From: Ignavibacteriae bacterium HGW-Ignavibacteriae-2
GTDB lineage: Bacteria > Bacteroidota > Ignavibacteria > Ignavibacteriales > Melioribacteraceae
DNA length: 62,966 bases
Direction of reading: 5' to 3'
NCBI GenBank assembly: GCA_002839805.1
Contig: PGYT01000009.1
Location: 1 to 62,966, forward strand
Numbering within the stretch: the stretch's first letter is position 1; every line of letters begins with the position of its first letter. Positions 1 through 62,966 of the stretch are shown one piece after another. The notes below the pieces were generated by a model, which saw nothing but the letters and a program-made list of their open reading frames with translations, had not been told where the DNA came from and ran no database searches. The translations under genes and the position numbers were made by a program.

Positions 1-396
1 AACGCAAAAATTGAATTTACCGTAGATATAAACAGTATTAATACAGATAATGAAAAAAGAGATCAACATTTAAAATCAGATGATTTTTTTAACGCCGAAA
101 AATTTCCCAAAATGTTATTTAAGAGTAAAAGTTTAAAAAAAGAAAGTGGCAAAAACTGGAAAATGGTTGGTGATTTAACTATAAGGGACGTTACTAAAGA
201 AATTACATTAGATGTAAAATTTAATGGCACTATTAAAGATCCCTGGGGAAACACAAGAGCCGGATTCAAATTAACCGGTGAACTAGATCGTTTTGATTAT
301 AACTTAAAATGGAATTCTGCTTTAGAAACAGGCGGATTGGTTGTTAGCAAAGAAGTTGAAATTACAGCAAATATAGAACTTATTCAAAGTAAATAA
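1..396 (+). CDS. YceI-like domain protein, 5' truncated by window edge
   Basis: The reading frame is open from base 1, so only about the last 131 residues are present. They carry the YceI signature: a segment reading SINTDNEKRDQHLKSDDFF, then KFPKM(L)FKS, then alternating beta strands ending in VEITANIELI. YceI proteins are lipocalin-like barrels, usually periplasmic, that bind polyisoprenoid or amide lipids. The first methionine (112) is internal to the fold, so the start lies upstream of the window. Only 15 bases separate it from the MarR gene, so the two may be co-transcribed. The family call is firm; the ligand is unknown. Confidence 0.88.
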   Translation, partial: NAKIEFTVDINSINTDNEKRDQHLKSDDFFNAEKFPKMLFKSKSLKKESGKNWKMVGDLTIRDVTKEITLDVKFNGTIKDPWGNTRAGFKLTGELDRFDYNLKWNSALETGGLVVSKEVEITANIELIQSK

Positions 397-411
397 ACCA
401 GCGTTGTTCTT

Positions 412-861
412 ATGAAACTTGAAGATGAAATCAAACAAAAAAAATTCAGAAATGAATACCATAAACTAGCCGTTAACTTAATTTTTACCAACGGCTGGTT
501 TATAGGTTTGCAGAATCAAATAATTAATCGTTTTGATATCACTTCCGTTCAATTCAACATTCTTAGAATTCTTCGGGGGCAGCATCCTAAACCGGCGTCC
601 ATTAACATGCTTAAAGAAAGAATGCTCGACAAAATGTCGGATGTATCTCGCTTAGTGGATAGATTATTATCAAAAAAATTAGTCGATAGAAAAATCTGCC
701 CGAAAGATAGAAGAAAAGCAGAAGTTTTAATTACGGACAAAGGAATGAATTTACTTTCTGAAATCGATAAGCTTGAATCTGAGTTTGATTCAGTATTTAA
801 GAATATTTCGGAAGATGAAGCTGAGATAATAAACGCTCTAATGGACAAAATGCGGGGTTAA
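412..861 (+). CDS. MarR-family transcriptional regulator
   Basis: This 149-residue protein has the MarR winged-helix layout: an N-terminal dimerisation helix, a helix-turn-helix around residues 45-85 (SINMLKERM...MSDVSRLVDRLLSKK) and the wing with the DRRKAEV motif near residue 100. MarR proteins usually repress adjacent genes and release DNA on binding phenolics or on thiol oxidation. One cysteine is visible in the wing (KICPKD), as in some redox-sensing members. Its stop is one base before the pirin ATG. The downstream pirin, ring-cleaving dioxygenase, cupin and esterase resemble the quinone-responsive MhqR regulon of Bacillus, so an electrophile sensor is the best guess. Confidence 0.88.
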   Translation: MKLEDEIKQKKFRNEYHKLAVNLIFTNGWFIGLQNQIINRFDITSVQFNILRILRGQHPKPASINMLKERMLDKMSDVSRLVDRLLSKKLVDRKICPKDRRKAEVLITDKGMNLLSEIDKLESEFDSVFKNISEDEAEIINALMDKMRG

Positions 862-862
862 A

Positions 863-1645
863 ATGAGTGGCATAGATAATTCTAAAATAAAAATATATTC
901 ACCTGAAAAACAAGGTTATGGAGAATTTGATAACGCTAAAATCACTGAAATTAAACCTATCGATTTCCCCGGCGGAACTTCCGAAGCAAAAAGAATTGGT
1001 CCGCTTTTTTATTGGTCGTGGGCTTCAGCTAAAGGTGATGGTATAATTTCTATGCATCCTCACCAGGCGTTTGAAATTATTAGTTATGTACTTGAAGGTG
1101 AAATTGGCCATTCCGATTCCCTTGGAAACAAAACGCGTGTGGGAGCTGGTGGCGCGCAATTGATACAAGCGGGTTCAGGAATATATCATCAGGAAGAAAT
1201 GTATGGGCAAATAACGGAATTTTTTCAAATATGGTTCGAACCAAATTTGAATGAAACAATTCATAATGACCCAAAATATATTCAACTCACTCATAACCAA
1301 TTTCCGGAAATAATTAAAAATGGTGTGACATTAAAAAATATTATAGGCGAAAAATCACCCTTAAAAATTGTTGCGGATGTAAAGATGAATGATGTAACAA
1401 TAAATGATGGTTCAGAATATCAAATAAATTTACCGTCAAACAAAGTTCTTGCAGCAGTAAATGTGTCTGGTAAAGGAAATATTAAAGTTGGTGATGAAGT
1501 TAAGAATATATTTATGAAAGATTATTTTGTAATTAAAGGAGATGGAATAAATGAGATATTTATTGTTCCGGAGAAAGGGGAGTTTTTAAGAATTATCTCA
1601 GTTGAAGTTCCTGAAAAAGTTGAATATAAATTATATCCCAATTGA
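863..1645 (+). CDS. Pirin family protein
   Basis: A 260-residue bicupin of the pirin family. The N-terminal domain keeps the metal motif: H65 and H67 in MHPHQ, then H109 and E111 in GIYHQEE, the positions that bind iron in pirins. Several bacterial pirins have quercetin 2,3-dioxygenase activity, and others act as redox-sensitive regulators. It starts one base after the MarR stop. Its place beside a VOC ring-cleaving dioxygenase suggests a role in aromatic or quinone stress, which is inference. The C-terminal cupin shows no obvious metal ligands, as is usual. Confidence 0.9.
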   Translation: MSGIDNSKIKIYSPEKQGYGEFDNAKITEIKPIDFPGGTSEAKRIGPLFYWSWASAKGDGIISMHPHQAFEIISYVLEGEIGHSDSLGNKTRVGAGGAQLIQAGSGIYHQEEMYGQITEFFQIWFEPNLNETIHNDPKYIQLTHNQFPEIIKNGVTLKNIIGEKSPLKIVADVKMNDVTINDGSEYQINLPSNKVLAAVNVSGKGNIKVGDEVKNIFMKDYFVIKGDGINEIFIVPEKGEFLRIISVEVPEKVEYKLYPN

Positions 1646-1669
1646 TCAATAAATTAAATTTAAAAAGTC

Positions 1670-2617
1670 ATGAAAAATAAAATAAACGGGATTCATCATA
1701 TTACAGTATTAGCCTCGGATCCTCAAAAGAATTACGATTTTTACACTGGAATACTTGGATTACGATTAGTAAAAAAAACTGTTAATTTCGACGCGCCTGA
1801 TGTTTATCATTTTTATTATGGTAATGAAACTGGTGAGCCTGGAACAATATTAACGTTTTTCCCATTTCCTGATGCGCGCAAAGGCAAAAAAGGAACAGGA
1901 GAAACAACAGCTGTCGCTCTCAGTATCCCACAAAATTCACTTGATTATTGGATGAGTTATTTTGCCGAGAAAGCGGTGGATTTTAACGGGCCTCAAAAAA
2001 AATTTGGAAGGCCGTACATTAGTCTGCTGGATCCCGATGGACTAATAATAGAACTTGTACCTGATGAAACAGCTGATAAGTTAGAGGGTTGGTCCAATGG
2101 AGAAATCGATAAAAAACATTCAATACGTAAATTTTTCGGCGCAACTTTTAATTTGCAAAAAATAATTCCAACTGAAAATCTATTAAACGAAATAATGGGT
2201 ATAGAATATGATAAAACTGACGGATCTTATAAAAGATATATAATAGGTTCAGCTGAAAATAAAGCGAGAATAGATATTATTGAATTCAGCAGCGGGCAAA
2301 AATCGATTAGTGGCGCCGGATCTGTTCATCATATAGCATGGAGAGCAGAAAATGAAACTGAACAAATGATGTGGAAAACTAAAATTACTGAAGCCGGTTT
2401 GTTGCCGACTCAAATTATTGACAGGCAATATTTCCGTTCAATATATTTTAGGGAACCAGGCGGGATTCTTTTTGAAATAGCTACGGACGATCCTGGATTT
2501 TTGATTGATGAAGACTTGGCAAATTTGGGTAATGAATTAAAACTGCCAACTCAATACGAATCCAAAAGAAAACAAATAGAAATGAGTTTGATGCCCTTAA
2601 AAACAAAATTCAATTGA
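1670..2617 (+). CDS. VOC-family ring-cleaving dioxygenase (MhqA/MhqO-like)
   Basis: This 315-residue protein has two glyoxalase/bleomycin-resistance (VOC) modules. Expected metal ligands are visible: His in GIHHITV near the N-terminus, His in SVHHIAW about residue 222 and Glu in ILFEIATDD about residue 270. The segment FYTGILGLRLVKKTVNFD is typical of the ring-cleaving dioxygenase branch that includes Bacillus MhqA/MhqO, which open hydroquinone or catechol rings. It lies 24 bases after pirin in a MarR-headed operon. The substrate cannot be read from sequence. Confidence 0.87.
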   Translation: MKNKINGIHHITVLASDPQKNYDFYTGILGLRLVKKTVNFDAPDVYHFYYGNETGEPGTILTFFPFPDARKGKKGTGETTAVALSIPQNSLDYWMSYFAEKAVDFNGPQKKFGRPYISLLDPDGLIIELVPDETADKLEGWSNGEIDKKHSIRKFFGATFNLQKIIPTENLLNEIMGIEYDKTDGSYKRYIIGSAENKARIDIIEFSSGQKSISGAGSVHHIAWRAENETEQMMWKTKITEAGLLPTQIIDRQYFRSIYFREPGGILFEIATDDPGFLIDEDLANLGNELKLPTQYESKRKQIEMSLMPLKTKFN

Positions 2618-2679
2618 TTATTGTCTGTTTATTTTTTAAGCGGGTTAGACCTCTCATTATATAAAAACTTATGTGTATT

Positions 2680-3030
2680 ATGAAAATAACACGTTTATAT
2701 ACTGGTATTGATAAAGAATCATATTTCGAAGAGATTGATGTTCCCCTTTTTGATTCCGGTGAAATCGGACGACTATCCCAGAGTCAATTTGTATCTGGAA
2801 TAATTTTTAGAGAAACAGATGGCGATTATGATTACAATTATCATAATGCTCCACAACGTCAGTATATAATAATGCTTGATGGAGAAATTGAAATTGAAAC
2901 GAGTTTAGGCGATGTAAAAAGATTTAGTGCCGGAGATATTATTTTAGCTGAAGATACCACGGGGCGTGGACACAAATCAAAAAGTATTGACGGTAAACCT
3001 CGACGCTCAGTTTTTATCACTTTAGAATAA
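2680..3030 (+). CDS. Cupin-domain protein
   Basis: A small single-domain cupin of about 116 residues with the pattern NYHNAPQRQYIIMLDGEIEI, followed by GD(V)KRFSAGDIILAEDTTGRGH. The first His is present but the metal-binding set is incomplete, so it could be structural or weakly metal-binding. ATGs occur at 2671 and 2680; I prefer 2680 because related cupins begin MKITRLYTG. No clear Shine-Dalgarno is visible for either. Its stop overlaps the next ATG (TAATG), so it is translationally coupled to the esterase. Confidence 0.78.
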   Translation: MKITRLYTGIDKESYFEEIDVPLFDSGEIGRLSQSQFVSGIIFRETDGDYDYNYHNAPQRQYIIMLDGEIEIETSLGDVKRFSAGDIILAEDTTGRGHKSKSIDGKPRRSVFITLE

Positions 3031-3707
3031 TGAGAAAATTAACTATGAAACAAAGTTTGGTAATGATTGATACTTCAAGTATACCGGAACCGCATAAAAA
3101 CAATTTTGTTCTCCAATCTGGTGAGGATTTAAAAAATTCACAATCGGCGATGATTCTTATACATGGTCGTGGAGCGACTGCAGAAAGTATGCTATCTTTT
3201 GCCGAAGAATTTGACGCAAATAATATTTGTTTTTTAGCTCCTCAGGCATCCAACGGAACTTGGTATCCGAATTCTTTTATCACTCCACGCAATTTAAATG
3301 AGCCTGGAATAAGTTCGAGTTTAAAAATGATTGAACTGCTTGTTGCTGAAATCAAAAAGAATAGTATTCCAGACGAAAAAATATTTATACTTGGATTCAG
3401 TCAAGGCGCTTGTCTGGCTTTGGAGTTTGCCGCAAAAAATTCGGGTAAATATGGCGGTATTATCGGATTAAGCGGTGGGCTGATAGGAGATGTAATTGAG
3501 CAGAAAGAATATGCTTCCGATCTGAAAAAGACACCTGTTTTTATAGGTTGCAGTGATATTGACTTTCATATTCCTCTGGAAAGAGTAAAAGAAACAGCGC
3601 GGATATTTAGTAAACTTAATGCTAATGTTACGGAAAGAATTTATACTGGAATGGGACATACAGTAAACGAAGACGAAATTAAATTTATAAAAAACATGCT
3701 GAAATAA
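3030..3707 (+). CDS. Phospholipase/carboxylesterase-type alpha/beta hydrolase (MhqD-like)
   Basis: A 225-residue compact serine hydrolase. The oxyanion segment LIHGRGATAES, nucleophile elbow GFSQGA, acid segment CSDIDFHIP and histidine segment GMGHTVNEDE complete the Ser-Asp-His triad of the phospholipase/carboxylesterase family. In Bacillus the MhqD hydrolase is co-regulated with hydroquinone dioxygenases, and the arrangement here is the same. The ATG at 3030 overlaps the cupin stop; an in-frame ATG at 3045 is an alternative start. It is the last gene of the MarR operon. The physiological substrate is unknown. Confidence 0.87.
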   Translation: MRKLTMKQSLVMIDTSSIPEPHKNNFVLQSGEDLKNSQSAMILIHGRGATAESMLSFAEEFDANNICFLAPQASNGTWYPNSFITPRNLNEPGISSSLKMIELLVAEIKKNSIPDEKIFILGFSQGACLALEFAAKNSGKYGGIIGLSGGLIGDVIEQKEYASDLKKTPVFIGCSDIDFHIPLERVKETARIFSKLNANVTERIYTGMGHTVNEDEIKFIKNMLK

Positions 3708-4029
3708 AAAAAATTATACTGGCAAGCTTCATTAAAAAAAATATTCGTAACCGTATTTCTTAAAATTATATATTAATAAATCTCCCCACCACAACATTTA
3801 ATAAATCAAAATACTAATTCAACTAATCCATAAAGATTTTGTCAAAAACAAAAAAATCCTGAAAATATTTTATATTATCAGCTCAATTCTAATTAATTAT
3901 TGAATAAGTCATATCCGGGAAAAGAATTACTTCATTCTATCAGTATTAATATCGATACAGAATTACATATAAGTCATAAAAATTTGAAAATAATTATGAA
4001 TATTTTCCACTATTTAGTGTAACACGGCT
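3708..4029. other. Gene-free interval
   Basis: AT-rich spacer between the MarR operon and the sigma-factor operon. I see no open frame with a ribosome-binding site and no strong terminator hairpin. It must hold the sigma-operon promoter, but I cannot assign -35 and -10 boxes with confidence. Confidence 0.5.
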
Positions 4030-4572
4030 GTGAAGAAAAAAATAATATTAAATCCGGGATTATCGAGGTCCGAAGTGGCTGAATTCGAACTACTTGTTAA
4101 AAGTAACATGAAGCGCGCTTACTATGCGGCTTTAGGATTTTTGGGTTCCCACGATTCCGCAATGGAATTATCCCAGGAGGCTTTTATTAGAGCTTACCGC
4201 AATTTTAAGAATTTCGACAATACTAAAAAATTCTTTACATGGTATTATAAAATACTAAGGAATCTTTGTTTTAATTATATACGCGATAATAAGAAAAAAG
4301 TAAGTATAAGCTTTTTGGAATCGGCAGATTACACAAATGATGAAGATGATCCCGTTTATGCTATTGAAAAAAATGAAGAGAACAAAACGATTGAAGCAGC
4401 TTTAATGCAATTATCTTTTGAAGAAAGAGAAATAATTATTTTAAAGGAATTTGAAGATTGTAGTTATAAAGAAATAGCGGATACACTTGATATTCCGATT
4501 GGTACGGTTATGTCTCGTTTGTATTATGCACGAAAAAAACTCGGGCAAAAATTAGGAAAGGTACTATCATGA
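4030..4572 (+). CDS. ECF-type RNA polymerase sigma factor
   Basis: A 180-residue sigma-70-family protein with only regions 2 and 4, the ECF layout. Region 2 reads LSQEAFIRAYRNFKNFD...FFTWYYKILRNLCFNYIRD (residues about 48-95). Region 4 reads LSFEEREIIILKEFEDCSYKEIADTL with the helix-turn-helix IPIGTVMSRLYYARKKL (about 130-172). The start is GTG at 4030; the next in-frame ATG would remove part of region 2. Its stop overlaps the next ATG (ATGA). It probably directs its own operon and other targets under control of the membrane protein encoded next. The signal is unknown. Confidence 0.92.
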   Translation: MKKKIILNPGLSRSEVAEFELLVKSNMKRAYYAALGFLGSHDSAMELSQEAFIRAYRNFKNFDNTKKFFTWYYKILRNLCFNYIRDNKKKVSISFLESADYTNDEDDPVYAIEKNEENKTIEAALMQLSFEEREIIILKEFEDCSYKEIADTLDIPIGTVMSRLYYARKKLGQKLGKVLS

Positions 4573-5012
4573 CAGATAATTTCATTTATTTATTGGAGAA
4601 ATATCTGGACACGTCGGCAAATCCCGAAGAAAGGATTGAATTTGAGAATTTAATTAATTCTAATCCGGAATTGTATAAAGAATACAAAGAGCAAAAAAGA
4701 ATAAAGGAGGTACTTAAACAGATGAAATTAAAAAACCCCTCTGTTGAAGTATGGGACAGTTACTGGCTAGGTATTTATAATAGAATAGAACGAGGACTAG
4801 CCTGGATAATGGTATCAATAGGAGTATTGATTATTCTAGGATTCGCCGCTTTAGAATTTGTTAATTTTATTATAAACGACAATACAACGCCGGTGCTCCT
4901 TAAAACCGGAATTATAATATTAGTATTCGGTATATTTGTTTTGTTATTCTCAGTTGGGCGCGAAAAATTCTTTACACGTAAGCATGACAAATATAAGGAG
5001 ATTCAAAGATGA
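4569..5012 (+). CDS. Small membrane protein, candidate anti-sigma factor
   Basis: A 147-residue protein with a cytosolic N-terminus rich in charged residues (MTDNFIYLLEKYLDTSANPEER..., about 1-75) and two membrane segments at about 77-101 and 108-127. The N-terminus looks like an anti-sigma domain in spacing (ANPEERIEFENLINSNPE) but lacks the HxxxCxxC zinc motif of ZAS anti-sigma factors. It overlaps the sigma gene by four bases and the YbjQ gene by four bases, so all three are coupled. Anti-sigma function is inferred from position and topology only. Confidence 0.72.
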   Translation: MTDNFIYLLEKYLDTSANPEERIEFENLINSNPELYKEYKEQKRIKEVLKQMKLKNPSVEVWDSYWLGIYNRIERGLAWIMVSIGVLIILGFAALEFVNFIINDNTTPVLLKTGIIILVFGIFVLLFSVGREKFFTRKHDKYKEIQR

Positions 5013-5323
5013 TTCTTACAACATCGTCTTTTGTTGCTGGTAAGGAGGTAAAAAAAACATTCGGTGTTGTGCGAGGGAATACTGTTCGCGCAAGAAACCT
5101 TGGAAGAGATATTCTTGCAGCTTTTAAAAATCTTGTAGGCGGCGAGATTGAGGAATATACTAAACTTATGGCCGAATCACGCGAACAGTCTATAGATAGA
5201 ATGATTGAACAAGCTAAAGCATTAGGCGCCAATGCGATTATCGATATCGATTTTTCTACAAGTTATATAATGCAAAATGCGGCTGAAATTCTTGTTTACG
5301 GTACTGCAGTATTGGTGGAATAA
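5009..5323 (+). CDS. YbjQ/UPF0145 family protein
   Basis: A 104-residue YbjQ-family protein of usual full length: ILTTSSFVAGKEVKKTFGVV at the N-terminus, a central RNLGRDILAAFKNLVGGE, then EQAKALGANAIIDIDF. These proteins form small pentamer-like assemblies, often annotated as heavy-metal binding, but the function is not settled. The ATG overlaps the preceding stop (ATGA). Its presence in a sigma/anti-sigma operon suggests an envelope or stress role. Confidence 0.9.
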   Translation: MILTTSSFVAGKEVKKTFGVVRGNTVRARNLGRDILAAFKNLVGGEIEEYTKLMAESREQSIDRMIEQAKALGANAIIDIDFSTSYIMQNAAEILVYGTAVLVE

Positions 5324-5342
5324 TTAGTTTGCAAATCTATTA

Positions 5343-6341
5343 TCAATCAGGTTTTAAAGTTTTGATAAAATCAGCTGATATCCAATAAATATCGGGGGAT
5401 CCGTTTTCAGGCATATTATGTAAACCTTTCAGATTATAATCTTCTTTAAAATTCACATTAGATTTGTTAAAATCGGATGACATAAAAAATAAATATCTTC
5501 CATCTCTGCTAACGAATGATGAATATTCATCGCGCGATTTCGAATTGATTAAACTCCCCATATGAATCGGATCTGTCCAAACCTCGTGCCCTAAATCAAA
5601 GCAAATAAAATAGTCTGTAGCGCCCAAACTTTCTTTTCTGCCGTAAGTCGGTACAATTATATAACTCTCGTCTGGTGCAATAAACGCGTTAAACTGGTTG
5701 TTAGTAGAATTGATTTTATTATTCAATTTTTTGGGTTCGGTAAATTTTCCATTGATGAATACAGATTTATAAATATAACTCCCGCCGTCCAAATCCCGCG
5801 TAAAATAAATAGTACCGTTATTTGTGAGGGATGGAAAAAATTCAGGGAGATCAGAATTTATTGGCGATCCTAAATTAAACGGTTTGCTCCAGTCGCTGCC
5901 AATTCGATTCATTACCCAAATATCATTGTTTTTATCGTATCGTTTTCCAGCACTGTCTGGTCTGTCGGAAACAAAATAGAATTTGGACCCGTCGGGTGAT
6001 ATGCACGGCTCAAGATCTTTGTTATTAGAATTCATAGAAAATGAAGCCACCTCAGGATCCGTCCAAACGCCATTAATTCTTTTGATAACCATAATTTTTG
6101 AAAATTCAAAGTTTCCTAAAATCCTTGAAAAATATATTTCGTTCGCGTCTGGCGTCATTGTAATATCCCTTTCGTACATTCCTGTAGATACAATTCCGGG
6201 AGCGAATAACTTTGGCTGGTTTAAGGGGGGAGTTTGCCCTAGATAATTGCCTGAACTTACTGTCTCAACCTTCTGAAAATTATCGCAGCCAATAAATAAA
6301 TTCAGAATAAATAAAAATATCCATAAATAGTTTTTCATCAT
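5343..6341 (-). CDS. PD40/WD40-like beta-propeller lipoprotein
   Basis: A 332-residue exported lipoprotein: hydrophobic N-terminus ending in the lipobox-like FIGC at residue 19. At least five PD40-type repeats follow, for example PDANEIYFSR, PDGSKFYFVSD, NGTIYFTRD, PDESYIIVPT and RDGRYLFFMSS, as in TolB-like propellers. It probably sits on the outer membrane or faces the periplasm. There is no enzymatic motif. It is convergent with the sigma operon and stands alone. Confidence 0.85.
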   Translation of the reverse strand: MMKNYLWIFLFILNLFIGCDNFQKVETVSSGNYLGQTPPLNQPKLFAPGIVSTGMYERDITMTPDANEIYFSRILGNFEFSKIMVIKRINGVWTDPEVASFSMNSNNKDLEPCISPDGSKFYFVSDRPDSAGKRYDKNNDIWVMNRIGSDWSKPFNLGSPINSDLPEFFPSLTNNGTIYFTRDLDGGSYIYKSVFINGKFTEPKKLNNKINSTNNQFNAFIAPDESYIIVPTYGRKESLGATDYFICFDLGHEVWTDPIHMGSLINSKSRDEYSSFVSRDGRYLFFMSSDFNKSNVNFKEDYNLKGLHNMPENGSPDIYWISADFIKTLKPD

Positions 6342-6392
6342 GCCTATTTAGCTATATACGATATTTATATCAACAAAAAAATGGCAATGTTT

Positions 6393-6692
6393 TCAGTAGC
6401 ACATTTCTATAATTTTCCGCACATAAGAGGGCTGCAGATTTTTATGTTCACCTAATCCAATCCAGCCACGATCAATGAACCGTTGTATAATTATTTCCGC
6501 AGTTCAGGCATAATCATCAGTATTCTCTGAAAGTGAAGTTTTAATTCCTAAAGAATTAAAAAAATCTTCAGTTCTGTCAATTCCGGTTCTCGCTCTGTTT
6601 TCGGTTGTTCACTCTTTAATTCGCCAAACTTGCTCCTCGTATTGAGCTAATTTTTCTTTTTTACTTTCACAATTAGAAAGAGCTTCTTTTAC
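6393..6692 (-). pseudogene. Remnant of YqhD-type iron alcohol dehydrogenase (C-terminal part)
   Basis: One minus-strand frame reads KKEKLAQYEEQVWRIKE, stop, TTENRARTGIDRTEDFFNSLG, then IKTSLSENTDDYA, stop, TAEIIIQRFIDRGWIGLGEH, ending at a TGA at 6393. It matches the C-terminal helical domain of NADPH-dependent YqhD aldehyde reductases (E. coli region LLQYAERVWNITEG...). Two in-frame TGA codons interrupt it and the N-terminal three quarters are gone. It lies next to an intact oxidoreductase and a decayed nitroreductase. Confidence 0.82.
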
Positions 6693-6844
6693 CTTGTGGT
6701 AAATTTAGTTTTTTGAAATACTTGCACACCCATAAAACATTTGTGTTTTTGTATAATTTGATCTTTACCGAAAATTATTTAAGCTGGATTTATGAATCCA
6801 AAGTTTTTCATTCGCTACCTTAGAATTATTTCTACAATTAAATT

Positions 6845-7840
6845 TTATACAGCGACTATCATTTTGCCTTTGTTTTTGCCTTCAAAAAGATCGAGAAAAG
6901 CCTGTGGAATATTATCAAAACCTTCTACAATTGATTCCGTATTGGTTAACTTTCCTTCTTTTAATAATTTGGATAATTTATTTATTGCCTCAGGAAATAA
7001 TTTTACAAAATCGTTTATTATAAAACCTTTCATCATCGCACTGTTTTTTAATAATAAAGTCTGAATTCGTGGCCCTACGGGCAATGATGTTTCATTGTAT
7101 AAAGAGATAGCTCCACAAACAATTATTCTCGCAAACTTATTAATTTTAAAGAGCACGGCATCAGAAATTTCTCCACCGACATTATCAAAGTATATATCCA
7201 CGCCATCGGGACACGCTTGCTTTATTGCTTCTGACATATTTTCGGTTGAGTTGTAATTTATCGCTTCGTCAAAATTAAATTTTGTTTTTAGTAATTCAAC
7301 CTTTTCATCTGTTCCAGCTATACCAATTACTCGGCAACCCAGTATTTTACCAATTTGACCAACTACATTACCTACGGCACCTGCAGCTCCGGAAACGACT
7401 AAAGTCTCACCTTTTTGGGGGACTCCAATTTCAGTTAATCCTAAATAAGCGGTTAAGCCTGTCATACCTAAAATTCCGAGATAAGCAGAAAGTGACGCTT
7501 TTGTGCCGACCACCTTTAATAATCCTGTGCCGTTCGATTTTTGATACTCTTTCCATTCCAGTAAACCTGAAACGTGATCACCTTTATTAAATTTTTCATT
7601 TTTTGAATCAATGACTTCAGCTATAATCCCCGAACTTATAGGTTTCTGCAATTGGAATGGTTCGGTGTATGATTTTGCATCACTCATTCTTCCTCTCAAA
7701 TAAGGATCAACCGAAACATAGAGCGTTTTAAGAAGGACTTCATCCGTCGAGGTTTTGGGCATTTCTTCCATTACAAATTTGAAATCGGTCAATTGCGGTT
7801 TTCCAACTGGTCGTTTATTTAATAGAATAGTTTTGTTCAT
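6845..7840 (-). CDS. NADP-dependent medium-chain oxidoreductase (CurA/alkenal reductase-like)
   Basis: A 331-residue zinc-independent MDR enzyme of the leukotriene B4 dehydrogenase/CurA type. The N-terminal GroES-like domain includes SVDPYLRGRM. The Rossmann motif VVSGAAGAVGNVVGQ sits at about residue 140, with IYFDNVGGE at about 215, both characteristic of this branch. These enzymes reduce double bonds of enones or alkenals, detoxifying reactive carbonyls. Length matches the family. It is flanked by the remnants of two other reductases, so it may be the survivor of a carbonyl/nitro-reduction cluster. Confidence 0.92.
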   Translation of the reverse strand: MNKTILLNKRPVGKPQLTDFKFVMEEMPKTSTDEVLLKTLYVSVDPYLRGRMSDAKSYTEPFQLQKPISSGIIAEVIDSKNEKFNKGDHVSGLLEWKEYQKSNGTGLLKVVGTKASLSAYLGILGMTGLTAYLGLTEIGVPQKGETLVVSGAAGAVGNVVGQIGKILGCRVIGIAGTDEKVELLKTKFNFDEAINYNSTENMSEAIKQACPDGVDIYFDNVGGEISDAVLFKINKFARIIVCGAISLYNETSLPVGPRIQTLLLKNSAMMKGFIINDFVKLFPEAINKLSKLLKEGKLTNTESIVEGFDNIPQAFLDLFEGKNKGKMIVAV

Positions 7841-7887
7841 TTCGAATACCCTTCTGTTTTTTGATTAAAATAATACTACGCAATTTT

Positions 7888-8346
7888 TTAATATTTATGC
7901 GCCACTTCACTCGTCAACTCAGGATCAAATCCTTCTAATGGAATGCTATCAACACCCTCAAAAGTGGCGGCTATAGATAAAGAAAAAGCGATATAAGCTT
8001 AACGAGCGGCATGGTTAAAATTTACTTCGGCGTCTTTTTGAGGATGGAGGTTTAATAGTTTTTTGCTGTAATTTTCCTATCCTTCATTATTTGGCCCACG
8101 AATGGTATCGGTAAGTTTAAACATTTTATTGATACGTTCAGGCATAAATGTATCCCACGCAGTTGTTCTTATTTTTTCATTTAATTCTTTATTAGTTATA
8201 ATAATTATTTCAAATGGTTGTAATCCGCTTGATAGAGGCGCAAGCGAAACAGCCTCAAAAATCGTCTCTATTTTATGTTGTTCTACAATTTTACCATTCT
8301 TTGCTTTTGTTGCTTAACGCCAATTTAGTTTATGTATTAACTCCAC
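7888..8346 (-). pseudogene. Decayed NfsB-like nitroreductase
   Basis: A single minus-strand frame of 153 codons starts at a GTG (8346) about ten bases after a GGAGG and reads VELIHKLNWR, stop, ATKAKNGK, then FEAVSLAPLSSGLQPFEIII, later FMPERINKMFKLTD, GPNNEG, stop, ENY, DAEVNFNHAAR, stop, AYIAFSLSIAATFEGVDS, ending early. It is clearly an oxygen-insensitive nitroreductase. The three in-frame stops sit where family members have Tyr, Trp and Gln. About 20 residues are deleted after TTAW and the C-terminus is lost, so it cannot make active protein. Confidence 0.88.
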
Positions 8347-8443
8347 TTCTATCTTTCCTCCGTTAATGAATGTTCGTTCTTTGATGAAAAACAAATGATG
8401 GAATTATTGGATAAATTTAATACAAATGTAAGCGCGGGTGATT

Positions 8444-9667
8444 TTAATCATTTAAAAAACTGCCGATTTTATCAAACACCATTGAAAAATTTTCGTTAAT
8501 TAATTCAGAATCAGGGCAATTTATTGGGAAAGGATTTTCGTGAGTATATTTATAATTAAAATCGAATTCATCAACTACAATATCAATGTCTCTAAAAGCC
8601 CCCTTTAATGTATTAATTATTTCAAAAGAAGGGATAACTGAGTCTTGCTTTAATGAAATGGCGTAAATCTTTTTCGCCGCTTTTTTAAATAAACTTTCCC
8701 TGAAATCCCTCATTTTCTGATATTCCAGCATCGAATGAAAAACTTTTCCTTCCAAATGATCTTCACCTATATAATGATGGAGCATTGCGTCCTTCTTCAA
8801 AAAACTGTCAAAATGTTCAACCAGATATGAGTAAAGAGCGACATTAGCCTCACTATCTAAAATAAACTTTGATACGGGGGAAAGGCGATTAAAAACAGCT
8901 CCGCTGCAAAATAAACAAACCTTAGTCTCATCGAAATAGTTTTTATAATTCGATAATTTTAAAATTTCAGCAAGTAGTCCGCCAATAGAATAAGCAAAGA
9001 TGTTAAAAGTAAAATTTTTATCAATCAGAGTGTGTTTATCATTTTTGATATCCTCAATAAACTGAATTATATCATAATATGTTTGTAATCCTGACCAAAT
9101 AAATCTTTGAGGCATTGAATGGAGACGCATACTAATTGCAACATTAGAAAGAGTTGAATGAATAATATTGGGGAATTTTTTTTTCCTTTTTTCACTTAAC
9201 TCAAACATTTTTCTTTTTTCGCTCCATTGCAGAGGGGCCCGCTGCATATGAAAAGCTATCGGGAAAAATACAATAGCACTTTCAGATCTTTCACAAATTG
9301 CTTGTCCCCACGTTAAATATTTTTCCCAGTTTTTTTCATTGAAGCCGTGCAGCATAAATGTAACTTTTTTAACGGGGGCGCTATTTTTTGGTTTTAAAAC
9401 ATAATAATCGAATTTCCTGTTTTCTTCCACAAATATATCTTTGATATGTACTTCATCTTGAATTGTCCCGACATCATTATAAAACGAGGTGTCATTTTTA
9501 AAATCCAGCTGATGCTTTTCACAATGATAAAATTGATTCCCGGGTAATATATTATTCGAAAAAGAATCAAACTTGAACTTGTATATTTCGTAATCATCAA
9601 ATTCCATTTTCGATTTCACAGAAGAAAAAGCTTCTTTCAATTTTTCGTGGTTTTCAAGGTATTCCAT
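8444..9667 (-). CDS. Alpha/beta-hydrolase-like protein, possibly DUF6051
   Basis: A 407-residue protein with no signal peptide. The segment KVTFMLHGFNEKNWEKYLTW resembles the first strand and oxyanion loop of alpha/beta hydrolases. FNIFAYSIGGLLAEIL has a nucleophile-elbow form (AYSIG rather than GxSxG), and KQDSVIPSFEI could supply the acid. I think it belongs to the DUF6051 family of Bacteroidota-type proteins, from memory. Substrate unknown. It is monocistronic, with its promoter in the spacer after 9667. Confidence 0.7.
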   Translation of the reverse strand: MEYLENHEKLKEAFSSVKSKMEFDDYEIYKFKFDSFSNNILPGNQFYHCEKHQLDFKNDTSFYNDVGTIQDEVHIKDIFVEENRKFDYYVLKPKNSAPVKKVTFMLHGFNEKNWEKYLTWGQAICERSESAIVFFPIAFHMQRAPLQWSEKRKMFELSEKRKKKFPNIIHSTLSNVAISMRLHSMPQRFIWSGLQTYYDIIQFIEDIKNDKHTLIDKNFTFNIFAYSIGGLLAEILKLSNYKNYFDETKVCLFCSGAVFNRLSPVSKFILDSEANVALYSYLVEHFDSFLKKDAMLHHYIGEDHLEGKVFHSMLEYQKMRDFRESLFKKAAKKIYAISLKQDSVIPSFEIINTLKGAFRDIDIVVDEFDFNYKYTHENPFPINCPDSELINENFSMVFDKIGSFLND

Positions 9668-10128
9668 TTTCTAAACATTTTTAATAATTGTAAAAATTAT
9701 ATTTAAGTTTATTCCGATTCTGCTCTTCCTTAAAATAAGGAATCCACTTCGAGTTATTTGCCAGTTGATGGTTATTGATACCAACCTTGATTAAAAATAA
9801 ATCCACCCATAAACAATGTTGAAATTAACTCAATATTTTAAATGGATATAAGTAACTATTCGTTATTTATCAAAAAAAAGTTTAAAAGAACTGCCAAAAT
9901 CCGGGCACATAAGGTTTTAAAATTTACATAATTAAAAATTACTTTCCTTCTTATTTTTGAAGAATGATTCAAAAAAGATTTTTTTCGCTGCGCAGAAATA
10001 ATTTTTAAGGAAGGATAATTAGATTTAAGAAGGAACTGGAGGAAAATTTAATTGATTAGCATTTTATAGCTCAGTTGTATAAAATCGAGTAGAACATTTG
10101 GGTTTGGAAAAATAATCGTCAATTAAAT
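9668..10128. other. Gene-free interval
   Basis: AT-rich spacer between two minus-strand genes, with no convincing open frame. A short stretch near 10065-10080 (TATAGCTCAGTTG) looks like a tRNA D-arm, but no anticodon stem or T-arm follows. No function assigned. Confidence 0.45.
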
Positions 10129-11316
10129 TTATTGAGAAATAGTTTCCCATCTTTTAATTCTCAACATCATAACAGTTGTTATCAGACCTAAAAAAAATGT
10201 GCTAATCCACAAAACTTGGGGTCCGTAATATTGATAAACATATGTTCCCATCAATGGCGCGCCTATAAAACAGAAGCTGTGCATCATTTGTAAATAACCC
10301 ATATATTCGCCCCGTTTATTTTCCGGTGAAATTTCACCGGCTAAAGCGGAAACGGAAGGAAAAAATAACATTTCCCCGAAGGTCCAAATAATAATAGTTA
10401 CTATAATTCCAGAAATATCGGAGGCAATAGCCATGCCGCCAAAACCGATGCCGCAAAGCAATCCTCCCAATGATAATGATTTCCACTCTGGCACTTTTTG
10501 CATTGCAACGTTTAATGGGACTTCTATAAAAATGATTAATATTGTATTAATTGATACAAGAAATCCGAATGTAATGCGGGAGAATCCTAAATAATCAACA
10601 ATAAATAAAGGCATTGTACTGAAATGTTGAAAAAAAACAATAATTACAGGAGAAAGAGCAATCAATAAATAAACAAGCCTGTGGTCCCGGTAAGGTGGTA
10701 AAGCCTCTTTATCAATTTTGTCTTCTGCACTTTTTTTATGAATGTGCAATGGTTCCCATTTGGCAAATATCAAATATATTGCTGCAAGTATAGATGTAAT
10801 TCCGTCAACATAAAATAATAATGAAAAATCTATTGAAGTTAATACACCTCCCAAAACGGGTCCGAAACTCATTCCTAAGTTAATAGCTAACCTGTATAAG
10901 GAGAAAGATTGTTTGCGTTGTTCTTTTGGGGCTTCATCCGCGATAAATGCCATACTTGCCGGCCTGAATGCTTCTGAGATAATCGCAAGAATTATTGAAA
11001 TAATTATTATCAGGTGATAATTTGTTGTAAAAGAATAAATGAAGAGACAAACTCCGGAGAGCAACAGCGAAATTTTCATCAATTTCATCGATCCGATTTT
11101 GTCACTGAGTTTTCCGGCAAATGGCGCGCTAATCAGAGCACCGATCCCGTAAAATGTCAATACCAATCCGGCTTCAGCCGCGCTTACTTTTAACTCCTGA
11201 GTAAGATATATAGCTAAAAATGGCAATACCATCATGCCTGTTCTATTAATTAAACTGGCAGCAGAAACAAGCCAAATATTGCGCGGGATATCGCGTAAAC
11301 CTTTATATGGATTCAT
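10129..11316 (-). CDS. MFS drug/solute exporter
   Basis: A 395-residue, twelve-helix major facilitator. The loop 2-3 motif A appears as GKLSDKIGSMKLMK, and the second half has a similar break near KVPEWKSLSLGG. The frame can be extended to 11436, but the preceding 40 residues are polar and unlike an MFS N-terminus. I place the start at the ATG at 11316 (MNPYKGLRDIPRNIWL), where helix 1 follows directly. It resembles multidrug or sugar efflux MFS proteins of the MdtH/YceL kind. The substrate is unknown. Confidence 0.85.
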   Translation of the reverse strand: MNPYKGLRDIPRNIWLVSAASLINRTGMMVLPFLAIYLTQELKVSAAEAGLVLTFYGIGALISAPFAGKLSDKIGSMKLMKISLLLSGVCLFIYSFTTNYHLIIIISIILAIISEAFRPASMAFIADEAPKEQRKQSFSLYRLAINLGMSFGPVLGGVLTSIDFSLLFYVDGITSILAAIYLIFAKWEPLHIHKKSAEDKIDKEALPPYRDHRLVYLLIALSPVIIVFFQHFSTMPLFIVDYLGFSRITFGFLVSINTILIIFIEVPLNVAMQKVPEWKSLSLGGLLCGIGFGGMAIASDISGIIVTIIIWTFGEMLFFPSVSALAGEISPENKRGEYMGYLQMMHSFCFIGAPLMGTYVYQYYGPQVLWISTFFLGLITTVMMLRIKRWETISQ

Positions 11317-11496
11317 TATGTTAAAACGGAGGATTCTGGAATAATTTAGTAACAAATTTAGTTTACAATTTATACGTATGTCAAATCTATTCTTTAACAA
11401 GGAATTATACACCAAGAACACAAAACTTTTCAGCACTTATTCCGTCCAAATTTTCACATGCAAACTTTTGAAACCAATGCATTTTAAGGGGGAATA

Positions 11497-12501
11497 ATGG
11501 AAAGATATCAATTTAAAATATTGGCTGTTTTTATAGCTTTTGTATTCGGCTATTCCTGCGCCGGTAGCAGCGAATACTCGGAAATTCAGGATGCAGAATT
11601 TACAGATATCAGGCAAATAAAAAATGGCAGTTACCAAAAAACTGATACACAAGTGAAAAAATATAAATTTCACGAAAAAAGGAATGGGGATGATATTTAT
11701 CTTAAAGTTTTTGTTAAAGAGGGTGAGATATTTAAATTGTACAAAAACAACGTTCCTTTGGAAGTGAATGAAGTTGCTTTATATAGAAACTATTTGTTGG
11801 ATAAAATTGAAGAGTTTGAACAAAATAAGTACAAACAATACAATTCGCATGCGGAGGATAAATGGTTTGGACCCAGACACAAAATTTATGTTGATGCTCA
11901 AGACCCGGATTTTGATATTAATATAAACTTAAACAGCGAAGAATTTGAACGAGGTATGGAGAAATTGGGGGAGGCATTAAGTAACCTTGATATAAATGTT
12001 GATTTTAATCTGGAAGAGAATGATTGGGATTGGGATTATGAAGACTTGGATTTTGTAGATTCTTTTGAGGACTGTAATGAGCTTCATATTCATTTTGATC
12101 GACAAAAATTTCAGGATTCGATGGAGAAATTACATGAAAATTTGAAAGGCATTGAAAACATTAAAATAAATATGGATATGGATGAGTTTAATGATGGAAT
12201 GAAAGACTTTTCGGAAAGCATGAAAAATATGAAAAAAGATTTGAGCGGGCTTAAAGAGAATGTGAAAGAGCTTAAATGGAAAACCAAACAGTTTGAAAAT
12301 TTTATTGATGAAATAAGTGAAGAACTGACATACGATGATTATCTGACCGATGAAGACGAGACTTACTATTTGGAATTGAGTAAAGATGAAATGATAATTA
12401 ACGGCGATAGATTACCCGTTAATTTGCACAATAAATACTTGAATATTTACTTGAAATATTACGGCAGCATTCCTGAAGAAAAGATTGTAATAAAACATTA
12501 G
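11497..12501 (+). CDS. Exported acidic lipoprotein with internal repeats, function unknown
   Basis: A 334-residue protein with an AAGGGGG ribosome-binding site. A hydrophobic signal ends at Cys21 (FGYSCAGS), an imperfect lipobox. The middle (about 130-265) repeats an amphipathic unit, seen as EEFERGMEKLGEALSNLDI, QKFQDSMEKLHENLKGIENI and DEFNDGMKDFSESMKNMKKD, separated by very acidic beta-like stretches. It ends with a compact segment YDDYLTDEDETYYLELSKDE. No enzyme motif is seen. Likely a periplasmic or surface lipoprotein. Confidence 0.75.
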   Translation: MERYQFKILAVFIAFVFGYSCAGSSEYSEIQDAEFTDIRQIKNGSYQKTDTQVKKYKFHEKRNGDDIYLKVFVKEGEIFKLYKNNVPLEVNEVALYRNYLLDKIEEFEQNKYKQYNSHAEDKWFGPRHKIYVDAQDPDFDININLNSEEFERGMEKLGEALSNLDINVDFNLEENDWDWDYEDLDFVDSFEDCNELHIHFDRQKFQDSMEKLHENLKGIENIKINMDMDEFNDGMKDFSESMKNMKKDLSGLKENVKELKWKTKQFENFIDEISEELTYDDYLTDEDETYYLELSKDEMIINGDRLPVNLHNKYLNIYLKYYGSIPEEKIVIKH

Positions 12502-12666
12502 TTCATTTATCGTGTGCTTCTGTTGAAGTGAATCCATAAGCGCAATTAAATTGACCAAACAAGTTTATTATTAACAATTAAGAAGAACTAAAAAATGAAT
12601 TCTTGAGCGATGTCTTTTAACTGACAATACTTTTTTCTGATTAGTTGTAGATTTATTATCAAAATT

Positions 12667-12897
12667 ATGAATATAAATCTTACATTAATAATCTCCGCCA
12701 ATTGCCAAACTTGTTACAGGGCACTAAACACACTCGCCAAAATTCGGCTGGCTTATCCGAATCTTTTAACCGAAATTATTGATATAAATTATTATCATGA
12801 TAAAAGGATTTTAATTACGCCGGCTCTACTTATTAACAATCACTTATTTTGTTATGGCGATATTGATGAAACAAAATTACTCGCCGAAATAATATAA
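12667..12897 (+). CDS. Thioredoxin-fold mini-protein with CxxC
   Basis: A 76-residue protein: strand MNINLTLIISAN, then CQTC at residues 16-19, a helix, strand TEIIDINYYHD, then the cis-Pro-like ITPALLINNHLF and a final helix. This order matches a minimal thioredoxin or glutaredoxin fold such as the thioredoxin_3 class. It has no signal peptide, so it is cytosolic. The partner is unknown. It is a free-standing gene. Confidence 0.72.
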   Translation: MNINLTLIISANCQTCYRALNTLAKIRLAYPNLLTEIIDINYYHDKRILITPALLINNHLFCYGDIDETKLLAEII

Positions 12898-13222
12898 ATG
12901 CGAGTGCCTCTTATTGCGGCATAGGAAAGACGGGATGCTGATTCTCGATTCGAGTAAGTTTGTAGATACTTAATAAAATAACACCGAAAATTTTTAAAAA
13001 AATTTGTATTCAGTTTCATTTTTAGTTACCTACCATAGGTTGGGGTAGTATTTGATAATTACAATTTCAAGTTTAATTCTCAAATGCGCTTAAATACGAA
13101 GATAAGTAAGCGTAAAAAATATACTGCGTAATTTGATCGGGGGAGATAACTATATTTTTATAGAAATAGTTATACCCCGAATTTTTTCTTACAGTATTAA
13201 CAAAAATCACTATCCGTTAATC
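12898..13222. other. Gene-free interval with one terminator-like hairpin
   Basis: The spacer between convergent genes contains the hairpin described at 13138-13187. No open frame is supported. The rest is AT-rich without repeats I can recognise. Confidence 0.5.
13138..13187 (+). terminator. Probable intrinsic terminator
   Basis: Arms CGGGG ... TAACTAT and ATAGTTA ... CCCCG form a stem (5 bp plus 7 bp with a small internal mismatch) followed by AATTTTTTCTT. The orientation suits transcription from the 12667 gene, although it lies about 240 bases beyond its stop. Confidence 0.45.
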
Positions 13223-13696
13223 TTATTCTTGCAACTGAAAGTCAGGATCAATTGTCGATGTCAGCTTTATAAATTCCTCGTCACCCTCAAAGGCAATATT
13301 TGCTATATCAGGATATTTATTCACCAAATATGCATTGTAAAATTTTTCGCACATGCAGCGAACTCTTTCACAATCACTAAATTCCGATTGATATTTTAAC
13401 AAATAAATGCCTCGTTCGTCACCGATTTTAGTAAGGGATAAAGCGGCAATTAATCTTTCTTCCTCAGATTCAGAATTACGCAACATTTCCATAAGCGGAA
13501 TTACAGCCATTGAGGATTTAATTTCGCCTAAAAAATACGCACTGGAAATTCGTAACCCTAAATTATCGGAAAAAAATCCGGATAAGTAGCTTTTCTCAAT
13601 GTTATCATAGCTGCATACTTTGTTGCCTATATTATTATCTTGAGCTAAAAGAACAGTGGATAAAAATAGAATTGCAAAAAATAATTTTATTTTCAT
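13223..13696 (-). CDS. Exported HEAT-repeat-like protein
   Basis: A 157-residue protein with a GGAGGA ribosome-binding site. A signal peptide is followed by AQDN at about residue 19. The core has two to three HEAT/armadillo-like helical pairs: LRISSAYFLGEIKSSMAVIP with LMEMLRNSESEEERLIAA, and LSLTKIGDERGIYLLKYQ. Four cysteines are present (CSYD, CERVRCMC), which may form disulfides in the periplasm. A scaffold role is likely; no catalytic motif is visible. Confidence 0.75.
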   Translation of the reverse strand: MKIKLFFAILFLSTVLLAQDNNIGNKVCSYDNIEKSYLSGFFSDNLGLRISSAYFLGEIKSSMAVIPLMEMLRNSESEEERLIAALSLTKIGDERGIYLLKYQSEFSDCERVRCMCEKFYNAYLVNKYPDIANIAFEGDEEFIKLTSTIDPDFQLQE

Positions 13697-14165
13697 TTTA
13701 TCCTCCCCCCGGTGGATAAAAACAATTATGGGAAATTATTTGAGATTGGAATAATGTAGATGACTAGTTATATAGACGTAACACAGTCAAATATTGTTGC
13801 TTTAAAAAAGGGGTAAAAATCTTGGTACTAGACTACCCAACATTATAATATGGACAATTATTTGCCGAACCATTTTCCTATAATTTAGAGCTGATTATGA
13901 TGATTTAATTTATTATTTAAAGAATCTGGACTAACAAAACAGACTTAGTTTTATCGGCAGTTAATTCATTGTTGAAACAGAGCAAAATATATTGTAATAT
14001 TAATCAGTTTTTAACACAAATTTCTAATATCTATTATTGATTGATAATAATAGTTCTTCCTTTATTTTACATGCGGTAAATAATCTTCCTCTGAACAAAG
14101 ATTTTATTTGAGATAAATTTTTTCTTGTTCGTTAACATTTTACAAGAGTTAACCAGGGAGGAGTT
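13697..14165. other. Gene-free interval between divergent genes
   Basis: The spacer must carry two divergent promoters. It contains an A/T-only inverted repeat, CTATTATT / AATAATAG, near 14030-14053. No coding potential seen. Confidence 0.45.
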
Positions 14166-14624
14166 ATGAAAACATCAAGATTGTTTATTTCTCTTTTAAT
14201 AATCTTCTTCTTTTTTTTATTCACCTCAACATTGGCGCAGAATATTAATGTTCATGAAATGCTCGGGAAAAATTTAAATCAGGTAATTTCTGTATATGGA
14301 AAACCGGCTCATCAGGATAGGAGCAATCCAGCAATGGAGTGTTTGTTCTACAAAACAGAAGCTTATCAAATGGTATTTGTCGCTAATAAAGAGGGAGTGT
14401 TTCAGGCGGAGGGTTGCAAAACATTTAATTCGAAAACAGCCGCCGAGAATCAATTAAACAAAATTATATCGGAATGTCTTTCAAAAGGATTTGAATCCGA
14501 TACGCTGAATGCCTCGGAGTTTAACGTGTATAAACTGGGTGTTAAAATGATTTTGTCGATTTTTGAGAATAACTATTCCCAAAAATATGAGGTGAAAGTT
14601 AAGGCTAATAAATCTGAAAGTTGA
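14166..14624 (+). CDS. Exported protein of unknown function
   Basis: A 152-residue secreted protein with a strong GGGAGGAG ribosome-binding site and a signal peptide ending STLAQ (about residue 25). The segment MLGKNLNQVISVYGKPAHQD recalls the start of BamE/SmpA-like small domains, in which a helix precedes a GxP turn, but the rest does not allow assignment. Two cysteines (MECLF, EGCKTF) could pair. It is monocistronic. Confidence 0.7.
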   Translation: MKTSRLFISLLIIFFFFLFTSTLAQNINVHEMLGKNLNQVISVYGKPAHQDRSNPAMECLFYKTEAYQMVFVANKEGVFQAEGCKTFNSKTAAENQLNKIISECLSKGFESDTLNASEFNVYKLGVKMILSIFENNYSQKYEVKVKANKSES

Positions 14625-14873
14625 GTTTTTTATGAAACTCTTAAACAAATTTTGTGTTATTGTATATAAACCGGGTAAAAATCAGTGATATTAAAAACTA
14701 TACTTGACAAAAAAGTCAAGATTGATTAAAATTGTTTTGTGAAAAAATTAACATCCATATTATTTGTAGAAATTCATTCTCAAACCCACTTGCGAAAATC
14801 CGGGTATTTGTTTACCTGCATATGTTAAACCCTACATACTTTTCCTGATTAACCCTTTTAAGAATTAGAAATT

Positions 14874-14896
14874 CAACACATTATTTTAATGTATTG
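14874..14896. promoter_or_regulatory. Near-perfect palindrome in cysE leader
   Basis: CAACACATTA and TAATGTATTG flank a TTT spacer and match as inverted repeats in nine of ten positions. The element ends at the first base of the GAGGAGGT ribosome-binding site of cysE, where a bound repressor or an RNA hairpin could block translation or elongation. The regulator is unknown. Confidence 0.45.
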
Positions 14897-14910
14897 AGGA
14901 GGTTTATAAA

Positions 14911-15759
14911 TTGTCTGGCAAATTAGATCTAAATGGATTTGCAGCTGATCTGTTAAAAATAAGAAAGTCGCATGTAAGAATTCAACCTGTAAAAAATGAT
15001 GCGCAACGTTTTATTGAGGACATGCTTCAATTACTTTTTCCACATTTTACAGAGCATGTATATTACAGTCCCGATGAAATTGAGAGTAAACTATTATTAC
15101 TCAGGAGAAATCTTAAAAATATTTTAATATCACTTAATCTGGAAACTTCACTGGTAGATGATGTTGCATCTTCCTTTATGAGTAAAATTCCTGAGATTAA
15201 CACAAAGTTATGGCTGGATGCCGATACAATTTACAAAGGTGATCCCGCTGCCGAAAGTATAGACGAAGTAATATTAGCGTATCCCGGTTTTTTTGCTATT
15301 GCCATATATCGATTGGCTCATGAGTTGTATGAGTTGTCAGTGCCGATACTTCCCAGAATTATGACTGAGTACGCGCACCAGAAATCAGGAGTGGATATTA
15401 ACCCCGGAGCAAGAATAGGCAACGCTTTCTTTATAGATCACGGAACCGGAGTTGTGATTGGTGAGACAGCTGTAATTGGGGACAATGTAAAAATTTATCA
15501 GGGAGTAACTCTTGGCGCGATAAGTGTAAACAAAAAATTATCAAATACAAAACGTCACCCAACAATTGAAGATAGTGTTATAATATATTCGCAGGCAGTA
15601 ATTTTGGGAGGAGAAACAATTATTGGACATGACAGTATTATTGGCGGTAATGTATGGCTTACTGAAAGCGTACCTGCGTATTCAGTGGTATATCATAAAA
15701 GTGAAGTTAAAGTAAGGAACAGCGAAAATTACAACGAACCAATTAATTTTGTTATTTAA
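14911..15759 (+). CDS. cysE: Serine O-acetyltransferase
   Basis: A 282-residue EpsC/CysE-type enzyme that transfers acetyl from acetyl-CoA to L-serine, giving O-acetylserine for cysteine synthesis. The start is TTG at 14911 after GAGGAGGT. The N-terminal helical domain runs to about 150. A left-handed beta-helix follows with hexapeptide repeats ([20 protein letters not shown], then [20 protein letters not shown]) and the catalytic His in IDHGTG. The long N-terminus matches the EpsC branch. cysK follows 17 bases later. A palindrome precedes the ribosome-binding site. Confidence 0.94.
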
Positions 15760-15776
15760 CAGGAAGGACTACTATT

Positions 15777-16688
15777 ATGAAGATAAATAATATATTGGAG
15801 TCAATAGGAAACACATCTCATTTAAAAATGAACAAATTATTCAGCAAAGAATATGAAGTGTGGATAAAACTAGAAAGACAAAATCCCGGCGGAAGTATTA
15901 AAGACCGTATCGCGTTTTCTATGGTTGAAGATGCCGAAAAAAGGGGAATGCTAAAACCTGGGGGTATAATTGTAGAACCGACCTCTGGTAATACTGGGGT
16001 AGGACTGGCTATTGTTTCGGCTGTAAAAGGATATCAACTAATACTTGTTATGCCGGAATCAATGTCCGTTGAAAGAAGAAAGTTGATGGCCGCTTATGGA
16101 GCTAAGTTTGAACTTACACCTCGGGAGAAAGGCATGAAAGGTGCAATTGATAAAGCAAGTGAGATAGTTGAAAAAACACCTGGCGCATGGATGCCCCAAC
16201 AATTTGAGAATCCAGCAAATATTGAGATACATAAAAAAACTACAGCGGAAGAAATATTTAAAGATTTCCCCGATGGTATAGATTTTCTTATTACAGGTGT
16301 CGGTACTGGGGGACATATAACTGGTGTAGCCGAAATATTAAAAGAAAAATTTCCAAAATTAAAAGTATTTGCCGTTGAACCCGACCAATCCCCCGTAATA
16401 AGCGGAGGCGATCCTGGTCCGCATCCCCTGCAGGGCATAGGGGCCGGATTTATTCCAAAAAATTTGCACACAAATATTTTAGACGGTACTATCAGAATAA
16501 ATAAAGAAGAGGCATTTTTGTATACACAAAGAGCCGCGAAAGAAGAAGGATTATTAGGAGGAATTTCTTCAGGTGCTACTTTAGCGGCTATAGCTAAGAA
16601 AATTCCGGAAATTCCGTCCGGAAGCAGAATTCTTGGTTTTAATTATGATACGGGTGAAAGATATCTTTCTATAGAAGATTTATTTTAA
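15777..16688 (+). CDS. cysK: Cysteine synthase A (O-acetylserine sulfhydrylase)
   Basis: A 303-residue fold-type II PLP enzyme that condenses O-acetylserine with sulfide. The Schiff-base lysine is in [14 protein letters not shown] near residue 42. The substrate loop [11 protein letters not shown] (about 67-77), the phosphate-binding [11 protein letters not shown] (about 174-184) and the C-terminal SGATLAA are all present. Length matches CysK. It is co-transcribed with cysE, which allows cysteine synthase complex formation, although the CysE C-terminus here ends NFVI rather than the exact E. coli tail GDGI. Confidence 0.95.
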
Positions 16689-16921
16689 TACTGTAAAAAA
16701 TGGATTTTGCTAAATCATAATTATCTGTAGAAAACTTACAAGTTAAAAATATGATACAAACCAAACCTTTCGCTCAGTTATGGTTTGCGGATGAAAATCC
16801 AGTATAAACTTTACTGAAGTTTTTGGGAATGAATAATTACTTAAAAGATCCATAGTTTTTAACAATTGTAAAAAATCAAATCAATTCTGGTCAATTACAA
16901 TGATAAAGCGATCACCGGGCA

Positions 16922-17689
16922 CTATTCGTAAATATTTTTTAAATCGGCTTTGTATAAATCATATAAAACCAAAGCAATTTGTTCCGTTACAACTTTAAGA
17001 TATGTTTCCCCTTTTTCCGGAGTAGCTTTTTTGGGGTTCCCAAGTCCGGTATCCTCGGTTGCTTTTAGCCATTCGCGTGGGCTCCATGCCCAGCCATCTC
17101 TAAATCCGTGGAGCCCTATTTTTTTACCCGCTCCAGCCCCAGCTTCTTTTAGTGAACGAACAAGTTCAGGATTAATATAAAGAATATTACTCGTCTCCAT
17201 TTCACCGCCGTGTTCGCCTGGTTCATCGAAGTATTTGTAATCATCTACAACCTTATACCAATTGATAAGTCCTATAAATACTGAAGGGAATAAAAGTTGC
17301 AACTCACGGATGGCGAATTTTAAATCGTTTCCACCGTGTCCGTTTACTATCATCAGTTTATTTATCTTGTGATGGTGCAAAGAATAAACAATATCTTTAA
17401 GCAGAGAAAGCTGTGTACTTGGATTCATATTCATTGTAAGCTTAATATCCATTTGTCCTGTATTTACGCCATATGGTATTGCGGGTAAAACAATAATTTT
17501 GCCGCCTTTTTCCCAAGCAATGCGTGCAGATTCTTCCGCGATATAAGAAGATTGTATTGTATCAGCCGCGTAAGGCAAATGATAATTATGAGCCTCGCAA
17601 GAGCCCCATGGTAAAACAGCAACCTGATAATCGCAGGCTCGAACATCTTTCCAATTTACTTCTCCAAGTATATACTGACGTGCTGACAA
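16922..17689 (-). CDS. Creatininase-family amidohydrolase
   Basis: A 255-residue member with all expected metal ligands: E32 and H34 in SCEAHNYHLPYAAD, D43, the His in VNGHGGND and the Glu in GGEMETS. The family includes creatininase, formamidopyrimidine hydrolases and the mycofactocin peptidase MftE, so the substrate is open. The start is TTG at 17689, five bases after GAGGTG. It is monocistronic and no mycofactocin genes are nearby. Confidence 0.9.
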   Translation of the reverse strand: MSARQYILGEVNWKDVRACDYQVAVLPWGSCEAHNYHLPYAADTIQSSYIAEESARIAWEKGGKIIVLPAIPYGVNTGQMDIKLTMNMNPSTQLSLLKDIVYSLHHHKINKLMIVNGHGGNDLKFAIRELQLLFPSVFIGLINWYKVVDDYKYFDEPGEHGGEMETSNILYINPELVRSLKEAGAGAGKKIGLHGFRDGWAWSPREWLKATEDTGLGNPKKATPEKGETYLKVVTEQIALVLYDLYKADLKNIYE

Positions 17690-17816
17690 ATTGACACCTC
17701 ATTTTTATGTGTGGAAATTAAATAACAATCCATTAATATCCATAAAAATTTGTTGCATCTAATGAAGACTAAATAAGGAATCTAATTTTATTTGCGGCAA
17801 ACAGTACAAATTCCTT

Positions 17817-18515
17817 TTAAGTTTTCTTTTCAGAAATTTTCTCAATCATTTCTATTTGTAATTCCTGTATCTGAACCATTCTTTCCCACTGCTGAGTGAG
17901 AAGATGATCAATTTTTTGATGCAACTGTCTTATTTCGAGTTCGGATTTCAAATTAATTTTGTAATCGTTCTCTGCGCGTTTCCTGTCACGAGCTTCCTGA
18001 CGATTTTGACTCATCATTATTATTGGGGCCTGTAAAGCGGCTAAACATGAAAGCACTAAGTTTAATAAAATGAATGGATATGGGTCGAAAGGTCGAGTTA
18101 GTAAAAAATATGAGTTGACTAACATCCATACAAAAATTATTACTCCGAAAATAATAATAAATCTCCAACTGCCTCCGAAGGTCGCTATTTTATCCGACAG
18201 TTTCTGACCAAACGTCAAATTCATGTTAAACTCTTTATCTACATTTTCCGAGAGGGATTCGTATTCATTCATTTTACTGATTACTTCTTCTTCAAGATTA
18301 GTAACAGCGCCTCGCTCCTCTTCAATTAAACTGTAAAGGTAGCGGTAACGGAATTGTTTAAGATCCTTCCGGCAGATGTATCCTTCATTAGACCATTCGG
18401 GATATTGAGTAGCGATATAATCTGATACTGCAGGACGTATAATAGCCGCTGGAATTAACTCCACATGCATTGAGTCTTTTTTACATATTTGGCAATATCT
18501 GTGCTGTTTGCTCAT
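17817..18515 (-). CDS. DUF1003 membrane protein
   Basis: A 232-residue protein with a GGAGGG ribosome-binding site. The N-terminus contains CQICKK and a later Cys (YICRKD), possibly a small metal site. The DUF1003 core holds two helices (about 114-136 and 143-166: FIIIFGVIIFVWMLVNSYF, then LNLVLSCLAALQAPIIMMSQ). A long C-terminal coiled coil (LEIRQLHQKIDHLLTQQW) follows. The function is unknown for the family. Confidence 0.9.
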   Translation of the reverse strand: MSKQHRYCQICKKDSMHVELIPAAIIRPAVSDYIATQYPEWSNEGYICRKDLKQFRYRYLYSLIEEERGAVTNLEEEVISKMNEYESLSENVDKEFNMNLTFGQKLSDKIATFGGSWRFIIIFGVIIFVWMLVNSYFLLTRPFDPYPFILLNLVLSCLAALQAPIIMMSQNRQEARDRKRAENDYKINLKSELEIRQLHQKIDHLLTQQWERMVQIQELQIEMIEKISEKKT

Positions 18516-18990
18516 GGAAAATTAACCCTCCACACTTTTGGAAAAAAATATCAGAATTTTTAAACTAAAAAATAATTTCAAAAACATTTTTTAAAAAATC
18601 CTTAACAAAACACCGTTGGAAAATATATGCAAAAAATAGAAATTTAATACTTTCAATAATTGTTATTGCCGAGAGTTTGAAATCTTGATTTTTGTATAAT
18701 TTTGGAACATCTGTCGCCGGGTTTTTAAATTCCAACAAATTTACCCATTCAAATTATTGGGTCAATTCTAGCAATTCGATTCTAATTGTAGCGTAAACAA
18801 TTTTAAGAATATTAAATTTCATTAATTGTTTCACTATATACACATGGAGGAAATAGATGAAAATATGTTTGTATTACAATTATAAATAAGTCACCAAGAA
18901 AATATAATTGTAGTTAAAACAAATTAGTTGGAACTAAACCAACATTCTGCTAATTTTCGAACCATTATTATTTCATAAATCGGAGATCCA
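18516..18990. other. Gene-free interval between divergent genes, with a micro-ORF
   Basis: The spacer contains a ten-codon frame at 18857-18889 (MKICLYYNYK) seven bases after GGAGG. An inverted repeat TACAATTATA (18875-18884) / TATAATTGTA (18903-18912) follows it. This could be a leader region for the FKBP gene at 18991 or a chance arrangement. Confidence 0.4.
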
Positions 18991-19689
18991 ATGAAAACGT
19001 ATTTTAGTTTTATTATACTACTTTTGTTTACGGTTGTTGCTTGTGGACAGGAAAAAGAAGTAACAAAGGAAGACTTATCAACTCAATCTCAAAAGGTTAG
19101 TTATTCTATCGGCAACGATATTGGCAAAAATTTAAAAATGCAGGGTATAGATGTTTCAGTAAAAGAATTAGCGCAGGGAATTAAAGATGCTTTGGCAGAT
19201 ACATCATTGCTTACGGAACAAGAAATGATGAGCGTTCTTACAACTTTTCAGGAAGAAATGATTGCCAAAAAAGATTCTGAAAATAAAAAACTCGGTGAAG
19301 TTAATTTGAAAGCCGGTACAGAATTTCTGGAAGCTAATAAAATGAAAGAAGGTGTTATAACACTTCCAAGCGGACTTCAATATAAAGTAATCACAAAAGG
19401 AAACGGTCCAAAACCATTGGAGACCGATAAAGTAACTGTTCATTACAAAGGTACTTTTATTGACGGAAAAGAATTCGATAGTTCATATAAAAGAAATCAA
19501 CCCGCTACGTTTCCAGTTATTGGTGTAATTCCCGGCTGGACGGAAGCGCTTAAACTTATGAGTGTCGGTGACAAATGGAATTTATATATTCCATATAATT
19601 TGGCATATGGCGAGAATGGTAAAGCGCCAGTAATTGAACCGTATCAAACTCTTTTGTTCGAAGTAGAACTTTTAAATATTGAAAAATAA
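18991..19689 (+). CDS. FKBP-type peptidyl-prolyl isomerase lipoprotein
   Basis: A 232-residue Mip/FkpA-like isomerase. A lipobox VVAC lies at residues 15-18, then an N-terminal dimerisation region containing SYSIGNDIGKNLKMQGIDV and a long helix. The C-terminal FKBP domain (about 135-230) shows KVTVHYKGTFIDGKEFDSSY, FPVIGVIPGWTEAL and YGENGK. It would assist folding of exported proteins in the periplasm, anchored to a membrane. It is monocistronic, with a palindromic hairpin just after the stop. Confidence 0.93.
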   Translation: MKTYFSFIILLLFTVVACGQEKEVTKEDLSTQSQKVSYSIGNDIGKNLKMQGIDVSVKELAQGIKDALADTSLLTEQEMMSVLTTFQEEMIAKKDSENKKLGEVNLKAGTEFLEANKMKEGVITLPSGLQYKVITKGNGPKPLETDKVTVHYKGTFIDGKEFDSSYKRNQPATFPVIGVIPGWTEALKLMSVGDKWNLYIPYNLAYGENGKAPVIEPYQTLLFEVELLNIEK

Positions 19690-20106
19690 CTTTTTTATCA
19701 GCCGGAGTTTAAACTCCGGCTGAAATATTATATATGCCTTTTTATCAGGTCAAAATATCCTATTATTTCTTCAAGTAAAAACCCCACATCTTTTTTAAGC
19801 AATTTCTATATTTCATCTGAATGTAATAGATGTTTTGTTGTATAATATCACACTGATTATGAACAAAAAGTATAAAGCGATAATTTATCTGTAAAAAAAT
19901 ATTGTTTGCACCTAAAACAATTATTATTATATTTGATCAAATACAAAATCCCCTTTCTTAAAAACGGTCCTATAATAGCAGCTTCTTTTTATAGAAGTTA
20001 TAGATTATTTTTTAATGTTTTTCTCAATCGATATACTGGTCTATAGTATAATTCTAAATACAAAATTTTAGTTTTTTTAGAATAAATATTAATATGAGTT
20101 ACCTGT
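19690..20106. other. Gene-free interval
   Basis: After the hairpin at 19699-19722 the spacer is AT-rich with no supported open frame. It should contain the promoter of the 20107 gene. Confidence 0.45.
19699..19722. terminator. Perfect 24-nt palindrome, likely terminator hairpin
   Basis: CAGCCGGAGTTT is followed directly by its reverse complement. It lies nine bases after the FKBP stop. The T-run precedes rather than follows it on the plus strand, so termination would depend on the hairpin itself or on the AT-rich sequence after it. Confidence 0.5.
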
Positions 20107-21243
20107 ATGAATATTGCAGTGTTAGGGGCCGGTTTAGTTGGCAAACATATTGCGCTGGATTTAAGCAATGATAAAAATTATCATATTACTTCAATAGATA
20201 TAAACTCGACAAATCTCGAATTTCTAAAAAAACAAAATATAAAGACTCTTCTTTGCGATGTTTCAGATTCCGAAAAATTACATCGCGAACTCACAAATTT
20301 TGAAATTGTAGTAAACGCGGTTCCTGGATTTTTAGGATTTAATTCCCTAATCGAGATAATTAAATGCGGCAAAAACGTTGTTGATATTGCTTTCTACGAT
20401 AATGATCCTTTCGAATTGCGCGATTTGGCAATTTCGAAAAATGTTACAGCTATAGTTGATTGTGGAGTTTCTCCGGGTTTAAGCAACCTCTTAATAGGAT
20501 ATGCGGCTTCTTTACTCGATGAATTAAAAACTGTAAAAATTTATGTTGGCGGACTCCCGGAAAATAAGGACGGGCTCTACGATTACAAAGCGGTTTTTTC
20601 TCCGACTGATGTATTGGAAGAATATACAAGACCGGCAAGGGTAATCGAAAACGGATCTCAAATAGTTAAACCTCCGCTCTCCGAAATTGAGAAAATAGAA
20701 TTTGATAGAATTGGTGTTCTTGAAGCATTTAATAGCGATGGATTAAGAACCTTATTAAAAACAGTTAATGCGGAGAACATGGTTGAAAAAACCTTAAGGT
20801 ATCCTGGTCACGCTAATAAAATAAAATTGTTATCAGATTCCGGTTTTTTGGATAAAAAAGAAATTCTTGTTAAAGGAGTAAAAGTTAGCCCTTTTTATTT
20901 TACGGCTGAAATGTTAAAAAGGAAATGGAAATTTATTGAATCTGATTATGATATAACAGTACTGCGTGTTTTAGTTGAAGGCTCAAAAGATGGTCATCGT
21001 ATAAAATATCAGTTTGATTTATTTGATGATTACGATAAAAAGAATAATGTTCATTCAATGGCTCGAACAACCGGATACACTGCTTCTACATTCGTTAGAA
21101 TGATGGCAAATGATATGTTCCAAAAAAGGGGTGTTTTTCCCCCCGAATTTTTTGGAACTAATTCACAAATAAAAAGTTATATAATACAAGGGCTTGAATC
21201 CAAGGGAATTATAGTCCAAGAAAAAAAAATTGCCCTTAACTGA
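20107..21243 (+). CDS. Saccharopine-dehydrogenase-like oxidoreductase
   Basis: A 378-residue NAD(P)-dependent enzyme. The Rossmann motif VLGAGLVGKHIALDL starts at residue 4, D/N-rich binding follows (ITSIDINSTN), and the segment VDCGVSPGLSNLLIGYAA is typical of saccharopine dehydrogenase and lysine 6-dehydrogenase relatives. The C-terminal domain has the usual RYPGHANKIKLL. It could act in lysine degradation or polyamine-like synthesis. No partner gene is adjacent. A strong terminator follows. Confidence 0.88.
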   Translation: MNIAVLGAGLVGKHIALDLSNDKNYHITSIDINSTNLEFLKKQNIKTLLCDVSDSEKLHRELTNFEIVVNAVPGFLGFNSLIEIIKCGKNVVDIAFYDNDPFELRDLAISKNVTAIVDCGVSPGLSNLLIGYAASLLDELKTVKIYVGGLPENKDGLYDYKAVFSPTDVLEEYTRPARVIENGSQIVKPPLSEIEKIEFDRIGVLEAFNSDGLRTLLKTVNAENMVEKTLRYPGHANKIKLLSDSGFLDKKEILVKGVKVSPFYFTAEMLKRKWKFIESDYDITVLRVLVEGSKDGHRIKYQFDLFDDYDKKNNVHSMARTTGYTASTFVRMMANDMFQKRGVFPPEFFGTNSQIKSYIIQGLESKGIIVQEKKIALN

Positions 21244-21279
21244 TCTACAAAATCCCTCAAATGCCCTCTATAACAGTGT

Positions 21280-21309
21280 ACTGGCGGGATGCAATGTCCC
21301 GCCAGTTTT
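21280..21309 (+). terminator. Intrinsic terminator
   Basis: ACTGGCGGGA and TCCCGCCAGT form a ten-pair GC-rich stem with loop TGCAATG, followed by TTTATAAT. It lies 36 bases after the saccharopine-dehydrogenase-like gene. Confidence 0.85.
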
Positions 21310-21487
21310 ATAATAGCTTCACTTTGTTTTAACCTCAGAACTTTATTTTATTTTCAAAAAGAATTTCTTGAATAATATTTAGATTATAGTGTTTAAATAT
21401 CACTCAAAATATTAATTCATAATTGTTGCCGGGTAAGAATTATAATTATTATGCCGATATTTAAAATAATATTAAAAGAGGTATTAA

Positions 21488-23254
21488 ATGAACTCAGGCT
21501 TATTTAAATGGTTCTCAAAAATACACATCATATTTATTCTGTTTTTAAGCATTATAATTTTATCGGGTAGTTTTTATGCCCAGGACCTGGAGAAAGTTGC
21601 TGGCGACTGGCAGGGAAAGCTTACAGTTGGTGAACAAAAATTAACAATTATATTTCATATTGATTACGCTAACCGACAATTAACAGCAACATTAGATAGC
21701 CCGGATCAAGGGGCATACGCAATTAAAGTGGATAATGTTACGTTGCAGGGCCGTGACTTAATGATGGATATCAAATCAATAAGTGGTTCTTTTGGCGGGG
21801 AAATAAATGAAAAGGCTGACGAAATTACAGGAACCTGGAAGCAGGGGACTATGAGTCTGCCTTTGAATGTTTCCAAACAGAATAATAAAATTATTGCACC
21901 GGAAGATATTGTATTTAAGGAAATATGGCAGGGAAAATTACAAGTGTCGGGTATAGAGTTACGGTTGGTTATAAAAATTTATAACAAAGAAGATGGTAGT
22001 TTGGGCGCCTACCTTGATAGTCCCGATCAGGGAGTGAAAAATATTAACGTATCATCGGTAACGAAAAATGATAAGGAATTATTACTAGATATTGAATCAA
22101 TAATGGGGAAATATAAAGGTGAGTATAATTCTGAAGCAAAAAAAATTATTGGCACATGGAGTAAGAGAGGTGCAGAATATCCTCTAACTTTGGAAAAAAC
22201 AGATAAAGTGGAGGAGCTAAAAAGGCCGCAAAATCCAACAAAACCATATCCATATTACGAAGAAGAAGTTACATTTAGAAATGAAGAAGCTGATATTTCA
22301 TTAGCCGGCACATTTACTTTTCCTAAAAATGGCGGACCCTTTCCGGCCGTTGTGCTTGTAAGCGGATCGGGAGCACAAAACAGAGACGAAGAAATTTTTG
22401 AGCACAAACCTTTTTTAATTATCTCTGATTATTTGACTCGAAACGGAATTGCTGTTTTACGATATGACGATAGAGGCACCGCAAAGTCACAAGGTGATTT
22501 TAGTTCTGCGACAACACAAGACTTTATGATTGACGCGATCTCCTCAGTAAATTATTTGAGTTCCCGTAAAGAAGTTGATAAATCGAAGATAGGAATGATG
22601 GGACACAGTGAAGGAGGTTTAATTGCTCCAATGGCGGCGGCTAATTGCGACGAGTTAGATTTTATTATTATGCTTGCCGGTCCAGGATTACCCGGAAGAG
22701 ATATTCTGATAATGCAGAATGAATTAATTTCACGCGCTAACGGAGAATCAGAAGATAAAATAAAAGAAGAATTACAATTCAACACCAAATTATACGATTT
22801 AATTTATAGCGATAAAGATTCCCCCGATCTAAGGGAAAAAATTTTGCAACTGATAAATCAAAATATTGAAGAATTACCCGATAGTGAAAAAGTAAATCCA
22901 ATGTTTTCAAAAGAAAATATTGAAAGACAAGTAAATATAATTACAAGCCCGTGGTTCAAAAATTTTATCGTTTACGACCCGCGCCCCACATTAGAGAATA
23001 TTACTATTCCTGTACTTGCGCTTATTGGCGAAAATGATCTGCAGGTACCGCCAAAAGAAAATATTGTTGAAATAAGAAAAGCTTTAGAAAAAGGAGGCAA
23101 CAAGAATTTCAAAATAATGGAATTAAATAAGTTAAACCATTTATTCCAAACCAGTGAGACTGGATCAGTTGGTGAATACGGAAAACTTGAAGAGACATTT
23201 TCACCTGAGGCTTTGGCTATTATTAAAGACTGGATTCTTGAAATAACCAAATAG
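21488..23254 (+). CDS. Secreted alpha/beta hydrolase with duplicated N-terminal domain
   Basis: A 588-residue exported protein with signal peptide ending SFYAQ (about 31). Two tandem beta-rich repeats follow (about 32-135 and 140-245), each with LDSPDQG and a closing GTW, a fold seen before hydrolase domains in Bacteroidota-type proteins. The hydrolase (about 255-588) has VLVSGSGAQNRDEE, the nucleophile in GHSEGG, the acid in LIGENDLQVPP and the His in LNHLF. It is probably a periplasmic esterase or peptidase-like enzyme. Confidence 0.88.
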   Translation: MNSGLFKWFSKIHIIFILFLSIIILSGSFYAQDLEKVAGDWQGKLTVGEQKLTIIFHIDYANRQLTATLDSPDQGAYAIKVDNVTLQGRDLMMDIKSISGSFGGEINEKADEITGTWKQGTMSLPLNVSKQNNKIIAPEDIVFKEIWQGKLQVSGIELRLVIKIYNKEDGSLGAYLDSPDQGVKNINVSSVTKNDKELLLDIESIMGKYKGEYNSEAKKIIGTWSKRGAEYPLTLEKTDKVEELKRPQNPTKPYPYYEEEVTFRNEEADISLAGTFTFPKNGGPFPAVVLVSGSGAQNRDEEIFEHKPFLIISDYLTRNGIAVLRYDDRGTAKSQGDFSSATTQDFMIDAISSVNYLSSRKEVDKSKIGMMGHSEGGLIAPMAAANCDELDFIIMLAGPGLPGRDILIMQNELISRANGESEDKIKEELQFNTKLYDLIYSDKDSPDLREKILQLINQNIEELPDSEKVNPMFSKENIERQVNIITSPWFKNFIVYDPRPTLENITIPVLALIGENDLQVPPKENIVEIRKALEKGGNKNFKIMELNKLNHLFQTSETGSVGEYGKLEETFSPEALAIIKDWILEITK

Positions 23255-23318
23255 AAATTGTTGTAATGAGTCGCCGTGGTTAAAAAGATGTTTAAAACAA
23301 CGATTTTAATAATTAAGC

Positions 23319-24380
23319 TTAATCAATAAAAAATACGGACGAAAAAAAACCGCACCAATGTTTATAAGAATATGCAGCGGTGGTACCCAATCCGGTATTC
23401 TTAACGGGCAGAACTTTTTCGGTTAACGAATCGGAATATTTCAAAAGTTGCCCTTTTAAATTTTTTCCAGTCAATGATTTTACTATCATATTAGCAGTTA
23501 ATAATCCCATTATTATGGAATACCTTCCACACCAAAGAGGGACTGTATTCTGATTGTTTGGCGAATCCCAGATTTGTGCAGTTAATAGCTTTAATGAGTT
23601 CTCCGAAATTTCTCCGTTAATGTATTCGTCAATAATTTTTTTGTCATTTTGAGTTGCGATATGATGCGCGGTTGAATCAAGTCCAAAAGGGGAATTGTTA
23701 AAATCTTCACCATAATGATTGGCGTCATTGGAAAAAAGGAAAAATATATCTTTGCCCAAGGTGAGATTATTTTGTTTTATATACTCAACAATAACATTTG
23801 ATAATTTTTGAGCCGTCTTATGCATTTCTTCATAAGACATAGCTGTTACCATGATAGGAGTGATTTTAAAATTTCTGTTATAGAATTGAATAAAAGGAAT
23901 CAAGGCTTCTATTGAATGCTCAAGACCATGCGCTTTATTACTAACTAAAAAATCTGATTTGTTTAGCCTGGATTTTAACTTTTCCCGAAGAGGGGAAATA
24001 GATACTTTGGAGTAAGGACCCGGCCATTTATTGAACTCATCGAAAATTATTATTCCTTTGGGATCGTTTATTGCTCTCCGGACAGTGGCATGTGTAACTC
24101 CAAAAATTATAATTTCTTTAGAATTTATATTTTCATATAAAGGATAATAAATATTCCCAGCATACAAATAATCATCGTGCGGGGAAATAGCGGCTATAAT
24201 GCTCTTATTCGTTTTTTCAATTTGGGGATTATTCGTTTCCAGGAATTTAATTAGAGCATCCATATCGGTTGCATTCCAGCAGAAACCGATACTATCTGCC
24301 GGTTGCCGTTCATATTGAGCAAATGTAAATGTTGAAGTTATTAACAATACACTAAAAGAAATCAATAAGAAGTTTTTCAT
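23319..24380 (-). CDS. Exported Memo-like protein (AmmeMemoRadiSam system B family)
   Basis: A 353-residue protein with a signal peptide ending FTFAQ (about 21). The Memo fold is recognised by AAISPHDDYLYAGN (first His), IIFGVTHATV (second His), HGLEHSIEALIPFIQ and FSNDANHYGEDF. In human MEMO1 the third metal ligand is a Cys just before the last His; here that position is Asn. No AMMECR1 or radical SAM partner is adjacent. It follows the PAP2 and glycosyltransferase genes on the same strand. Confidence 0.85.
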   Translation of the reverse strand: MKNFLLISFSVLLITSTFTFAQYERQPADSIGFCWNATDMDALIKFLETNNPQIEKTNKSIIAAISPHDDYLYAGNIYYPLYENINSKEIIIFGVTHATVRRAINDPKGIIIFDEFNKWPGPYSKVSISPLREKLKSRLNKSDFLVSNKAHGLEHSIEALIPFIQFYNRNFKITPIMVTAMSYEEMHKTAQKLSNVIVEYIKQNNLTLGKDIFFLFSNDANHYGEDFNNSPFGLDSTAHHIATQNDKKIIDEYINGEISENSLKLLTAQIWDSPNNQNTVPLWCGRYSIIMGLLTANMIVKSLTGKNLKGQLLKYSDSLTEKVLPVKNTGLGTTAAYSYKHWCGFFSSVFFID

Positions 24381-24438
24381 TACTTTGCCGGAAATTGATA
24401 TTTTAAAAATCGTTTCGTTGAATCATAATTAAACTAAG

Positions 24439-25428
24439 TTAAGAAGATAATTTTACATATCTAATTAATTTTGTACTTAACAATGTTCCGGTTGAAGTTA
24501 TAAATGCGCCAACAAAAAAATCACCCCAAAAAAGTGACGAAAAAAAGAGATATTTATAACAAAATGTAACGATAGATCCGATTAGCACGAAAACTATAAT
24601 AGTTATAAGAACCCGATAAACACCATGAAATATGGAAGACGAGTAAATGGGAAATTGTTTCAAACCGATAGCTAAGAAAGCGATATTTATGCCAATCAAA
24701 TAACCGGAAAGTGTGGAATATTTGTCAGGAACGACGAATAAGAATATTACAGGTAAAACCAACAAATAGAAAAGTTGATATGCCGATTTAAATGTTAAGG
24801 CAAAACGAATTTTATTCGCTTTTAAGTAAGAAGTTATAACCGATAATTTTAAGATTGCAAAATAAAAAACGAGAAGAACAAAAAACCCTAAAAAATATCC
24901 AGCTAATATATCAGCTAAAAAATGACGCGCCAGGTACAAACGCGAAACAGGAATAAGTATTAAAAAAGAAATAGAAGTGATAATGACAAATTTTTTCCTG
25001 AAAAGAACAATGACAGATGCCCATAATGCTACCGCTGAACTTGTATGCCCTGATGGAAAACCGAATGAATCAGGTTTCAACAAACGATAACTGTCAATTA
25101 CATTTTGAGGTAAATATCCAAAAAAAGATTTAGAGTCCATATAAGAGAAATCCGTAACCAGCTTTTTATTAAATGCAGTCAACCCCGAATCAACAAACCA
25201 GGGCCGGGGTAAAGCAAAAAAATGTTTTGCTATTTGCGTTAGCAGTCCAGTAATAATTACTATCTGAATTAATAAAAATCCTTTGCGAAAATTTATTCCC
25301 GAAATTATGGTGATAAGAATAATAATAAGTATCAGTTCATTTCCAAGAGAGGTAATCAACTGCATAAAAAATGTTAGACCCTTTGATTCAAAAGACTGTA
25401 AAAAATGATTTATTTGGGTTTGGAACAT
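24439..25428 (-). CDS. PAP2-family membrane phosphatase
   Basis: A 329-residue protein with about eight membrane helices. All three acid phosphatase motifs are visible: KHFFALPRPW, FPSGHTSSA and SRLYLARHFLADILAGY. It would remove phosphate from a lipid such as undecaprenyl pyrophosphate or phosphatidic acid. A C-terminal extension of about four helices goes beyond the minimal PAP2 core. It follows the ArnT-like gene by 38 bases, so a shared role in envelope lipid or lipid-A-type modification is plausible. Confidence 0.92.
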   Translation of the reverse strand: MFQTQINHFLQSFESKGLTFFMQLITSLGNELILIIILITIISGINFRKGFLLIQIVIITGLLTQIAKHFFALPRPWFVDSGLTAFNKKLVTDFSYMDSKSFFGYLPQNVIDSYRLLKPDSFGFPSGHTSSAVALWASVIVLFRKKFVIITSISFLILIPVSRLYLARHFLADILAGYFLGFFVLLVFYFAILKLSVITSYLKANKIRFALTFKSAYQLFYLLVLPVIFLFVVPDKYSTLSGYLIGINIAFLAIGLKQFPIYSSSIFHGVYRVLITIIVFVLIGSIVTFCYKYLFFSSLFWGDFFVGAFITSTGTLLSTKLIRYVKLSS

Positions 25429-25466
25429 TAAAATCCCCTTGGTGCTTAATTTCCATTTTTAAATAA

Positions 25467-27011
25467 TCATATATACATTTTTATGCGTGTCCATAATTTT
25501 TTAAGGGACATTGTAGGTTTACGGCAAATAAATATTGAAACATTTTCATATGGCATTCCATAAGCATTATAATGAATAGCCGCTTCCGTAACTTCTTCAA
25601 AAAACTCGGAATTGTCCTCAATGCTGCTGCCGATAACAATTAATACGCTGTCATTTGAATTGGCCGGGTATCCCCATAACCAATAATTATTATGACCGCT
25701 GATAGCATGAGGTAAAGGATATTTATCTCTGAAGAAATCTATAGCTCCCGCCTCACCGTAATTTTGTCCAAATACAGCTACATTTTTTCGTTCTGACTCG
25801 GGCAAACTTAAATATACATCAGAAACTTTTTTAGCCATTTCTTCCCACCCGAACCTATCTGCAAAATGCTGAGGTAAAACTCCTAATTCGGATCTTTCTC
25901 CGGATTCAGGGGTTATGCCCATAAATTGGGAATAAGCAATATAATTTTTCACCTCCAAAACAGGCAAAGCAAAAGGCATAGTTGCAACGAAAAATGGAAA
26001 TTGAATAATAATTATTGTTATAAGAACCCATTTTTTAAAATGCTTTAGTATAAAATCGATAAAAACAACAGATCCAAAAGCTATAATCGTAGGATTTAGA
26101 ATTGCTATATAATAAGGTTTAGCGTTTGTAAATAGAAAAAGCAATAAAATTGAAATATAAATCCAGACGAAAATTTTATATTCCCCGAATTTTTTACTGA
26201 ATAGAATTGATATAAAACTAATTAACAAAATAACATTGTTTGGATGCAGATCAAGAAAATGGGCAGTTAAAAACTGCTGAGGTGAAATTACAGCGTTTTT
26301 GTAGGTGGCCGCATTGTTCATAAATTCCAGTGTAGGAAAATCATTGATAGCCTGCCATATGATGTTGGGCAGAAAAATAATAAAAGCTATAAATACGGTC
26401 AGCCACAAATTTTTATTCAATAATTGTCTTCTATGAACGGTAAGTAACAATCCGATAAATAAACCGAAGCCTATAAATAGGGGAGATAATTTATTTAATA
26501 AACCGATCCCGGCAATAATTCCGAGCCAAATCCAGTACTTCCTTTCGTTACGTACAATTATTAAAAGAATAAAATACACCATTAACGTGCAGAAAAGAAT
26601 ATCAAAAACATTCATAGAGAGGATTCCAGTTATACCTAGCAATACAGGGGAAAACGTTACTGCCAACAGACCGATTATAAGCGCGTATTTTTCATCGCTA
26701 ATTTCTTTTATTATAAGTCCAGTTATAAAAACAAGAGACGCGCCGGCAAGTGCAGGAAAAAACCTTAATGCAAATAAGGACTTACCCAAAAATAAAGTTG
26801 TAATTTTTGCTACTAACGAAACAAAGGGAGGTTGATCAACATAACCAAAAGCGAGGTGGTTACCGCATGCTACATAATACAGTTCGTCCCTAAAAATACC
26901 GTAACCATCATTAAAAATAAAATGTATAAATAATTTTATAAACGAAAAAAACAATATGATAACCAAAGGACTGCCAAATAAAATTGAGGGGTTAAATAAT
27001 TTTTTTGTCAT
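25467..27011 (-). CDS. ArnT/PMT-like family 39 glycosyltransferase
   Basis: A 514-residue GT-C membrane enzyme with a GGAGG ribosome-binding site. The first periplasmic loop has the catalytic acid in GIFRDELYYVACG, followed by GYVDQPPF, typical of the dolichyl-phosphate-mannose or ArnT-like group. About eleven membrane helices follow, then a soluble C-terminal domain (about 380-514: VAVFGQNYGEAGAIDFF). It transfers a sugar from a polyprenyl phosphate donor. The acceptor is unknown. It is first in a likely operon with PAP2. Confidence 0.9.
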   Translation of the reverse strand: MTKKLFNPSILFGSPLVIILFFSFIKLFIHFIFNDGYGIFRDELYYVACGNHLAFGYVDQPPFVSLVAKITTLFLGKSLFALRFFPALAGASLVFITGLIIKEISDEKYALIIGLLAVTFSPVLLGITGILSMNVFDILFCTLMVYFILLIIVRNERKYWIWLGIIAGIGLLNKLSPLFIGFGLFIGLLLTVHRRQLLNKNLWLTVFIAFIIFLPNIIWQAINDFPTLEFMNNAATYKNAVISPQQFLTAHFLDLHPNNVILLISFISILFSKKFGEYKIFVWIYISILLLFLFTNAKPYYIAILNPTIIAFGSVVFIDFILKHFKKWVLITIIIIQFPFFVATMPFALPVLEVKNYIAYSQFMGITPESGERSELGVLPQHFADRFGWEEMAKKVSDVYLSLPESERKNVAVFGQNYGEAGAIDFFRDKYPLPHAISGHNNYWLWGYPANSNDSVLIVIGSSIEDNSEFFEEVTEAAIHYNAYGMPYENVSIFICRKPTMSLKKLWTRIKMYI

Positions 27012-27144
27012 TCAGTCCTCCATTTGTTTTCATTTCTGACGTGTTATATCCCGATTCTGTTTCATTAAGATATTTTTATGGAATCTGTTAACTTTCAATA
27101 TTAGATTTATTCCATATTTTATTATAAAAACTATTGAGGCGAAA

Positions 27145-27804
27145 ATGCCTATAAATCCGCTTTTCAAAAAATTGGGCATTAAACCGGGTCAAAAAATATT
27201 ACTAAAAAATACACCGATAGAAATCGAATCTCAACTGATTCCTTTTCCGGAAAACGTATCAATTTCCAAGAATTTAAAAGGCACATTCGATTTAATAATT
27301 ATTTTTGCTTATAAAAAAGCTGAAGTGATGCAATCGGCATCCTTAGTTATAAAAATTCTGGCGAAAGAGGGTATTTTATGGCTGGCTTATCCTAAAAAAA
27401 CTTCGGGCATTGATACAGAATTGAATAGGGATAAAGCATGGGATTCGTTCTCTGAGTTCGGATACAGACCGGTTAATCTTATCTCATTAAATGAAAATTG
27501 GTCTTCAATGCGATTTAAACGCAATGAGGACGTGAGTACTAAACATAGTAAAGAACAAAACTCACATGAATATATAAAGCATATAGATCTAAAAAATAAA
27601 ATAGTATCAGCTCCGGAAGATTTAGTTATTGAGTTTAAGAAAAACAAAAATTCGAAAGAGTTCTTTGAATCCTTGGCTTACTCGCACAAAAAGGAATACA
27701 TTGCCTGGATATTGAGCGCAAAAAAAGGAGAAACACGAGCACTTCGCGTACAAAAAACTATTGAAAAACTAAAGGGTAAGAAAAAGAATCCAACTGAAAA
27801 ATAA
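27145..27804 (+). CDS. DUF3052-YdeI/OmdA-associated domain fusion
   Basis: A 219-residue cytosolic protein. Residues 1-125 resemble DUF3052 (LGIKPGQKILLKN ... FDLIIIFAYKKAE ... ILWLAYPKKTSG). Residues 150-219 form the YdeI/OmdA-associated domain (APEDLVIEFKKNK ... FFESLAYSHKKEYIAWI ... ETRALRVQKTIEKLKGKK). Function is unknown; YdeI-like proteins are linked to cell-envelope stress in other bacteria. It is monocistronic. Confidence 0.85.
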   Translation: MPINPLFKKLGIKPGQKILLKNTPIEIESQLIPFPENVSISKNLKGTFDLIIIFAYKKAEVMQSASLVIKILAKEGILWLAYPKKTSGIDTELNRDKAWDSFSEFGYRPVNLISLNENWSSMRFKRNEDVSTKHSKEQNSHEYIKHIDLKNKIVSAPEDLVIEFKKNKNSKEFFESLAYSHKKEYIAWILSAKKGETRALRVQKTIEKLKGKKKNPTEK

Positions 27805-28090
27805 TTTACCGATCTAATATCGGCTTAACATCAAATTAAAATGTTTAATTAAAAAATAAATATATTTGATTTGTACTTCTGAGTAAATACAATATTTATT
27901 CGGGATTTTTACGATAATTCTAGAACTCTTATATACGGGCAATAAGAATTTTAGTTAAATTTAATTTATACTAAAAATTTTCTAAATGAATTCGAAAATA
28001 GATGTAGATTTAATCTAAGATATTGTATCTTTCTTTATCATAATTCTTTTAACATAACATTCGGATAAAAATAATTTGAGGGGAAATAAA

Positions 28091-29119
28091 ATGATTATAA
28101 AAAAAATTGAAATAGCTCTAATAATATTTTCAATGTTCATTTTCTTTGCTTGCAACAACGAATCCACAGAACCTGAAGATACAAATATTCAGGCGGATGT
28201 GGAATCATCACTAAAAGAAGTTGACGCGATGATGGGACAAACATCTTCGGGGCATATGGTTTACGCTTTAATGGAGTTCCAAAATATATCGGGATCGATG
28301 TTCGATTTTGGTTTAATGCCTTTCACTCCCGAGAAACTTTTTAATAATAGTTTAGATAAAAAATCTTTAATTCGAAAATATTATGATGTTAAAATTGATA
28401 GCGGTTTAGTCGGTTTGTTCGAGTCTCTTCAATTTATGAAAGGAACTCATACATACGAAGATTCTGTATGGAATTTTTCTGCAGAACCCAATAATGCCGT
28501 TGTTATGGTATATCCATTCATCAGTATGGAAGATGCCAAAGAACATATAGCAAAAATAACCATTACGAACGATCCATTGTCGGATACGAATGCCAAATTA
28601 TATTTTGATTTAAAAGTTGACGGTGTAACAAACGCGACGATAAATATTTCAATAAGCGGGAATAATTTCATTTCTCAGGGCACTGAATCTGTTTTAACTT
28701 CTGTATCTGTAAGTGGACAAATGATTAACAGTTCAGGGCTGGCGGCTGATTATTCGATAGTTGTTACCGAAACAAACGCACAAATGACTTTTGGATTAGG
28801 AGGCTTATCACTATTTTCAGTAACCGCAACTGGCAATAATTTGTTAACGGATGCATTAGCCGGTGAGGGTGAAACTGAACCGCAAATTGATAATGTTGTT
28901 ATGCTTTATAAAGGATTACTTAAGCTTCAAATCGATGATCTTCAAGCAGAAGCCGGGGATGTTGGGAATGTTTATTACGAGGATAAATTGGCGGGAGATT
29001 TAATTGCTGAAGAAGATGGACTTTATATAAAATTTACAAATGGGAATAAAGTATCGCTATTTGAACTTATGCCCAACACAATGAATAGTGTTGGAGTTTT
29101 TGGCGGGATAATTCCTTAA
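28091..29119 (+). CDS. Lipoprotein of unknown function
   Basis: A 342-residue lipoprotein. The frame opens with a TTG at 28076, but the ATG at 28091 has GAGGGG seven bases before it and begins the signal peptide, so I start there. The lipobox is FFAC (Cys21), followed by a short acidic tether NNESTEPED. The rest is beta-rich and alternates Asn/Ser/Thr (for example TNATINISISGNN), suggesting a beta-sandwich. A hairpin follows the stop. Confidence 0.75.
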   Translation: MIIKKIEIALIIFSMFIFFACNNESTEPEDTNIQADVESSLKEVDAMMGQTSSGHMVYALMEFQNISGSMFDFGLMPFTPEKLFNNSLDKKSLIRKYYDVKIDSGLVGLFESLQFMKGTHTYEDSVWNFSAEPNNAVVMVYPFISMEDAKEHIAKITITNDPLSDTNAKLYFDLKVDGVTNATINISISGNNFISQGTESVLTSVSVSGQMINSSGLAADYSIVVTETNAQMTFGLGGLSLFSVTATGNNLLTDALAGEGETEPQIDNVVMLYKGLLKLQIDDLQAEAGDVGNVYYEDKLAGDLIAEEDGLYIKFTNGNKVSLFELMPNTMNSVGVFGGIIP

Positions 29120-29155
29120 TTATTTTTGTTTAACTGATAAAGTTTTATTAATAAA

Positions 29156-29184
29156 TGCGGGTAAACATTATAAGTTTACCCGCA
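29156..29184. terminator. Terminator hairpin between convergent genes
   Basis: TGCGGGTAAAC and GTTTACCCGCA form an eleven-pair perfect stem with a seven-base loop. It lies 36 bases after the 28091 lipoprotein and about 110 bases after the redoxin end on the other strand. Both sides are T-rich for the outgoing strand, so it may act in both directions. Confidence 0.6.
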
Positions 29185-29291
29185 GATTAAATTTTTGAAA
29201 AAAATCACTCAAACCTTAAACTCACCGATAAAAACAAATATTAATAAAAATCCAGTTATTATGTTTTTAAACACTTTGCGGATTGGAGATA

Positions 29292-29909
29292 TTAGTTTTG
29301 GTATTTTATTGAACATCCATAAGGCTTAGAAACCTTTTGATTTACTGATTTGCCCGTCATTGCTGCTTCAAGAGCTAATTCTACAAAATTGGACGCCTTT
29401 TTAATGTCGGCTTTATCGGTCGACGCAATATCATCAATGCCGCCAGCGTAAATCAAAATCCCTTCTTTATTTATAACATACATATGTGGTGTGGTTTTCG
29501 CACTGTACATTTTACCGACGGTTCCCGTTTCATCTATAAGATAAGCAGACATGTTTGCTTCCAGTTCCTTTATTCTTTTATTAATATCTTCCTTTGAATA
29601 ATTGCCTTGTTTTCCTTCTGCCGAAGAACAGATAGATAACCACACGACACCTTTATCTGTAAATTGTTTCTGTAGGTTCTGCATATTTTTACTTTCATAA
29701 TGTTTTTTAACAAAAGGGCATTCAAAATTTATCCATTCGAGCACAACATACTTCCCTTTAAAATCGGAAAGAGAATGCTCTTTGCCGTTACTGTCAATCA
29801 ATTTGAAGTTAGGAGCCGCTTCATCAATTTTTGCTTTATCTGACGCATTTATACTGTTTACAAAGATTAGTAAAATAACCAATGAAGATAATAAAATGTG
29901 TTTTTTCAT
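29292..29909 (-). CDS. Exported AhpC/TSA-type redoxin
   Basis: A 205-residue protein with a signal peptide ending INASDK (about 24). The redoxin core has APNFKLIDSNGKEHSL, the active Cys in NFECPFVKKHYE (no second Cys in a CxxC), then TTPHMYVINKEG. The C-terminus ends in PYGCSIKY, whose Cys may be the resolving partner. This is the peroxiredoxin-like group found with thiol-disulfide systems. The dsbD gene precedes it by 51 bases on the same strand, so DsbD may keep it reduced. Confidence 0.88.
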   Translation of the reverse strand: MKKHILLSSLVILLIFVNSINASDKAKIDEAAPNFKLIDSNGKEHSLSDFKGKYVVLEWINFECPFVKKHYESKNMQNLQKQFTDKGVVWLSICSSAEGKQGNYSKEDINKRIKELEANMSAYLIDETGTVGKMYSAKTTPHMYVINKEGILIYAGGIDDIASTDKADIKKASNFVELALEAAMTGKSVNQKVSKPYGCSIKYQN

Positions 29910-29960
29910 TTGTAACCTCGTTTTGTTTTATGAATGTAATAATATGTTTAGTATGGATAA

Positions 29961-32060
29961 TCATTTCAAAATATTTAATAAAATTCCTGGTGTTAAAATT
30001 TCCGGTAATATTACAGGTGTTCTGTTATCTGCGTTATAATAAACATATAAAGGAACGCTGTTTCTTCCATATTTGGCAAGAGCTCTTGTAATCGTAGAAT
30101 CGCGCGAGGTCCAGTCTGCTTTTAGAGCAGCAACATTTAGATTGTTGAATTTATTTAAAACCTCAGCGTCTTCCAGAGCGACTTTTTTATTTACCTGACA
30201 GGTTAGGCACCATGCTGCGGTAAAGTCTATAAAAATGGGCTTGCCTTCAGAAAGCAATTGAGTCACTTTTTCCTGAGAATATTTTTGCCAATTAATTTTA
30301 TTGCCGGACGGAAGATTAGACTCATCTTCTAGACGATTATTCGTATCAATAAAAGAAGCCGCAATAAAAATCGCGCTTATAACCAACGATAAACTTACAA
30401 TTCCCGCAAGCTTGCGTATTGATGATTTATTGATTACGGAACCCCACTTACCGAAAATCCAGCCTGCAAAGCCTGTAATTAATAAAGTAAGCATTAACCC
30501 GGTTACAGTGCTTGTATTAGTTTGTATTCCTAATATCCAGACAAGCCAAACAATTGTAGCTAACAACAAAAATCCCATAAACTGTTTCAGAGTATTCATC
30601 CAACTGCCGGGTTTAGGTAAATATCTGAGCCATTGCGGAAAGAGAGATAATAAAAGATAAGGGGCGGCCATACCCAAACCTAATGAAGCAAATATAAGAA
30701 GTGTTATATGAACCGGTTGTGTAATTGCAAAACCCAAAGCTGACCCCATAAACGGAGCTGTACAAGGGGTCGCCAGAACAGTTGCCGCGACGCCGCTTAG
30801 AATTGATCCCACAATTCCGCTATGTTCCTTATTAGAACCGCCAAAACCAGAAGTGGGAATTCCGATTTCGAATACGCCCAATAAATTTAAAGCGAACAAG
30901 AACAATAAGACTGATAGAATTATAATAAATATCGGGGATTGTAATTGAAATCCCCACCCGAGTTGTTCGCCGCCTGCACGTAAAATTATTAATAAACCGG
31001 CTAATGTTAAAAAAGAAAGAATGACGCCCAGTGTAAAAAACAAGCCATTTTTCAAAATCTTTTGTTTGTTATCACCTGCCTGCTGAACAAATCCAAGAAT
31101 TTTTATGGAAAGAACCGGCAAAACGCACGGCATTAGATTTAATATTATACCCCCTATAAAAGCGAACAATAAAGCTAAAACAATTTGTTCCCCATTAATC
31201 GTATTATTTGAGCTCTCCTTAATAGAAGAAAGCGTGGTTGGTATTTCTATTTCAATCGCTTTTTCAGAGTCCGGGCCGCGCCACCCACTTTCAGATACTA
31301 ATATTCCTCTCAGAATTTCCGGTTCATCTATTACAAAATCTTCTAATTTAAGTTCAAGTGTAATTCCATTTTTTGAATTTAAGATCTTCTGTTTTTCAGT
31401 ATTTTTAATATAACCGGCATTGTAAGGAAAGAAATGTAAGGCTTTTACGTTATAATTTAGCCAGCTTGGTTTTTTTATACTAAATATTATTGACGAATCA
31501 TTTTTATTTTCTAAAACTGTTTTCCATCCATGACCATTAATTGGAAGGTTTGCCCGGCTATCGTTGAAATTTTTCGCCCACTTTTTTTCTAGAATTGTTT
31601 TGTTGTCCACAGGCAAAGAAATACTAAGATCAGCTTCACCAGGTAAACATTCTACTTTACAAATTAACCATGCGGCTTTTAGTTTTATTTGAATAATTGT
31701 TCCAGGAACTAAATGTTCGGGAGGGAAAATTTTGGTTAACAAGAACAACTCGCCCTTATATCCATAACTTGTAATTTCGGAATATGAAATTACTTCCGGA
31801 ATTGGCCATTGAATATCACCCGCTGAAAATCCTTCTGGCAATGCCCAGGTTAACCGTGTTTCAAGACCAGAATCGCCGGCGTTTCGCCAGTAAGTATGCC
31901 AGTGCGGCTCATGTTTTATTCTTAGTGCAACCCAAAATGGTTGTGCGGGCGAAATTGTTTTTACTTCCGAAATTAACTCGACTTCTGCATGTTCCGTTTT
32001 TATAACACCGGCAAACATACTCGAAGTAATCATAAAGGCAAGTAAAATTTTTTTAATCAA
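29961..32060 (-). CDS. dsbD: Thiol:disulfide interchange protein DsbD
   Basis: A 699-residue inner-membrane electron carrier that moves reducing power from cytosolic thioredoxin to the periplasm. The N-terminal DsbD-alpha-like domain (about 20-280) has cysteines in LICKVECLPGEA. The eight-helix core has LMPCVLPVLS and ATPCTAPFMG. The C-terminal thioredoxin domain has AAWCLTCQVNK. The start is TTG at 32060, after AGAGGT. The downstream redoxin is probably a client. The length and all six cysteine positions match a working DsbD. Confidence 0.92.
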   Translation of the reverse strand: MIKKILLAFMITSSMFAGVIKTEHAEVELISEVKTISPAQPFWVALRIKHEPHWHTYWRNAGDSGLETRLTWALPEGFSAGDIQWPIPEVISYSEITSYGYKGELFLLTKIFPPEHLVPGTIIQIKLKAAWLICKVECLPGEADLSISLPVDNKTILEKKWAKNFNDSRANLPINGHGWKTVLENKNDSSIIFSIKKPSWLNYNVKALHFFPYNAGYIKNTEKQKILNSKNGITLELKLEDFVIDEPEILRGILVSESGWRGPDSEKAIEIEIPTTLSSIKESSNNTINGEQIVLALLFAFIGGIILNLMPCVLPVLSIKILGFVQQAGDNKQKILKNGLFFTLGVILSFLTLAGLLIILRAGGEQLGWGFQLQSPIFIIILSVLLFLFALNLLGVFEIGIPTSGFGGSNKEHSGIVGSILSGVAATVLATPCTAPFMGSALGFAITQPVHITLLIFASLGLGMAAPYLLLSLFPQWLRYLPKPGSWMNTLKQFMGFLLLATIVWLVWILGIQTNTSTVTGLMLTLLITGFAGWIFGKWGSVINKSSIRKLAGIVSLSLVISAIFIAASFIDTNNRLEDESNLPSGNKINWQKYSQEKVTQLLSEGKPIFIDFTAAWCLTCQVNKKVALEDAEVLNKFNNLNVAALKADWTSRDSTITRALAKYGRNSVPLYVYYNADNRTPVILPEILTPGILLNILK

Positions 32061-32287
32061 TAGAACCTCTAATTAATTGTATCACCGCCCAATGCGGACG
32101 TAGTATCTTATTAAACAATAGTTTTATTCATTTTGTGCCAATTATTTTATTTTTTTTAAGCCATGAATAATATCATTTGAATAAATTGTACTGCTGTACA
32201 AATAAATAAATTATTTGTCCGCTGTTTTTTATTTTTACTAAGTTATTTTATGAACTTTATTGTTAATCGGTAGGCAGGTCTTTACAA

Positions 32288-33697
32288 TTGAAAAATATTT
32301 TAATAGCATCAAAAAAATCGGAAGCTGTAGAAACAATAAAAGATTTTCTTAGTAATAGTTATCTGATCGACACGGCTTCTTCTAACAAAACCAGCCTCGA
32401 CTTATTCACACAAAAGAAATATGATTTTTTGTTCATAGATTTAGGTTTTCTTGAAACAGAAGACGAAGAAATTGATTATAAAAAACAATTAAAACAATAC
32501 TGGCAAATTTTTCCTGACGCTGAAATAATTATACTTTCTTCGCAACAGGATATAAGGGATGCTGTAGATGCTGTAAAAGCAGGAGCGAGTGATTATTTAA
32601 CCTTTCCAGTCAAGCTTGAAGATATTATTTATGTTGTGGAACGAATAGAGCAGCATTCTAAAATGAGGTCGGAATTATTATATCTGCGAAATTTTATGCT
32701 TACCACAGATACAGTTTTTCAGGTTAAAACCAACTCCCCTTTAATGCGCGAAGTATTTAACAATGTAAGATCCGTAGCGCACACCGACAGCACAGTACTA
32801 TTAACCGGTGAAACAGGAACAGGCAAGGGGTTTATTGCCAAATTGATTCACCAGTACAGTTTAAGGGCGCAAAACCAGTTTATTTCTGTGCATTGCGGCG
32901 CTATTCCGGACAATCTTTTAGAAAGTGATTTATTTGGGCACGAGAAGGGAGCTTTTACTGGCGCAGTAAGACGTAAACCGGGTAAGTTTGAAATCGCCGA
33001 TGGCGGAACAATATTTTTGGATGAAGTAGGTACTGTATCAACTTCCATGCAGATTAAACTTCTTCAGGTTCTTCAGGATAAAATGTTTTACAGAGTTGGG
33101 GGAGAGCTGCCCGTAAAATCTGATGTGAGAATTATTGCAGCGACAAATTCGGATTTATCTGCTATGAGTGAAGAAGGTAGTTTCCGAACTGATTTATATT
33201 ATCGTCTTAATGTATTCCAAATTGAAATGCCACCTTTAAGGGATCGATTGGAAGATATTACATTATTGATGGAAGTTATATTAAAAAGATTAAACCGGTT
33301 CAACAACAAAGAAATTTTTGATGTTCATCCCGAGGTTCTGGAGGCGTTTAATGAATATGACTGGCCTGGAAATATAAGGGAATTGGAGAATTTGCTTGAA
33401 CGCGCCCACATTCTTGAAACTACTCAAGTTCTTACCCCTAAAAGTTTCCCAATTCGCCTTTTCAAAGAAAAGTATAAAAAATACGTTTCTACAGTAGACA
33501 CTAATAAAACTTTGGAAGCTGTTCGTAAAATTGAAATTGAAAGATTAGAAAGGGATTACCTTAACGAAATGCTTTCCAAATTTAATGGTAAAATTAATCT
33601 TACGGCAAAAGCTGCCGGTATTGGTGAGAGGCAATTACATAAATTGATGATAAAGTATAATCTTAAAAAGGAAAATCACAAAAATAAATCAGAATAA
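32288..33697 (+). CDS. Sigma-54-dependent NtrC-type activator with degenerate receiver
   Basis: A 469-residue regulator starting at TTG (32288). The receiver (1-115) keeps an Asp at residue 51 (FLFIDLGF), a Ser (ILSSQQ) and a Lys (FPVKLE), but the usual acidic pair after the first strand is replaced by ASKKS. The AAA+ domain (about 145-375) has GETGTGKG, GAFTGA and GGTIFLDEVG. The C-terminal Fis-type helix-turn-helix reads TAKAAGIGERQLHKLMIKY. No histidine kinase is adjacent. It may be regulated other than by phosphorylation. Confidence 0.92.
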   Translation: MKNILIASKKSEAVETIKDFLSNSYLIDTASSNKTSLDLFTQKKYDFLFIDLGFLETEDEEIDYKKQLKQYWQIFPDAEIIILSSQQDIRDAVDAVKAGASDYLTFPVKLEDIIYVVERIEQHSKMRSELLYLRNFMLTTDTVFQVKTNSPLMREVFNNVRSVAHTDSTVLLTGETGTGKGFIAKLIHQYSLRAQNQFISVHCGAIPDNLLESDLFGHEKGAFTGAVRRKPGKFEIADGGTIFLDEVGTVSTSMQIKLLQVLQDKMFYRVGGELPVKSDVRIIAATNSDLSAMSEEGSFRTDLYYRLNVFQIEMPPLRDRLEDITLLMEVILKRLNRFNNKEIFDVHPEVLEAFNEYDWPGNIRELENLLERAHILETTQVLTPKSFPIRLFKEKYKKYVSTVDTNKTLEAVRKIEIERLERDYLNEMLSKFNGKINLTAKAAGIGERQLHKLMIKYNLKKENHKNKSE

Positions 33698-33978
33698 ATC
33701 GGAACTCACAATTCTGGAAATAATCAAATCGGAAATCCTAATTCCGAAAACTCTCTGCAATTTTTTATTTTTAACTCTGCTATTTTAATAAAACAACAAC
33801 TCTTTTTTCTTAAATACTTCGAAATTTGTGAAAATTATGCGTTTTATAAATTGAAAGATAATATTTTAATTATTTGGCACATGTATTGAGTAATTATTAA
33901 TGTTTTGGTTATAGATATTTTTAAAACCGAATAAGAAAGTAAATTAAAAACATAAATGGTATTGGAGGAATAATTACC

Positions 33979-34707
33979 ATGTTGAAAAAAATAGTATTCT
34001 TTTTAATTCTTGGCTCTTTTTTGTGGGCTTGTAGTTCTGATAATGATCCTGTTAAATCCGCTGCTGAACTGCAGGAAAGGGTTACAAAACTCAATTCATT
34101 AAACGATGATCTTGACGCTAAACGCACACAACTTTATTCTCTGGTTCGTGAATTTAATTCTTCAAGACCCGAAGGTGAACAATTTGATATTGCGAGCATT
34201 GATACAGCTTTGGGAAAAGAAGAAAGTGATTTATTAAAAGCTATGTTTAAAGACGAAAAAGATATATCGTACAATGGTTTATTAAACACAATAATTGAAA
34301 AAAATGAAGAAGTTGCTTCCTTAAATAATCAAATAACAGAAATGGAAGCCAAATTACCTAAACCTATTGTTGTTAAAAACGGTGATACACATTATGGACT
34401 TGTTCGTGATTTTCTGATGACTCAGCATGGTATGGACAAAAAACAAGCGCGCGAAATTGCTTGGAAAACAGCTATGATTGATGATATAGTTCCCGGGAAT
34501 AAAATATGGCTGGCTTATAGTGATGGAATTGTAGGTACATATGTTACTCAAGGTGACGCAAAGGTTTCTCCAATGACAGTCCAAATACTGGCTAAAAAAA
34601 GAGCTATTGACAAAGCGTACGAGCAAGGTAAAAACGAATCTCAAAAACAGGATTCTGTCTACAGCACACCAAAAGAGACAGAATCTGTAAGTATGATGAG
34701 CAACTAA
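33979..34707 (+). CDS. Lipoprotein with coiled coil and LysM-like end
   Basis: A 242-residue lipoprotein with a GGAGG ribosome-binding site and the lipobox LWAC (Cys18). A long helical region (about 27-130: ELQERVTKLNSLNDDLDAKR and IIEKNEEVASLNNQITEMEA) is likely coiled coil. It is followed by VVKNGDTHYGLVRDFLMT ... VPGNKIWLAY (about 132-190), which resembles a LysM-type peptidoglycan-binding unit. It could link outer membrane to cell wall. The LysM call is tentative. A strong terminator follows. Confidence 0.78.
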   Translation: MLKKIVFFLILGSFLWACSSDNDPVKSAAELQERVTKLNSLNDDLDAKRTQLYSLVREFNSSRPEGEQFDIASIDTALGKEESDLLKAMFKDEKDISYNGLLNTIIEKNEEVASLNNQITEMEAKLPKPIVVKNGDTHYGLVRDFLMTQHGMDKKQAREIAWKTAMIDDIVPGNKIWLAYSDGIVGTYVTQGDAKVSPMTVQILAKKRAIDKAYEQGKNESQKQDSVYSTPKETESVSMMSN

Positions 34708-34721
34708 ATTATATTTATTTA

Positions 34722-34755
34722 TGAATCCCGGGTTTTGCCGGGATTCAAATTTTTC
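34722..34755 (+). terminator. Intrinsic terminator
   Basis: TGAATCCCGG and CCGGGATTCA form a ten-pair stem with loop GTTTTG, followed by AATTTTTC. It lies between the 33979 lipoprotein and the 34786 gene. Confidence 0.78.
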
Positions 34756-34785
34756 AATAAAAATATTTAGATTTAGGATTCTTAA

Positions 34786-35043
34786 ATGTTCGCAAACGAT
34801 GTTAAAAATAAAATTTCAGTTAGCGGTTATATAGTAACCTCCGAAAAGGATAAAAGCGGGCATATTATTCAGGTGGCTCTTCAAACAGATGATTTTGTTA
34901 ATTATACTATAGAAAACGACAAGTTTGGACAAGAATTGCTGCAAATGGTTTCGAAACGTATTGTTGTCTCTGGTAATGTTATAAATCAGGATTATAACGG
35001 AAATAATATTTTATCAGTTACTCAATATAAAGTAATTCATTAA
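34786..35043 (+). CDS. Small OB-like protein, function unknown
   Basis: An 85-residue protein of five predicted beta strands and one helix (KISVSGYIVTSEKD, HIIQVALQTDD, YTIEND, the helix ELLQMVSKR, IVVSGNVINQD, ILSVTQYKVI). The pattern is like a small OB fold used for nucleic-acid or cofactor binding. No signal peptide. Monocistronic after a terminator. No family recognised. Confidence 0.65.
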   Translation: MFANDVKNKISVSGYIVTSEKDKSGHIIQVALQTDDFVNYTIENDKFGQELLQMVSKRIVVSGNVINQDYNGNNILSVTQYKVIH

Positions 35044-35200
35044 ACCAGCATTATAGCGTATCCGAAACAACTAAAGAGTTTCAAAAACACTATAACACCA
35101 ATATTTTCAAAACAGAAATAATTGTTCCCCGCCCGCCTTTAACACGAGCGGGAAAACAAAATATTTCAATAAATACATTCAGCATTAGTCGAATAAATTT

Positions 35201-35740
35201 TTATAAATCATAGTCCATTTCAAAAACTATAAATATTTCTGCTTCCAAAGATTTTGGACCTTCCGTCAAACCAGAAACCATAGCGGTAATTATTAACTGC
35301 TTGTTGCTTAAATTTGATAGATATGTGTTGGCAAGCTGAATTTCCTGCTGTGTCAGGGACAGCTCGTATGGATTGTTTGTGTATAACGATGGCTGATTTC
35401 CGGGGATGGATTTAGAAAATATAACTGTCCCGTTGCTTTGTTTAATTGTTAAAGAAATATTCCCCTGCAAGTTTTCGGGATTTACTTCTTTTGTTTTATA
35501 AGCGAGTTTTACTAATTCTATCTTGTTTATTTTCCCTTGGTTATCATCGTAAAAATCATTGTTATCCAGATTTACTGTAGCCGTGGATTCAAGAGTTGTT
35601 GCATCGCCTGATATGCTTAAATTATATGTATAAGGCAATTCTTGTGTTAATGTGTCAAATGCGTCGAGCAGACAACCATTAAAACTGAAGACAAGTACAA
35701 AAAAGCCAGCAATAAATATATTTTTATTATTCTTTCTCAT
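35201..35740 (-). CDS. Lipoprotein partner of beta-barrel
   Basis: A 179-residue lipoprotein. A TTG at 35749 extends the frame, but AAGGAG lies nine bases before the ATG at 35740, so I choose the ATG. The lipobox is FNGC. The rest is a beta-sandwich-like domain with TATVNLDNNDFYDDNQ and a run of polar strands. It follows the 35761 barrel gene closely, and the two are probably co-transcribed and co-localised at the outer membrane. Confidence 0.75.
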   Translation of the reverse strand: MRKNNKNIFIAGFFVLVFSFNGCLLDAFDTLTQELPYTYNLSISGDATTLESTATVNLDNNDFYDDNQGKINKIELVKLAYKTKEVNPENLQGNISLTIKQSNGTVIFSKSIPGNQPSLYTNNPYELSLTQQEIQLANTYLSNLSNKQLIITAMVSGLTEGPKSLEAEIFIVFEMDYDL

Positions 35741-35760
35741 TTCAAACAACTCCTTTATAA

Positions 35761-36642
35761 TTAAAACTCAAATGATAGTCCCGTTGTAAAAACGGTTTGC
35801 GAACCTAAATTTATATCGGCATTAATAACTATTAAAGCCAATTTTAACGCACCGCCTACAATAAATCTGAAATTATTATCACCATCTACTTCTGCGGATA
35901 TGTCCTTGTCCTGTCTCAAGGTAGGATCCCCGCTGTTTGGATCACCTTTAATTGTGTAATTCAAATCAAATGTTGAGGATTCATATTGAAGTCCGCTGTA
36001 AAGAGCAATTATTCCAAACGATTTACTCGCATGAACGTTAAATGCCAGATTTGTACCTTCAACGATATCGGAAAATTTTACTTTGTTATAAATTCCCTGA
36101 ACCGCTATATCTAAAGGAAGTAAAGGGATATATTGACTTACGCTGTGTTTTACTCCAAGCCCAAAAAAGTTTATTTCTTCATCTCCGGCTTTAATTGTTG
36201 GAATAAAACGTAACATTACCTCTGTCCCCAAAAAACTTACAGCAACCTGAGGCATAGCAAATGGGATTGACTGTTCGTCAATACCGCCCGGCAAAGAGAT
36301 GTAACCGTTTGGTCCGAGATAAGAACTACCCCCCTTTTCACCCCAAAATGTTGGAGCATTTTCATCTGTATTATAACCATCAGGTAAAGATGGTTTAAAA
36401 GTTAATTGATCGTTGGGAACAGTAATCATCATTCCCTTTAGACTAATTGAAAATCCAAACGTTTTGGCGACACTCGCTGAATGAAAGCCTCCCGAATTAA
36501 TTCCCATTCCCAGAGTGGTTACAAGTGGTGTGGCGTAGCCTTTCACATTGTCAGAATTTAATTGACTGAATCGATCATCCTGTGCGAAGCTAGTGGTGAA
36601 TAATATGATGCTTAAAAAGATAATCCAATAAGCTTTTATCAT
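35761..36642 (-). CDS. Outer-membrane beta-barrel protein, probably DUF6588
   Basis: A 293-residue protein with signal peptide ending TSFAQ (about 20), then Gly-rich amphipathic strands (GYATPLVTTLGMGINSGGF, VAVSFLGTEVMLRFIP, NFRFIVGGALKLALIVINAD) and a C-terminal TTGLSFEF ending in Phe, the mark of a Bam-assembled barrel. I think this is the DUF6588 family, from memory. Function unknown. Confidence 0.78.
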   Translation of the reverse strand: MIKAYWIIFLSIILFTTSFAQDDRFSQLNSDNVKGYATPLVTTLGMGINSGGFHSASVAKTFGFSISLKGMMITVPNDQLTFKPSLPDGYNTDENAPTFWGEKGGSSYLGPNGYISLPGGIDEQSIPFAMPQVAVSFLGTEVMLRFIPTIKAGDEEINFFGLGVKHSVSQYIPLLPLDIAVQGIYNKVKFSDIVEGTNLAFNVHASKSFGIIALYSGLQYESSTFDLNYTIKGDPNSGDPTLRQDKDISAEVDGDNNFRFIVGGALKLALIVINADINLGSQTVFTTGLSFEF

Positions 36643-36913
36643 GACATGTTGTCCCTTTATAAGTTATTGATTAAATAAAACTTAATATAAAAATTAAGCA
36701 TTCGAAATAGCATATAATTTTTATTCGTTTATTAAGGTTAAAAATTACTCTCTAATTTTAGCGTGCTTAAAATCACAATAAAAATATATCAGTTACATAA
36801 TTTTTCTGCAATCAATTTAATATAATTTGTTTTACTTTTTCAGGCAGTTTTCACCGGAATAATTATTAACCTAAAATTTAACCAGATGGTTGTAGATAAA
36901 AATATTGCATATT

Positions 36914-37655
36914 TTACAACTTCCCATAAATAACCGTTCTGTGAATATTTTTTTTAGGATTTTTAATTTCCTCGGAACATTGAGATATTACCTCTAATCC
37001 TTGAAAAGCTATAAAAGTTAATCCCATTGCTTTAAAAAACTCCTCCCTATCCATTTGGCAGAAAAGGGGTAAAAGCTGTTTGCCAATCAGGTTTATTGAA
37101 TAACAAGTTCAATCCAAAACCGATAAAAATCATTAGTATAACAATTTTAGCTAGTGTAACTAAATTTCCGATTTTTCCGGTTTCACTCGCGCCTCTGAAA
37201 TGTGCGTAAGCGAACAATACAGCGGCAATTGCGGCGAAAAATTTTGAGGTGAGAAAAAATTCCAATGCGGCATTGTAATGCTGAACTCCTGCAGAACCAA
37301 ATCAATATAAGTTCCAAAACCAGGTGCGTATAAAATACATGCTACGGCGTACGCAGACCAACTCATCCATCCAGAAATAATTTCGTTCCATTTGGGCAGT
37401 CCTTCTTTAACCAATAAATACGCTCCTCTTACATCTTGATAGCATGATCCTAAAATTCCGCGTATGAAAAAGCAGTAAGCAGAGCAACCAAACCATTTAT
37501 AAAAATGTAATAATTAATCCCGGCCCGGCTGAACCGGCGGCAATTACGGTAAGTACAAAAATGCCCGCTCCTATCATTGCTCCAACACCAATTAAAGTCG
37601 CATCAAGTAAACCCATCTAACGACTGAGATAAACTTCTGCATCAAATTTTTTCAT
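36914..37655 (-). pseudogene. Decayed APC-family amino acid permease
   Basis: Minus-strand pieces in several frames read, in order: MKKFDAEVYLSR (ATG at 37655), stop, MGLLDATLIGVGAMIGAGIF; frameshift; SCYQDVRGAYLLVKEGLPKW and NEIISGWMSWSAYAVACILY; frameshift; AYAHFRGASETGKIGNLV; stop; AMGLTFIAFQGLEVISQC with SEEIKNPKKNIHRTVIYG, then a stop at 36914. These are the helix 1, 3-4 and 6-7 motifs of amino acid permeases. At least two frame changes and three stops kill it; the C-terminal half is missing. Confidence 0.88.
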
Positions 37656-38032
37656 TTAATTAACCCGATATTATCACAAAAGATTTTAAAGAACGGATAC
37701 AACATTTAAAACTTAATACGGTAATGGATTGTTATATGATTAATGATTTTACTTCTTTGCGATCAATAAAATGTATAGCACAGAAGAAAAAGAACACTTT
37801 TCATTTCTTAATTTTGTTAAACAATTATTAAGCAGAAATTAAGATTATTTTATGGTACTGTTAAAAAGTATTGAATTGGTTATTAGAAAGCTGGCTGTGA
37901 GGAAGGTTTATCACTAGTTTAAGTAAAAATAAAAATCTGTTTTATTTATTTGCATTAATCTGTTCTAAAGTAAGATCAATTAAAATAGAATTGGTTTAAT
38001 TCTCGAGATCGGTTTTATTATCTTTGAAATAA
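37656..38032. other. Gene-free interval
   Basis: AT-rich spacer between the permease remnant and the pilin-like cluster. I see no further coding remnant and no terminator with a strong stem. Confidence 0.45.
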
Positions 38033-39160
38033 TTATTCGTACCAGCTTACAACTTTTAATCTTTTTCTGCCAAAACCATAACCGACCGTTGTTGTACTTT
38101 TAAGATTAGCTGTGGAACCGTTAATTGCGGCTCTTGAAAACAGCACATCACCACTTCCATTGCCTATACAATTCCCATCCGATGGTGAAGGAGACAGAGC
38201 AATAACAGCACCAATTATTGTTGTATGTATATGCACAATATCATCTGCAATCATAATACCTTTGAAAGTGCCGCTGTTAAGGTTTTTAATTTGAGCATTC
38301 ACCGCGCTGTTGTGAACAATCAGTATGCCAGTACCATTTATATTAGACGGATTCCAGACATCACCCGAAGCAAGTTCCACATAAGTTACTCCAGAAAGGG
38401 GATATGTTAAGTCGGAGGGATTAGTAACATATTGACTACCACCCGAGCCGCTTTGAGCAAAAGATTTTAGTGTCCCGCCAGGAAATCCATTTGCGGCACC
38501 GCCTAAAATATCATCGGGGTTGTTTGGGTAACCGCCGCCATACACTTGTGATTCTAATCTTACATCATTGTTTTCAACTTTAGCTGGAGCGTAATCCGTT
38601 CCTGATACCGTTGAGCCAATATGCGAATTTCCACTTCTATTATATGTTCCCGTCGTCCAAATTGCGTAAGTACCGTTTGCGCCAACCAAATTTCCATTTA
38701 CATCGTGATCTCTGCCGTCAACGGTTAAATTACCCAGCGTTTTTACTGAATTATTGGTTGTAATTGCCGCTTTAACAGTTGCTGTTGGAAAAAAACCAGG
38801 AGATCCGGCAGTATTTGCTTTTACTAAAGTTTCAACTTTTTTAGTGGTATTAAAATATGTTCCCCGAACATGAATTTTAATTAATGAATCGGATCCGACT
38901 AAAGTGTCAATTATTCTATATTGGCTAACCCCATCAAACATTGAAATATTTGTCCATGAACTGGAGCGGAACGATTGTGTATCGCCTAATTTTGAAATCA
39001 ACATTTCGCACAAACTATTTGCGGTATTACTTGCCATTATCTCCGAATAATGATTGACTGCAGACGTTGTTATATTATTATTCCTTTCTGCAATATTTCT
39101 TGAAAGTATAATAAATACCGCCAGACTTCCCATAACAAATATTATTAATTGTTTGCCCAT
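38033..39160 (-). CDS. Pilin-like (PilX-position) exported protein
   Basis: A 375-residue protein starting MGKQLIIFVMGSLAVF, one hydrophobic N-terminal helix like pseudopilins, then Ser/Asn-rich beta repeats (for example NSVKTLGNLTVDGRDHDVNG and ILIVHNSAVNAQIKNLNSG) as in PilX-like minor pilins. The usual Glu5 of the prepilin motif is absent; a G-K junction after the second residue could be the cleavage site. It is last in a three-gene set with gaps of one to three bases. Role in a type IV pilus or secretion pseudopilus is inferred. Confidence 0.72.
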   Translation of the reverse strand: MGKQLIIFVMGSLAVFIILSRNIAERNNNITTSAVNHYSEIMASNTANSLCEMLISKLGDTQSFRSSSWTNISMFDGVSQYRIIDTLVGSDSLIKIHVRGTYFNTTKKVETLVKANTAGSPGFFPTATVKAAITTNNSVKTLGNLTVDGRDHDVNGNLVGANGTYAIWTTGTYNRSGNSHIGSTVSGTDYAPAKVENNDVRLESQVYGGGYPNNPDDILGGAANGFPGGTLKSFAQSGSGGSQYVTNPSDLTYPLSGVTYVELASGDVWNPSNINGTGILIVHNSAVNAQIKNLNSGTFKGIMIADDIVHIHTTIIGAVIALSPSPSDGNCIGNGSGDVLFSRAAINGSTANLKSTTTVGYGFGRKRLKVVSWYE

Positions 39161-39163
39161 GCT

Positions 39164-39736
39164 TTACCTTAAATTCTTCGGTCTGTATGTTTTAGTCCAG
39201 TTTAAACCGCCATAGGTTGTATCACTTGGTTCATCCGATTGAAAGGAAGCCTCAATTTTAATTGTTCTAATTCGGTCCCTGTTTGTTTGATAAGCTAAGT
39301 ATCCATAAGGAATTTTAGTGCCGAGTGAATCGAAATAACTAAATATTAAATTTGATACAACTGCTACAGAATAATAAGAACCGCCATTCAATTTTCTTAA
39401 AACTGGTTGGTCGTTCGGATTAAATGTTGCGGACATATCCGAAGTTGTTCCGGTCTTATACTCTATCGTGTCAATTATCGAGTTGTTATCTATATCGGCT
39501 GCAAATTTTAATCTGTTCGAATCCGCGATACTTATTTTGTTTGAAGTTGCGCGAAAACCCACTTTATACAAATCGTAATCAAATATTGAAGCATTCACAA
39601 CCGAATTATTAAGAATAAATGCGTTCTGAATATTTTCGATTGAATTTGTATTCATGTTCAAATTGAATGAAATAATAATCAATAAAATCATTCCACCAAT
39701 TATAAAAGATCCGGCTGTTTCTAAAAACGTATTCAT
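39164..39736 (-). CDS. Pilin-like (PilW-position) protein
   Basis: A 190-residue protein whose N-terminus MNTFLETAGSFIIGGMILL forms one membrane helix, followed by a soluble domain (SNRLKFAADIDNNSIIDTIE, GGSYYSVAVVSNLIFSYFDS). The pattern is like PilW-type minor pilins, without a recognisable prepilin site. It starts one base after the upstream stop and ends three bases before the next start, so it is in the same transcript. Confidence 0.7.
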   Translation of the reverse strand: MNTFLETAGSFIIGGMILLIIISFNLNMNTNSIENIQNAFILNNSVVNASIFDYDLYKVGFRATSNKISIADSNRLKFAADIDNNSIIDTIEYKTGTTSDMSATFNPNDQPVLRKLNGGSYYSVAVVSNLIFSYFDSLGTKIPYGYLAYQTNRDRIRTIKIEASFQSDEPSDTTYGGLNWTKTYRPKNLR

Positions 39737-39737
39737 T

Positions 39738-40220
39738 TTAGTATGCTATTATATTATGAATTTCAAGTGTATCAGGAAGATAAGAGCTGAAAATAAATAC
39801 ATCAATTTTCTTTGAAAAAGATCTTGTATTTATAACAACATTTGGCGACAAGTTCTGAATATAATTTACTCTTACACTTAGATTAAATGCGCCAAGTCTT
39901 GGTAATGTTTTTGTTTGGGAATAATTATTAAAATCGTCAATATCATCAAATTGTGAAGTAGTAAACTCTCCCGCATCCGGGCCGAGTGAAATTGAAGGAG
40001 TTAATGAATCGGCACTGGTTACACCTTTCGATTTAGTCTTTTCATCGAATGCACGAGTGCAAATTTCGTCCATTAATCCTTGGGCGAGAGCTGCAGAAGA
40101 AATTATTGCTTCATTATTAAGAGATGTAGTCAAATTTTGATTTTGAGTTCTGTTAAATGTAAGCATCAGCAGTGAAAGGATAGCTAACGCACCGGTAAGT
40201 AATAAATATTGCCCTGTCAT
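39738..40220 (-). CDS. Pilin-like (PilV-position) protein
   Basis: A 160-residue protein beginning MTGQYLLLTGALAILSLLML, a single hydrophobic helix, then a soluble part with INTRSFSKKIDVFIFSSYLP. Order and sizes (short, medium, long with one helix each) match pilV-pilW-pilX minor-pilin sets. A TG-Q junction could be a variant prepilin site; Glu5 is missing. First gene of the set. No pilus motor genes are in the window. Confidence 0.7.
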   Translation of the reverse strand: MTGQYLLLTGALAILSLLMLTFNRTQNQNLTTSLNNEAIISSAALAQGLMDEICTRAFDEKTKSKGVTSADSLTPSISLGPDAGEFTTSQFDDIDDFNNYSQTKTLPRLGAFNLSVRVNYIQNLSPNVVINTRSFSKKIDVFIFSSYLPDTLEIHNIIAY

Positions 40221-40745
40221 AATAATCTTCTCTTTTTGTATAAATATTACTCAAACAATAATTTTATCATCGAAATAAAGCAAAAGATCTTAATTTGCTT
40301 GATTAAGACTTAAGTCTGTTTAGTAACTTCAGCTTGGCATTTTACATAATAATTAATAACAATATTATTATCGTAGTCAATTATAATTTGATTAGCAAGA
40401 ATGTAGCAAACGAGACAATAATGATGTGAACGAGTTATGATCTAACAATTGAATATAATGCATTCAATTTAAAAATCAAGTTTTGGTTTCAGTATAAAAT
40501 ATTATTCAAATTCTTTAAAAGTTTAAAATCCTAATAAATTCCAGTTGTTTATACCTTAATAGATTAAATTGGTTTTATAATTAACTATCACCCTTATTTC
40601 AATTTTTCATTTCAAAATAAATAACATTTAAATCAATGTCTTTTTCTCATTACGATTAAAGGAACCTTAATTTACAACATGATGTTGATTATTAGTGTGC
40701 TTTAAAACACAAAATCAAATTTGGAATACATTAACAAGAAAATAT
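40221..40745. other. Gene-free interval between divergent genes
   Basis: This spacer holds the promoters of the pilin-like operon and of the SDR/flavin-reductase pair. It is AT-rich. I find no repeat or reading frame to report. Confidence 0.45.
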
Positions 40746-41448
40746 ATGAAAACATATCTGATCGTCGGAGGAACTTCCGGTATTGGTTTAGAAACTGTTA
40801 AAAAGTTAACTTCACTGAACAAACATGTTATAGTAATCGCCAGAGAAAAAAAGCGATTAATTGTTGGGGAGGGAGTAGAATATTTCTCGGCGGATGTAAC
40901 CGAATCTCCCGGAGTTCTGCCTGATATCAGCAGTCCTATTAACGGCATTGTATATTGCCCAGGTACAATAAACCTGAAACCTTTCAGAAGTTTAAAAACT
41001 GAGGATTTCCAAAATGATTTTGAAGTTAATTTGCTGGGGGCTGTTAAAGTAATAAACAAATATTTGTCAAATCTAAAATCAGCCGAAAAGGCAAGTATTG
41101 TTTTGTTCAGCACTGTTGCTGTTCAAACCGGTATGCAGTATCATGCGTCTATTGCTTCTGCGAAAGGGGCAGTTGAAGGATTAACCCGATCACTGGCTTG
41201 CCGAGTTGGCCCCAACAATCAGAGTAAATTGTATAGCACCTTCAATCACTAATACACCTCTTGCTGAAAAACTTTTAAATAACGAAGTGAAATTAAAAAC
41301 TTCGGAAGACCGCCATGTTTTAAGGAGAATTGGTGATGCGTCAGAAATTGCCGAACTTACAACTTTCTTATTATCAGAATCATCCGGATTTATAACAGGG
41401 CAAATCATTAAAGTTGACGGTGGAATATCATCTGTAAAAAATTTTTAG
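40746..41448 (+). pseudogene. Short-chain dehydrogenase broken by a single-base frameshift
   Basis: The first frame starts at ATG 40746 and reads MKTYLIVGGTSGIGLETVKK through SAKGAVEGLTRSLA. It then turns to nonsense. The next frame continues exactly with ELAPTIRVNCIAPSITNTPL to DGGISSVKNF at 41448. Removing one T around 41196 (GGCTTGCC to GGCTGCC) restores a normal SDR of about 234 residues. Either a real lesion or a sequencing or assembly error. A flavin reductase gene follows after 11 bases. Confidence 0.85.
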
Positions 41449-41459
41449 AGTGTAAAATT

Positions 41460-42089
41460 ATGGTTATCACAAAAGAAAAAATATTTAGTTTCGAGAAAAT
41501 ATACCGAACTAACTTAATAAATTCGATTTCGGGGTTCAAAAGCGCTTCGCTAATAGGGACTGTTGATTCTGACGGGAATAATAATCTTGCCATATTTAAT
41601 TCGGTTATACATGTCGGGGCAAACCCTCCATTGCTGGGATTTTTGATGCGTCCCGTCTCTGTTGAACGTCACACATACAATAACATCAAACAAATGAGAT
41701 ACTTCACTATAAATCATGTAAACGAAAATATTACAAAAAATGCTCATCAAACATCCGCCAGTTATGATAAGGAAAAATCAGAATTTTTAGAGTGCGGATT
41801 AACTCCCGAATTTTCGAAAAATATAATTGCCCCTTATGTAAAAGAATCAAATATAAAGATTGGATTAAAATTTATAGAAGAGCAGGAAATTAAATCCAAT
41901 GGAACAATTTTTATTATCGGCGAAATTATGGAGATAATAATTCCCGATATTGTTTTGGAGCAGGATGGTTACATTAATATTCAAAAAGCTGGTACAGTTG
42001 CAATTGGCGGACTGGATGGTTATTACAATACAAAAAAAATCGCTCGTTATTCCTACGCCAAACCGAGTGATGAGCTTAAAGAGCTCTAA
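41460..42089 (+). CDS. Flavin reductase family protein
   Basis: A 209-residue FMN-binding split-barrel protein. The segment SASLIGTVDSDGNNNLAIFN, then GANPPLLGFLMRPVSVERHT, followed by GTIFIIGEIMEI, are the strands that bind FMN in this family, which supplies reduced flavin or acts as an oxygen-tolerant reductase. It lies 11 bases after the broken SDR, so the two form one transcript, convergent with the CarH operon. Confidence 0.88.
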   Translation: MVITKEKIFSFEKIYRTNLINSISGFKSASLIGTVDSDGNNNLAIFNSVIHVGANPPLLGFLMRPVSVERHTYNNIKQMRYFTINHVNENITKNAHQTSASYDKEKSEFLECGLTPEFSKNIIAPYVKESNIKIGLKFIEEQEIKSNGTIFIIGEIMEIIIPDIVLEQDGYINIQKAGTVAIGGLDGYYNTKKIARYSYAKPSDELKEL

Positions 42090-42121
42090 TGGATACAATA
42101 AAATGTCCGGATAAAACTAAC

Positions 42122-42676
42122 TCAATAAAGTTTTATATACTCAATTTCTACTTTAAAGGACCCTTCCTGCTTGTCACCTAAAAGAAAAGATATTTCTTTA
42201 ATGTTATCCAGTGGAATGTTTGGATTTGAGTCTTTTTCATTGCCATAAGAATAAAGTGAAAAGTTTTCGAATGGAATTTTTATAGTTAGCCATTTATTTT
42301 TTTCTGTCCGGAAACTGGAGGTATAAAACAAACCCGTAAAATATGAGGTCTCTTTCATAGAAATACTGCATTTTTCACCATCTCCCTTTATACTTATCAC
42401 AAAACCTGAATAATTTTTCAGATTATAATTTTTAATAGGACTCCTCAAAGAAACAAATCCGCCGTTGTTTTTAAGTGATATTGTTCCACTGAATACAATA
42501 TTTTCGGCTTTGTTTAATTCAAATGCAGAATTGCTTAATCCACCCATAACCCCATCATTTACAATTCGCCATGCATCACTACTTTGCATTACAGCAGCAT
42601 TAAGCAATAATTTATCATCAGTTTGTGACCACAGATTTAACACCATAACATAAAATACGCTGAAGAATAAAATCAT
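42122..42676 (-). CDS. CIA30-family exported protein
   Basis: A 184-residue protein with a hydrophobic signal (VFYVMVLNLWSQ, about 1-18). The CIA30 jelly-roll follows: DAWRIVNDGVMGGLSNSAFE, SGTISLKNNGGFVSLRSP, YSGFVISIKGDGEKC, FSLYS. Bacterial members are poorly characterised; the mitochondrial one assists complex I assembly. It overlaps the upstream SDR gene by four bases (ATGA), and is last in the carH-headed operon. Confidence 0.85.
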   Translation of the reverse strand: MILFFSVFYVMVLNLWSQTDDKLLLNAAVMQSSDAWRIVNDGVMGGLSNSAFELNKAENIVFSGTISLKNNGGFVSLRSPIKNYNLKNYSGFVISIKGDGEKCSISMKETSYFTGLFYTSSFRTEKNKWLTIKIPFENFSLYSYGNEKDSNPNIPLDNIKEISFLLGDKQEGSFKVEIEYIKLY

Positions 42677-44130
42677 ACTTTATTCCTTTCATTATAATTA
42701 ATAATATTTTCAGCCATACCATTAAATATTAATTGATGAAAAGGTAAAACTGAATACCAGTAAATCCTTCCGAATAATCCGCGCGGACGAAAAGTTGCAG
42801 TCTGTATAAGAAAAGTTTTCCCATCTTTTTCGGATATAATAAACTCCAGCCAGGCTTCGCCGGGTAATTTCATTTCAGCATAAAGAAGCAGTCTTTTGTT
42901 AAGTTTGTCGGCAGCTAAAACTCTCCAGAAATCGAGAGTATCACCCGGATTGATCGAATTATAATTTGTTCTACCTCTTCGAAGTCCCACGCCTCCAAAA
43001 AGTTTATCAATAAATCCGCGTAAAACCCATAACCAATTTGCGTAATACCATCCACGTTCTCCACCTATAGACCATATGTTTTCCAGAACTGCGTTAACAT
43101 TATTAAAAATTTCTTTTTCACGTTTATCATAAAAACATCCATGAACCGGAACATGGAAAAATTTTTGCAGTGAGTTAGAACTGGAACTTGATACAAGAGA
43201 ATCTTTCCAACTCGAGATTACCGAATTATGCTCAATTTTCTCGAATGCCAGTCGAACGGCTTCTTTGTAAGAAATAAGTTTTATATTCAATATATTCATC
43301 AAATCATTATTTTTGGCTATTATCTCAATTTTCATACTGTTAACAAGGTTTACAGCGAGTTTGTAAGAAGTTGCCGTAACAAAATAAAGCCAATATGAGG
43401 ATAAGCGGGGCGTCATTACGGGTACGGCAATAATTATTCTTTTCAATCGGCGTACTTCCGCAAATTGCAATAACATTTCTTTATATGAAATAATATCCGG
43501 ACCGCCTATATCGAAAGATTTATTAAACGTTTTTTCATTCAATAATACTCCAGTCAAACATTCTACGACATTTCTTATAGCTATTGGCTGATGTTTTGTT
43601 TTCAGCCATTTTGGCGCTATCATTATAGGAAGTTTTTCTACAAGATCCCTTATAATTTCAAATGAAGCGCTTCCGGAACCGACAATAATTCCAGCTTTCA
43701 AAATTGTTGCCGGTGTTTTTCCGCTGATAAGAATATCCTCTACATTTTTTCGTGAAGCAAGGTGACGAGAAAGTTTTTTCTCGTTAGTAATTCCACTTAA
43801 ATAAATTATCTGTTTCACTTCTGTTGATTCAATCAGTCGAAGAAAATTTCGAGCGGAAGTTTCTTCTAAGCTTTCAAAGTCATCTATACCTGAACTCATT
43901 GAATGTATAAGATAATAAGCGGCGTCAATATCATTAAGTTCGTCGAAGTGATTTAGTTCGTTTAAAAAATCTATTTCTAATATGGAAATATTTTTGTGAT
44001 TAAAAATCCCATTTTCCGGCAATCGGGATTTGTCTCTTACACAACAAACAACATGATGTCCAAACTCGATAAGAATTGGTAGAATACGTTTGCCAATATA
44101 GCCGGTAGCTCCTGTTAATAGTATTTTCAT
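42673..44130 (-). CDS. NAD(P)-binding SDR-like protein with DUF2867 domain
   Basis: A 485-residue two-domain protein. The N-terminal NAD(P) domain has LLTGATGYIGKRILPILIEF and AAYYLIHSMSSGIDDFE (atypical extended SDR, YbjT-like). The C-terminal DUF2867 domain (about 330-485) has RGWYYANWLWVLRGFIDKLF and GGVGLRRGRT, with EAWLEFIISEKDG. Such fusions are found in light- or stress-responsive lipid clusters. It overlaps CIA30 by four bases. Fifth gene of the carH operon. Confidence 0.9.
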   Translation of the reverse strand: MKILLTGATGYIGKRILPILIEFGHHVVCCVRDKSRLPENGIFNHKNISILEIDFLNELNHFDELNDIDAAYYLIHSMSSGIDDFESLEETSARNFLRLIESTEVKQIIYLSGITNEKKLSRHLASRKNVEDILISGKTPATILKAGIIVGSGSASFEIIRDLVEKLPIMIAPKWLKTKHQPIAIRNVVECLTGVLLNEKTFNKSFDIGGPDIISYKEMLLQFAEVRRLKRIIIAVPVMTPRLSSYWLYFVTATSYKLAVNLVNSMKIEIIAKNNDLMNILNIKLISYKEAVRLAFEKIEHNSVISSWKDSLVSSSSSNSLQKFFHVPVHGCFYDKREKEIFNNVNAVLENIWSIGGERGWYYANWLWVLRGFIDKLFGGVGLRRGRTNYNSINPGDTLDFWRVLAADKLNKRLLLYAEMKLPGEAWLEFIISEKDGKTFLIQTATFRPRGLFGRIYWYSVLPFHQLIFNGMAENIINYNERNKV

Positions 44131-44159
44131 TTATGCCCGCCGATAAAATTTGTATTAAT

Positions 44160-44615
44160 TTATTTAAACCGTGTTTCAAGAAAATTTTTTCGAAACTCAA
44201 AAATATTATTCAGTTTTTTTTCTACGAATATTTTATTAGCTATTACACCAAATATTCCAAAAGGAATGGCATAATGAACAATATCCTGCACTTCAATTCC
44301 ATTCTCCACTTCATTAAATATATGCTGATGATGCCAAAATTTATAAGGGCCGAATCTTTGTTCATCAATAAAATAATTTTCATCTTTTGCTTGTGAGATT
44401 TCGGTCACCCAAGAAAGTTTTATAAAGGGGAGTATTTGTATTTTGTAGACTATTATCTGTCCGGGATAAATTTTACTTGATAACTCAGATTTAATTTCGA
44501 ATTTCATATCAGGAGGAGTAATCTTCTGTAAATTTGCGGGATTAGAAAAAAAATTCCAGCAATCTGATCGGTTAATAGGTAATATCTGTTTGTGACTTAA
44601 TTTATATATTTTCAT
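44160..44615 (-). CDS. SRPBCC-family protein
   Basis: A 151-residue START-like domain: LPINRSDCWNFFSNPANLQK, then ITPPDMKFEI, IKLSWVTEISQAKDENYFID, EQRFGPYKFWHHQHIF and the C-terminal helix NNIFEFRKNF. SRPBCC proteins bind hydrophobic ligands in a deep cavity; in this context it could bind a modified fatty acid or polyketide. It sits between DUF1295 (two-base gap) and SDR-DUF2867 (29-base gap). Confidence 0.88.
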   Translation of the reverse strand: MKIYKLSHKQILPINRSDCWNFFSNPANLQKITPPDMKFEIKSELSSKIYPGQIIVYKIQILPFIKLSWVTEISQAKDENYFIDEQRFGPYKFWHHQHIFNEVENGIEVQDIVHYAIPFGIFGVIANKIFVEKKLNNIFEFRKNFLETRFK

Positions 44616-44617
44616 GT

Positions 44618-45391
44618 TTAGCCTTTCTTTCCAATAAAGGGTAAAAATGCCGGAGTAACTTTTTTATAATTTTCCCATTGTTTGTTACCTGCATATTTTT
44701 TTTCAAGCATTGGAACGCCGGAAACATAAATGAGTAATAAATTTATTACTATAGGACCGATAAACGCTGTTAGGAACAGATCTGAACCTATAGCTACAAT
44801 ACCTATGCCCCACCATAAAACAGCTTCTCCGAAATAATTAGGGTGCCTTGTATATTTCCACAATCCTGAAGTTATTATTCTGCCCTTGCTCTCAGCTTTC
44901 TTTTTAAAATTATACATCTGATAATCTCCGATACTTTCAAATAGAAATCCAAAAACAAATATTATAAAGCCAATTAAGCTAAACGCATTTAATTGATCAC
45001 CTTCACTATTAAACACAACCATAATTGGGAAGGCAACTGCAATCATAATAATTCCCTGAAGCATAAAAACTTTAAAGAATGCTTTTACTGCAGCATTTTT
45101 ACCCCAATCTTTTCGCCACTGCGCATATCTAAAATCCTCGCCTTTGCCTCGCGCTCTTATATAAATATGGATTGCAAGTCGTAAACCCCAAATCAATATC
45201 ATAGTTGTAAGCAATAAATCTTTTATATCCGGCTGATTTGTTGTAAAAAGTAATACAAAAGAAATAAGAATAAAACCTATGCCCCAGCCGATATCCACAA
45301 TTGAATTGTCCTTTTTAATCTGAGCTGTTACAAACATGATTACCATAAAAATTAAAGCCGTTGCGGCAGATGTTGCAATTATCTGATACAT
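44618..45391 (-). CDS. DUF1295/steroid 5-alpha-reductase-like membrane protein
   Basis: A 257-residue protein with six to seven helices. The C-terminal motif ITSGLWKYTRHPNYFGEAVL WWG identifies the DUF1295 family, related to 5-alpha-reductases and isoprenylcysteine methyltransferases. DIGWGIGFI at about 34 is also typical. It probably reduces or methylates a lipid in the membrane. It lies nine bases after glutathione peroxidase and two before SRPBCC. Confidence 0.9.
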   Translation of the reverse strand: MYQIIATSAATALIFMVIMFVTAQIKKDNSIVDIGWGIGFILISFVLLFTTNQPDIKDLLLTTMILIWGLRLAIHIYIRARGKGEDFRYAQWRKDWGKNAAVKAFFKVFMLQGIIMIAVAFPIMVVFNSEGDQLNAFSLIGFIIFVFGFLFESIGDYQMYNFKKKAESKGRIITSGLWKYTRHPNYFGEAVLWWGIGIVAIGSDLFLTAFIGPIVINLLLIYVSGVPMLEKKYAGNKQWENYKKVTPAFLPFIGKKG

Positions 45392-45400
45392 ATTTATTCC

Positions 45401-45880
45401 TTATAAAATATTTTCAATATGGCTTTCCAGTTCTACTGGTTTGGTTGACGGGCTGAACCGATTTACAACATTTCCCCGTCGGTCAACTAAAAATTTCGTA
45501 AAATTCCATTTGATCTGTTTAAATATAAATCCAGGAGCTTTGCTTTTTAGATACTTAAATAGTGGATGAGTATTTTTGCCGTTAACTTCAATTTTTGAAA
45601 ACATAGGAAAAGTAACTCCATAATTGATAGTGCAGAATGATTTTATCTCCTCATTGTCTCCAGGATCTTGATTAGCGAAATCATTTGAAGGAAAACCGAG
45701 TATAGTAAAATTTTTACCTGAATACTTTTCATACAGTTTTTGAAGACCCTCAAATTGGGAAGTAAATCCGCATTTGCTGGCCGTATTAACAATTAGCAGT
45801 ACCTTGTTCTTGTATTCCGAAAATTTTATATCGGTTCCATCTATACGTTTAACGTTATAGTCATAAATATTTTTTTTCAT
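45401..45880 (-). CDS. Glutathione peroxidase-family thiol peroxidase
   Basis: A 159-residue Cys-type GPx. The catalytic triad is seen as C37 in TASKCGFTSQFEGL, the Gln in SNDFANQDPG and the Trp in KWNFTKFLVD. A second Cys in KSFCTINYG fits thioredoxin-dependent two-Cys action. It reduces lipid or hydrogen peroxides. It overlaps the carH end by 20 bases, so it is co-expressed with the photoreceptor, in keeping with protection against photo-oxidative damage. Confidence 0.92.
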   Translation of the reverse strand: MKKNIYDYNVKRIDGTDIKFSEYKNKVLLIVNTASKCGFTSQFEGLQKLYEKYSGKNFTILGFPSNDFANQDPGDNEEIKSFCTINYGVTFPMFSKIEVNGKNTHPLFKYLKSKAPGFIFKQIKWNFTKFLVDRRGNVVNRFSPSTKPVELESHIENIL

Positions 45881-46847
45881 AATTCTCTCTTTTATCTATT
45901 CTAATCTGATTTCTAATTGATTTTAACGTATCTCTAAAATGTTTTGGAGTTTTTACTATATGAGCGTTAATATTCGTTAAAATATCTTTGTAGCCTGTAA
46001 CCGCGTTTCCACCGGCGATTATAACAACATCGTCATGGATTGATTTGCTTAATTCCAATAATTGCGCTTCCATTCTTGGATTATCATTTGGATAAATAAT
46101 ACTTAAAAAAATGCAATGTGAATTTGTTTGATTAACAGCAGTCGCAATATCTTCAGCCGATAGACTAACTCCCAGGTAAGTTGATTTCCACCCTTCTGAA
46201 GCAGCGAGTGAATCACCAATTATAGCTCCGAAATCATGATGTTGACCATCGGGAGAAGTGATTACAATTTTCGGTGCTTTATTTTTGATTTCAAATTCCG
46301 ATGAAATTTTTAAAACAAATTTTACAATTACAGCACTCGTAAAATGTTCGTGAGCTATTCTCAGTAATCCACTTTTCCATTGGTAACCTATTTTAACCAT
46401 CACTGGAAATAATACGTTTTCAACAAATTCCAGGAAGTTGCTTTTTTTGTAAGCTCTGTGTAAAATCAGCAACAATTTTTTTTCATTAAAATTTTTAATC
46501 GCCTCAAGCGAGTCGTTTATTGTTTTATCCACTGAAGCAATATCATATAGTTGTAAATATTTTTCGTCAGTGCTTATAATCTCCGAATCAACTCTATTTA
46601 ATAGACCTTTCAAATCATTTATTGACAAGCTTGAAAGATTGCTAATTTGTATTCCACGCTCGGTTAGTTTTCGTAAAAGTTTAAGTTTATTTATATCATA
46701 TTCCGAATACAGCCTTCTGTTAGATTCAGAGCGAAAAGGAATTATTATTGAATATCTTCTTTCCCACGCTCTTAAAGTATATTCTGAAACTCCTGAAAGT
46801 TTTGCTGCTTTTTTTATACCGTAATTTTTCACCAACAACCCCGTCAC
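45861..46847 (-). CDS. carH: CarH/LitR-type B12-dependent MerR photoreceptor regulator
   Basis: A 328-residue regulator. Residues 9-75 are a MerR helix-turn-helix (KKAAKLSGVSEYTLRAWERR). The cobalamin region has W157-x9-E167-H168 (QWKSGLLRIAHEH), the motif of the four-helix cap in CarH, and the axial His204 in DGQHHDFG, where CarH has ERHEIG (Glu replaced by Gln). The Rossmann part follows to about 310. CarH tetramers bound to adenosylcobalamin repress in the dark and fall apart in light. The start is GTG at 46847, but a GTG at 46832 with GGGG six bases before it may be the true one. Confidence 0.92.
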   Translation of the reverse strand: MTGLLVKNYGIKKAAKLSGVSEYTLRAWERRYSIIIPFRSESNRRLYSEYDINKLKLLRKLTERGIQISNLSSLSINDLKGLLNRVDSEIISTDEKYLQLYDIASVDKTINDSLEAIKNFNEKKLLLILHRAYKKSNFLEFVENVLFPVMVKIGYQWKSGLLRIAHEHFTSAVIVKFVLKISSEFEIKNKAPKIVITSPDGQHHDFGAIIGDSLAASEGWKSTYLGVSLSAEDIATAVNQTNSHCIFLSIIYPNDNPRMEAQLLELSKSIHDDVVIIAGGNAVTGYKDILTNINAHIVKTPKHFRDTLKSIRNQIRIDKRENYEKKYL

Positions 46848-46854
46848 TGAAACT

Positions 46855-46876
46855 ATACAAAAATTATGCGTTGTAT
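46855..46876. promoter_or_regulatory. Inverted repeat ATACAA-N10-TTGTAT next to carH start
   Basis: Arms 46855-46860 and 46871-46876 are perfect inverted repeats of the same ATACAA core as the tandem repeats at 46970. It begins eight bases before the carH GTG, where binding would block carH itself. Autoregulation is inferred. Confidence 0.5.
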
Positions 46877-46969
46877 CTTGAATAACGTGAAAAAGAATGC
46901 GGAAGTTCCTTTAATTGATATTTTGTGGAAGATCTTGCAGAATTTATGTTAAAATGGAACTAAAGTATC

Positions 46970-46991
46970 TATACAAACGTTGTACAAACAT
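46970..46991. promoter_or_regulatory. Tandem 11-bp repeats, candidate CarH operator
   Basis: TATACAAACGT (46970-46980) is followed directly by TGTACAAACAT (46981-46991), nine of eleven bases the same. The T(A/G)TACA core and an 11-bp step match what is described for CarH/LitR operators. The element lies 56 bases before the desaturase TTG in the divergent promoter region. Confidence 0.65.
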
Positions 46992-47046
46992 AGAGCTTAA
47001 AAATCATGTAATTCGATTTAAGAATAAGATTCAGTAAGGTGAGAAG

Positions 47047-47787
47047 TTGATAATAGTCACGTTTTTCTTCATACATTGGTTTGGATCATTGTTTTTCCAA
47101 ACATTTTTTCTTCACAGATATGGCGCGCATGGAATGTTCAAAATGAACAAATTTTGGGAAAAAATATTTTATGTGCTGACTTATATATTTCAAGGGTCGT
47201 CATTTCTTAACCCACGTGCTTATGCTATAATGCACAGAATGCACCATGCGTTCAGCGACACTGAACGTGATCCACATTCACCAAAATATTTCAAAAGCGT
47301 ATTCGGACTCATGTGGAAGACAAAAGATATTTATTTGGATTTAATCAATAATAAAATAAAACCGGGTGAAAATTTTTCAAGGAATATTCCAAATTGGGAG
47401 AAGTTTGAAAATTTTGGAAACGGCTGGCTGCATAGAATTATCTGGGGCATTTCGTATGTTGCTTTTTACCTTGTGTTCGCGACACACTGGTGGATGTTTT
47501 TACTGTTACCAATTCATTTTTTGATGGGACCAATACATGGAGCTATTGTTAACTGGGTTGGTCATAAATACGGTTATAAAAATTTTAAAGACACAAATGA
47601 TAATTCCCAAAATGCTTTGTTTGTGGATTTTTTAACACTTGGCGAATTATTTCAGAACAATCATCATAAATATCCGAGCCGCGCAAATTTCGCTGTAAGA
47701 TTTTTTGAATTTGATCCGACTTATCCGATCATAAAATTCCTGAGTTGGCTGGGTATTATACATTTAACGTCTAATAAAAACTTTTAA
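47047..47787 (+). CDS. Fatty acid desaturase
   Basis: A 246-residue membrane desaturase. Histidine boxes are present: HRYGAH near residue 23, HRMHH near 63, HKYG near 179 and NNHHK near 207. This is the acyl-CoA or acyl-lipid delta-9-like class with a di-iron centre. The start is TTG at 47047, after AAGGTGAG; a stop codon at 47035 prevents an earlier start. First gene of an eight-gene operon with gaps of ten bases or fewer, opposite carH. Confidence 0.9.
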   Translation: MIIVTFFFIHWFGSLFFQTFFLHRYGAHGMFKMNKFWEKIFYVLTYIFQGSSFLNPRAYAIMHRMHHAFSDTERDPHSPKYFKSVFGLMWKTKDIYLDLINNKIKPGENFSRNIPNWEKFENFGNGWLHRIIWGISYVAFYLVFATHWWMFLLLPIHFLMGPIHGAIVNWVGHKYGYKNFKDTNDNSQNALFVDFLTLGELFQNNHHKYPSRANFAVRFFEFDPTYPIIKFLSWLGIIHLTSNKNF

Positions 47788-47797
47788 TGAGGGCAAA

Positions 47798-48133
47798 GTG
47801 AAAAATTTTTTGGTGGCAGTTTTTGCAATTTTATTTCTTTACATAGTTTATACTATTATATCCACTAGTCTGGAGTCAAACCTCTTTACAGAATGGGATT
47901 TCCTGGCTTCAATTCCTTGGATGAAAGCAACACTTGTAGATTTTTATGTAAACACTGTTGTAATATTTGTATGGATGGCTTTTAGGGAAAAGGGCTGGCC
48001 AATAAGGATTTTATGGCTTGTTTTATTCGTTTTCCTCGGAAGTATAGCCACAACATTTTATGTGCTGGTTCAATTGCTAAAACTTAAAAAAGACGAACCG
48101 GTTATTAACGCATTTTTATTGAAAAAGGTATAA
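47798..48133 (+). CDS. DUF1475-like membrane protein
   Basis: A 111-residue protein with three membrane helices, starting at GTG 47798. The segment SIPWMKATLVDFYVNTVVIF, then AFREKGWPIRILWLVLF and LGSIATTFYVLVQL resembles DUF1475, a family best known from plants, to my memory. Function unknown. It lies ten bases after the desaturase and seven before the methyltransferase. Confidence 0.75.
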   Translation: MKNFLVAVFAILFLYIVYTIISTSLESNLFTEWDFLASIPWMKATLVDFYVNTVVIFVWMAFREKGWPIRILWLVLFVFLGSIATTFYVLVQLLKLKKDEPVINAFLLKKV

Positions 48134-48140
48134 GTCTTAT

Positions 48141-49178
48141 ATGAAATTTGATAATCTGTTAACTAGAAATTTATTACCTGATTTCCTAATCAGGTTTGGT
48201 ATTAAAAATCTTCTTAAAGCACGTTTAAGAAATGAGAAAAAATCTAGCGTTGAGGAGCAAAGGAAAAGTTTTATGGAACTTGTCGCTCAATTAAAAGAGA
48301 GCAAAATTGCCGTAAATACACCTGATGCAAATGAACAACATTATGAGGTGCCTACGGAATTTTTTAAGCTTGTTTTGGGCACGAATTTAAAGTACAGCAG
48401 CGGTTACTGGGATAAAGGTATTAAAAGTTTAGACGATGCAGAAAAAAAAATGCTCCAAATAACCTGTGAAAGGGCCGGTGTACGAAACAATGAAGATATT
48501 CTTGAGCTCGGCTGCGGCTGGGGATCTTTAACTTTATTTATGGCGCAAAAATATCCTGATTCTAAAATAACAGCGGTCTCAAATTCCAAAACTCAAAAGG
48601 AATATATAGATTATGAAGCCGCCAGAAGAGGATTTAAAAACATATTGGTTGTTACAGCGGATATTAATGACTTTCAAACTGAGAAAAATTTCGATCGAAT
48701 AGTTTCAGTAGAAATGTTCGAACATATGAGAAATTATACCGCTCTCTTCGAAAAAATATTCAATTTGTTGAAGCCCGAAGGGGAATTATTTGTACACATC
48801 TTTGCTCATAATAAATATGCATATCTATTTGAAATAATAGACGATACCGATTGGATGGCAAAATACTTTTTTACAGGAGGTATAATGCCAAGTGATCATC
48901 TGCTTTTCTACTTTTCCGACGATTTCCAGACAAAAAACCATTGGATTGTAAATGGGACACATTATCAAAAAACAGCTAATGCATGGCTTTCTAACATGGA
49001 TGCCAATAAGGATAAAATTTTACAATTATTTGCAAAGACGTATGGCGAAGAAAATAAAATCAAATGGTGGGTTTACTGGAGAGTGTTTTTTATGAGTTGT
49101 GCCGAACTTTGGGGATTTAAAAATGGAGATGAGTGGTTCGTTAGTCACTATTTATTTAAGAAGAGGAAACAATGCTAA
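48141..49178 (+). CDS. CFA-synthase-like SAM methyltransferase (paralog 1)
   Basis: A 345-residue class I methyltransferase. The SAM-binding motif is ILELGCGWGSLTLFMA (about 115-130), preceded by NEQHYEVPTEFF and YSSGYWDKG, where cyclopropane synthases have YSCAYW; the Cys is Ser here. The acidic motif VEMFEHM and the His in LFVHIF are kept. It is thus likely to methylate a lipid double bond, as CFA synthases do, or another acceptor, since plant N-methyltransferases share this branch. It overlaps the next gene by seven bases. Confidence 0.88.
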   Translation: MKFDNLLTRNLLPDFLIRFGIKNLLKARLRNEKKSSVEEQRKSFMELVAQLKESKIAVNTPDANEQHYEVPTEFFKLVLGTNLKYSSGYWDKGIKSLDDAEKKMLQITCERAGVRNNEDILELGCGWGSLTLFMAQKYPDSKITAVSNSKTQKEYIDYEAARRGFKNILVVTADINDFQTEKNFDRIVSVEMFEHMRNYTALFEKIFNLLKPEGELFVHIFAHNKYAYLFEIIDDTDWMAKYFFTGGIMPSDHLLFYFSDDFQTKNHWIVNGTHYQKTANAWLSNMDANKDKILQLFAKTYGEENKIKWWVYWRVFFMSCAELWGFKNGDEWFVSHYLFKKRKQC

Positions 49179-49888
49179 ATATTTTACTTATTGCAGTTGC
49201 TCTTATTGGGATAGGCAACTCCGGTAATTTAGTTAAAACTTATTCGGGTAAAGCCTTAAAGCAAAGTGACGACAAATTTCTATATAGAGAAATTCACGAA
49301 GCAAAGTTTAATGGGGAAAAAATTGATGAAATAATAACTCAGTTTAAAGATCCTAATAATAATCTTATTGCCATAAGAACTATGATATTCGGTGAAGATC
49401 TTACAAAACCCCAATTTGTTCTTAAAGATTTCAGATCAGGATATGTTGAAGGGTCTGAATTGTTGCCGAGCAATAAAGTTCGTGTTTATACAAAAGAAAA
49501 TTTTGGGGATAATCTTGATGAAAAAATACTGGAAGTTGAAGAACCATTCGTAATTGATGGGGGTATTACATATTTCTTTAAAGAGCATTGGGAAGACCTC
49601 CTTAAAAACAAGACTATCCAATTTAATTTTGTAACACCATCTAAACTGGATTACTTCAGATTTAGAGTATACAAAAAAGCTATAGTACAGATAGACGGGA
49701 GAAAAGGCCTTCAACTAGTTTTGGAATTGGATAATTTCATTATGAGAGCTTTCGTCGATCCAATTATAATTACGTATGATTTGGAAAATAAAGAGATTTT
49801 GTATTATAAGGGTATATCTAATATTAACGATGAGAACGGAAAAAGTCTGTCAATTAAAATTGATTATTCAGCTAAAGGTAACATATAA
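49172..49888 (+). CDS. Exported protein of unknown function
   Basis: A 238-residue protein with a short hydrophobic N-terminus (NILLIAVALIGIGNSG). Alternating polar beta strands follow (KLDYFRFRVYKKAIVQIDGR, GLQLVLELDN, VDPIIITYDLENKEILYYKG), suggesting a beta-sandwich or half-barrel lipid carrier. It overlaps the methyltransferase by seven bases and the flavoenzyme by one. I do not recognise its family. Its position suggests a periplasmic role in handling the modified lipid. Confidence 0.65.
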   Translation: MLNILLIAVALIGIGNSGNLVKTYSGKALKQSDDKFLYREIHEAKFNGEKIDEIITQFKDPNNNLIAIRTMIFGEDLTKPQFVLKDFRSGYVEGSELLPSNKVRVYTKENFGDNLDEKILEVEEPFVIDGGITYFFKEHWEDLLKNKTIQFNFVTPSKLDYFRFRVYKKAIVQIDGRKGLQLVLELDNFIMRAFVDPIIITYDLENKEILYYKGISNINDENGKSLSIKIDYSAKGNI

Positions 49889-51150
49889 TGGAAAAGTTAG
49901 CTATAATCGGAACCGGAATTGCCGGTATGGGAGCCGCGTATTTTTTAAACAAGAAATATGACATTACACTTTATGAAAAAAATAATTATGTGGGCGGACA
50001 TACAAACACTGTTAATATAAAAGAGGATAATAAAGATATTTTTGTTGATACGGGGTTTATGGTTTTTAATAAAGTTACTTACCCTAATCTTACAAAGTTA
50101 TTTGAGAAATTAAATGTGGACATAAAACCAACCGCAATGTCTTTCAGTGTTAATCATATTGAGAGCGGTCTTGAATACTCAGGATCAGGATTAAATGGAT
50201 TATTTGCGCAGAGGAAAAATATATTTAATCTGCGGTTTATTAGAATGCTTTATCAAATCAACAGATTTAATTCCGAAGCTCTCGAAACTTTATCTAATCA
50301 AAAATATTCTGAATACAGTCTGGCAGAATATGTGGACGAAAAAAAATTCGGGAATGATTTTCTGTACAGATATCTTATCCCAATGAGTTCGGCTGTGTGG
50401 TCCTCACCGCCTGATTTAATGCTCAAATTTCCAGCAAAAACTCTTGTAAGGTTTTTTCATAATCATGGTTTTCTTGGTTTGGATACGCAACATCAGTGGT
50501 ATACCGTTGTGAACGGAAGCCAAAGTTATCGGAATAAAATTATAGAGCAATTTAAAAACAAAATCCATGTTAATAATGCTGTGCAGAGAGTAATCCGAGA
50601 GAATGGGAAAATTAAGATTACTTCTAAAAATGATACTCATGAATCTTTCGATAAAGTTATTTTTGCGTCGCATGCCGACGAAACCTTAAAGATGCTTGAT
50701 AATCCGACAGAAATAGAAACACAAATTTTACATTCATTTAAATACCAATTCAATAAAGCGACTTTGCACACCGATTACAGGATAATGCCCAAAAACAAAA
50801 AAGTATGGTCTTCCTGGAATTATAGAATTGAACCTAAGAATGGGGACATAAAAACTTCGACGATTTATTATATGAACAGTCTTCAGCAGGTATCGGATAA
50901 ACAGGACTATTTCTTATCAATAAACGATCCGGCCAGTATTGATCCTTCAAAAATTATTATGGAAATAGATTACGAGCACCCAGTCTTTGATCTTAATTCT
51001 ATAAAAGCGCAGAAAGATATTGATAAAATCAATATGCAGCAGAACAACACCTTTTTTTGCGGAAGTTATTTTAAATATGGTTTTCATGAGGATGCTTTTA
51101 CAAGCGCTCTTGAACTCAGCAAAAAATTATTGGGCGACTTTTCATGGTAG
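49888..51150 (+). CDS. FAD-dependent amine-oxidase-like oxidoreductase
   Basis: A 420-residue flavoenzyme. The FAD motif LAIIGTGIAGMGAAYFLNK begins at residue 4, followed by YEKNNYVGGHTNTV and DTGFMVFN. The central SSAVWSSPPDLMLKFPAK and C-terminal CGSYFKYGFHEDAFTSALEL match the NAD(P)/FAD-dependent group found beside DUF1365 and CFA synthase in many bacteria. Some relatives take part in furan fatty acid synthesis. It overlaps the next gene by seven bases. Confidence 0.9.
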   Translation: MEKLAIIGTGIAGMGAAYFLNKKYDITLYEKNNYVGGHTNTVNIKEDNKDIFVDTGFMVFNKVTYPNLTKLFEKLNVDIKPTAMSFSVNHIESGLEYSGSGLNGLFAQRKNIFNLRFIRMLYQINRFNSEALETLSNQKYSEYSLAEYVDEKKFGNDFLYRYLIPMSSAVWSSPPDLMLKFPAKTLVRFFHNHGFLGLDTQHQWYTVVNGSQSYRNKIIEQFKNKIHVNNAVQRVIRENGKIKITSKNDTHESFDKVIFASHADETLKMLDNPTEIETQILHSFKYQFNKATLHTDYRIMPKNKKVWSSWNYRIEPKNGDIKTSTIYYMNSLQQVSDKQDYFLSINDPASIDPSKIIMEIDYEHPVFDLNSIKAQKDIDKINMQQNNTFFCGSYFKYGFHEDAFTSALELSKKLLGDFSW

Positions 51151-51926
51151 GGAATTCATGTTTATATGAATGTACGGTTTCGCATGTACGAAAGAAGCCT
51201 GTAGTGAACAAATTTCACTACAAATATTTCATGTTCTATTTGGAGATTGATGAACTTGATAACTTATCTAAAAAATTAATGTTATTCAGCCGTAACCGGT
51301 TAAACGTTTTTAATTTCAGGGATAAAGATCATATTGTTTTTGATACACCGAATGTTAAACAAAACATATTAACATACCTGTCAACTAATGGTTTTTCTGA
51401 GGATATTGGAAAAATTTTTCTGCTTACAAATGTATCAACATTGGGTTATAATTTTAATCCTGTCTCTTTCTATTTCTGTTTCGATAAAAACAATAATCCA
51501 GTTTGTGTGGTCCCGGAAGTAGGAAATACTTTTGATGAATTGAAACCCTTCTTCATCGATTATAACAATTATCTAAACGGAGAATTTCGATCGAGAGTGC
51601 AAAAAAATTTTTACGTATCACCTTTTATTCAACATGATGTTTTTTTCGATTTTCGGATATCGATACCAGACGGAAAGCTCAATATTAAAATTGATGATTA
51701 TAAGGAAGACAGTAGGATTTTTACCACCCATTTATCGGGGACACGTAAAAGTTTAACTGATTGGAATCTATTTAAATATGGATTCAAATATCCGCTGGTT
51801 ACATTAAAGGTAATTAGCGCGATACATTGGCAAGCATTTAAACTGATTTGGAAGAAGATGCCTTACTTCAAAAAAAATGAATTTGAAGAGTTACAAAAAG
51901 GAGCTATTGCGAAATGGAAAAAGTAG
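51144..51926 (+). CDS. DUF1365 family protein
   Basis: A 260-residue protein of the family's usual length: LYECTVSHVRKKPVVNKFHY, YFMFYLEIDEL, LTNVSTLGYNFNPVSFYFCF and VVPEVGNTFDE are the diagnostic stretches. Function unknown, but it is almost always next to the amine-oxidase-like flavoenzyme and a CFA-type methyltransferase, as here. The start overlaps the previous stop by seven bases; the stop overlaps the next start by 13. Confidence 0.92.
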   Translation: MVGNSCLYECTVSHVRKKPVVNKFHYKYFMFYLEIDELDNLSKKLMLFSRNRLNVFNFRDKDHIVFDTPNVKQNILTYLSTNGFSEDIGKIFLLTNVSTLGYNFNPVSFYFCFDKNNNPVCVVPEVGNTFDELKPFFIDYNNYLNGEFRSRVQKNFYVSPFIQHDVFFDFRISIPDGKLNIKIDDYKEDSRIFTTHLSGTRKSLTDWNLFKYGFKYPLVTLKVISAIHWQAFKLIWKKMPYFKKNEFEELQKGAIAKWKK

Positions 51927-53179
51927 TTTTAACTAACGATATAACAGCGGAAAAAAAAGTTGCCAGAACTTATAGTTTTTATAAATCCATTGTTATGAGA
52001 ATTTTATCAAAGATGAATAAAGGGCTACTTAATTTAACTTTTCCTAATGATGAAGTTGGTACGTTTGGCGGGAAAGATAAAACAATTGTAGCTAATATTA
52101 AAATCAACAACTCACGGTTCTTTAAACGAATTGTACTATACGGAGATATTGGATTTGGAGAGTCCTATGTTGATGGAGACTGGGAAACGGATAACATTGC
52201 CAATGTAATATCGTGGATGATTCTTAATGTCGAAAACAATCCGGCCATTTCGGGAACGAGCAATAAATATTCTCCGATAAGTTTATTAAAAGCAATAAAT
52301 CGTTTGTATCACAGATTTAATGTAAATACAAAAAATGGAAGCAAAAAAAATATTTCGGAACATTATGACCTTAACAACGAATTTTTTAAACTTTGGCTTG
52401 ATAAAAGCATGACATATTCTTCGGCGATATTCGAAGATAATTCTTACTCCCTGTATGACGCTCAGATGGCCAAATATGATAGGCTGTGCAGAAAATTAAA
52501 AATAAAATCTACAGACAATGTTTTGGAAATTGGAACAGGCTGGGGAGGGTTTGCAGTATTTGCCGCTCAAAATTATGGTTGTAAAATTACAACAATTACT
52601 ATTTCAAATGAGCAGTACAATTATTCAAAAAATTTGATTGTCGAAAAGAATCTTGATAAACTGGTTTCAGTACAATTAAAAGACTATAGGGAAATTTCAG
52701 GACAGTATGATAAAATAGTATCCATAGAAATGCTGGAAGCTGTTGGAGATGAATATCTGCCGATTTATTTTTCGAAAATACATGAATTACTCAAGTCTGA
52801 CGGTGCCTTAGGCCTGCAGGTAATAACGTCTCACGATTCAAATTATAAGCAACTTAAAAATGGAGTTGATTGGATTCAAAAACATATATTTCCCGGATCA
52901 TTACTGCCTTCAATTGGAGCATTAAATTCTGCTGTCAATAAAACTAGTAATTTGCATCTGCACGATTTAAAGAATATTGGCTTAGACTATGCCAGAACTT
53001 TAAGGGAGTGGCGTAATGGGTTTAACTCCAAATTAAACGATGTTTTTAGGCTGAACCTAAATGATTCATTTGTCCGGAAATGGAATTATTATTTGAGTTA
53101 TTGTGAATCCGCATTTTTTATGAGGAATATTAGCGTGGCGCAAATTGTTTATACACGACCCAATAACAGGAATTTATAA
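51914..53179 (+). CDS. CFA-synthase-like SAM methyltransferase (paralog 2)
   Basis: A 421-residue full-length cyclopropane fatty acid synthase homolog. The N-terminal domain (about 1-120) contains GESYVDGDWETDNI. The catalytic part has SEHYDLNNEFFKLWLDK, MTYSSAIF, EIGTGWGGFAVFAAQ and VSIEMLEAV. Compared with the bicarbonate-binding residues I recall for E. coli CFA synthase, the Cys is Ser, the Glu is kept and the His is Gln (LQVITS). It probably methylates a phospholipid acyl chain, with a product that may not be cyclopropane. The DUF2062 gene starts one base after it. Confidence 0.9.
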   Translation: MEKVVLTNDITAEKKVARTYSFYKSIVMRILSKMNKGLLNLTFPNDEVGTFGGKDKTIVANIKINNSRFFKRIVLYGDIGFGESYVDGDWETDNIANVISWMILNVENNPAISGTSNKYSPISLLKAINRLYHRFNVNTKNGSKKNISEHYDLNNEFFKLWLDKSMTYSSAIFEDNSYSLYDAQMAKYDRLCRKLKIKSTDNVLEIGTGWGGFAVFAAQNYGCKITTITISNEQYNYSKNLIVEKNLDKLVSVQLKDYREISGQYDKIVSIEMLEAVGDEYLPIYFSKIHELLKSDGALGLQVITSHDSNYKQLKNGVDWIQKHIFPGSLLPSIGALNSAVNKTSNLHLHDLKNIGLDYARTLREWRNGFNSKLNDVFRLNLNDSFVRKWNYYLSYCESAFFMRNISVAQIVYTRPNNRNL

Positions 53180-53180
53180 A

Positions 53181-53654
53181 ATGTTGTTTGTTGAAAAAGT
53201 AAAAAGAGTTTTTAACAGTAAATATGTTTCAGCGATTAAAAAATTATTGCTAAATGGAACTTCACCAAAACTAATAGCTATAGGAATATCGGGTGCAATT
53301 GTAATAGGACTGTTTCCCGTTTTGGGATCAACGACAATTTTATGCACTGTTTTTGCTCTAGTCTTCAGGTTGAACCTGCCATTGGTTCAATTGATAAATT
53401 TTTCGGTATATCCACTTCAATTTATTTTATTAGTTCCTCTAATGAAACTTGGTGAATTAATATTTGGTATTGAAAAATTGAAGTATGGTTTAAATGAGAT
53501 GGTCGATTTAATAAGTAACGATGCTCTGCGGGCAATTGCCATTTTATGGAATGTAACAATGCAGGCAATAGGAGCCTGGCTTCTTTTGGCACCTGTTATT
53601 GCTTTGTTATTCTTTTTTATTTTACATCCGATTATAAAGAGAATTAGAATATAA
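53181..53654 (+). CDS. DUF2062 membrane protein
   Basis: A 157-residue protein with two to three helices: LIAIGISGAIVIGLFPVLGS, then LPLVQLINFSVYPLQFILLV and PLMKLGEL are the DUF2062 core, and a C-terminal helix follows (ALLFFFILHPII). The frame extends to a TTG at 53145, but the ATG at 53181, one base after the upstream stop, is the likely start. Last gene of the plus-strand operon. Confidence 0.88.
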   Translation: MLFVEKVKRVFNSKYVSAIKKLLLNGTSPKLIAIGISGAIVIGLFPVLGSTTILCTVFALVFRLNLPLVQLINFSVYPLQFILLVPLMKLGELIFGIEKLKYGLNEMVDLISNDALRAIAILWNVTMQAIGAWLLLAPVIALLFFFILHPIIKRIRI

Positions 53655-54006
53655 TTATCTGCATTTTTGCACAGTTAAAAACAGTATAAAAAATTATAAA
53701 ATTAAATCCGCCAGATTCTCTCGCATAAAAGTAATAGTTGCATAATATCACTTATATTTTACTCAGCCATTTAAATAAGATCAACCTTGTATTTAGAGGA
53801 TGCCTAAATTTTAAAACCAATAAAAAAATCGGTACTACATTATTCGATTATACTTTTAATTAAAAAGATATTTACATTTACAAAACTTGGACTTTGTAGT
53901 AAAAATATTTTCACCCACTAGTGTTTTATTATGAATTGGAGAAGAATTAAAATATAATTCCAATCCGCGATTACACAGAATTTCTTTATAAAAAGGCGTT
54001 GAAATT
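53655..54006. other. Gene-free interval
   Basis: AT-rich spacer after the lipid operon. I see no clear terminator and no coding remnant. It must contain the promoter of the nitrilase-like gene. Confidence 0.45.
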
Positions 54007-54828
54007 ATGAAAACAAAAATTGCATTGATACAGCTTCAGGCAACTCCGGATAAAAATTTAAATATTCAGAATGGTATTGAAGCCATAAAAGTCGCTGCGG
54101 ATAATGGTGCAGAAGTTGTATGTTTTGCCGAGCTTGCCTTTACACGATTTTACCCTCAAAAGCCGGCTGATAAAGATCATTTATTACTTGCAGAGAACGT
54201 TCCGGGAGAAACAACAGATATATTTTGTGAACTTGCAAAAAAGTTGGGGATAGTAATTATAATTAATCTTTACGAAAGAAATGGTGAAGAGGCATATGAT
54301 AGTTCGCCTGTAATTGATTCTGACGGTAAAATATTGGGCATAACCAGAATGGTACATATAACGGAATACGAATATTTTCATGAACAAGGATATTATACTC
54401 CCGGAAATACAGGGGTTCAGGTCTATAATACTAAGTTTGGAAAATTAGGCGTCGCAATTTGTTACGACAGACACTATCCCGAATACATGAGGGCACTTGC
54501 AATTAAAGGGGCCGAAATAGTTTTTATACCGCAGGCAGGAGCTGCTGGAGAATGGCCCGAAGGATTGTATGAAGCTGAAATGCGAACTACTGCTTTTCAA
54601 AATGGATATTTTACAGCTCTTTGTAACAGAGTGGGCAAAGAAGAACTTATTAACTTTGCTGGAGAGTCCTTTGTCTGTAGTCCGGATGGCTTAGTAATAG
54701 CCCGCGCCGCTGCAGACCGTGATGAAATTTTGTACGCTGAACTTGATTTAGAATCTATTAAAAACTCATACTCAAAAAAATTCTTCTTAAGAGACAGACG
54801 ACCTGAATTATACGATAAGTGGTACTAA
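54007..54828 (+). CDS. Nitrilase-superfamily carbon-nitrogen hydrolase lacking the canonical Lys
   Basis: A 273-residue protein with the alpha-beta-beta-alpha fold of this superfamily and closest in look to N-carbamoylputrescine amidase or beta-ureidopropionase. The Glu is E42 (CFAELAFTRF) and the nucleophile is C152 (VAICYDRHYPEYMRALA). The usual YRKxHI lysine segment reads TRMVHI, with Met115 in its place. The substrate is unknown and activity may be altered. It is monocistronic. Confidence 0.88.
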   Translation: MKTKIALIQLQATPDKNLNIQNGIEAIKVAADNGAEVVCFAELAFTRFYPQKPADKDHLLLAENVPGETTDIFCELAKKLGIVIIINLYERNGEEAYDSSPVIDSDGKILGITRMVHITEYEYFHEQGYYTPGNTGVQVYNTKFGKLGVAICYDRHYPEYMRALAIKGAEIVFIPQAGAAGEWPEGLYEAEMRTTAFQNGYFTALCNRVGKEELINFAGESFVCSPDGLVIARAAADRDEILYAELDLESIKNSYSKKFFLRDRRPELYDKWY

Positions 54829-54864
54829 AAATAAAAAAGCCTGCCGCAGGAGAACGACAGGCTT
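54826..54864 (-). terminator. Intrinsic terminator of the 54910-55323 gene
   Basis: On the minus strand AAGCCTG and CAGGCTT form a stem (extended by TCG/CGG) followed by a T-rich run of TTTTTTATTTTT. The tract overlaps the stop codon of the convergent nitrilase-like gene. Confidence 0.8.
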
Positions 54865-54909
54865 AACCACCAACCTAATAAATCGTAGGAGAAGATTTAT
54901 TCTAGTTTT

Positions 54910-55323
54910 TTAATTTGTTGCTACTAAATTATTCTCTACTTTTTCTGCGATCTGTCTGAAATATTTCGCTGGATTTTCTTTTTCTGTAATCTTAAGACTG
55001 TCAAACATTGAGGGGTTAGTTAAATATATACTCGTTAACTGAGCTTTATATCTGATAACTATGCTATTCCCTTCTACAGAAAGCTGATTCAATTTTTCGG
55101 TAATATTATTAAAATTCCATTCCGGATATCTATCCTTAAAAATAAGCAAGTTAAAAATTGCCGACTCAACAATCATATTGTTTTCATTATCCAAAGATGC
55201 AATTGAATTTATTTCTGCAATCTTAAGATCACGTTTATTTAAAACAGGTATTTGCGCGAAAAGTTCTGTATTAACACTCAACAGTAATACTAATACGAGA
55301 GCTTTCATCAGTATTTTTTTCAT
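54910..55323 (-). CDS. Small exported protein of unknown function
   Basis: A 137-residue protein with signal peptide ending TELFAQ (about 24), then a helical domain (AEINSIASLDNENNMIVESA, FNLLIFKDRYPEWNF, VIRYKAQLTSIYLTN). No cysteines and no motif. The gene lies behind the NtrC-type gene on the same strand, but a hairpin separates the two. It ends in a good terminator. Confidence 0.7.
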   Translation of the reverse strand: MKKILMKALVLVLLLSVNTELFAQIPVLNKRDLKIAEINSIASLDNENNMIVESAIFNLLIFKDRYPEWNFNNITEKLNQLSVEGNSIVIRYKAQLTSIYLTNPSMFDSLKITEKENPAKYFRQIAEKVENNLVATN

Positions 55324-55640
55324 TTTTTTACTCCCTTTTTTGTTTAATTGTTTGTTGATCTATATCAAACAAATAGCGGGCCATAAAGATAAAAGAACTC
55401 TAACTCATTTATTTATAATGAGTTAAACTTGTTTTTTATTAAATATTGAGTTGCAAAAACCTGCCACAAAATTGTAGTAATAATTCTTACTTTTAATATA
55501 AATTGTTATCATTTAATAAGTTACGAGGGATGATTTAAAGTGGCGGGCTGCAGTTATGTGGCACCCCTTTTTAAATGTTTTAGAGGCATTCTAAGATATT
55601 TAGTATTCTGTATCAGAAAACATTTACCAATTAAGGCAAA
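55324..55640. other. Gene-free interval with hairpin
   Basis: The spacer between the NtrC-type gene and the small exported gene contains the hairpin at 55401-55437 and otherwise no supported open frame. Confidence 0.45.
55401..55437. terminator. Possible terminator hairpin
   Basis: TAACTCAT and ATGAGTTA form an eight-pair stem with a T-run after it on the plus strand and a moderately T-rich run on the minus strand. It may end the kinase/regulator operon. Confidence 0.4.
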
Positions 55641-57065
55641 TTATTCTTCCGAATTTTTTCTTTGTATCCGGTTATTAAGTGCTCTTCTGCTTATTCCTAA
55701 TAGCTGGGCGGCAATTGTTTGGTTACCATCAGCACGCTTTAAAGCCTCTTTTATCAATAAGTCTTCAGATTCTTTTAATGTGGGCAAATGATCGGCGAAA
55801 GATATGCCAAGTTCTTCACTATTTGAACTCGAAGAGACACCATTTTCAGTTGACGTAAGTTTACCGAATACTTTTTCTTTAATTGAGTCCAGAGATAATA
55901 TTCCCGATTTATACACACTTACCGCGTCAAAAATAATTCCTTCGAGCTCGCGTATATTTCCGGGAAAAGAATAATTTGAAAGCAGTGTTTTTAATTCCTT
56001 AGGAGCTGTTGGTTTATTTTTATTCAACTGGGCGGCTGCTTTTTCAAGAAAATGATCAATTAAAAGGGGTAGATCCTTTTTCCGTTCACGAAGAGGAGGA
56101 ATGTGAATATGATGCGCCTGTAAGCGATAATATAAATCTTTCCTGAAAGAATTATTATCTTTCATGGTTTCAATATCCCGATGAGTAGCGCAAATAATTC
56201 TGGCATCAGACAGTTTGGCCATGTCCGATCCTAAAGGAAAATATTTGCCGTCCTGTAATAAACGTAATAATTTCACTTGGGATTCGATGCTTAAGTCACC
56301 TATTTCATCTAAAAACAACGAACCCTTTTCCGCCTGTTCAATTAATCCCTGCCTTTCTTTTTCCGCGCTTGTAAACGCTCCTTTTTTGTGCCCGAAAAGT
56401 GTATCAGAAAATAAGGTATCGTCAACACCCGCAACATTTACAGGCACCAGTTTCCCCGTACGTTTACTGATATCGTGAATGGCTTTGGCTATAAGTTCCT
56501 TACCGGCCCCTGTTTCTCCTGTAATAAGCACGGGTAATTGTGTTCGGGCAATCGCTTCAATATACTTGAATATCGCTCTCATAGCAGGGCTTTGAGTTAT
56601 TATATGCGAAAATGTTTCAGGATACTCAAGTTCGTCTTTTAACAGATATTTTTTTAAGCGAACGTTTTCACTTGTAACATCTCTAAGATTCAATCCGCTT
56701 CGAATAGTAGTTACGAGTCTAGTGTTATCTACGGGTTTTAATATATAATTAAAAGCGCCCTCTTTAATACAGAAAACGGCGTTATCAACGTCGTTAATAG
56801 CAGTTATAATTATAACGGGAATTTCAGGATGCTTTTCCACAATTTTTGGAAGCAGTTCCAGACCTGTAATATTAGGCATATTAATATCCAGCATCACAAG
56901 AGAAAATTCCTTTTCACTTAATAATTGCATCACTTTTCGGCTATCGCTTATAGTCTGCAAATTATTTATACCGTTTGCCGATAACGTTAATTCCACGCTC
57001 AGCAGGAATTGTTCTTCATCGTCAACTATTAAAACCGGATTGGAAGGATATAAAGCTGCTCCCAT
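55641..57065 (-). CDS. NtrC-type response regulator with GAFTSA loop
   Basis: A 474-residue regulator. The receiver is intact: VLIVDDEE, D60 in VMLDINMP, IIITA and LKPVD. The AAA+ domain (about 155-390) has GETGAGKELIAK and KGSLFLDEIGDL, but the sigma-54 contact loop reads GAFTSA rather than GAFTGA. The C-terminal Fis-type helix-turn-helix reads QTIAAQLLGISRRALNNRI. It pairs with the PAS kinase gene that precedes it by 13 bases. It needs RpoN if it activates in the usual way. Confidence 0.92.
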   Translation of the reverse strand: MGAALYPSNPVLIVDDEEQFLLSVELTLSANGINNLQTISDSRKVMQLLSEKEFSLVMLDINMPNITGLELLPKIVEKHPEIPVIIITAINDVDNAVFCIKEGAFNYILKPVDNTRLVTTIRSGLNLRDVTSENVRLKKYLLKDELEYPETFSHIITQSPAMRAIFKYIEAIARTQLPVLITGETGAGKELIAKAIHDISKRTGKLVPVNVAGVDDTLFSDTLFGHKKGAFTSAEKERQGLIEQAEKGSLFLDEIGDLSIESQVKLLRLLQDGKYFPLGSDMAKLSDARIICATHRDIETMKDNNSFRKDLYYRLQAHHIHIPPLRERKKDLPLLIDHFLEKAAAQLNKNKPTAPKELKTLLSNYSFPGNIRELEGIIFDAVSVYKSGILSLDSIKEKVFGKLTSTENGVSSSSNSEELGISFADHLPTLKESEDLLIKEALKRADGNQTIAAQLLGISRRALNNRIQRKNSEE

Positions 57066-57078
57066 AATAAAATTCCTT

Positions 57079-58281
57079 TTAATTTTTCTTTATCGGCAGA
57101 ATTATTTTTGAAGTAGTGCCTTCACCCTTGACGCTGCTGATTATAAGATCACCGCCATGATTTTTTACGATATTATATGATATTGAAAGACCCAGCCCCG
57201 TGCCACCAACATTTCGTTTTGTAGTAAAAAATGGATCAAATATATGTTTAAGATGTTCATTATCTATTCCGACGCCTTCATCACTCAATTCGATAACAAC
57301 AACCTGGTTCACCTGATCGATGCTTAAACTTATTTCAATACTTTCGTTTTTATTTCTTAGTGACTGACAGGAATTATTTATCAAGTTAATTATAACCTGT
57401 TCCAGCTGCTGTTTGTTGCCCGTAATATTCGGTAGCTTATCTTTAAATGAAATCCAAAAATTATTTGTCGAGTTTTTAATTAAACTTCCCGCTATCGTAA
57501 TGGCGCCGTCCACAACTTTTTTTAGATCAACTGTTTGATTTAATTCTCCGGGATCGTTGCTGGCATAATTTGTAAGACTACGCGTAATTTTCTGAATTCG
57601 CATTGCGCCGTCACTGATGCCCTTTAACGATTTTTGAATTTTTTCGTTCGATTTAGTGAAAGGCATCCCGGCCAATACAAAATCACCGTGTGTATCGTAA
57701 TACTCTTTTAATATAGGTTGAACATCTTTCCATACGTTCGAAAATAATTCCGCATTCAAAAGAATGAAATTGTTGGGATTATTTATTTCATGAGCTATTC
57801 CACTAACAAGAATACCTAATGAAGCCATCTTATCCGCCTGGATCAGTTGCTTTTGTTTAATGAAAGCGAGTCCTTCGGCACGTTTGACAGCTGTAATATC
57901 ATTTATTAATCCGTCGTATGATTTAACATTGCCCGACTCATCCCTGAATAAAACAATACTGTTTTTTACCCAGCGAAAAGTACCGTCACGGTGAACAATT
58001 CTGTGTTCGAGCGGGGATACATCTTCGCCTGCTCTTGCTTTTTGGGCCTGTTCAAGCACCTTAGGTTTGTCTTCGTCAAAAACCATTCTATACCAAAGTT
58101 CTTTATCCCTGGCATAGTTTTCGGAAGTATAACCCGTAACAGTAACGCATCCCGGACTGTGGTATGTCTCAATAGCTTTACCATCCTCAATCTTTACGGT
58201 ATAAATATAATCCGTTAGGTACTGTAGAAGTCTGTTATACCGTTCTTCCGTGTATTCTAAACTTCTTATTTTATTTAACAT
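57079..58281 (-). CDS. PAS-domain sensor histidine kinase
   Basis: A 400-residue soluble kinase: PAS domain about 16-135 (YSP-type GYTSENY, RIVHRDGTFRWVKNSI), a HisKA-like region with H164 in GIAHEINNPNN, N-box IINLINNSCQSL, and ATP lid motifs DEGVGID and GTGLGLSIS. No membrane helix, so it senses an internal signal. The RR gene follows 13 bases on. It overlaps the upstream small lipoprotein gene by 11 bases. Confidence 0.92.
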   Translation of the reverse strand: MLNKIRSLEYTEERYNRLLQYLTDYIYTVKIEDGKAIETYHSPGCVTVTGYTSENYARDKELWYRMVFDEDKPKVLEQAQKARAGEDVSPLEHRIVHRDGTFRWVKNSIVLFRDESGNVKSYDGLINDITAVKRAEGLAFIKQKQLIQADKMASLGILVSGIAHEINNPNNFILLNAELFSNVWKDVQPILKEYYDTHGDFVLAGMPFTKSNEKIQKSLKGISDGAMRIQKITRSLTNYASNDPGELNQTVDLKKVVDGAITIAGSLIKNSTNNFWISFKDKLPNITGNKQQLEQVIINLINNSCQSLRNKNESIEISLSIDQVNQVVVIELSDEGVGIDNEHLKHIFDPFFTTKRNVGGTGLGLSISYNIVKNHGGDLIISSVKGEGTTSKIILPIKKN

Positions 58282-58510
58282 TTTCTAGCGCCTTATTTAC
58301 ACTATCTTTTTTTTGCTGCAAAAGTTCAATTTCTTTTTTTAAGCTGTCAGCTTCTTTTTGTTTTTGCTGTTTTAGATTTTCCAGTTTAATACTTTCTTTT
58401 GATTGTGTTTTTTTTGAATCTGATTTATTATTATTTTGACTACACGCGGAAAATCCGCAGACCAAAAAAAACAATAAAATTAAAACGGCTGCAATTTTGT
58501 GAATTTTCAT
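58271..58510 (-). CDS. Short coiled-coil lipoprotein
   Basis: A 79-residue protein with lipobox FSAC (Cys23) followed by a Lys/Glu/Gln-rich helix (ENLKQQKQKEADSLKKEIEL) of coiled-coil type. It resembles a small cell-wall spacer lipoprotein. It overlaps the kinase gene by 11 bases and heads the operon, so it may relay an envelope signal. That link is inference. Confidence 0.75.
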   Translation of the reverse strand: MKIHKIAAVLILLFFLVCGFSACSQNNNKSDSKKTQSKESIKLENLKQQKQKEADSLKKEIELLQQKKDSVNKALENVK

Positions 58511-58618
58511 GCTTTCTCTTATTAAATTTTATGATTCAGTCAAAAATAAGAAGAATATCGACAAGATTTTGTTTCTCTGGTATATTTGATGAAATTAAAA
58601 ACCTTATGTGGAAAATAA

Positions 58619-60187
58619 ATGAAAGAAAAAGTTTATGACTATATAATTATAGGAAGCGGATTCGGCGGATCTGTTTCGGCCTTAAGACTTTCTGAAAAGG
58701 GCTATAAAGTTTTAGTTATAGAAAAGGGCAAATGGTTTAAATCTGATGATTTCCCAAAGTCAAACTGGAATATAAAAAAATGGTTATGGATTCCAGCTCT
58801 TAAGTTTTATGGGTTTTTTAAAATTACTTTTTATAAACATATTGGAATATTATCAGGCGTAGGAGTTGGGGGCGGATCACTTGTTTATGCCAATACATTA
58901 CCTGTTCCCGGTAAAAAATATTTTGAAGCGGAAAGCTGGGCACACCTAGCCGATTGGAAAACTGAACTAGCTCCATTTTACGAAACCGCAAAAAAAATGT
59001 TGGGTGTTTCAAAAAATCCGCGCGAAGAATACGGCGATAAAGTTTTAAAAGAAGTTGCGAAACAAATTGGCAAGGAGGATCACTACGAACTTACAGATGT
59101 AGCGATATATTTTGGAGAACCAAACATTACCATGCCCGATCCGTACTTTGGCGGAGAAGGCCCTGAACGCTCCGGTTGTAATTTTTGCGGCGGATGTATG
59201 GTTGGCTGCCGATATAATGCTAAAAACACACTCGACAAAAATTATCTTCATTTAGCACTTAAAAATGGCGCAGAAATTAAAGCGGAGGCAGAAGTTATTG
59301 ATGTAAACTTTAATGAAGCCGGAGACGAAAAAATATATAATGTAACCTGGCAAAGTTCTACGAAACTATTTAAAAAACGAGGAACAATAGCTTGCAAAGG
59401 AGTTATCTTTGCAGGAGGAGTTCTTGGCACTGTTCCATTACTGTTAAAATTAAAACAGACGTCATTGCCAAATTTATCCGATCAACTCGGTTGTGCGGTG
59501 CGAACTAATTCTGAAAGTTTGCTTGGAGTTACTGCTCCACAAAACATAAATGATTTTTCTAAAGGGATTGCCATCAGCTCTATTGTTCATACAGATGAAT
59601 TCAGTCATATTGAGCCAGTGCGTTACTCATCAGGTTCCGGTTTCTGGAGATTACAAGTATTTCCCCTTGTCTCTGGTAAGAATCTGATAGTAAGAATTAT
59701 TAAATCCTTCACTCAATTTATTTTGCACCCTGTTAAAACAAGTCGTTTGTTTTTTGTAGCGGACTGGGCAAAAAAAACCCAAATACTTCTATTTATGCAA
59801 ACTATTAACAGTACACTTAAATTTGAGAAAGGCTGGTTTCGAATGAGATCGAAATTGGAAAAAGGTAAAGCGCCGAGCGCATTTATTCCTGAAGCGCGTA
59901 ATTTGGCGAAACGTTTTGCGGATATTGTTAATGGAACACCGGGCGCTTTGCTATCAGAAACAATTTTAGGAATACCTACAACTGCACATATACTTGGTGG
60001 CTGTGTTATGGGCAAAGACATTAAAGAAGGAGTCGTGGACAAAGATAATAAAATCTTCGGATACGAAAACATATATGTATGTGATGGATCAATGATTTCG
60101 GCAAATCCCGGTGTAAATCCATCGCTCACAATTACGGCCTTAGCCGAAAGGGCAATGCATAAAATACCCCGAAAGGATCAAATGTAG
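58619..60187 (+). CDS. GMC oxidoreductase (cholesterol oxidase-like)
   Basis: A 522-residue FAD enzyme. FAD motif YIIIGSGFGGSVSALRL begins at residue 8, and SGVGVGGGSLVYANTL follows. A cluster CNFCGGCMVGC (about 187-197) is typical of this GMC branch. The C-terminal HILGGCVMG and NPGVNPSLTITALAE hold the catalytic His and Asn. It oxidises an alcohol, perhaps a sterol or lipid-like compound. It stands alone and is divergent from the lipoprotein/kinase operon. Confidence 0.9.
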   Translation: MKEKVYDYIIIGSGFGGSVSALRLSEKGYKVLVIEKGKWFKSDDFPKSNWNIKKWLWIPALKFYGFFKITFYKHIGILSGVGVGGGSLVYANTLPVPGKKYFEAESWAHLADWKTELAPFYETAKKMLGVSKNPREEYGDKVLKEVAKQIGKEDHYELTDVAIYFGEPNITMPDPYFGGEGPERSGCNFCGGCMVGCRYNAKNTLDKNYLHLALKNGAEIKAEAEVIDVNFNEAGDEKIYNVTWQSSTKLFKKRGTIACKGVIFAGGVLGTVPLLLKLKQTSLPNLSDQLGCAVRTNSESLLGVTAPQNINDFSKGIAISSIVHTDEFSHIEPVRYSSGSGFWRLQVFPLVSGKNLIVRIIKSFTQFILHPVKTSRLFFVADWAKKTQILLFMQTINSTLKFEKGWFRMRSKLEKGKAPSAFIPEARNLAKRFADIVNGTPGALLSETILGIPTTAHILGGCVMGKDIKEGVVDKDNKIFGYENIYVCDGSMISANPGVNPSLTITALAERAMHKIPRKDQM

Positions 60188-60222
60188 GACACTTTAATTT
60201 CAAGACTAATTATACGGTGCGT

Positions 60223-60597
60223 CTAAATAAGACACAAGATGCCGATTGGCAAAAACAATGTCCACTGAAACATACTTGTTAAAGGACGATTTACATTGTT
60301 TTTTTTCGCGTACACAATCTGTACTATCGCAAATAGAGTAAAATTAAGTCCAATAAACTTTACAGTAAGAATATTACTCTCATATGACAAATAACCCAAT
60401 CCTATTACCAACAAATAAAACGCGGACAAAACAAGAAATACAGAAACATAATGGAACACGCTTTGCATTGTTGCTTTTGGAATTCTTGCAATTTCCGCAT
60501 GTAGCATAGGTTCCAGATACCACTTAATTCCGAACAAAAAATGACCTATTGCTACAAATAAAGCTAAAATACCGGCTATAAAGATTATAATATTCAT
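60223..60597 (-). CDS. Small four-helix membrane protein
   Basis: A 124-residue membrane protein with about four helices (IIIFIAGILALFVAIGHFLF, VFHYVSVFLVLSAFYLLVIG, FIGLNFTLFAIVQIVY and FLPIGILCLI). No motif recognised. It is convergent with the GMC gene, 35 bases away, and is transcribed away from the ArsR gene. Confidence 0.72.
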   Translation of the reverse strand: MNIIIFIAGILALFVAIGHFLFGIKWYLEPMLHAEIARIPKATMQSVFHYVSVFLVLSAFYLLVIGLGYLSYESNILTVKFIGLNFTLFAIVQIVYAKKNNVNRPLTSMFQWTLFLPIGILCLI

Positions 60598-60850
60598 GGA
60601 TTTTACTCCAATAATTGCTTTTTTGTTGTCGAAAGATTATGATTTAGTATAAACTCAAAACTTAATGTTTTGGATAATGCCCAAATAAAAAAAGTGAATT
60701 AAACAAAAGTAAGAAAAAAAAATACTTTATGCGGTTTTTTTAAGCGTATAAAACAAAATGATTACGATGATTAGATATATTTCGGAAAATTATTTCGATA
60801 TTCGCAAAAATAGATTGAAAAATAAAATTAATTAGTCTATTTTTGTTTCG

Positions 60851-61444
60851 ATGGTTATCGAATTAGAAAAATTGGAATTAATGAAAATATCAGATAGTAT
60901 CGAAATTATGAAGTCGCTTGCGGACCCTTCCCGTTTAAGAGTACTAAATGTATTAATGGAAAAACCTCATTATGTGGGGGAGATTGCATCTCGTCTTAAT
61001 CTTGCAATTTCTACCGTTTCATTTCATCTTAAAAAACTGGAAAACGCCGATCTCGTAACTAAGACTAAAGAGCAATATTACATAATTTATAAAATCAATG
61101 ACCGTATATTCAATTTTACTCTGAAAGAATTGACAAATTTTGAAAATATTGAAAAATATGTCCAGGATGAAAGAATAGAAAAATTAAAGAATAAAGTGAT
61201 TAAAACTTTTATTCAGAACAACAAACTGACCAAACTTCCTGTTCAGAGAAAGAAAAAAATGATAATTATTGAGGAATTTGTTAAAAAATTTGAAAATGGA
61301 AGAAAATACGGTGAAGATGAGGTAAATGATATTATTACCTCATTATACGACGACTATTGTGTAATAAGGCGCATAATGGTCGAAGAAAATATTATGAAGA
61401 GAGAAAATCAAATTTATTGGCTTAATGAAGAAATACAGGGATAA
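60851..61444 (+). CDS. ArsR-family regulator with DUF2087 domain
   Basis: A 197-residue protein. The ArsR winged helix (about 15-95) reads SLADPSRLRVLNVLMEKPHY and IASRLNLAISTVSFHLKKLE. The DUF2087 region (about 130-195) has KLPVQRKKKMIIIEEFVKKF, GRKYGEDEVNDII and DYCVIRRIMVEENIMKREN. No cysteine pair for metal sensing is seen. It overlaps the GIY-YIG frame if that starts at 61425, or precedes it by four bases if at 61449. Confidence 0.92.
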   Translation: MVIELEKLELMKISDSIEIMKSLADPSRLRVLNVLMEKPHYVGEIASRLNLAISTVSFHLKKLENADLVTKTKEQYYIIYKINDRIFNFTLKELTNFENIEKYVQDERIEKLKNKVIKTFIQNNKLTKLPVQRKKKMIIIEEFVKKFENGRKYGEDEVNDIITSLYDDYCVIRRIMVEENIMKRENQIYWLNEEIQG

Positions 61445-61448
61445 TGTA

Positions 61449-61823
61449 ATGATTGATAAAAAAGAATTAAGAAATGAATATAAAAGAACACCAAGGCCAA
61501 TGGGGGTCTATAAAATACAAAATTTGGCAAACGGTAAAATATTTGTAGGCGGCAGTCTGAATATTCCGGGAAAAATAAATAGTCATCAATTTCAGTTAAA
61601 ATTCAGGTGCCATATTAATAAAGAATTACAAAGAGACTATGACACTTACGGTGAGAAAAATTTTGTTTACGATGTTCTGGAATATCTAAAGCCCAACGAA
61701 GATATTTCATTCGATTATAAGGATGACTTACAAACTCTGGAAGAATTGTGGATCGAGCAGTTAAATCCTTTTGGAGAAAGAGGGTATAATAAGAAAAAAT
61801 TTACAAACCCGCTAAAAACTTAG
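61449..61823 (+). CDS. GIY-YIG-like nuclease-fold protein
   Basis: A 124-residue single-domain protein. GVY and FVG stand for the GIY and YIG signature (MGVYKIQNLANGKIFVGGS), then HINKELQRDYDTYGEKNFVY, TLEELWIEQLNPFGERGYN. The start ATG at 61449 has AGGG eight bases before it; an in-frame ATG at 61425 lies in the ArsR gene. These small GIY-YIG proteins are often next to DUF2087 regulators, and their role is unclear. Confidence 0.85.
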   Translation: MIDKKELRNEYKRTPRPMGVYKIQNLANGKIFVGGSLNIPGKINSHQFQLKFRCHINKELQRDYDTYGEKNFVYDVLEYLKPNEDISFDYKDDLQTLEELWIEQLNPFGERGYNKKKFTNPLKT

Positions 61824-61830
61824 GCGGGTT
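61806..61830. terminator. Terminator hairpin between convergent genes
   Basis: AACCCGC and GCGGGTT make a seven-pair stem, extended by TA/TA with one bulge. It overlaps the GIY-YIG stop region, and the minus strand after it is T-rich, so it likely serves both transcripts. Confidence 0.6.
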
Positions 61831-61858
61831 AATTTCCCATAATAATTATTTTAGTGAT

Positions 61859-62966
61859 TTATAGATTAAGAGAGGCCGGCATAGTGAAAATAAATTTGCT
61901 CCCTTTATTTAACTCGCTTTTCACCAACAGAGAGCCGTTATGTTTTTCGATAATCTCTTTACACAATATTAGTCCCAGCCCCGATCCCGCTTCGTTGGCT
62001 GTGCCCTCAGTGGAATGAACAGAGTCTATTTTAAATAAAGATTGTAAATCTTTTTCGGAAATACCAACACCATTGTCGTTTACAGTAATTAGAACATTAT
62101 TCTCCTCTCTTTCGGCTGTAATCTCCACCATACCGCCCGGTTTGGTAAATTTAATGCTATTTGAGATCAGATTTCGAAATACCAACAAGATCATATTCAA
62201 ATCCGCATAAATGGAAATTTCGGGATTAATTTTGTTTTGCAGCTTAATTCCCTTTTTTACTGAAGCAAATCTAAACTGTTCAAATATTTGGTTAACTACG
62301 TCAAAAATTTTAATTGATTGAGGAATTATTCTAAAATTTCCGCTCTGCAGTTTTGACCATTCAAGCAAATCATTGAGCAGATCGAATTGTTTATTTAACG
62401 AAATATTTAAGTCACTGCTCAAAGTTTTAATTTCTTCCTTATCCAATGATTCAATCTCTTTGGCTAAAAGTTCAGATGAACTTAAAAACGATTGAAAGGG
62501 TCCGCGTAAATCGTGAGCGATTATGGAGAAAAATCTATCTTTAGTAGAATTTAATTCTTTAAGTCGAGTATTTAATTTATTGAGTTGAATATTTGTTTTC
62601 TTTTTAAGACGGGAACCCCTTACAATTAACAATACAACTATTACGGAAAAGAAAAGAATTATTAAAAGAAATTGAATAAAATTTCTTTGCTTTGTTAATT
62701 CAGCTTCCTGATCCTGTCTCAATTTATTTATCTTAAAATCGAGTTCAATTTTGGCCAGTTTTTTTAATTTATCATTACTTTTCAAATATTCGTTTGAGTT
62801 ATGAAATAAAGAAATATATTTGTAGGCTGAATCGTATCTGCCCATTTCTTTATAACAGAATTGCAGAATATCGGAAGCTTTAGAAATATTTTCATATGAA
62901 TTTATTCGATTTGCATATCGAATAGCAATATTAGAATGATAAAAAGCTTTTTGGACGTCGCCATTA
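61859..62966 (-). CDS. TPR sensor histidine kinase, 5' truncated by window edge
   Basis: The frame is open to the window end; the methionine at 62845 is internal. The N-terminal part has helical TPR-like repeats (KAFYHSNIAIRYANRINSYE, EMGRYDSAYKYISLFHNSN). One membrane helix follows (FIQFLLIILFFSVIVVLLIV), then a HisKA domain with FFSIIAHDLRGPFQ, the N-box NLISNSIKFTK, and DNGVGIS and GSGLGLILCKEI. This is the TPR-kinase class common in the FCB group. No response regulator is on this side of the gene. Confidence 0.92.
   Translation of the reverse strand, partial: NGDVQKAFYHSNIAIRYANRINSYENISKASDILQFCYKEMGRYDSAYKYISLFHNSNEYLKSNDKLKKLAKIELDFKINKLRQDQEAELTKQRNFIQFLLIILFFSVIVVLLIVRGSRLKKKTNIQLNKLNTRLKELNSTKDRFFSIIAHDLRGPFQSFLSSSELLAKEIESLDKEEIKTLSSDLNISLNKQFDLLNDLLEWSKLQSGNFRIIPQSIKIFDVVNQIFEQFRFASVKKGIKLQNKINPEISIYADLNMILLVFRNLISNSIKFTKPGGMVEITAEREENNVLITVNDNGVGISEKDLQSLFKIDSVHSTEGTANEAGSGLGLILCKEIIEKHNGSLLVKSELNKGSKFIFTMPASLNL

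Follow-up and report, generated by a model that had tools for sequence, protein, structure and literature searches.

Gene content of the divergent locus

The window, a stretch of 62,966 nucleotides from Ignavibacteriae bacterium HGW-Ignavibacteriae-2, carries 14 open reading frames between positions 42122 and 53654, arranged in two tightly packed divergent operons. A sequence-only reading had described 14 such genes, and every frame was present when the coordinates were checked. The genes, with the matches behind their names, are as follows.

42122..42676, minus: CIA30 domain protein at the far end of the CarH operon (PF08547, E 3e-41; identical position in the related genome G417)
42673..44130, minus: SDR (NAD-binding) protein fused to DUF2867 (PF11066, E 4e-34; PF13460; 80% identity with G417)
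44160..44615, minus: SRPBCC (START/Bet v1-like) protein (PF03364 in 8/12 aligned homologues; structure model)
44618..45391, minus: DUF1295 membrane protein (PF06966, E 7e-71; one at 7/7 ufa-linked CarH loci)
45401..45880, minus: glutathione-peroxidase family protein (PF00255, E 4e-42)
45861..46847, minus: apparent CarH-type MerR-B12 regulator (MerR_1, B12-binding, B12-binding_2)
47044..47787, plus: membrane fatty acid desaturase (PF00487, E 2e-16)
47798..48133, plus: DUF1475-like small protein (PF07343, E 8e-16)
48141..49178, plus: predicted counterpart of FufM, a SAM methyltransferase on the coclaurine-NMT-like branch (PF02353; 6gkv, E 6e-83)
49172..49888, plus: LolA/EipB(DUF1849)-like beta barrel, probably exported and a putative carrier of acyl lipids (structure model)
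49888..51150, plus: UfaD-like FAD oxidoreductase (PF01593, E 5e-21; family role from excerpts of PMC7380195)
51144..51926, plus: UfaO-like DUF1365 protein (PF07103, E 7e-72)
51914..53179, plus: UfaM-like CFA-family methyltransferase (PF02353, E 7e-82)
53181..53654, plus: DUF2062 protein (PF09835, E 1e-10; frame open from 53145)

The regulator does lie at the divergent locus, but it opens the minus operon rather than standing as a separate gene between the two operons. Profile matches bore out the earlier family assignments apart from three corrections. What had been called a thiol peroxidase belongs to the glutathione-peroxidase family rather than to Tpx, and reads GFPSNDF at a place where its G417 homologue reads GFPCNQF. 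One of the two supposed CFA-like methyltransferases (51914-53179) is indeed CFA/UfaM-like, while the other (48141-49178) is closest to coclaurine/pavine N-methyltransferases. The SRPBCC protein had no Pfam match of its own in the profile search; its assignment stands on its homologues and on a model (pLDDT 92.9) whose structure matches are headed by SRPBCC-type folds. The third correction concerns the gene at 49172-49888, previously left nameless, which matched no Pfam family itself. With E values up to 1 allowed, five families appeared, each in one of ten members (best 0.0098), and PDB sequences gave four matches (best 0.13). Its model (pLDDT 89.2) aligned with 6ntr at Z 12.9 and an rmsd of 4.0 over 195 residues.

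The same 14 genes, in the same order and with the same ends, were found in G417. An SDR and flavin reductase pair at 40743-42089 was considered as part of the set and excluded, because the G417 set lacks that pair alongside.

A predicted furan fatty acid pathway

Judged by family and gene order, the core of the plus operon is a furan fatty acid pathway. Homologues of UfaM, UfaD and UfaO occur together, identified by family and order rather than by comparison with the alphaproteobacterial sequences, and the UfaD-UfaO-UfaM order is that of R. palustris. The product had been described as unknown; since the core matches this pathway, it can be named, and we predict a dimethylated furan acyl phospholipid. 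The UfaO gene is the sole PF07103 match in the genome, and the best solved structure match of UfaM is a CFA synthase (E 5e-55). For the methyltransferase at 48141-49178, the E value for coclaurine/pavine N-methyltransferases compares with 2.5e-27 for the best CFA synthase. It also matches the CMAS family, is 30% identical to the window UfaM over 201 residues, and was placed on the branch of FufM by its coclaurine-NMT likeness rather than by direct comparison with FufM. The desaturase has the histidine boxes HRYGAH, HRMHH and QNNHH, which were checked in 32 sequences.

From these families a pathway acting on the chains of membrane phospholipids can be proposed. The desaturase would supply a monoene, UfaM would add a methyl group, UfaD would desaturate the chain, and UfaO would close the furan ring by inserting an oxygen derived from O2. 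The FufM-like enzyme would then add the second methyl group, and the barrel protein may handle the lipid. The minus operon would contribute the peroxidase and helper proteins. Furan lipids are scavengers of singlet oxygen, the role that the product would have here.

A furan-lipid core without CarH was found at 63 other loci, mostly in Bacteroidota and including one pair that represents a single contig (L045/L079). UfaD, UfaO and UfaM recur in this order and strand in 55 of the 63, and 53 of these have a second methyltransferase, of the FufM branch. This recurrence, together with the identical set in G417, argues that the 14-gene set is not a chance assembly. An additional gene in 34 of the 63 loci, first labelled MFSx, was a BD-FAE esterase in the one scanned. 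Candidate ECF sigma genes upstream of the Bacteroidota operons were discarded: about a dozen scanned were AhpC/TSA, cupin-like, TetR, HxlR and other proteins, and phmmer labels placed ECF genes only at a distance and with low scores.

The operon might instead make another modified acyl lipid, such as a cyclopropane, 10-methyl or methylated diene chain, which we regard as rather unlikely. The function of UfaO was established on two alphaproteobacterial proteins (excerpts of PMC7380195), and the window UfaO is 24-37% identical to the proteobacterial plasmid proteins listed, which leaves room for such a product. Identities of UfaM, UfaD and UfaO to three proteobacterial plasmid loci are no higher than 24-40%. 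Arguing for a furan are the recurrence of the published gene order, with its FufM-branch methylase, and the UfaM score of 285 bits, under the Cfa equivalog cut-off of 400.

Furan-lipid genes have been described in light and singlet-oxygen regulons, as the earlier reading had noted, under RpoE-ChrR and under a B12-independent LitR. According to excerpts of PMC7380195, PMC5507510 and PMC6852236, the core RpoE-ChrR regulon of Rhodobacter sphaeroides has ufaM, ufaD and ufaO, and R. palustris has its ufa genes at RPA2569-2571 and FufM at RPA0924. The window shares with these systems the three-gene core, the R. palustris order, a second methylase and a link to singlet oxygen or light. It differs in having the FufM-like gene and a desaturase in the same operon, a CarH-type B12 protein as regulator and an ECF-like promoter of different sequence; ChrR is absent from its 14 genes. 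An Acinetobacter plasmid also clusters a desaturase with a second methylase; none of the 24 features shown there is annotated as a MerR gene.

The CarH-type regulator

The product of 45861..46847 appears from its sequence to be a CarH-type MerR-B12 regulator. It has a MerR helix-turn-helix and both B12-binding domains (PF13411, PF02607, PF02310) and matches the CarH structures 3whp and 5c8d. The NCBIfam CarH equivalog NF052513 matched at E 7e-23 with 81 bits, under the cut-off of 400 bits, so we call the protein CarH-type rather than an equivalog. A GTG at 46832, inside the frame, is the likelier start. The Wx9EH motif, which contacts the Ado group, runs from W157 to H168 and is kept in 26/26 aligned CarHs; this motif and the axial His had been noted before and are both present, as is RxWERRY. 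Within the B12 motif D/ExHx2G/P-x41-SxT/V-x22-27-GG, the window protein keeps the His, Gly, x41 spacing, Ser and GG, with Ile for T/V and Gln for D/E. The Gln is found in 7/7 ufa-linked CarHs, and the G043 protein has Glu instead of Gly in HxxG.

Class II LitR proteins offer one of the closest known cases of a LitR/CarH-family repressor acting on an operon with ufaM in light. The PplR/PmlR regulon of Pseudomonas comprises phrB, an SDR, an FAD oxidoreductase and ufaM, and has TGTACA-type sites, but its regulators lack the second B12 domain and are released by a LOV protein (PMC9758184). The window protein, in contrast, contains PF02310, and no LOV/PAS match was found among the 14 proteins.

In Thermus CarH, the upper ligand of the light state is the His following the motif Trp, and its loss largely stops light-driven disassembly, although an older report differs (excerpts of PMC10442372). 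This residue is Lys in the window protein; His is found in 0/7 ufa-linked CarHs and in 5/26 overall. Since many but not all CarHs carry this His (excerpts of PMC9304148), we do not take its loss as disqualifying. It does bear on a different reading, that CarH senses cobalamin supply or oxygen and redox state rather than light, with the furan-lipid genes derepressed by the arrival of O2 or a shortage of AdoCbl. Consistent with this are the lack of the ligand in the whole ufa-linked group, the use of O2 in furan formation by UfaO (excerpts of PMC7380195) and a photolyase search of the genome, which is 99.9% complete, that found none of the PF00875 family; the search did not extend to the PF04244 type. 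Nevertheless, the retention of the Ado-contacting motif in all 26 aligned CarHs, and the photolyase-like, lipocalin or carotenoid genes that accompany CarH in some relatives, make us think it quite unlikely. The genome encodes a member of a cobalamin adenosyltransferase family. It also has three SQS_PSY genes, and an argument from absent carotenoids was dropped.

Within the taxonomic order of the window, 5/5 loci found through UfaO have an adjacent CarH, and two more were found through CarH. The earlier reading had named no other complete set of this kind under CarH in the FCB group. The pairing does extend beyond this genome: six other loci from the order have CarH beside the lipid operon, one of them with the identical 14 genes. 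When 26 CarHs were compared by blastp with the CarH-less loci (L042-L104), only two weak matches (42 and 36 bits) were returned. Judged by sequence, one is MetH-like with 1252 residues and the other resembles a sigma factor, so neither is a CarH.

Promoter and operator elements between the operons

Four elements were recognized in and around the intergenic region.

46850..46877, no strand: operator-like site on the carH side, with a single complete 11-bp repeat that includes TATACA and, after it, degenerate sequence ending in TGTATC
46884..46909, minus: ECF-type promoter-like element GGAACTT-N15-CGTT, toward carH
46956..46981, plus: ECF-type promoter-like element GGAACT-N17-GTT, pointing to the desaturase and interleaved with operator sequence
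46966..46987, plus: two 11-bp direct repeats, TATCTATACAA ACGTTGTACAA, CarH operator-like (TnnACA twice)

Direct repeats of this kind occur between the divergent genes at 7/7 ufa-linked loci (12 sites, where shuffled sequence gave a mean of 0.007), as does GGAAC-N17/18-GTT, an ECF-sigma-like promoter (10 sites against 0.05). Upstream of CarH-less ufa operons, neither pattern was found in any of 60 regions. Control by a CarH-type protein, as first proposed, thus has support both from the protein motifs and from the conservation of repeats resembling operators at the two promoters. The best-studied CarH operators have three or four repeats; in the window, two are clear on the desaturase side and one on the carH side. 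The same 11-bp direct-repeat design is found in CarH operators described in excerpts of PMC8156234 and PMC9304148. There, the CarHs of Thermus, Bacillus and Myxococcus share Wx9EH, the axial His, RxWERRY and TnnACA repeats over the promoter with the window system, but they control carotenoid genes from main-sigma promoters, whereas furan-lipid genes, ECF-like promoters and a CarH with no His after the Trp are found here.

Combining promoter and operator into one composite pattern gave two exact sites in the genome, one at the furan locus and one immediately ahead of an ECF sigma gene on contig C39, a site that took no part in drawing up the pattern. The composite matches the furan locus in 6/7 genomes, and the G015 version is one base shorter in its spacing. 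With up to one mismatch, the seven genomes gave 11 matches against 7 for a reversed control. An ECF gene lies beside CarH in G015, where it heads the lipid operon and the CarH operon ends with photolyase and lipocalin genes; in 7/18 other CarH loci one lies within the fetched stretch, directly adjacent in four. The ECF gene closest to that of G015 (51%), on C60, was not matched by the composite search.

These data favor, in our judgment with fair probability, a furan fatty acid regulon gated by light, with CarH repressing ECF-driven genes in the dark. Adenosylcobalamin-bound CarH would sit on the 11-bp repeats and block both divergent promoters, themselves probable targets of an ECF sigma factor, until green or blue light photolysed the cofactor and CarH left the DNA. 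Gene content, motifs, the conserved repeats and the co-occurrence of the genes are observed; the light response, the B12 binding, the identity of the sigma factor and the product are what we infer here. The C39 gene carries the same composite, so a sigma factor as well as the operon it serves would come under CarH. Weighing against this reading are the missing PF00875 photolyase and upper His ligand, the Gln and Glu substitutions in the B12 motif, the small number of clear repeats, the low identities to the plasmid proteins, the unmatched C60 gene and the reversed-control count for the composite with one mismatch. Alternatively, an ECF sigma responding to singlet oxygen or peroxide could run the lipid operon alone, with CarH regulating only itself and its own operon. 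ECF-like elements at both divergent starts and the gene order of G015 are compatible with this, but a repeat unit lies inside the lipid-side promoter element and the composite is conserved, in G015 too despite its spacing, so that we consider it unlikely.

A more specific and tentative version, which we hold possible but doubtful, is a two-key switch: CarH and the ECF sigma would share the interleaved promoter-operator at the lipid divergon and at the gene for a sigma factor, and expression would require light together with a further stress signal. Release from the ufa-linked CarHs, all without the upper His ligand, would follow a chemistry unlike that of Thermus CarH. In Streptomyces, LitR-LitS likewise links a B12 LitR to an ECF sigma gene within a single light-responsive circuit, but its target is carotenoid synthesis and LitR is said to promote litS transcription in light (excerpts of PMC12705666).

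As far as we found, furan-lipid genes in the literature appear to be only under other sensors than CarH. If the light-gated reading is true, B12-based light sensing would reach beyond carotenoids to the furan lipids of membranes, and the pathway enzymes, a likely substrate desaturase and a second methylase come in one compact, E. coli-transferable operon. A natural set of CarHs without the His thought to drive light-induced disassembly would make the mechanism directly testable, and the conserved composite site allows a sequence-based search for the regulon.

Sites in Pseudomonas follow TRTACA-N12-TGTAYA (PMC9758184), while those of the window are mainly 11-bp direct repeats. With up to two mismatches the Pseudomonas pattern occurs 12 times in the window against 10.3 expected, and is therefore not enriched; the one site of interest is at 46854 (one mismatch). 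TRTACAA-N4-TRTACAA has its sole exact genome match in the window, and with up to one mismatch 16 matches against 15 for the reversed control, so no wider regulon is visible by that pattern. One of the one-mismatch matches, C39:3110, was later noticed to precede an ECF gene.

Gene content of the divergent locus

The sequence-only reading had proposed 14 open reading frames here, and all of them proved to be real and close-set. They form two divergent operons, with repeats resembling CarH operators between them:

Minus operon, in order: carH (45861-46847), glutathione-peroxidase family, DUF1295, SRPBCC, SDR-DUF2867, CIA30
46850-46877: one full and one degenerate operator-like repeat
46966-46987: two 11-bp CarH operator-like repeats
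Plus operon, in order: desaturase, DUF1475, methyltransferase A (48141-49178), unnamed protein (49172-49888), UfaD-like FAD enzyme (49888-51150), DUF1365 (UfaO-like, 51144-51926), methyltransferase B (UfaM-like, 51914-53179), DUF2062

The gene initially labeled a thiol peroxidase encodes a PF00255 (glutathione-peroxidase family) product, and the SRPBCC identity is upheld by homologues and fold. Both methyltransferases had been read as CFA-like, which holds for B (CFA/UfaM-like) but not for A, which matches coclaurine/pavine N-methyltransferases at 6e-83 vs. 2.5e-27 for CFA synthases. The desaturase has the His boxes HRYGAH, HRMHH and QNNHH; in 27 of the 32 sequences compared, box three starts with Q instead of H. 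For the unnamed protein Pfam gave no match, and 10 homologues searched at E values up to 1 returned five families, one homologue each (best 0.0098). Its model (pLDDT 89.2) resembles DUF1849/EipB (6ntr; Z 12.9, rmsd 4.0, 195 residues), with RseB and LolA further down the structural match list. Because an axonemal chain scores about equally (Z 12.6), our claim is limited to a fold type, a predicted DUF1849/EipB/LolA-like barrel.

Next to the cluster, what looks like a frameshift near 41206 divides an SDR gene (40743-41448) into two overlapping ORFs, its N- and C-terminal parts, and a flavin reductase (41460-42089) follows; this pair is absent beside the cluster in the related genome G417. A GMC oxidoreductase at 58619-60187 scores 609 bits to a cholesterol oxidase model with a cut-off of 850.

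Predicted furan fatty acid genes and their distribution

In furan fatty acid synthesis, UfaM is the vaccenate methylase, UfaD an FAD desaturase, UfaO (DUF1365) the protein of O2-dependent ring formation, and FufM performs a second methylation (PMC7380195). The UfaD-UfaO-UfaM order in the window is identical to that of RPA2571 (ufaD), RPA2570 (ufaO) and RPA2569 (ufaM) in R. palustris (PMC7380195). FufM has 26% identity to UfaM (PMC7380195) and 37.9% to Arabidopsis AT4G33110 (PMC10940516). Over 201 residues, methyltransferase A and the window's UfaM share 30% identity. Because of this value and its coclaurine-NMT-like character, which AT4G33110 shares, methyltransferase A was assigned as a putative member of the FufM branch, FufM being compared by published identities only.

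Full-length UfaO-like proteins were found in 10 of 395 genomes sampled from the phylum (any match in 13) and 4 of 58 relatives (any match in 5), own genome counted. Scanning named genomes gave 57 loci, chiefly in Bacteroidota such as Mucilaginibacter and Pedobacter; the nearest (72%) is an Ignavibacteriae MAG, which points to Ignavibacteriales as the order of the window. UfaD-UfaO-UfaM are ordered on a single strand in 55 of 63 fetched loci (L042-L104), 53 of the 55 with methyltransferase A; the other labels are DUF1295 (41), esterase-type gene (34), DUF1475 (33), desaturase (25) and barrel protein (5), in counts where some loci are cut by contig ends and L045 and L079 are one contig. One Mucilaginibacter locus (L065) has an AhpC/TSA-family gene (3942-4481) ahead of the desaturase and a BD-FAE-type esterase (7560-8681) before UfaD, relatives of which are those labeled in 34/63 loci.

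None of these 63 loci carries a CarH label; L048, the Ignavibacteriae MAG, breaks off within the operon, and its CarH status cannot be judged. Within this order, all five genomes where UfaO was found have a divergent CarH next to the lipid operon (the window, L041 in G417, L028 in G011, L029 in G043 and L030 in G015). Searching with CarH added two ufa-linked loci of the same arrangement, L137 (G512) and L138 (G429), whose contigs both end within the lipid operon. All 14 genes recur as an identical set in G417. A protein judged TspO-like by eye from its sequence lies near the G417 cluster (L182, 8311-8784). In the topology of a concatenated UfaD/O/M tree of 62 loci, the window, L041, L048, L028, L029 and L030 group together.

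Control of furan-lipid genes by light or singlet oxygen is known, through RpoE-ChrR (PMC5507510, PMC6852236) and, in Pseudomonas, through a B12-independent class II LitR with LOV (PMC9758184). The V. cholerae blue-light response runs via a MerR-like protein and ChrR and induces a CFA gene (PMC5241685), and Streptomyces uses B12-LitR and an ECF sigma factor for carotenoids (PMC12705666). A B12-binding CarH at a furan operon is apparently new: a limited search, with most subscription literature outside it, found no publication linking the two among the papers listed.

The CarH-type regulator

The regulator combines a MerR domain with four-helix and Rossmann B12 domains, and its alignment to Thermus CarH structures covers both parts; it matches the NCBIfam CarH model at 7e-23, far under its cut-off. 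Among 164 genomes of the order, 29 yielded a total of 32 CarH matches; 26 of these sequences were analyzed and the other six left out, and Wx9EH is kept in 26/26. Compared with published CarH residue motifs (PMC11796333), the window's B12 motif retains the axial His (residue 204), x41, Ser and GG, with Gln replacing Asp/Glu and Ile replacing Thr/Val; the G043 CarH has HELE where HxxG is expected. Cobalamin adenosyltransferase family genes are present in the genome. It also encodes a second CarH-type protein (L006 10917-11858; G000:C144:31425-32360), 42% identical, with Wx9EH kept and SDR-like genes nearby; its upstream region showed no 11-bp repeat pair.

In the seven ufa-linked CarHs, the position following the Trp of Wx9EH (His132 in Thermus CarH) holds K in the window, E in L041 and L137, M in L138, R in L028, N in L029 and S in L030. 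His occurs in five of the 26 (L139, L140, L141, L142 and L145), and the stretches fetched around these hold no furan core. One of the five, L139, adjoins phytoene synthase and two amine-oxidase-type genes, likely carotenoid genes. His at this position is found in many CarHs but not all (PMC9304148), and Thermus H132A was mostly still tetrameric in light, contradicting an earlier report (PMC10442372).

Operator-like repeats, promoter-like elements and a possible light response

CarH operators are tandem 11-bp repeats with TnnACA (PMC8156234, PMC9304148). TRKACA-N5-TRKACA has 12 sites across all seven ufa-linked intergenic regions (1,997 bases; dinucleotide-shuffle mean 0.007) and seven sites spread over 7 of the 17 remaining CarH regions (shuffle mean 0.017). 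GGAAC-N17/18-GTT, which we take to be an ECF-like promoter (-35 GGAACT), has 10 sites in the same seven regions vs. 0.05 expected, and seven in 7/17 others vs. 0.11. These chance figures are flattering because both patterns were drawn up after the regions were seen. A cleaner test is that neither pattern occurs upstream of CarH-less ufa operons (0/60 regions, 25,857 bases; first genes taken from labels, three of the 63 loci excluded because their upstream DNA was too short).

In the window, promoter-like motif and repeat are interleaved as GGAACT-N8-TATACA-N3-GTT. Allowing up to one mismatch, this composite has 11 matches in seven genomes vs. seven in a reversed control; it finds the furan locus in six genomes (not G015), with four strays besides C39. 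The four exact matches are the furan loci of the window, G429 and G011, from which the composite was derived, and a site elsewhere in the window's own genome, C39:3249-3274, immediately ahead of an ECF sigma gene. The C39 ECF gene is 46% identical to that of G015; the closest to the latter in the window's genome, on C60 (51%), was not matched by this search.

In the dark, AdoCbl-CarH on the repeats would block the ECF-type promoters of both operons and the C39 sigma gene; in light, CarH would be released, the sigma factor made, and the furan pathway and its helpers expressed. Against this light mechanism count the missing His132 equivalent, the few repeats, and the finding of no PF00875 photolyase in the window's genome.

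In G015, genes for a DNA photolyase and a lipocalin close the CarH operon, and an ECF sigma gene comes first in the lipid operon. Within the stretches fetched around another 18 CarH loci from the order (L139-L156; up to 19.9 kb, many shortened by contig ends, and not all independent, L154/L156 and L147/L148/L150/L151 each being from one genus), an ECF gene is labeled in seven, directly adjoining CarH in four, alongside photolyase-like (5), SRPBCC (6), DUF2867 (4), GPx (3) and CIA30 (2) genes. Several minus-operon genes therefore accompany CarH even where the furan operon was not seen. Six of the 18 have no listed family besides CarH (L144, L150, L151, L153, L155, and L149 with SDR only). In L154, GTP cyclohydrolase I (by Pfam) adjoins CarH, and L156 has an equal-length gene in the corresponding position; folE also belongs to the Pseudomonas LitR regulon. 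Three proteobacterial plasmid loci were viewed, out of 99 records matching UfaO and 317 matching methyltransferase A: a related set lies beside photolyase and lipocalin in Acinetobacter (L135, with a desaturase) and Cupriavidus (L134), and beside RpoE-ChrR in Shinella (L136).
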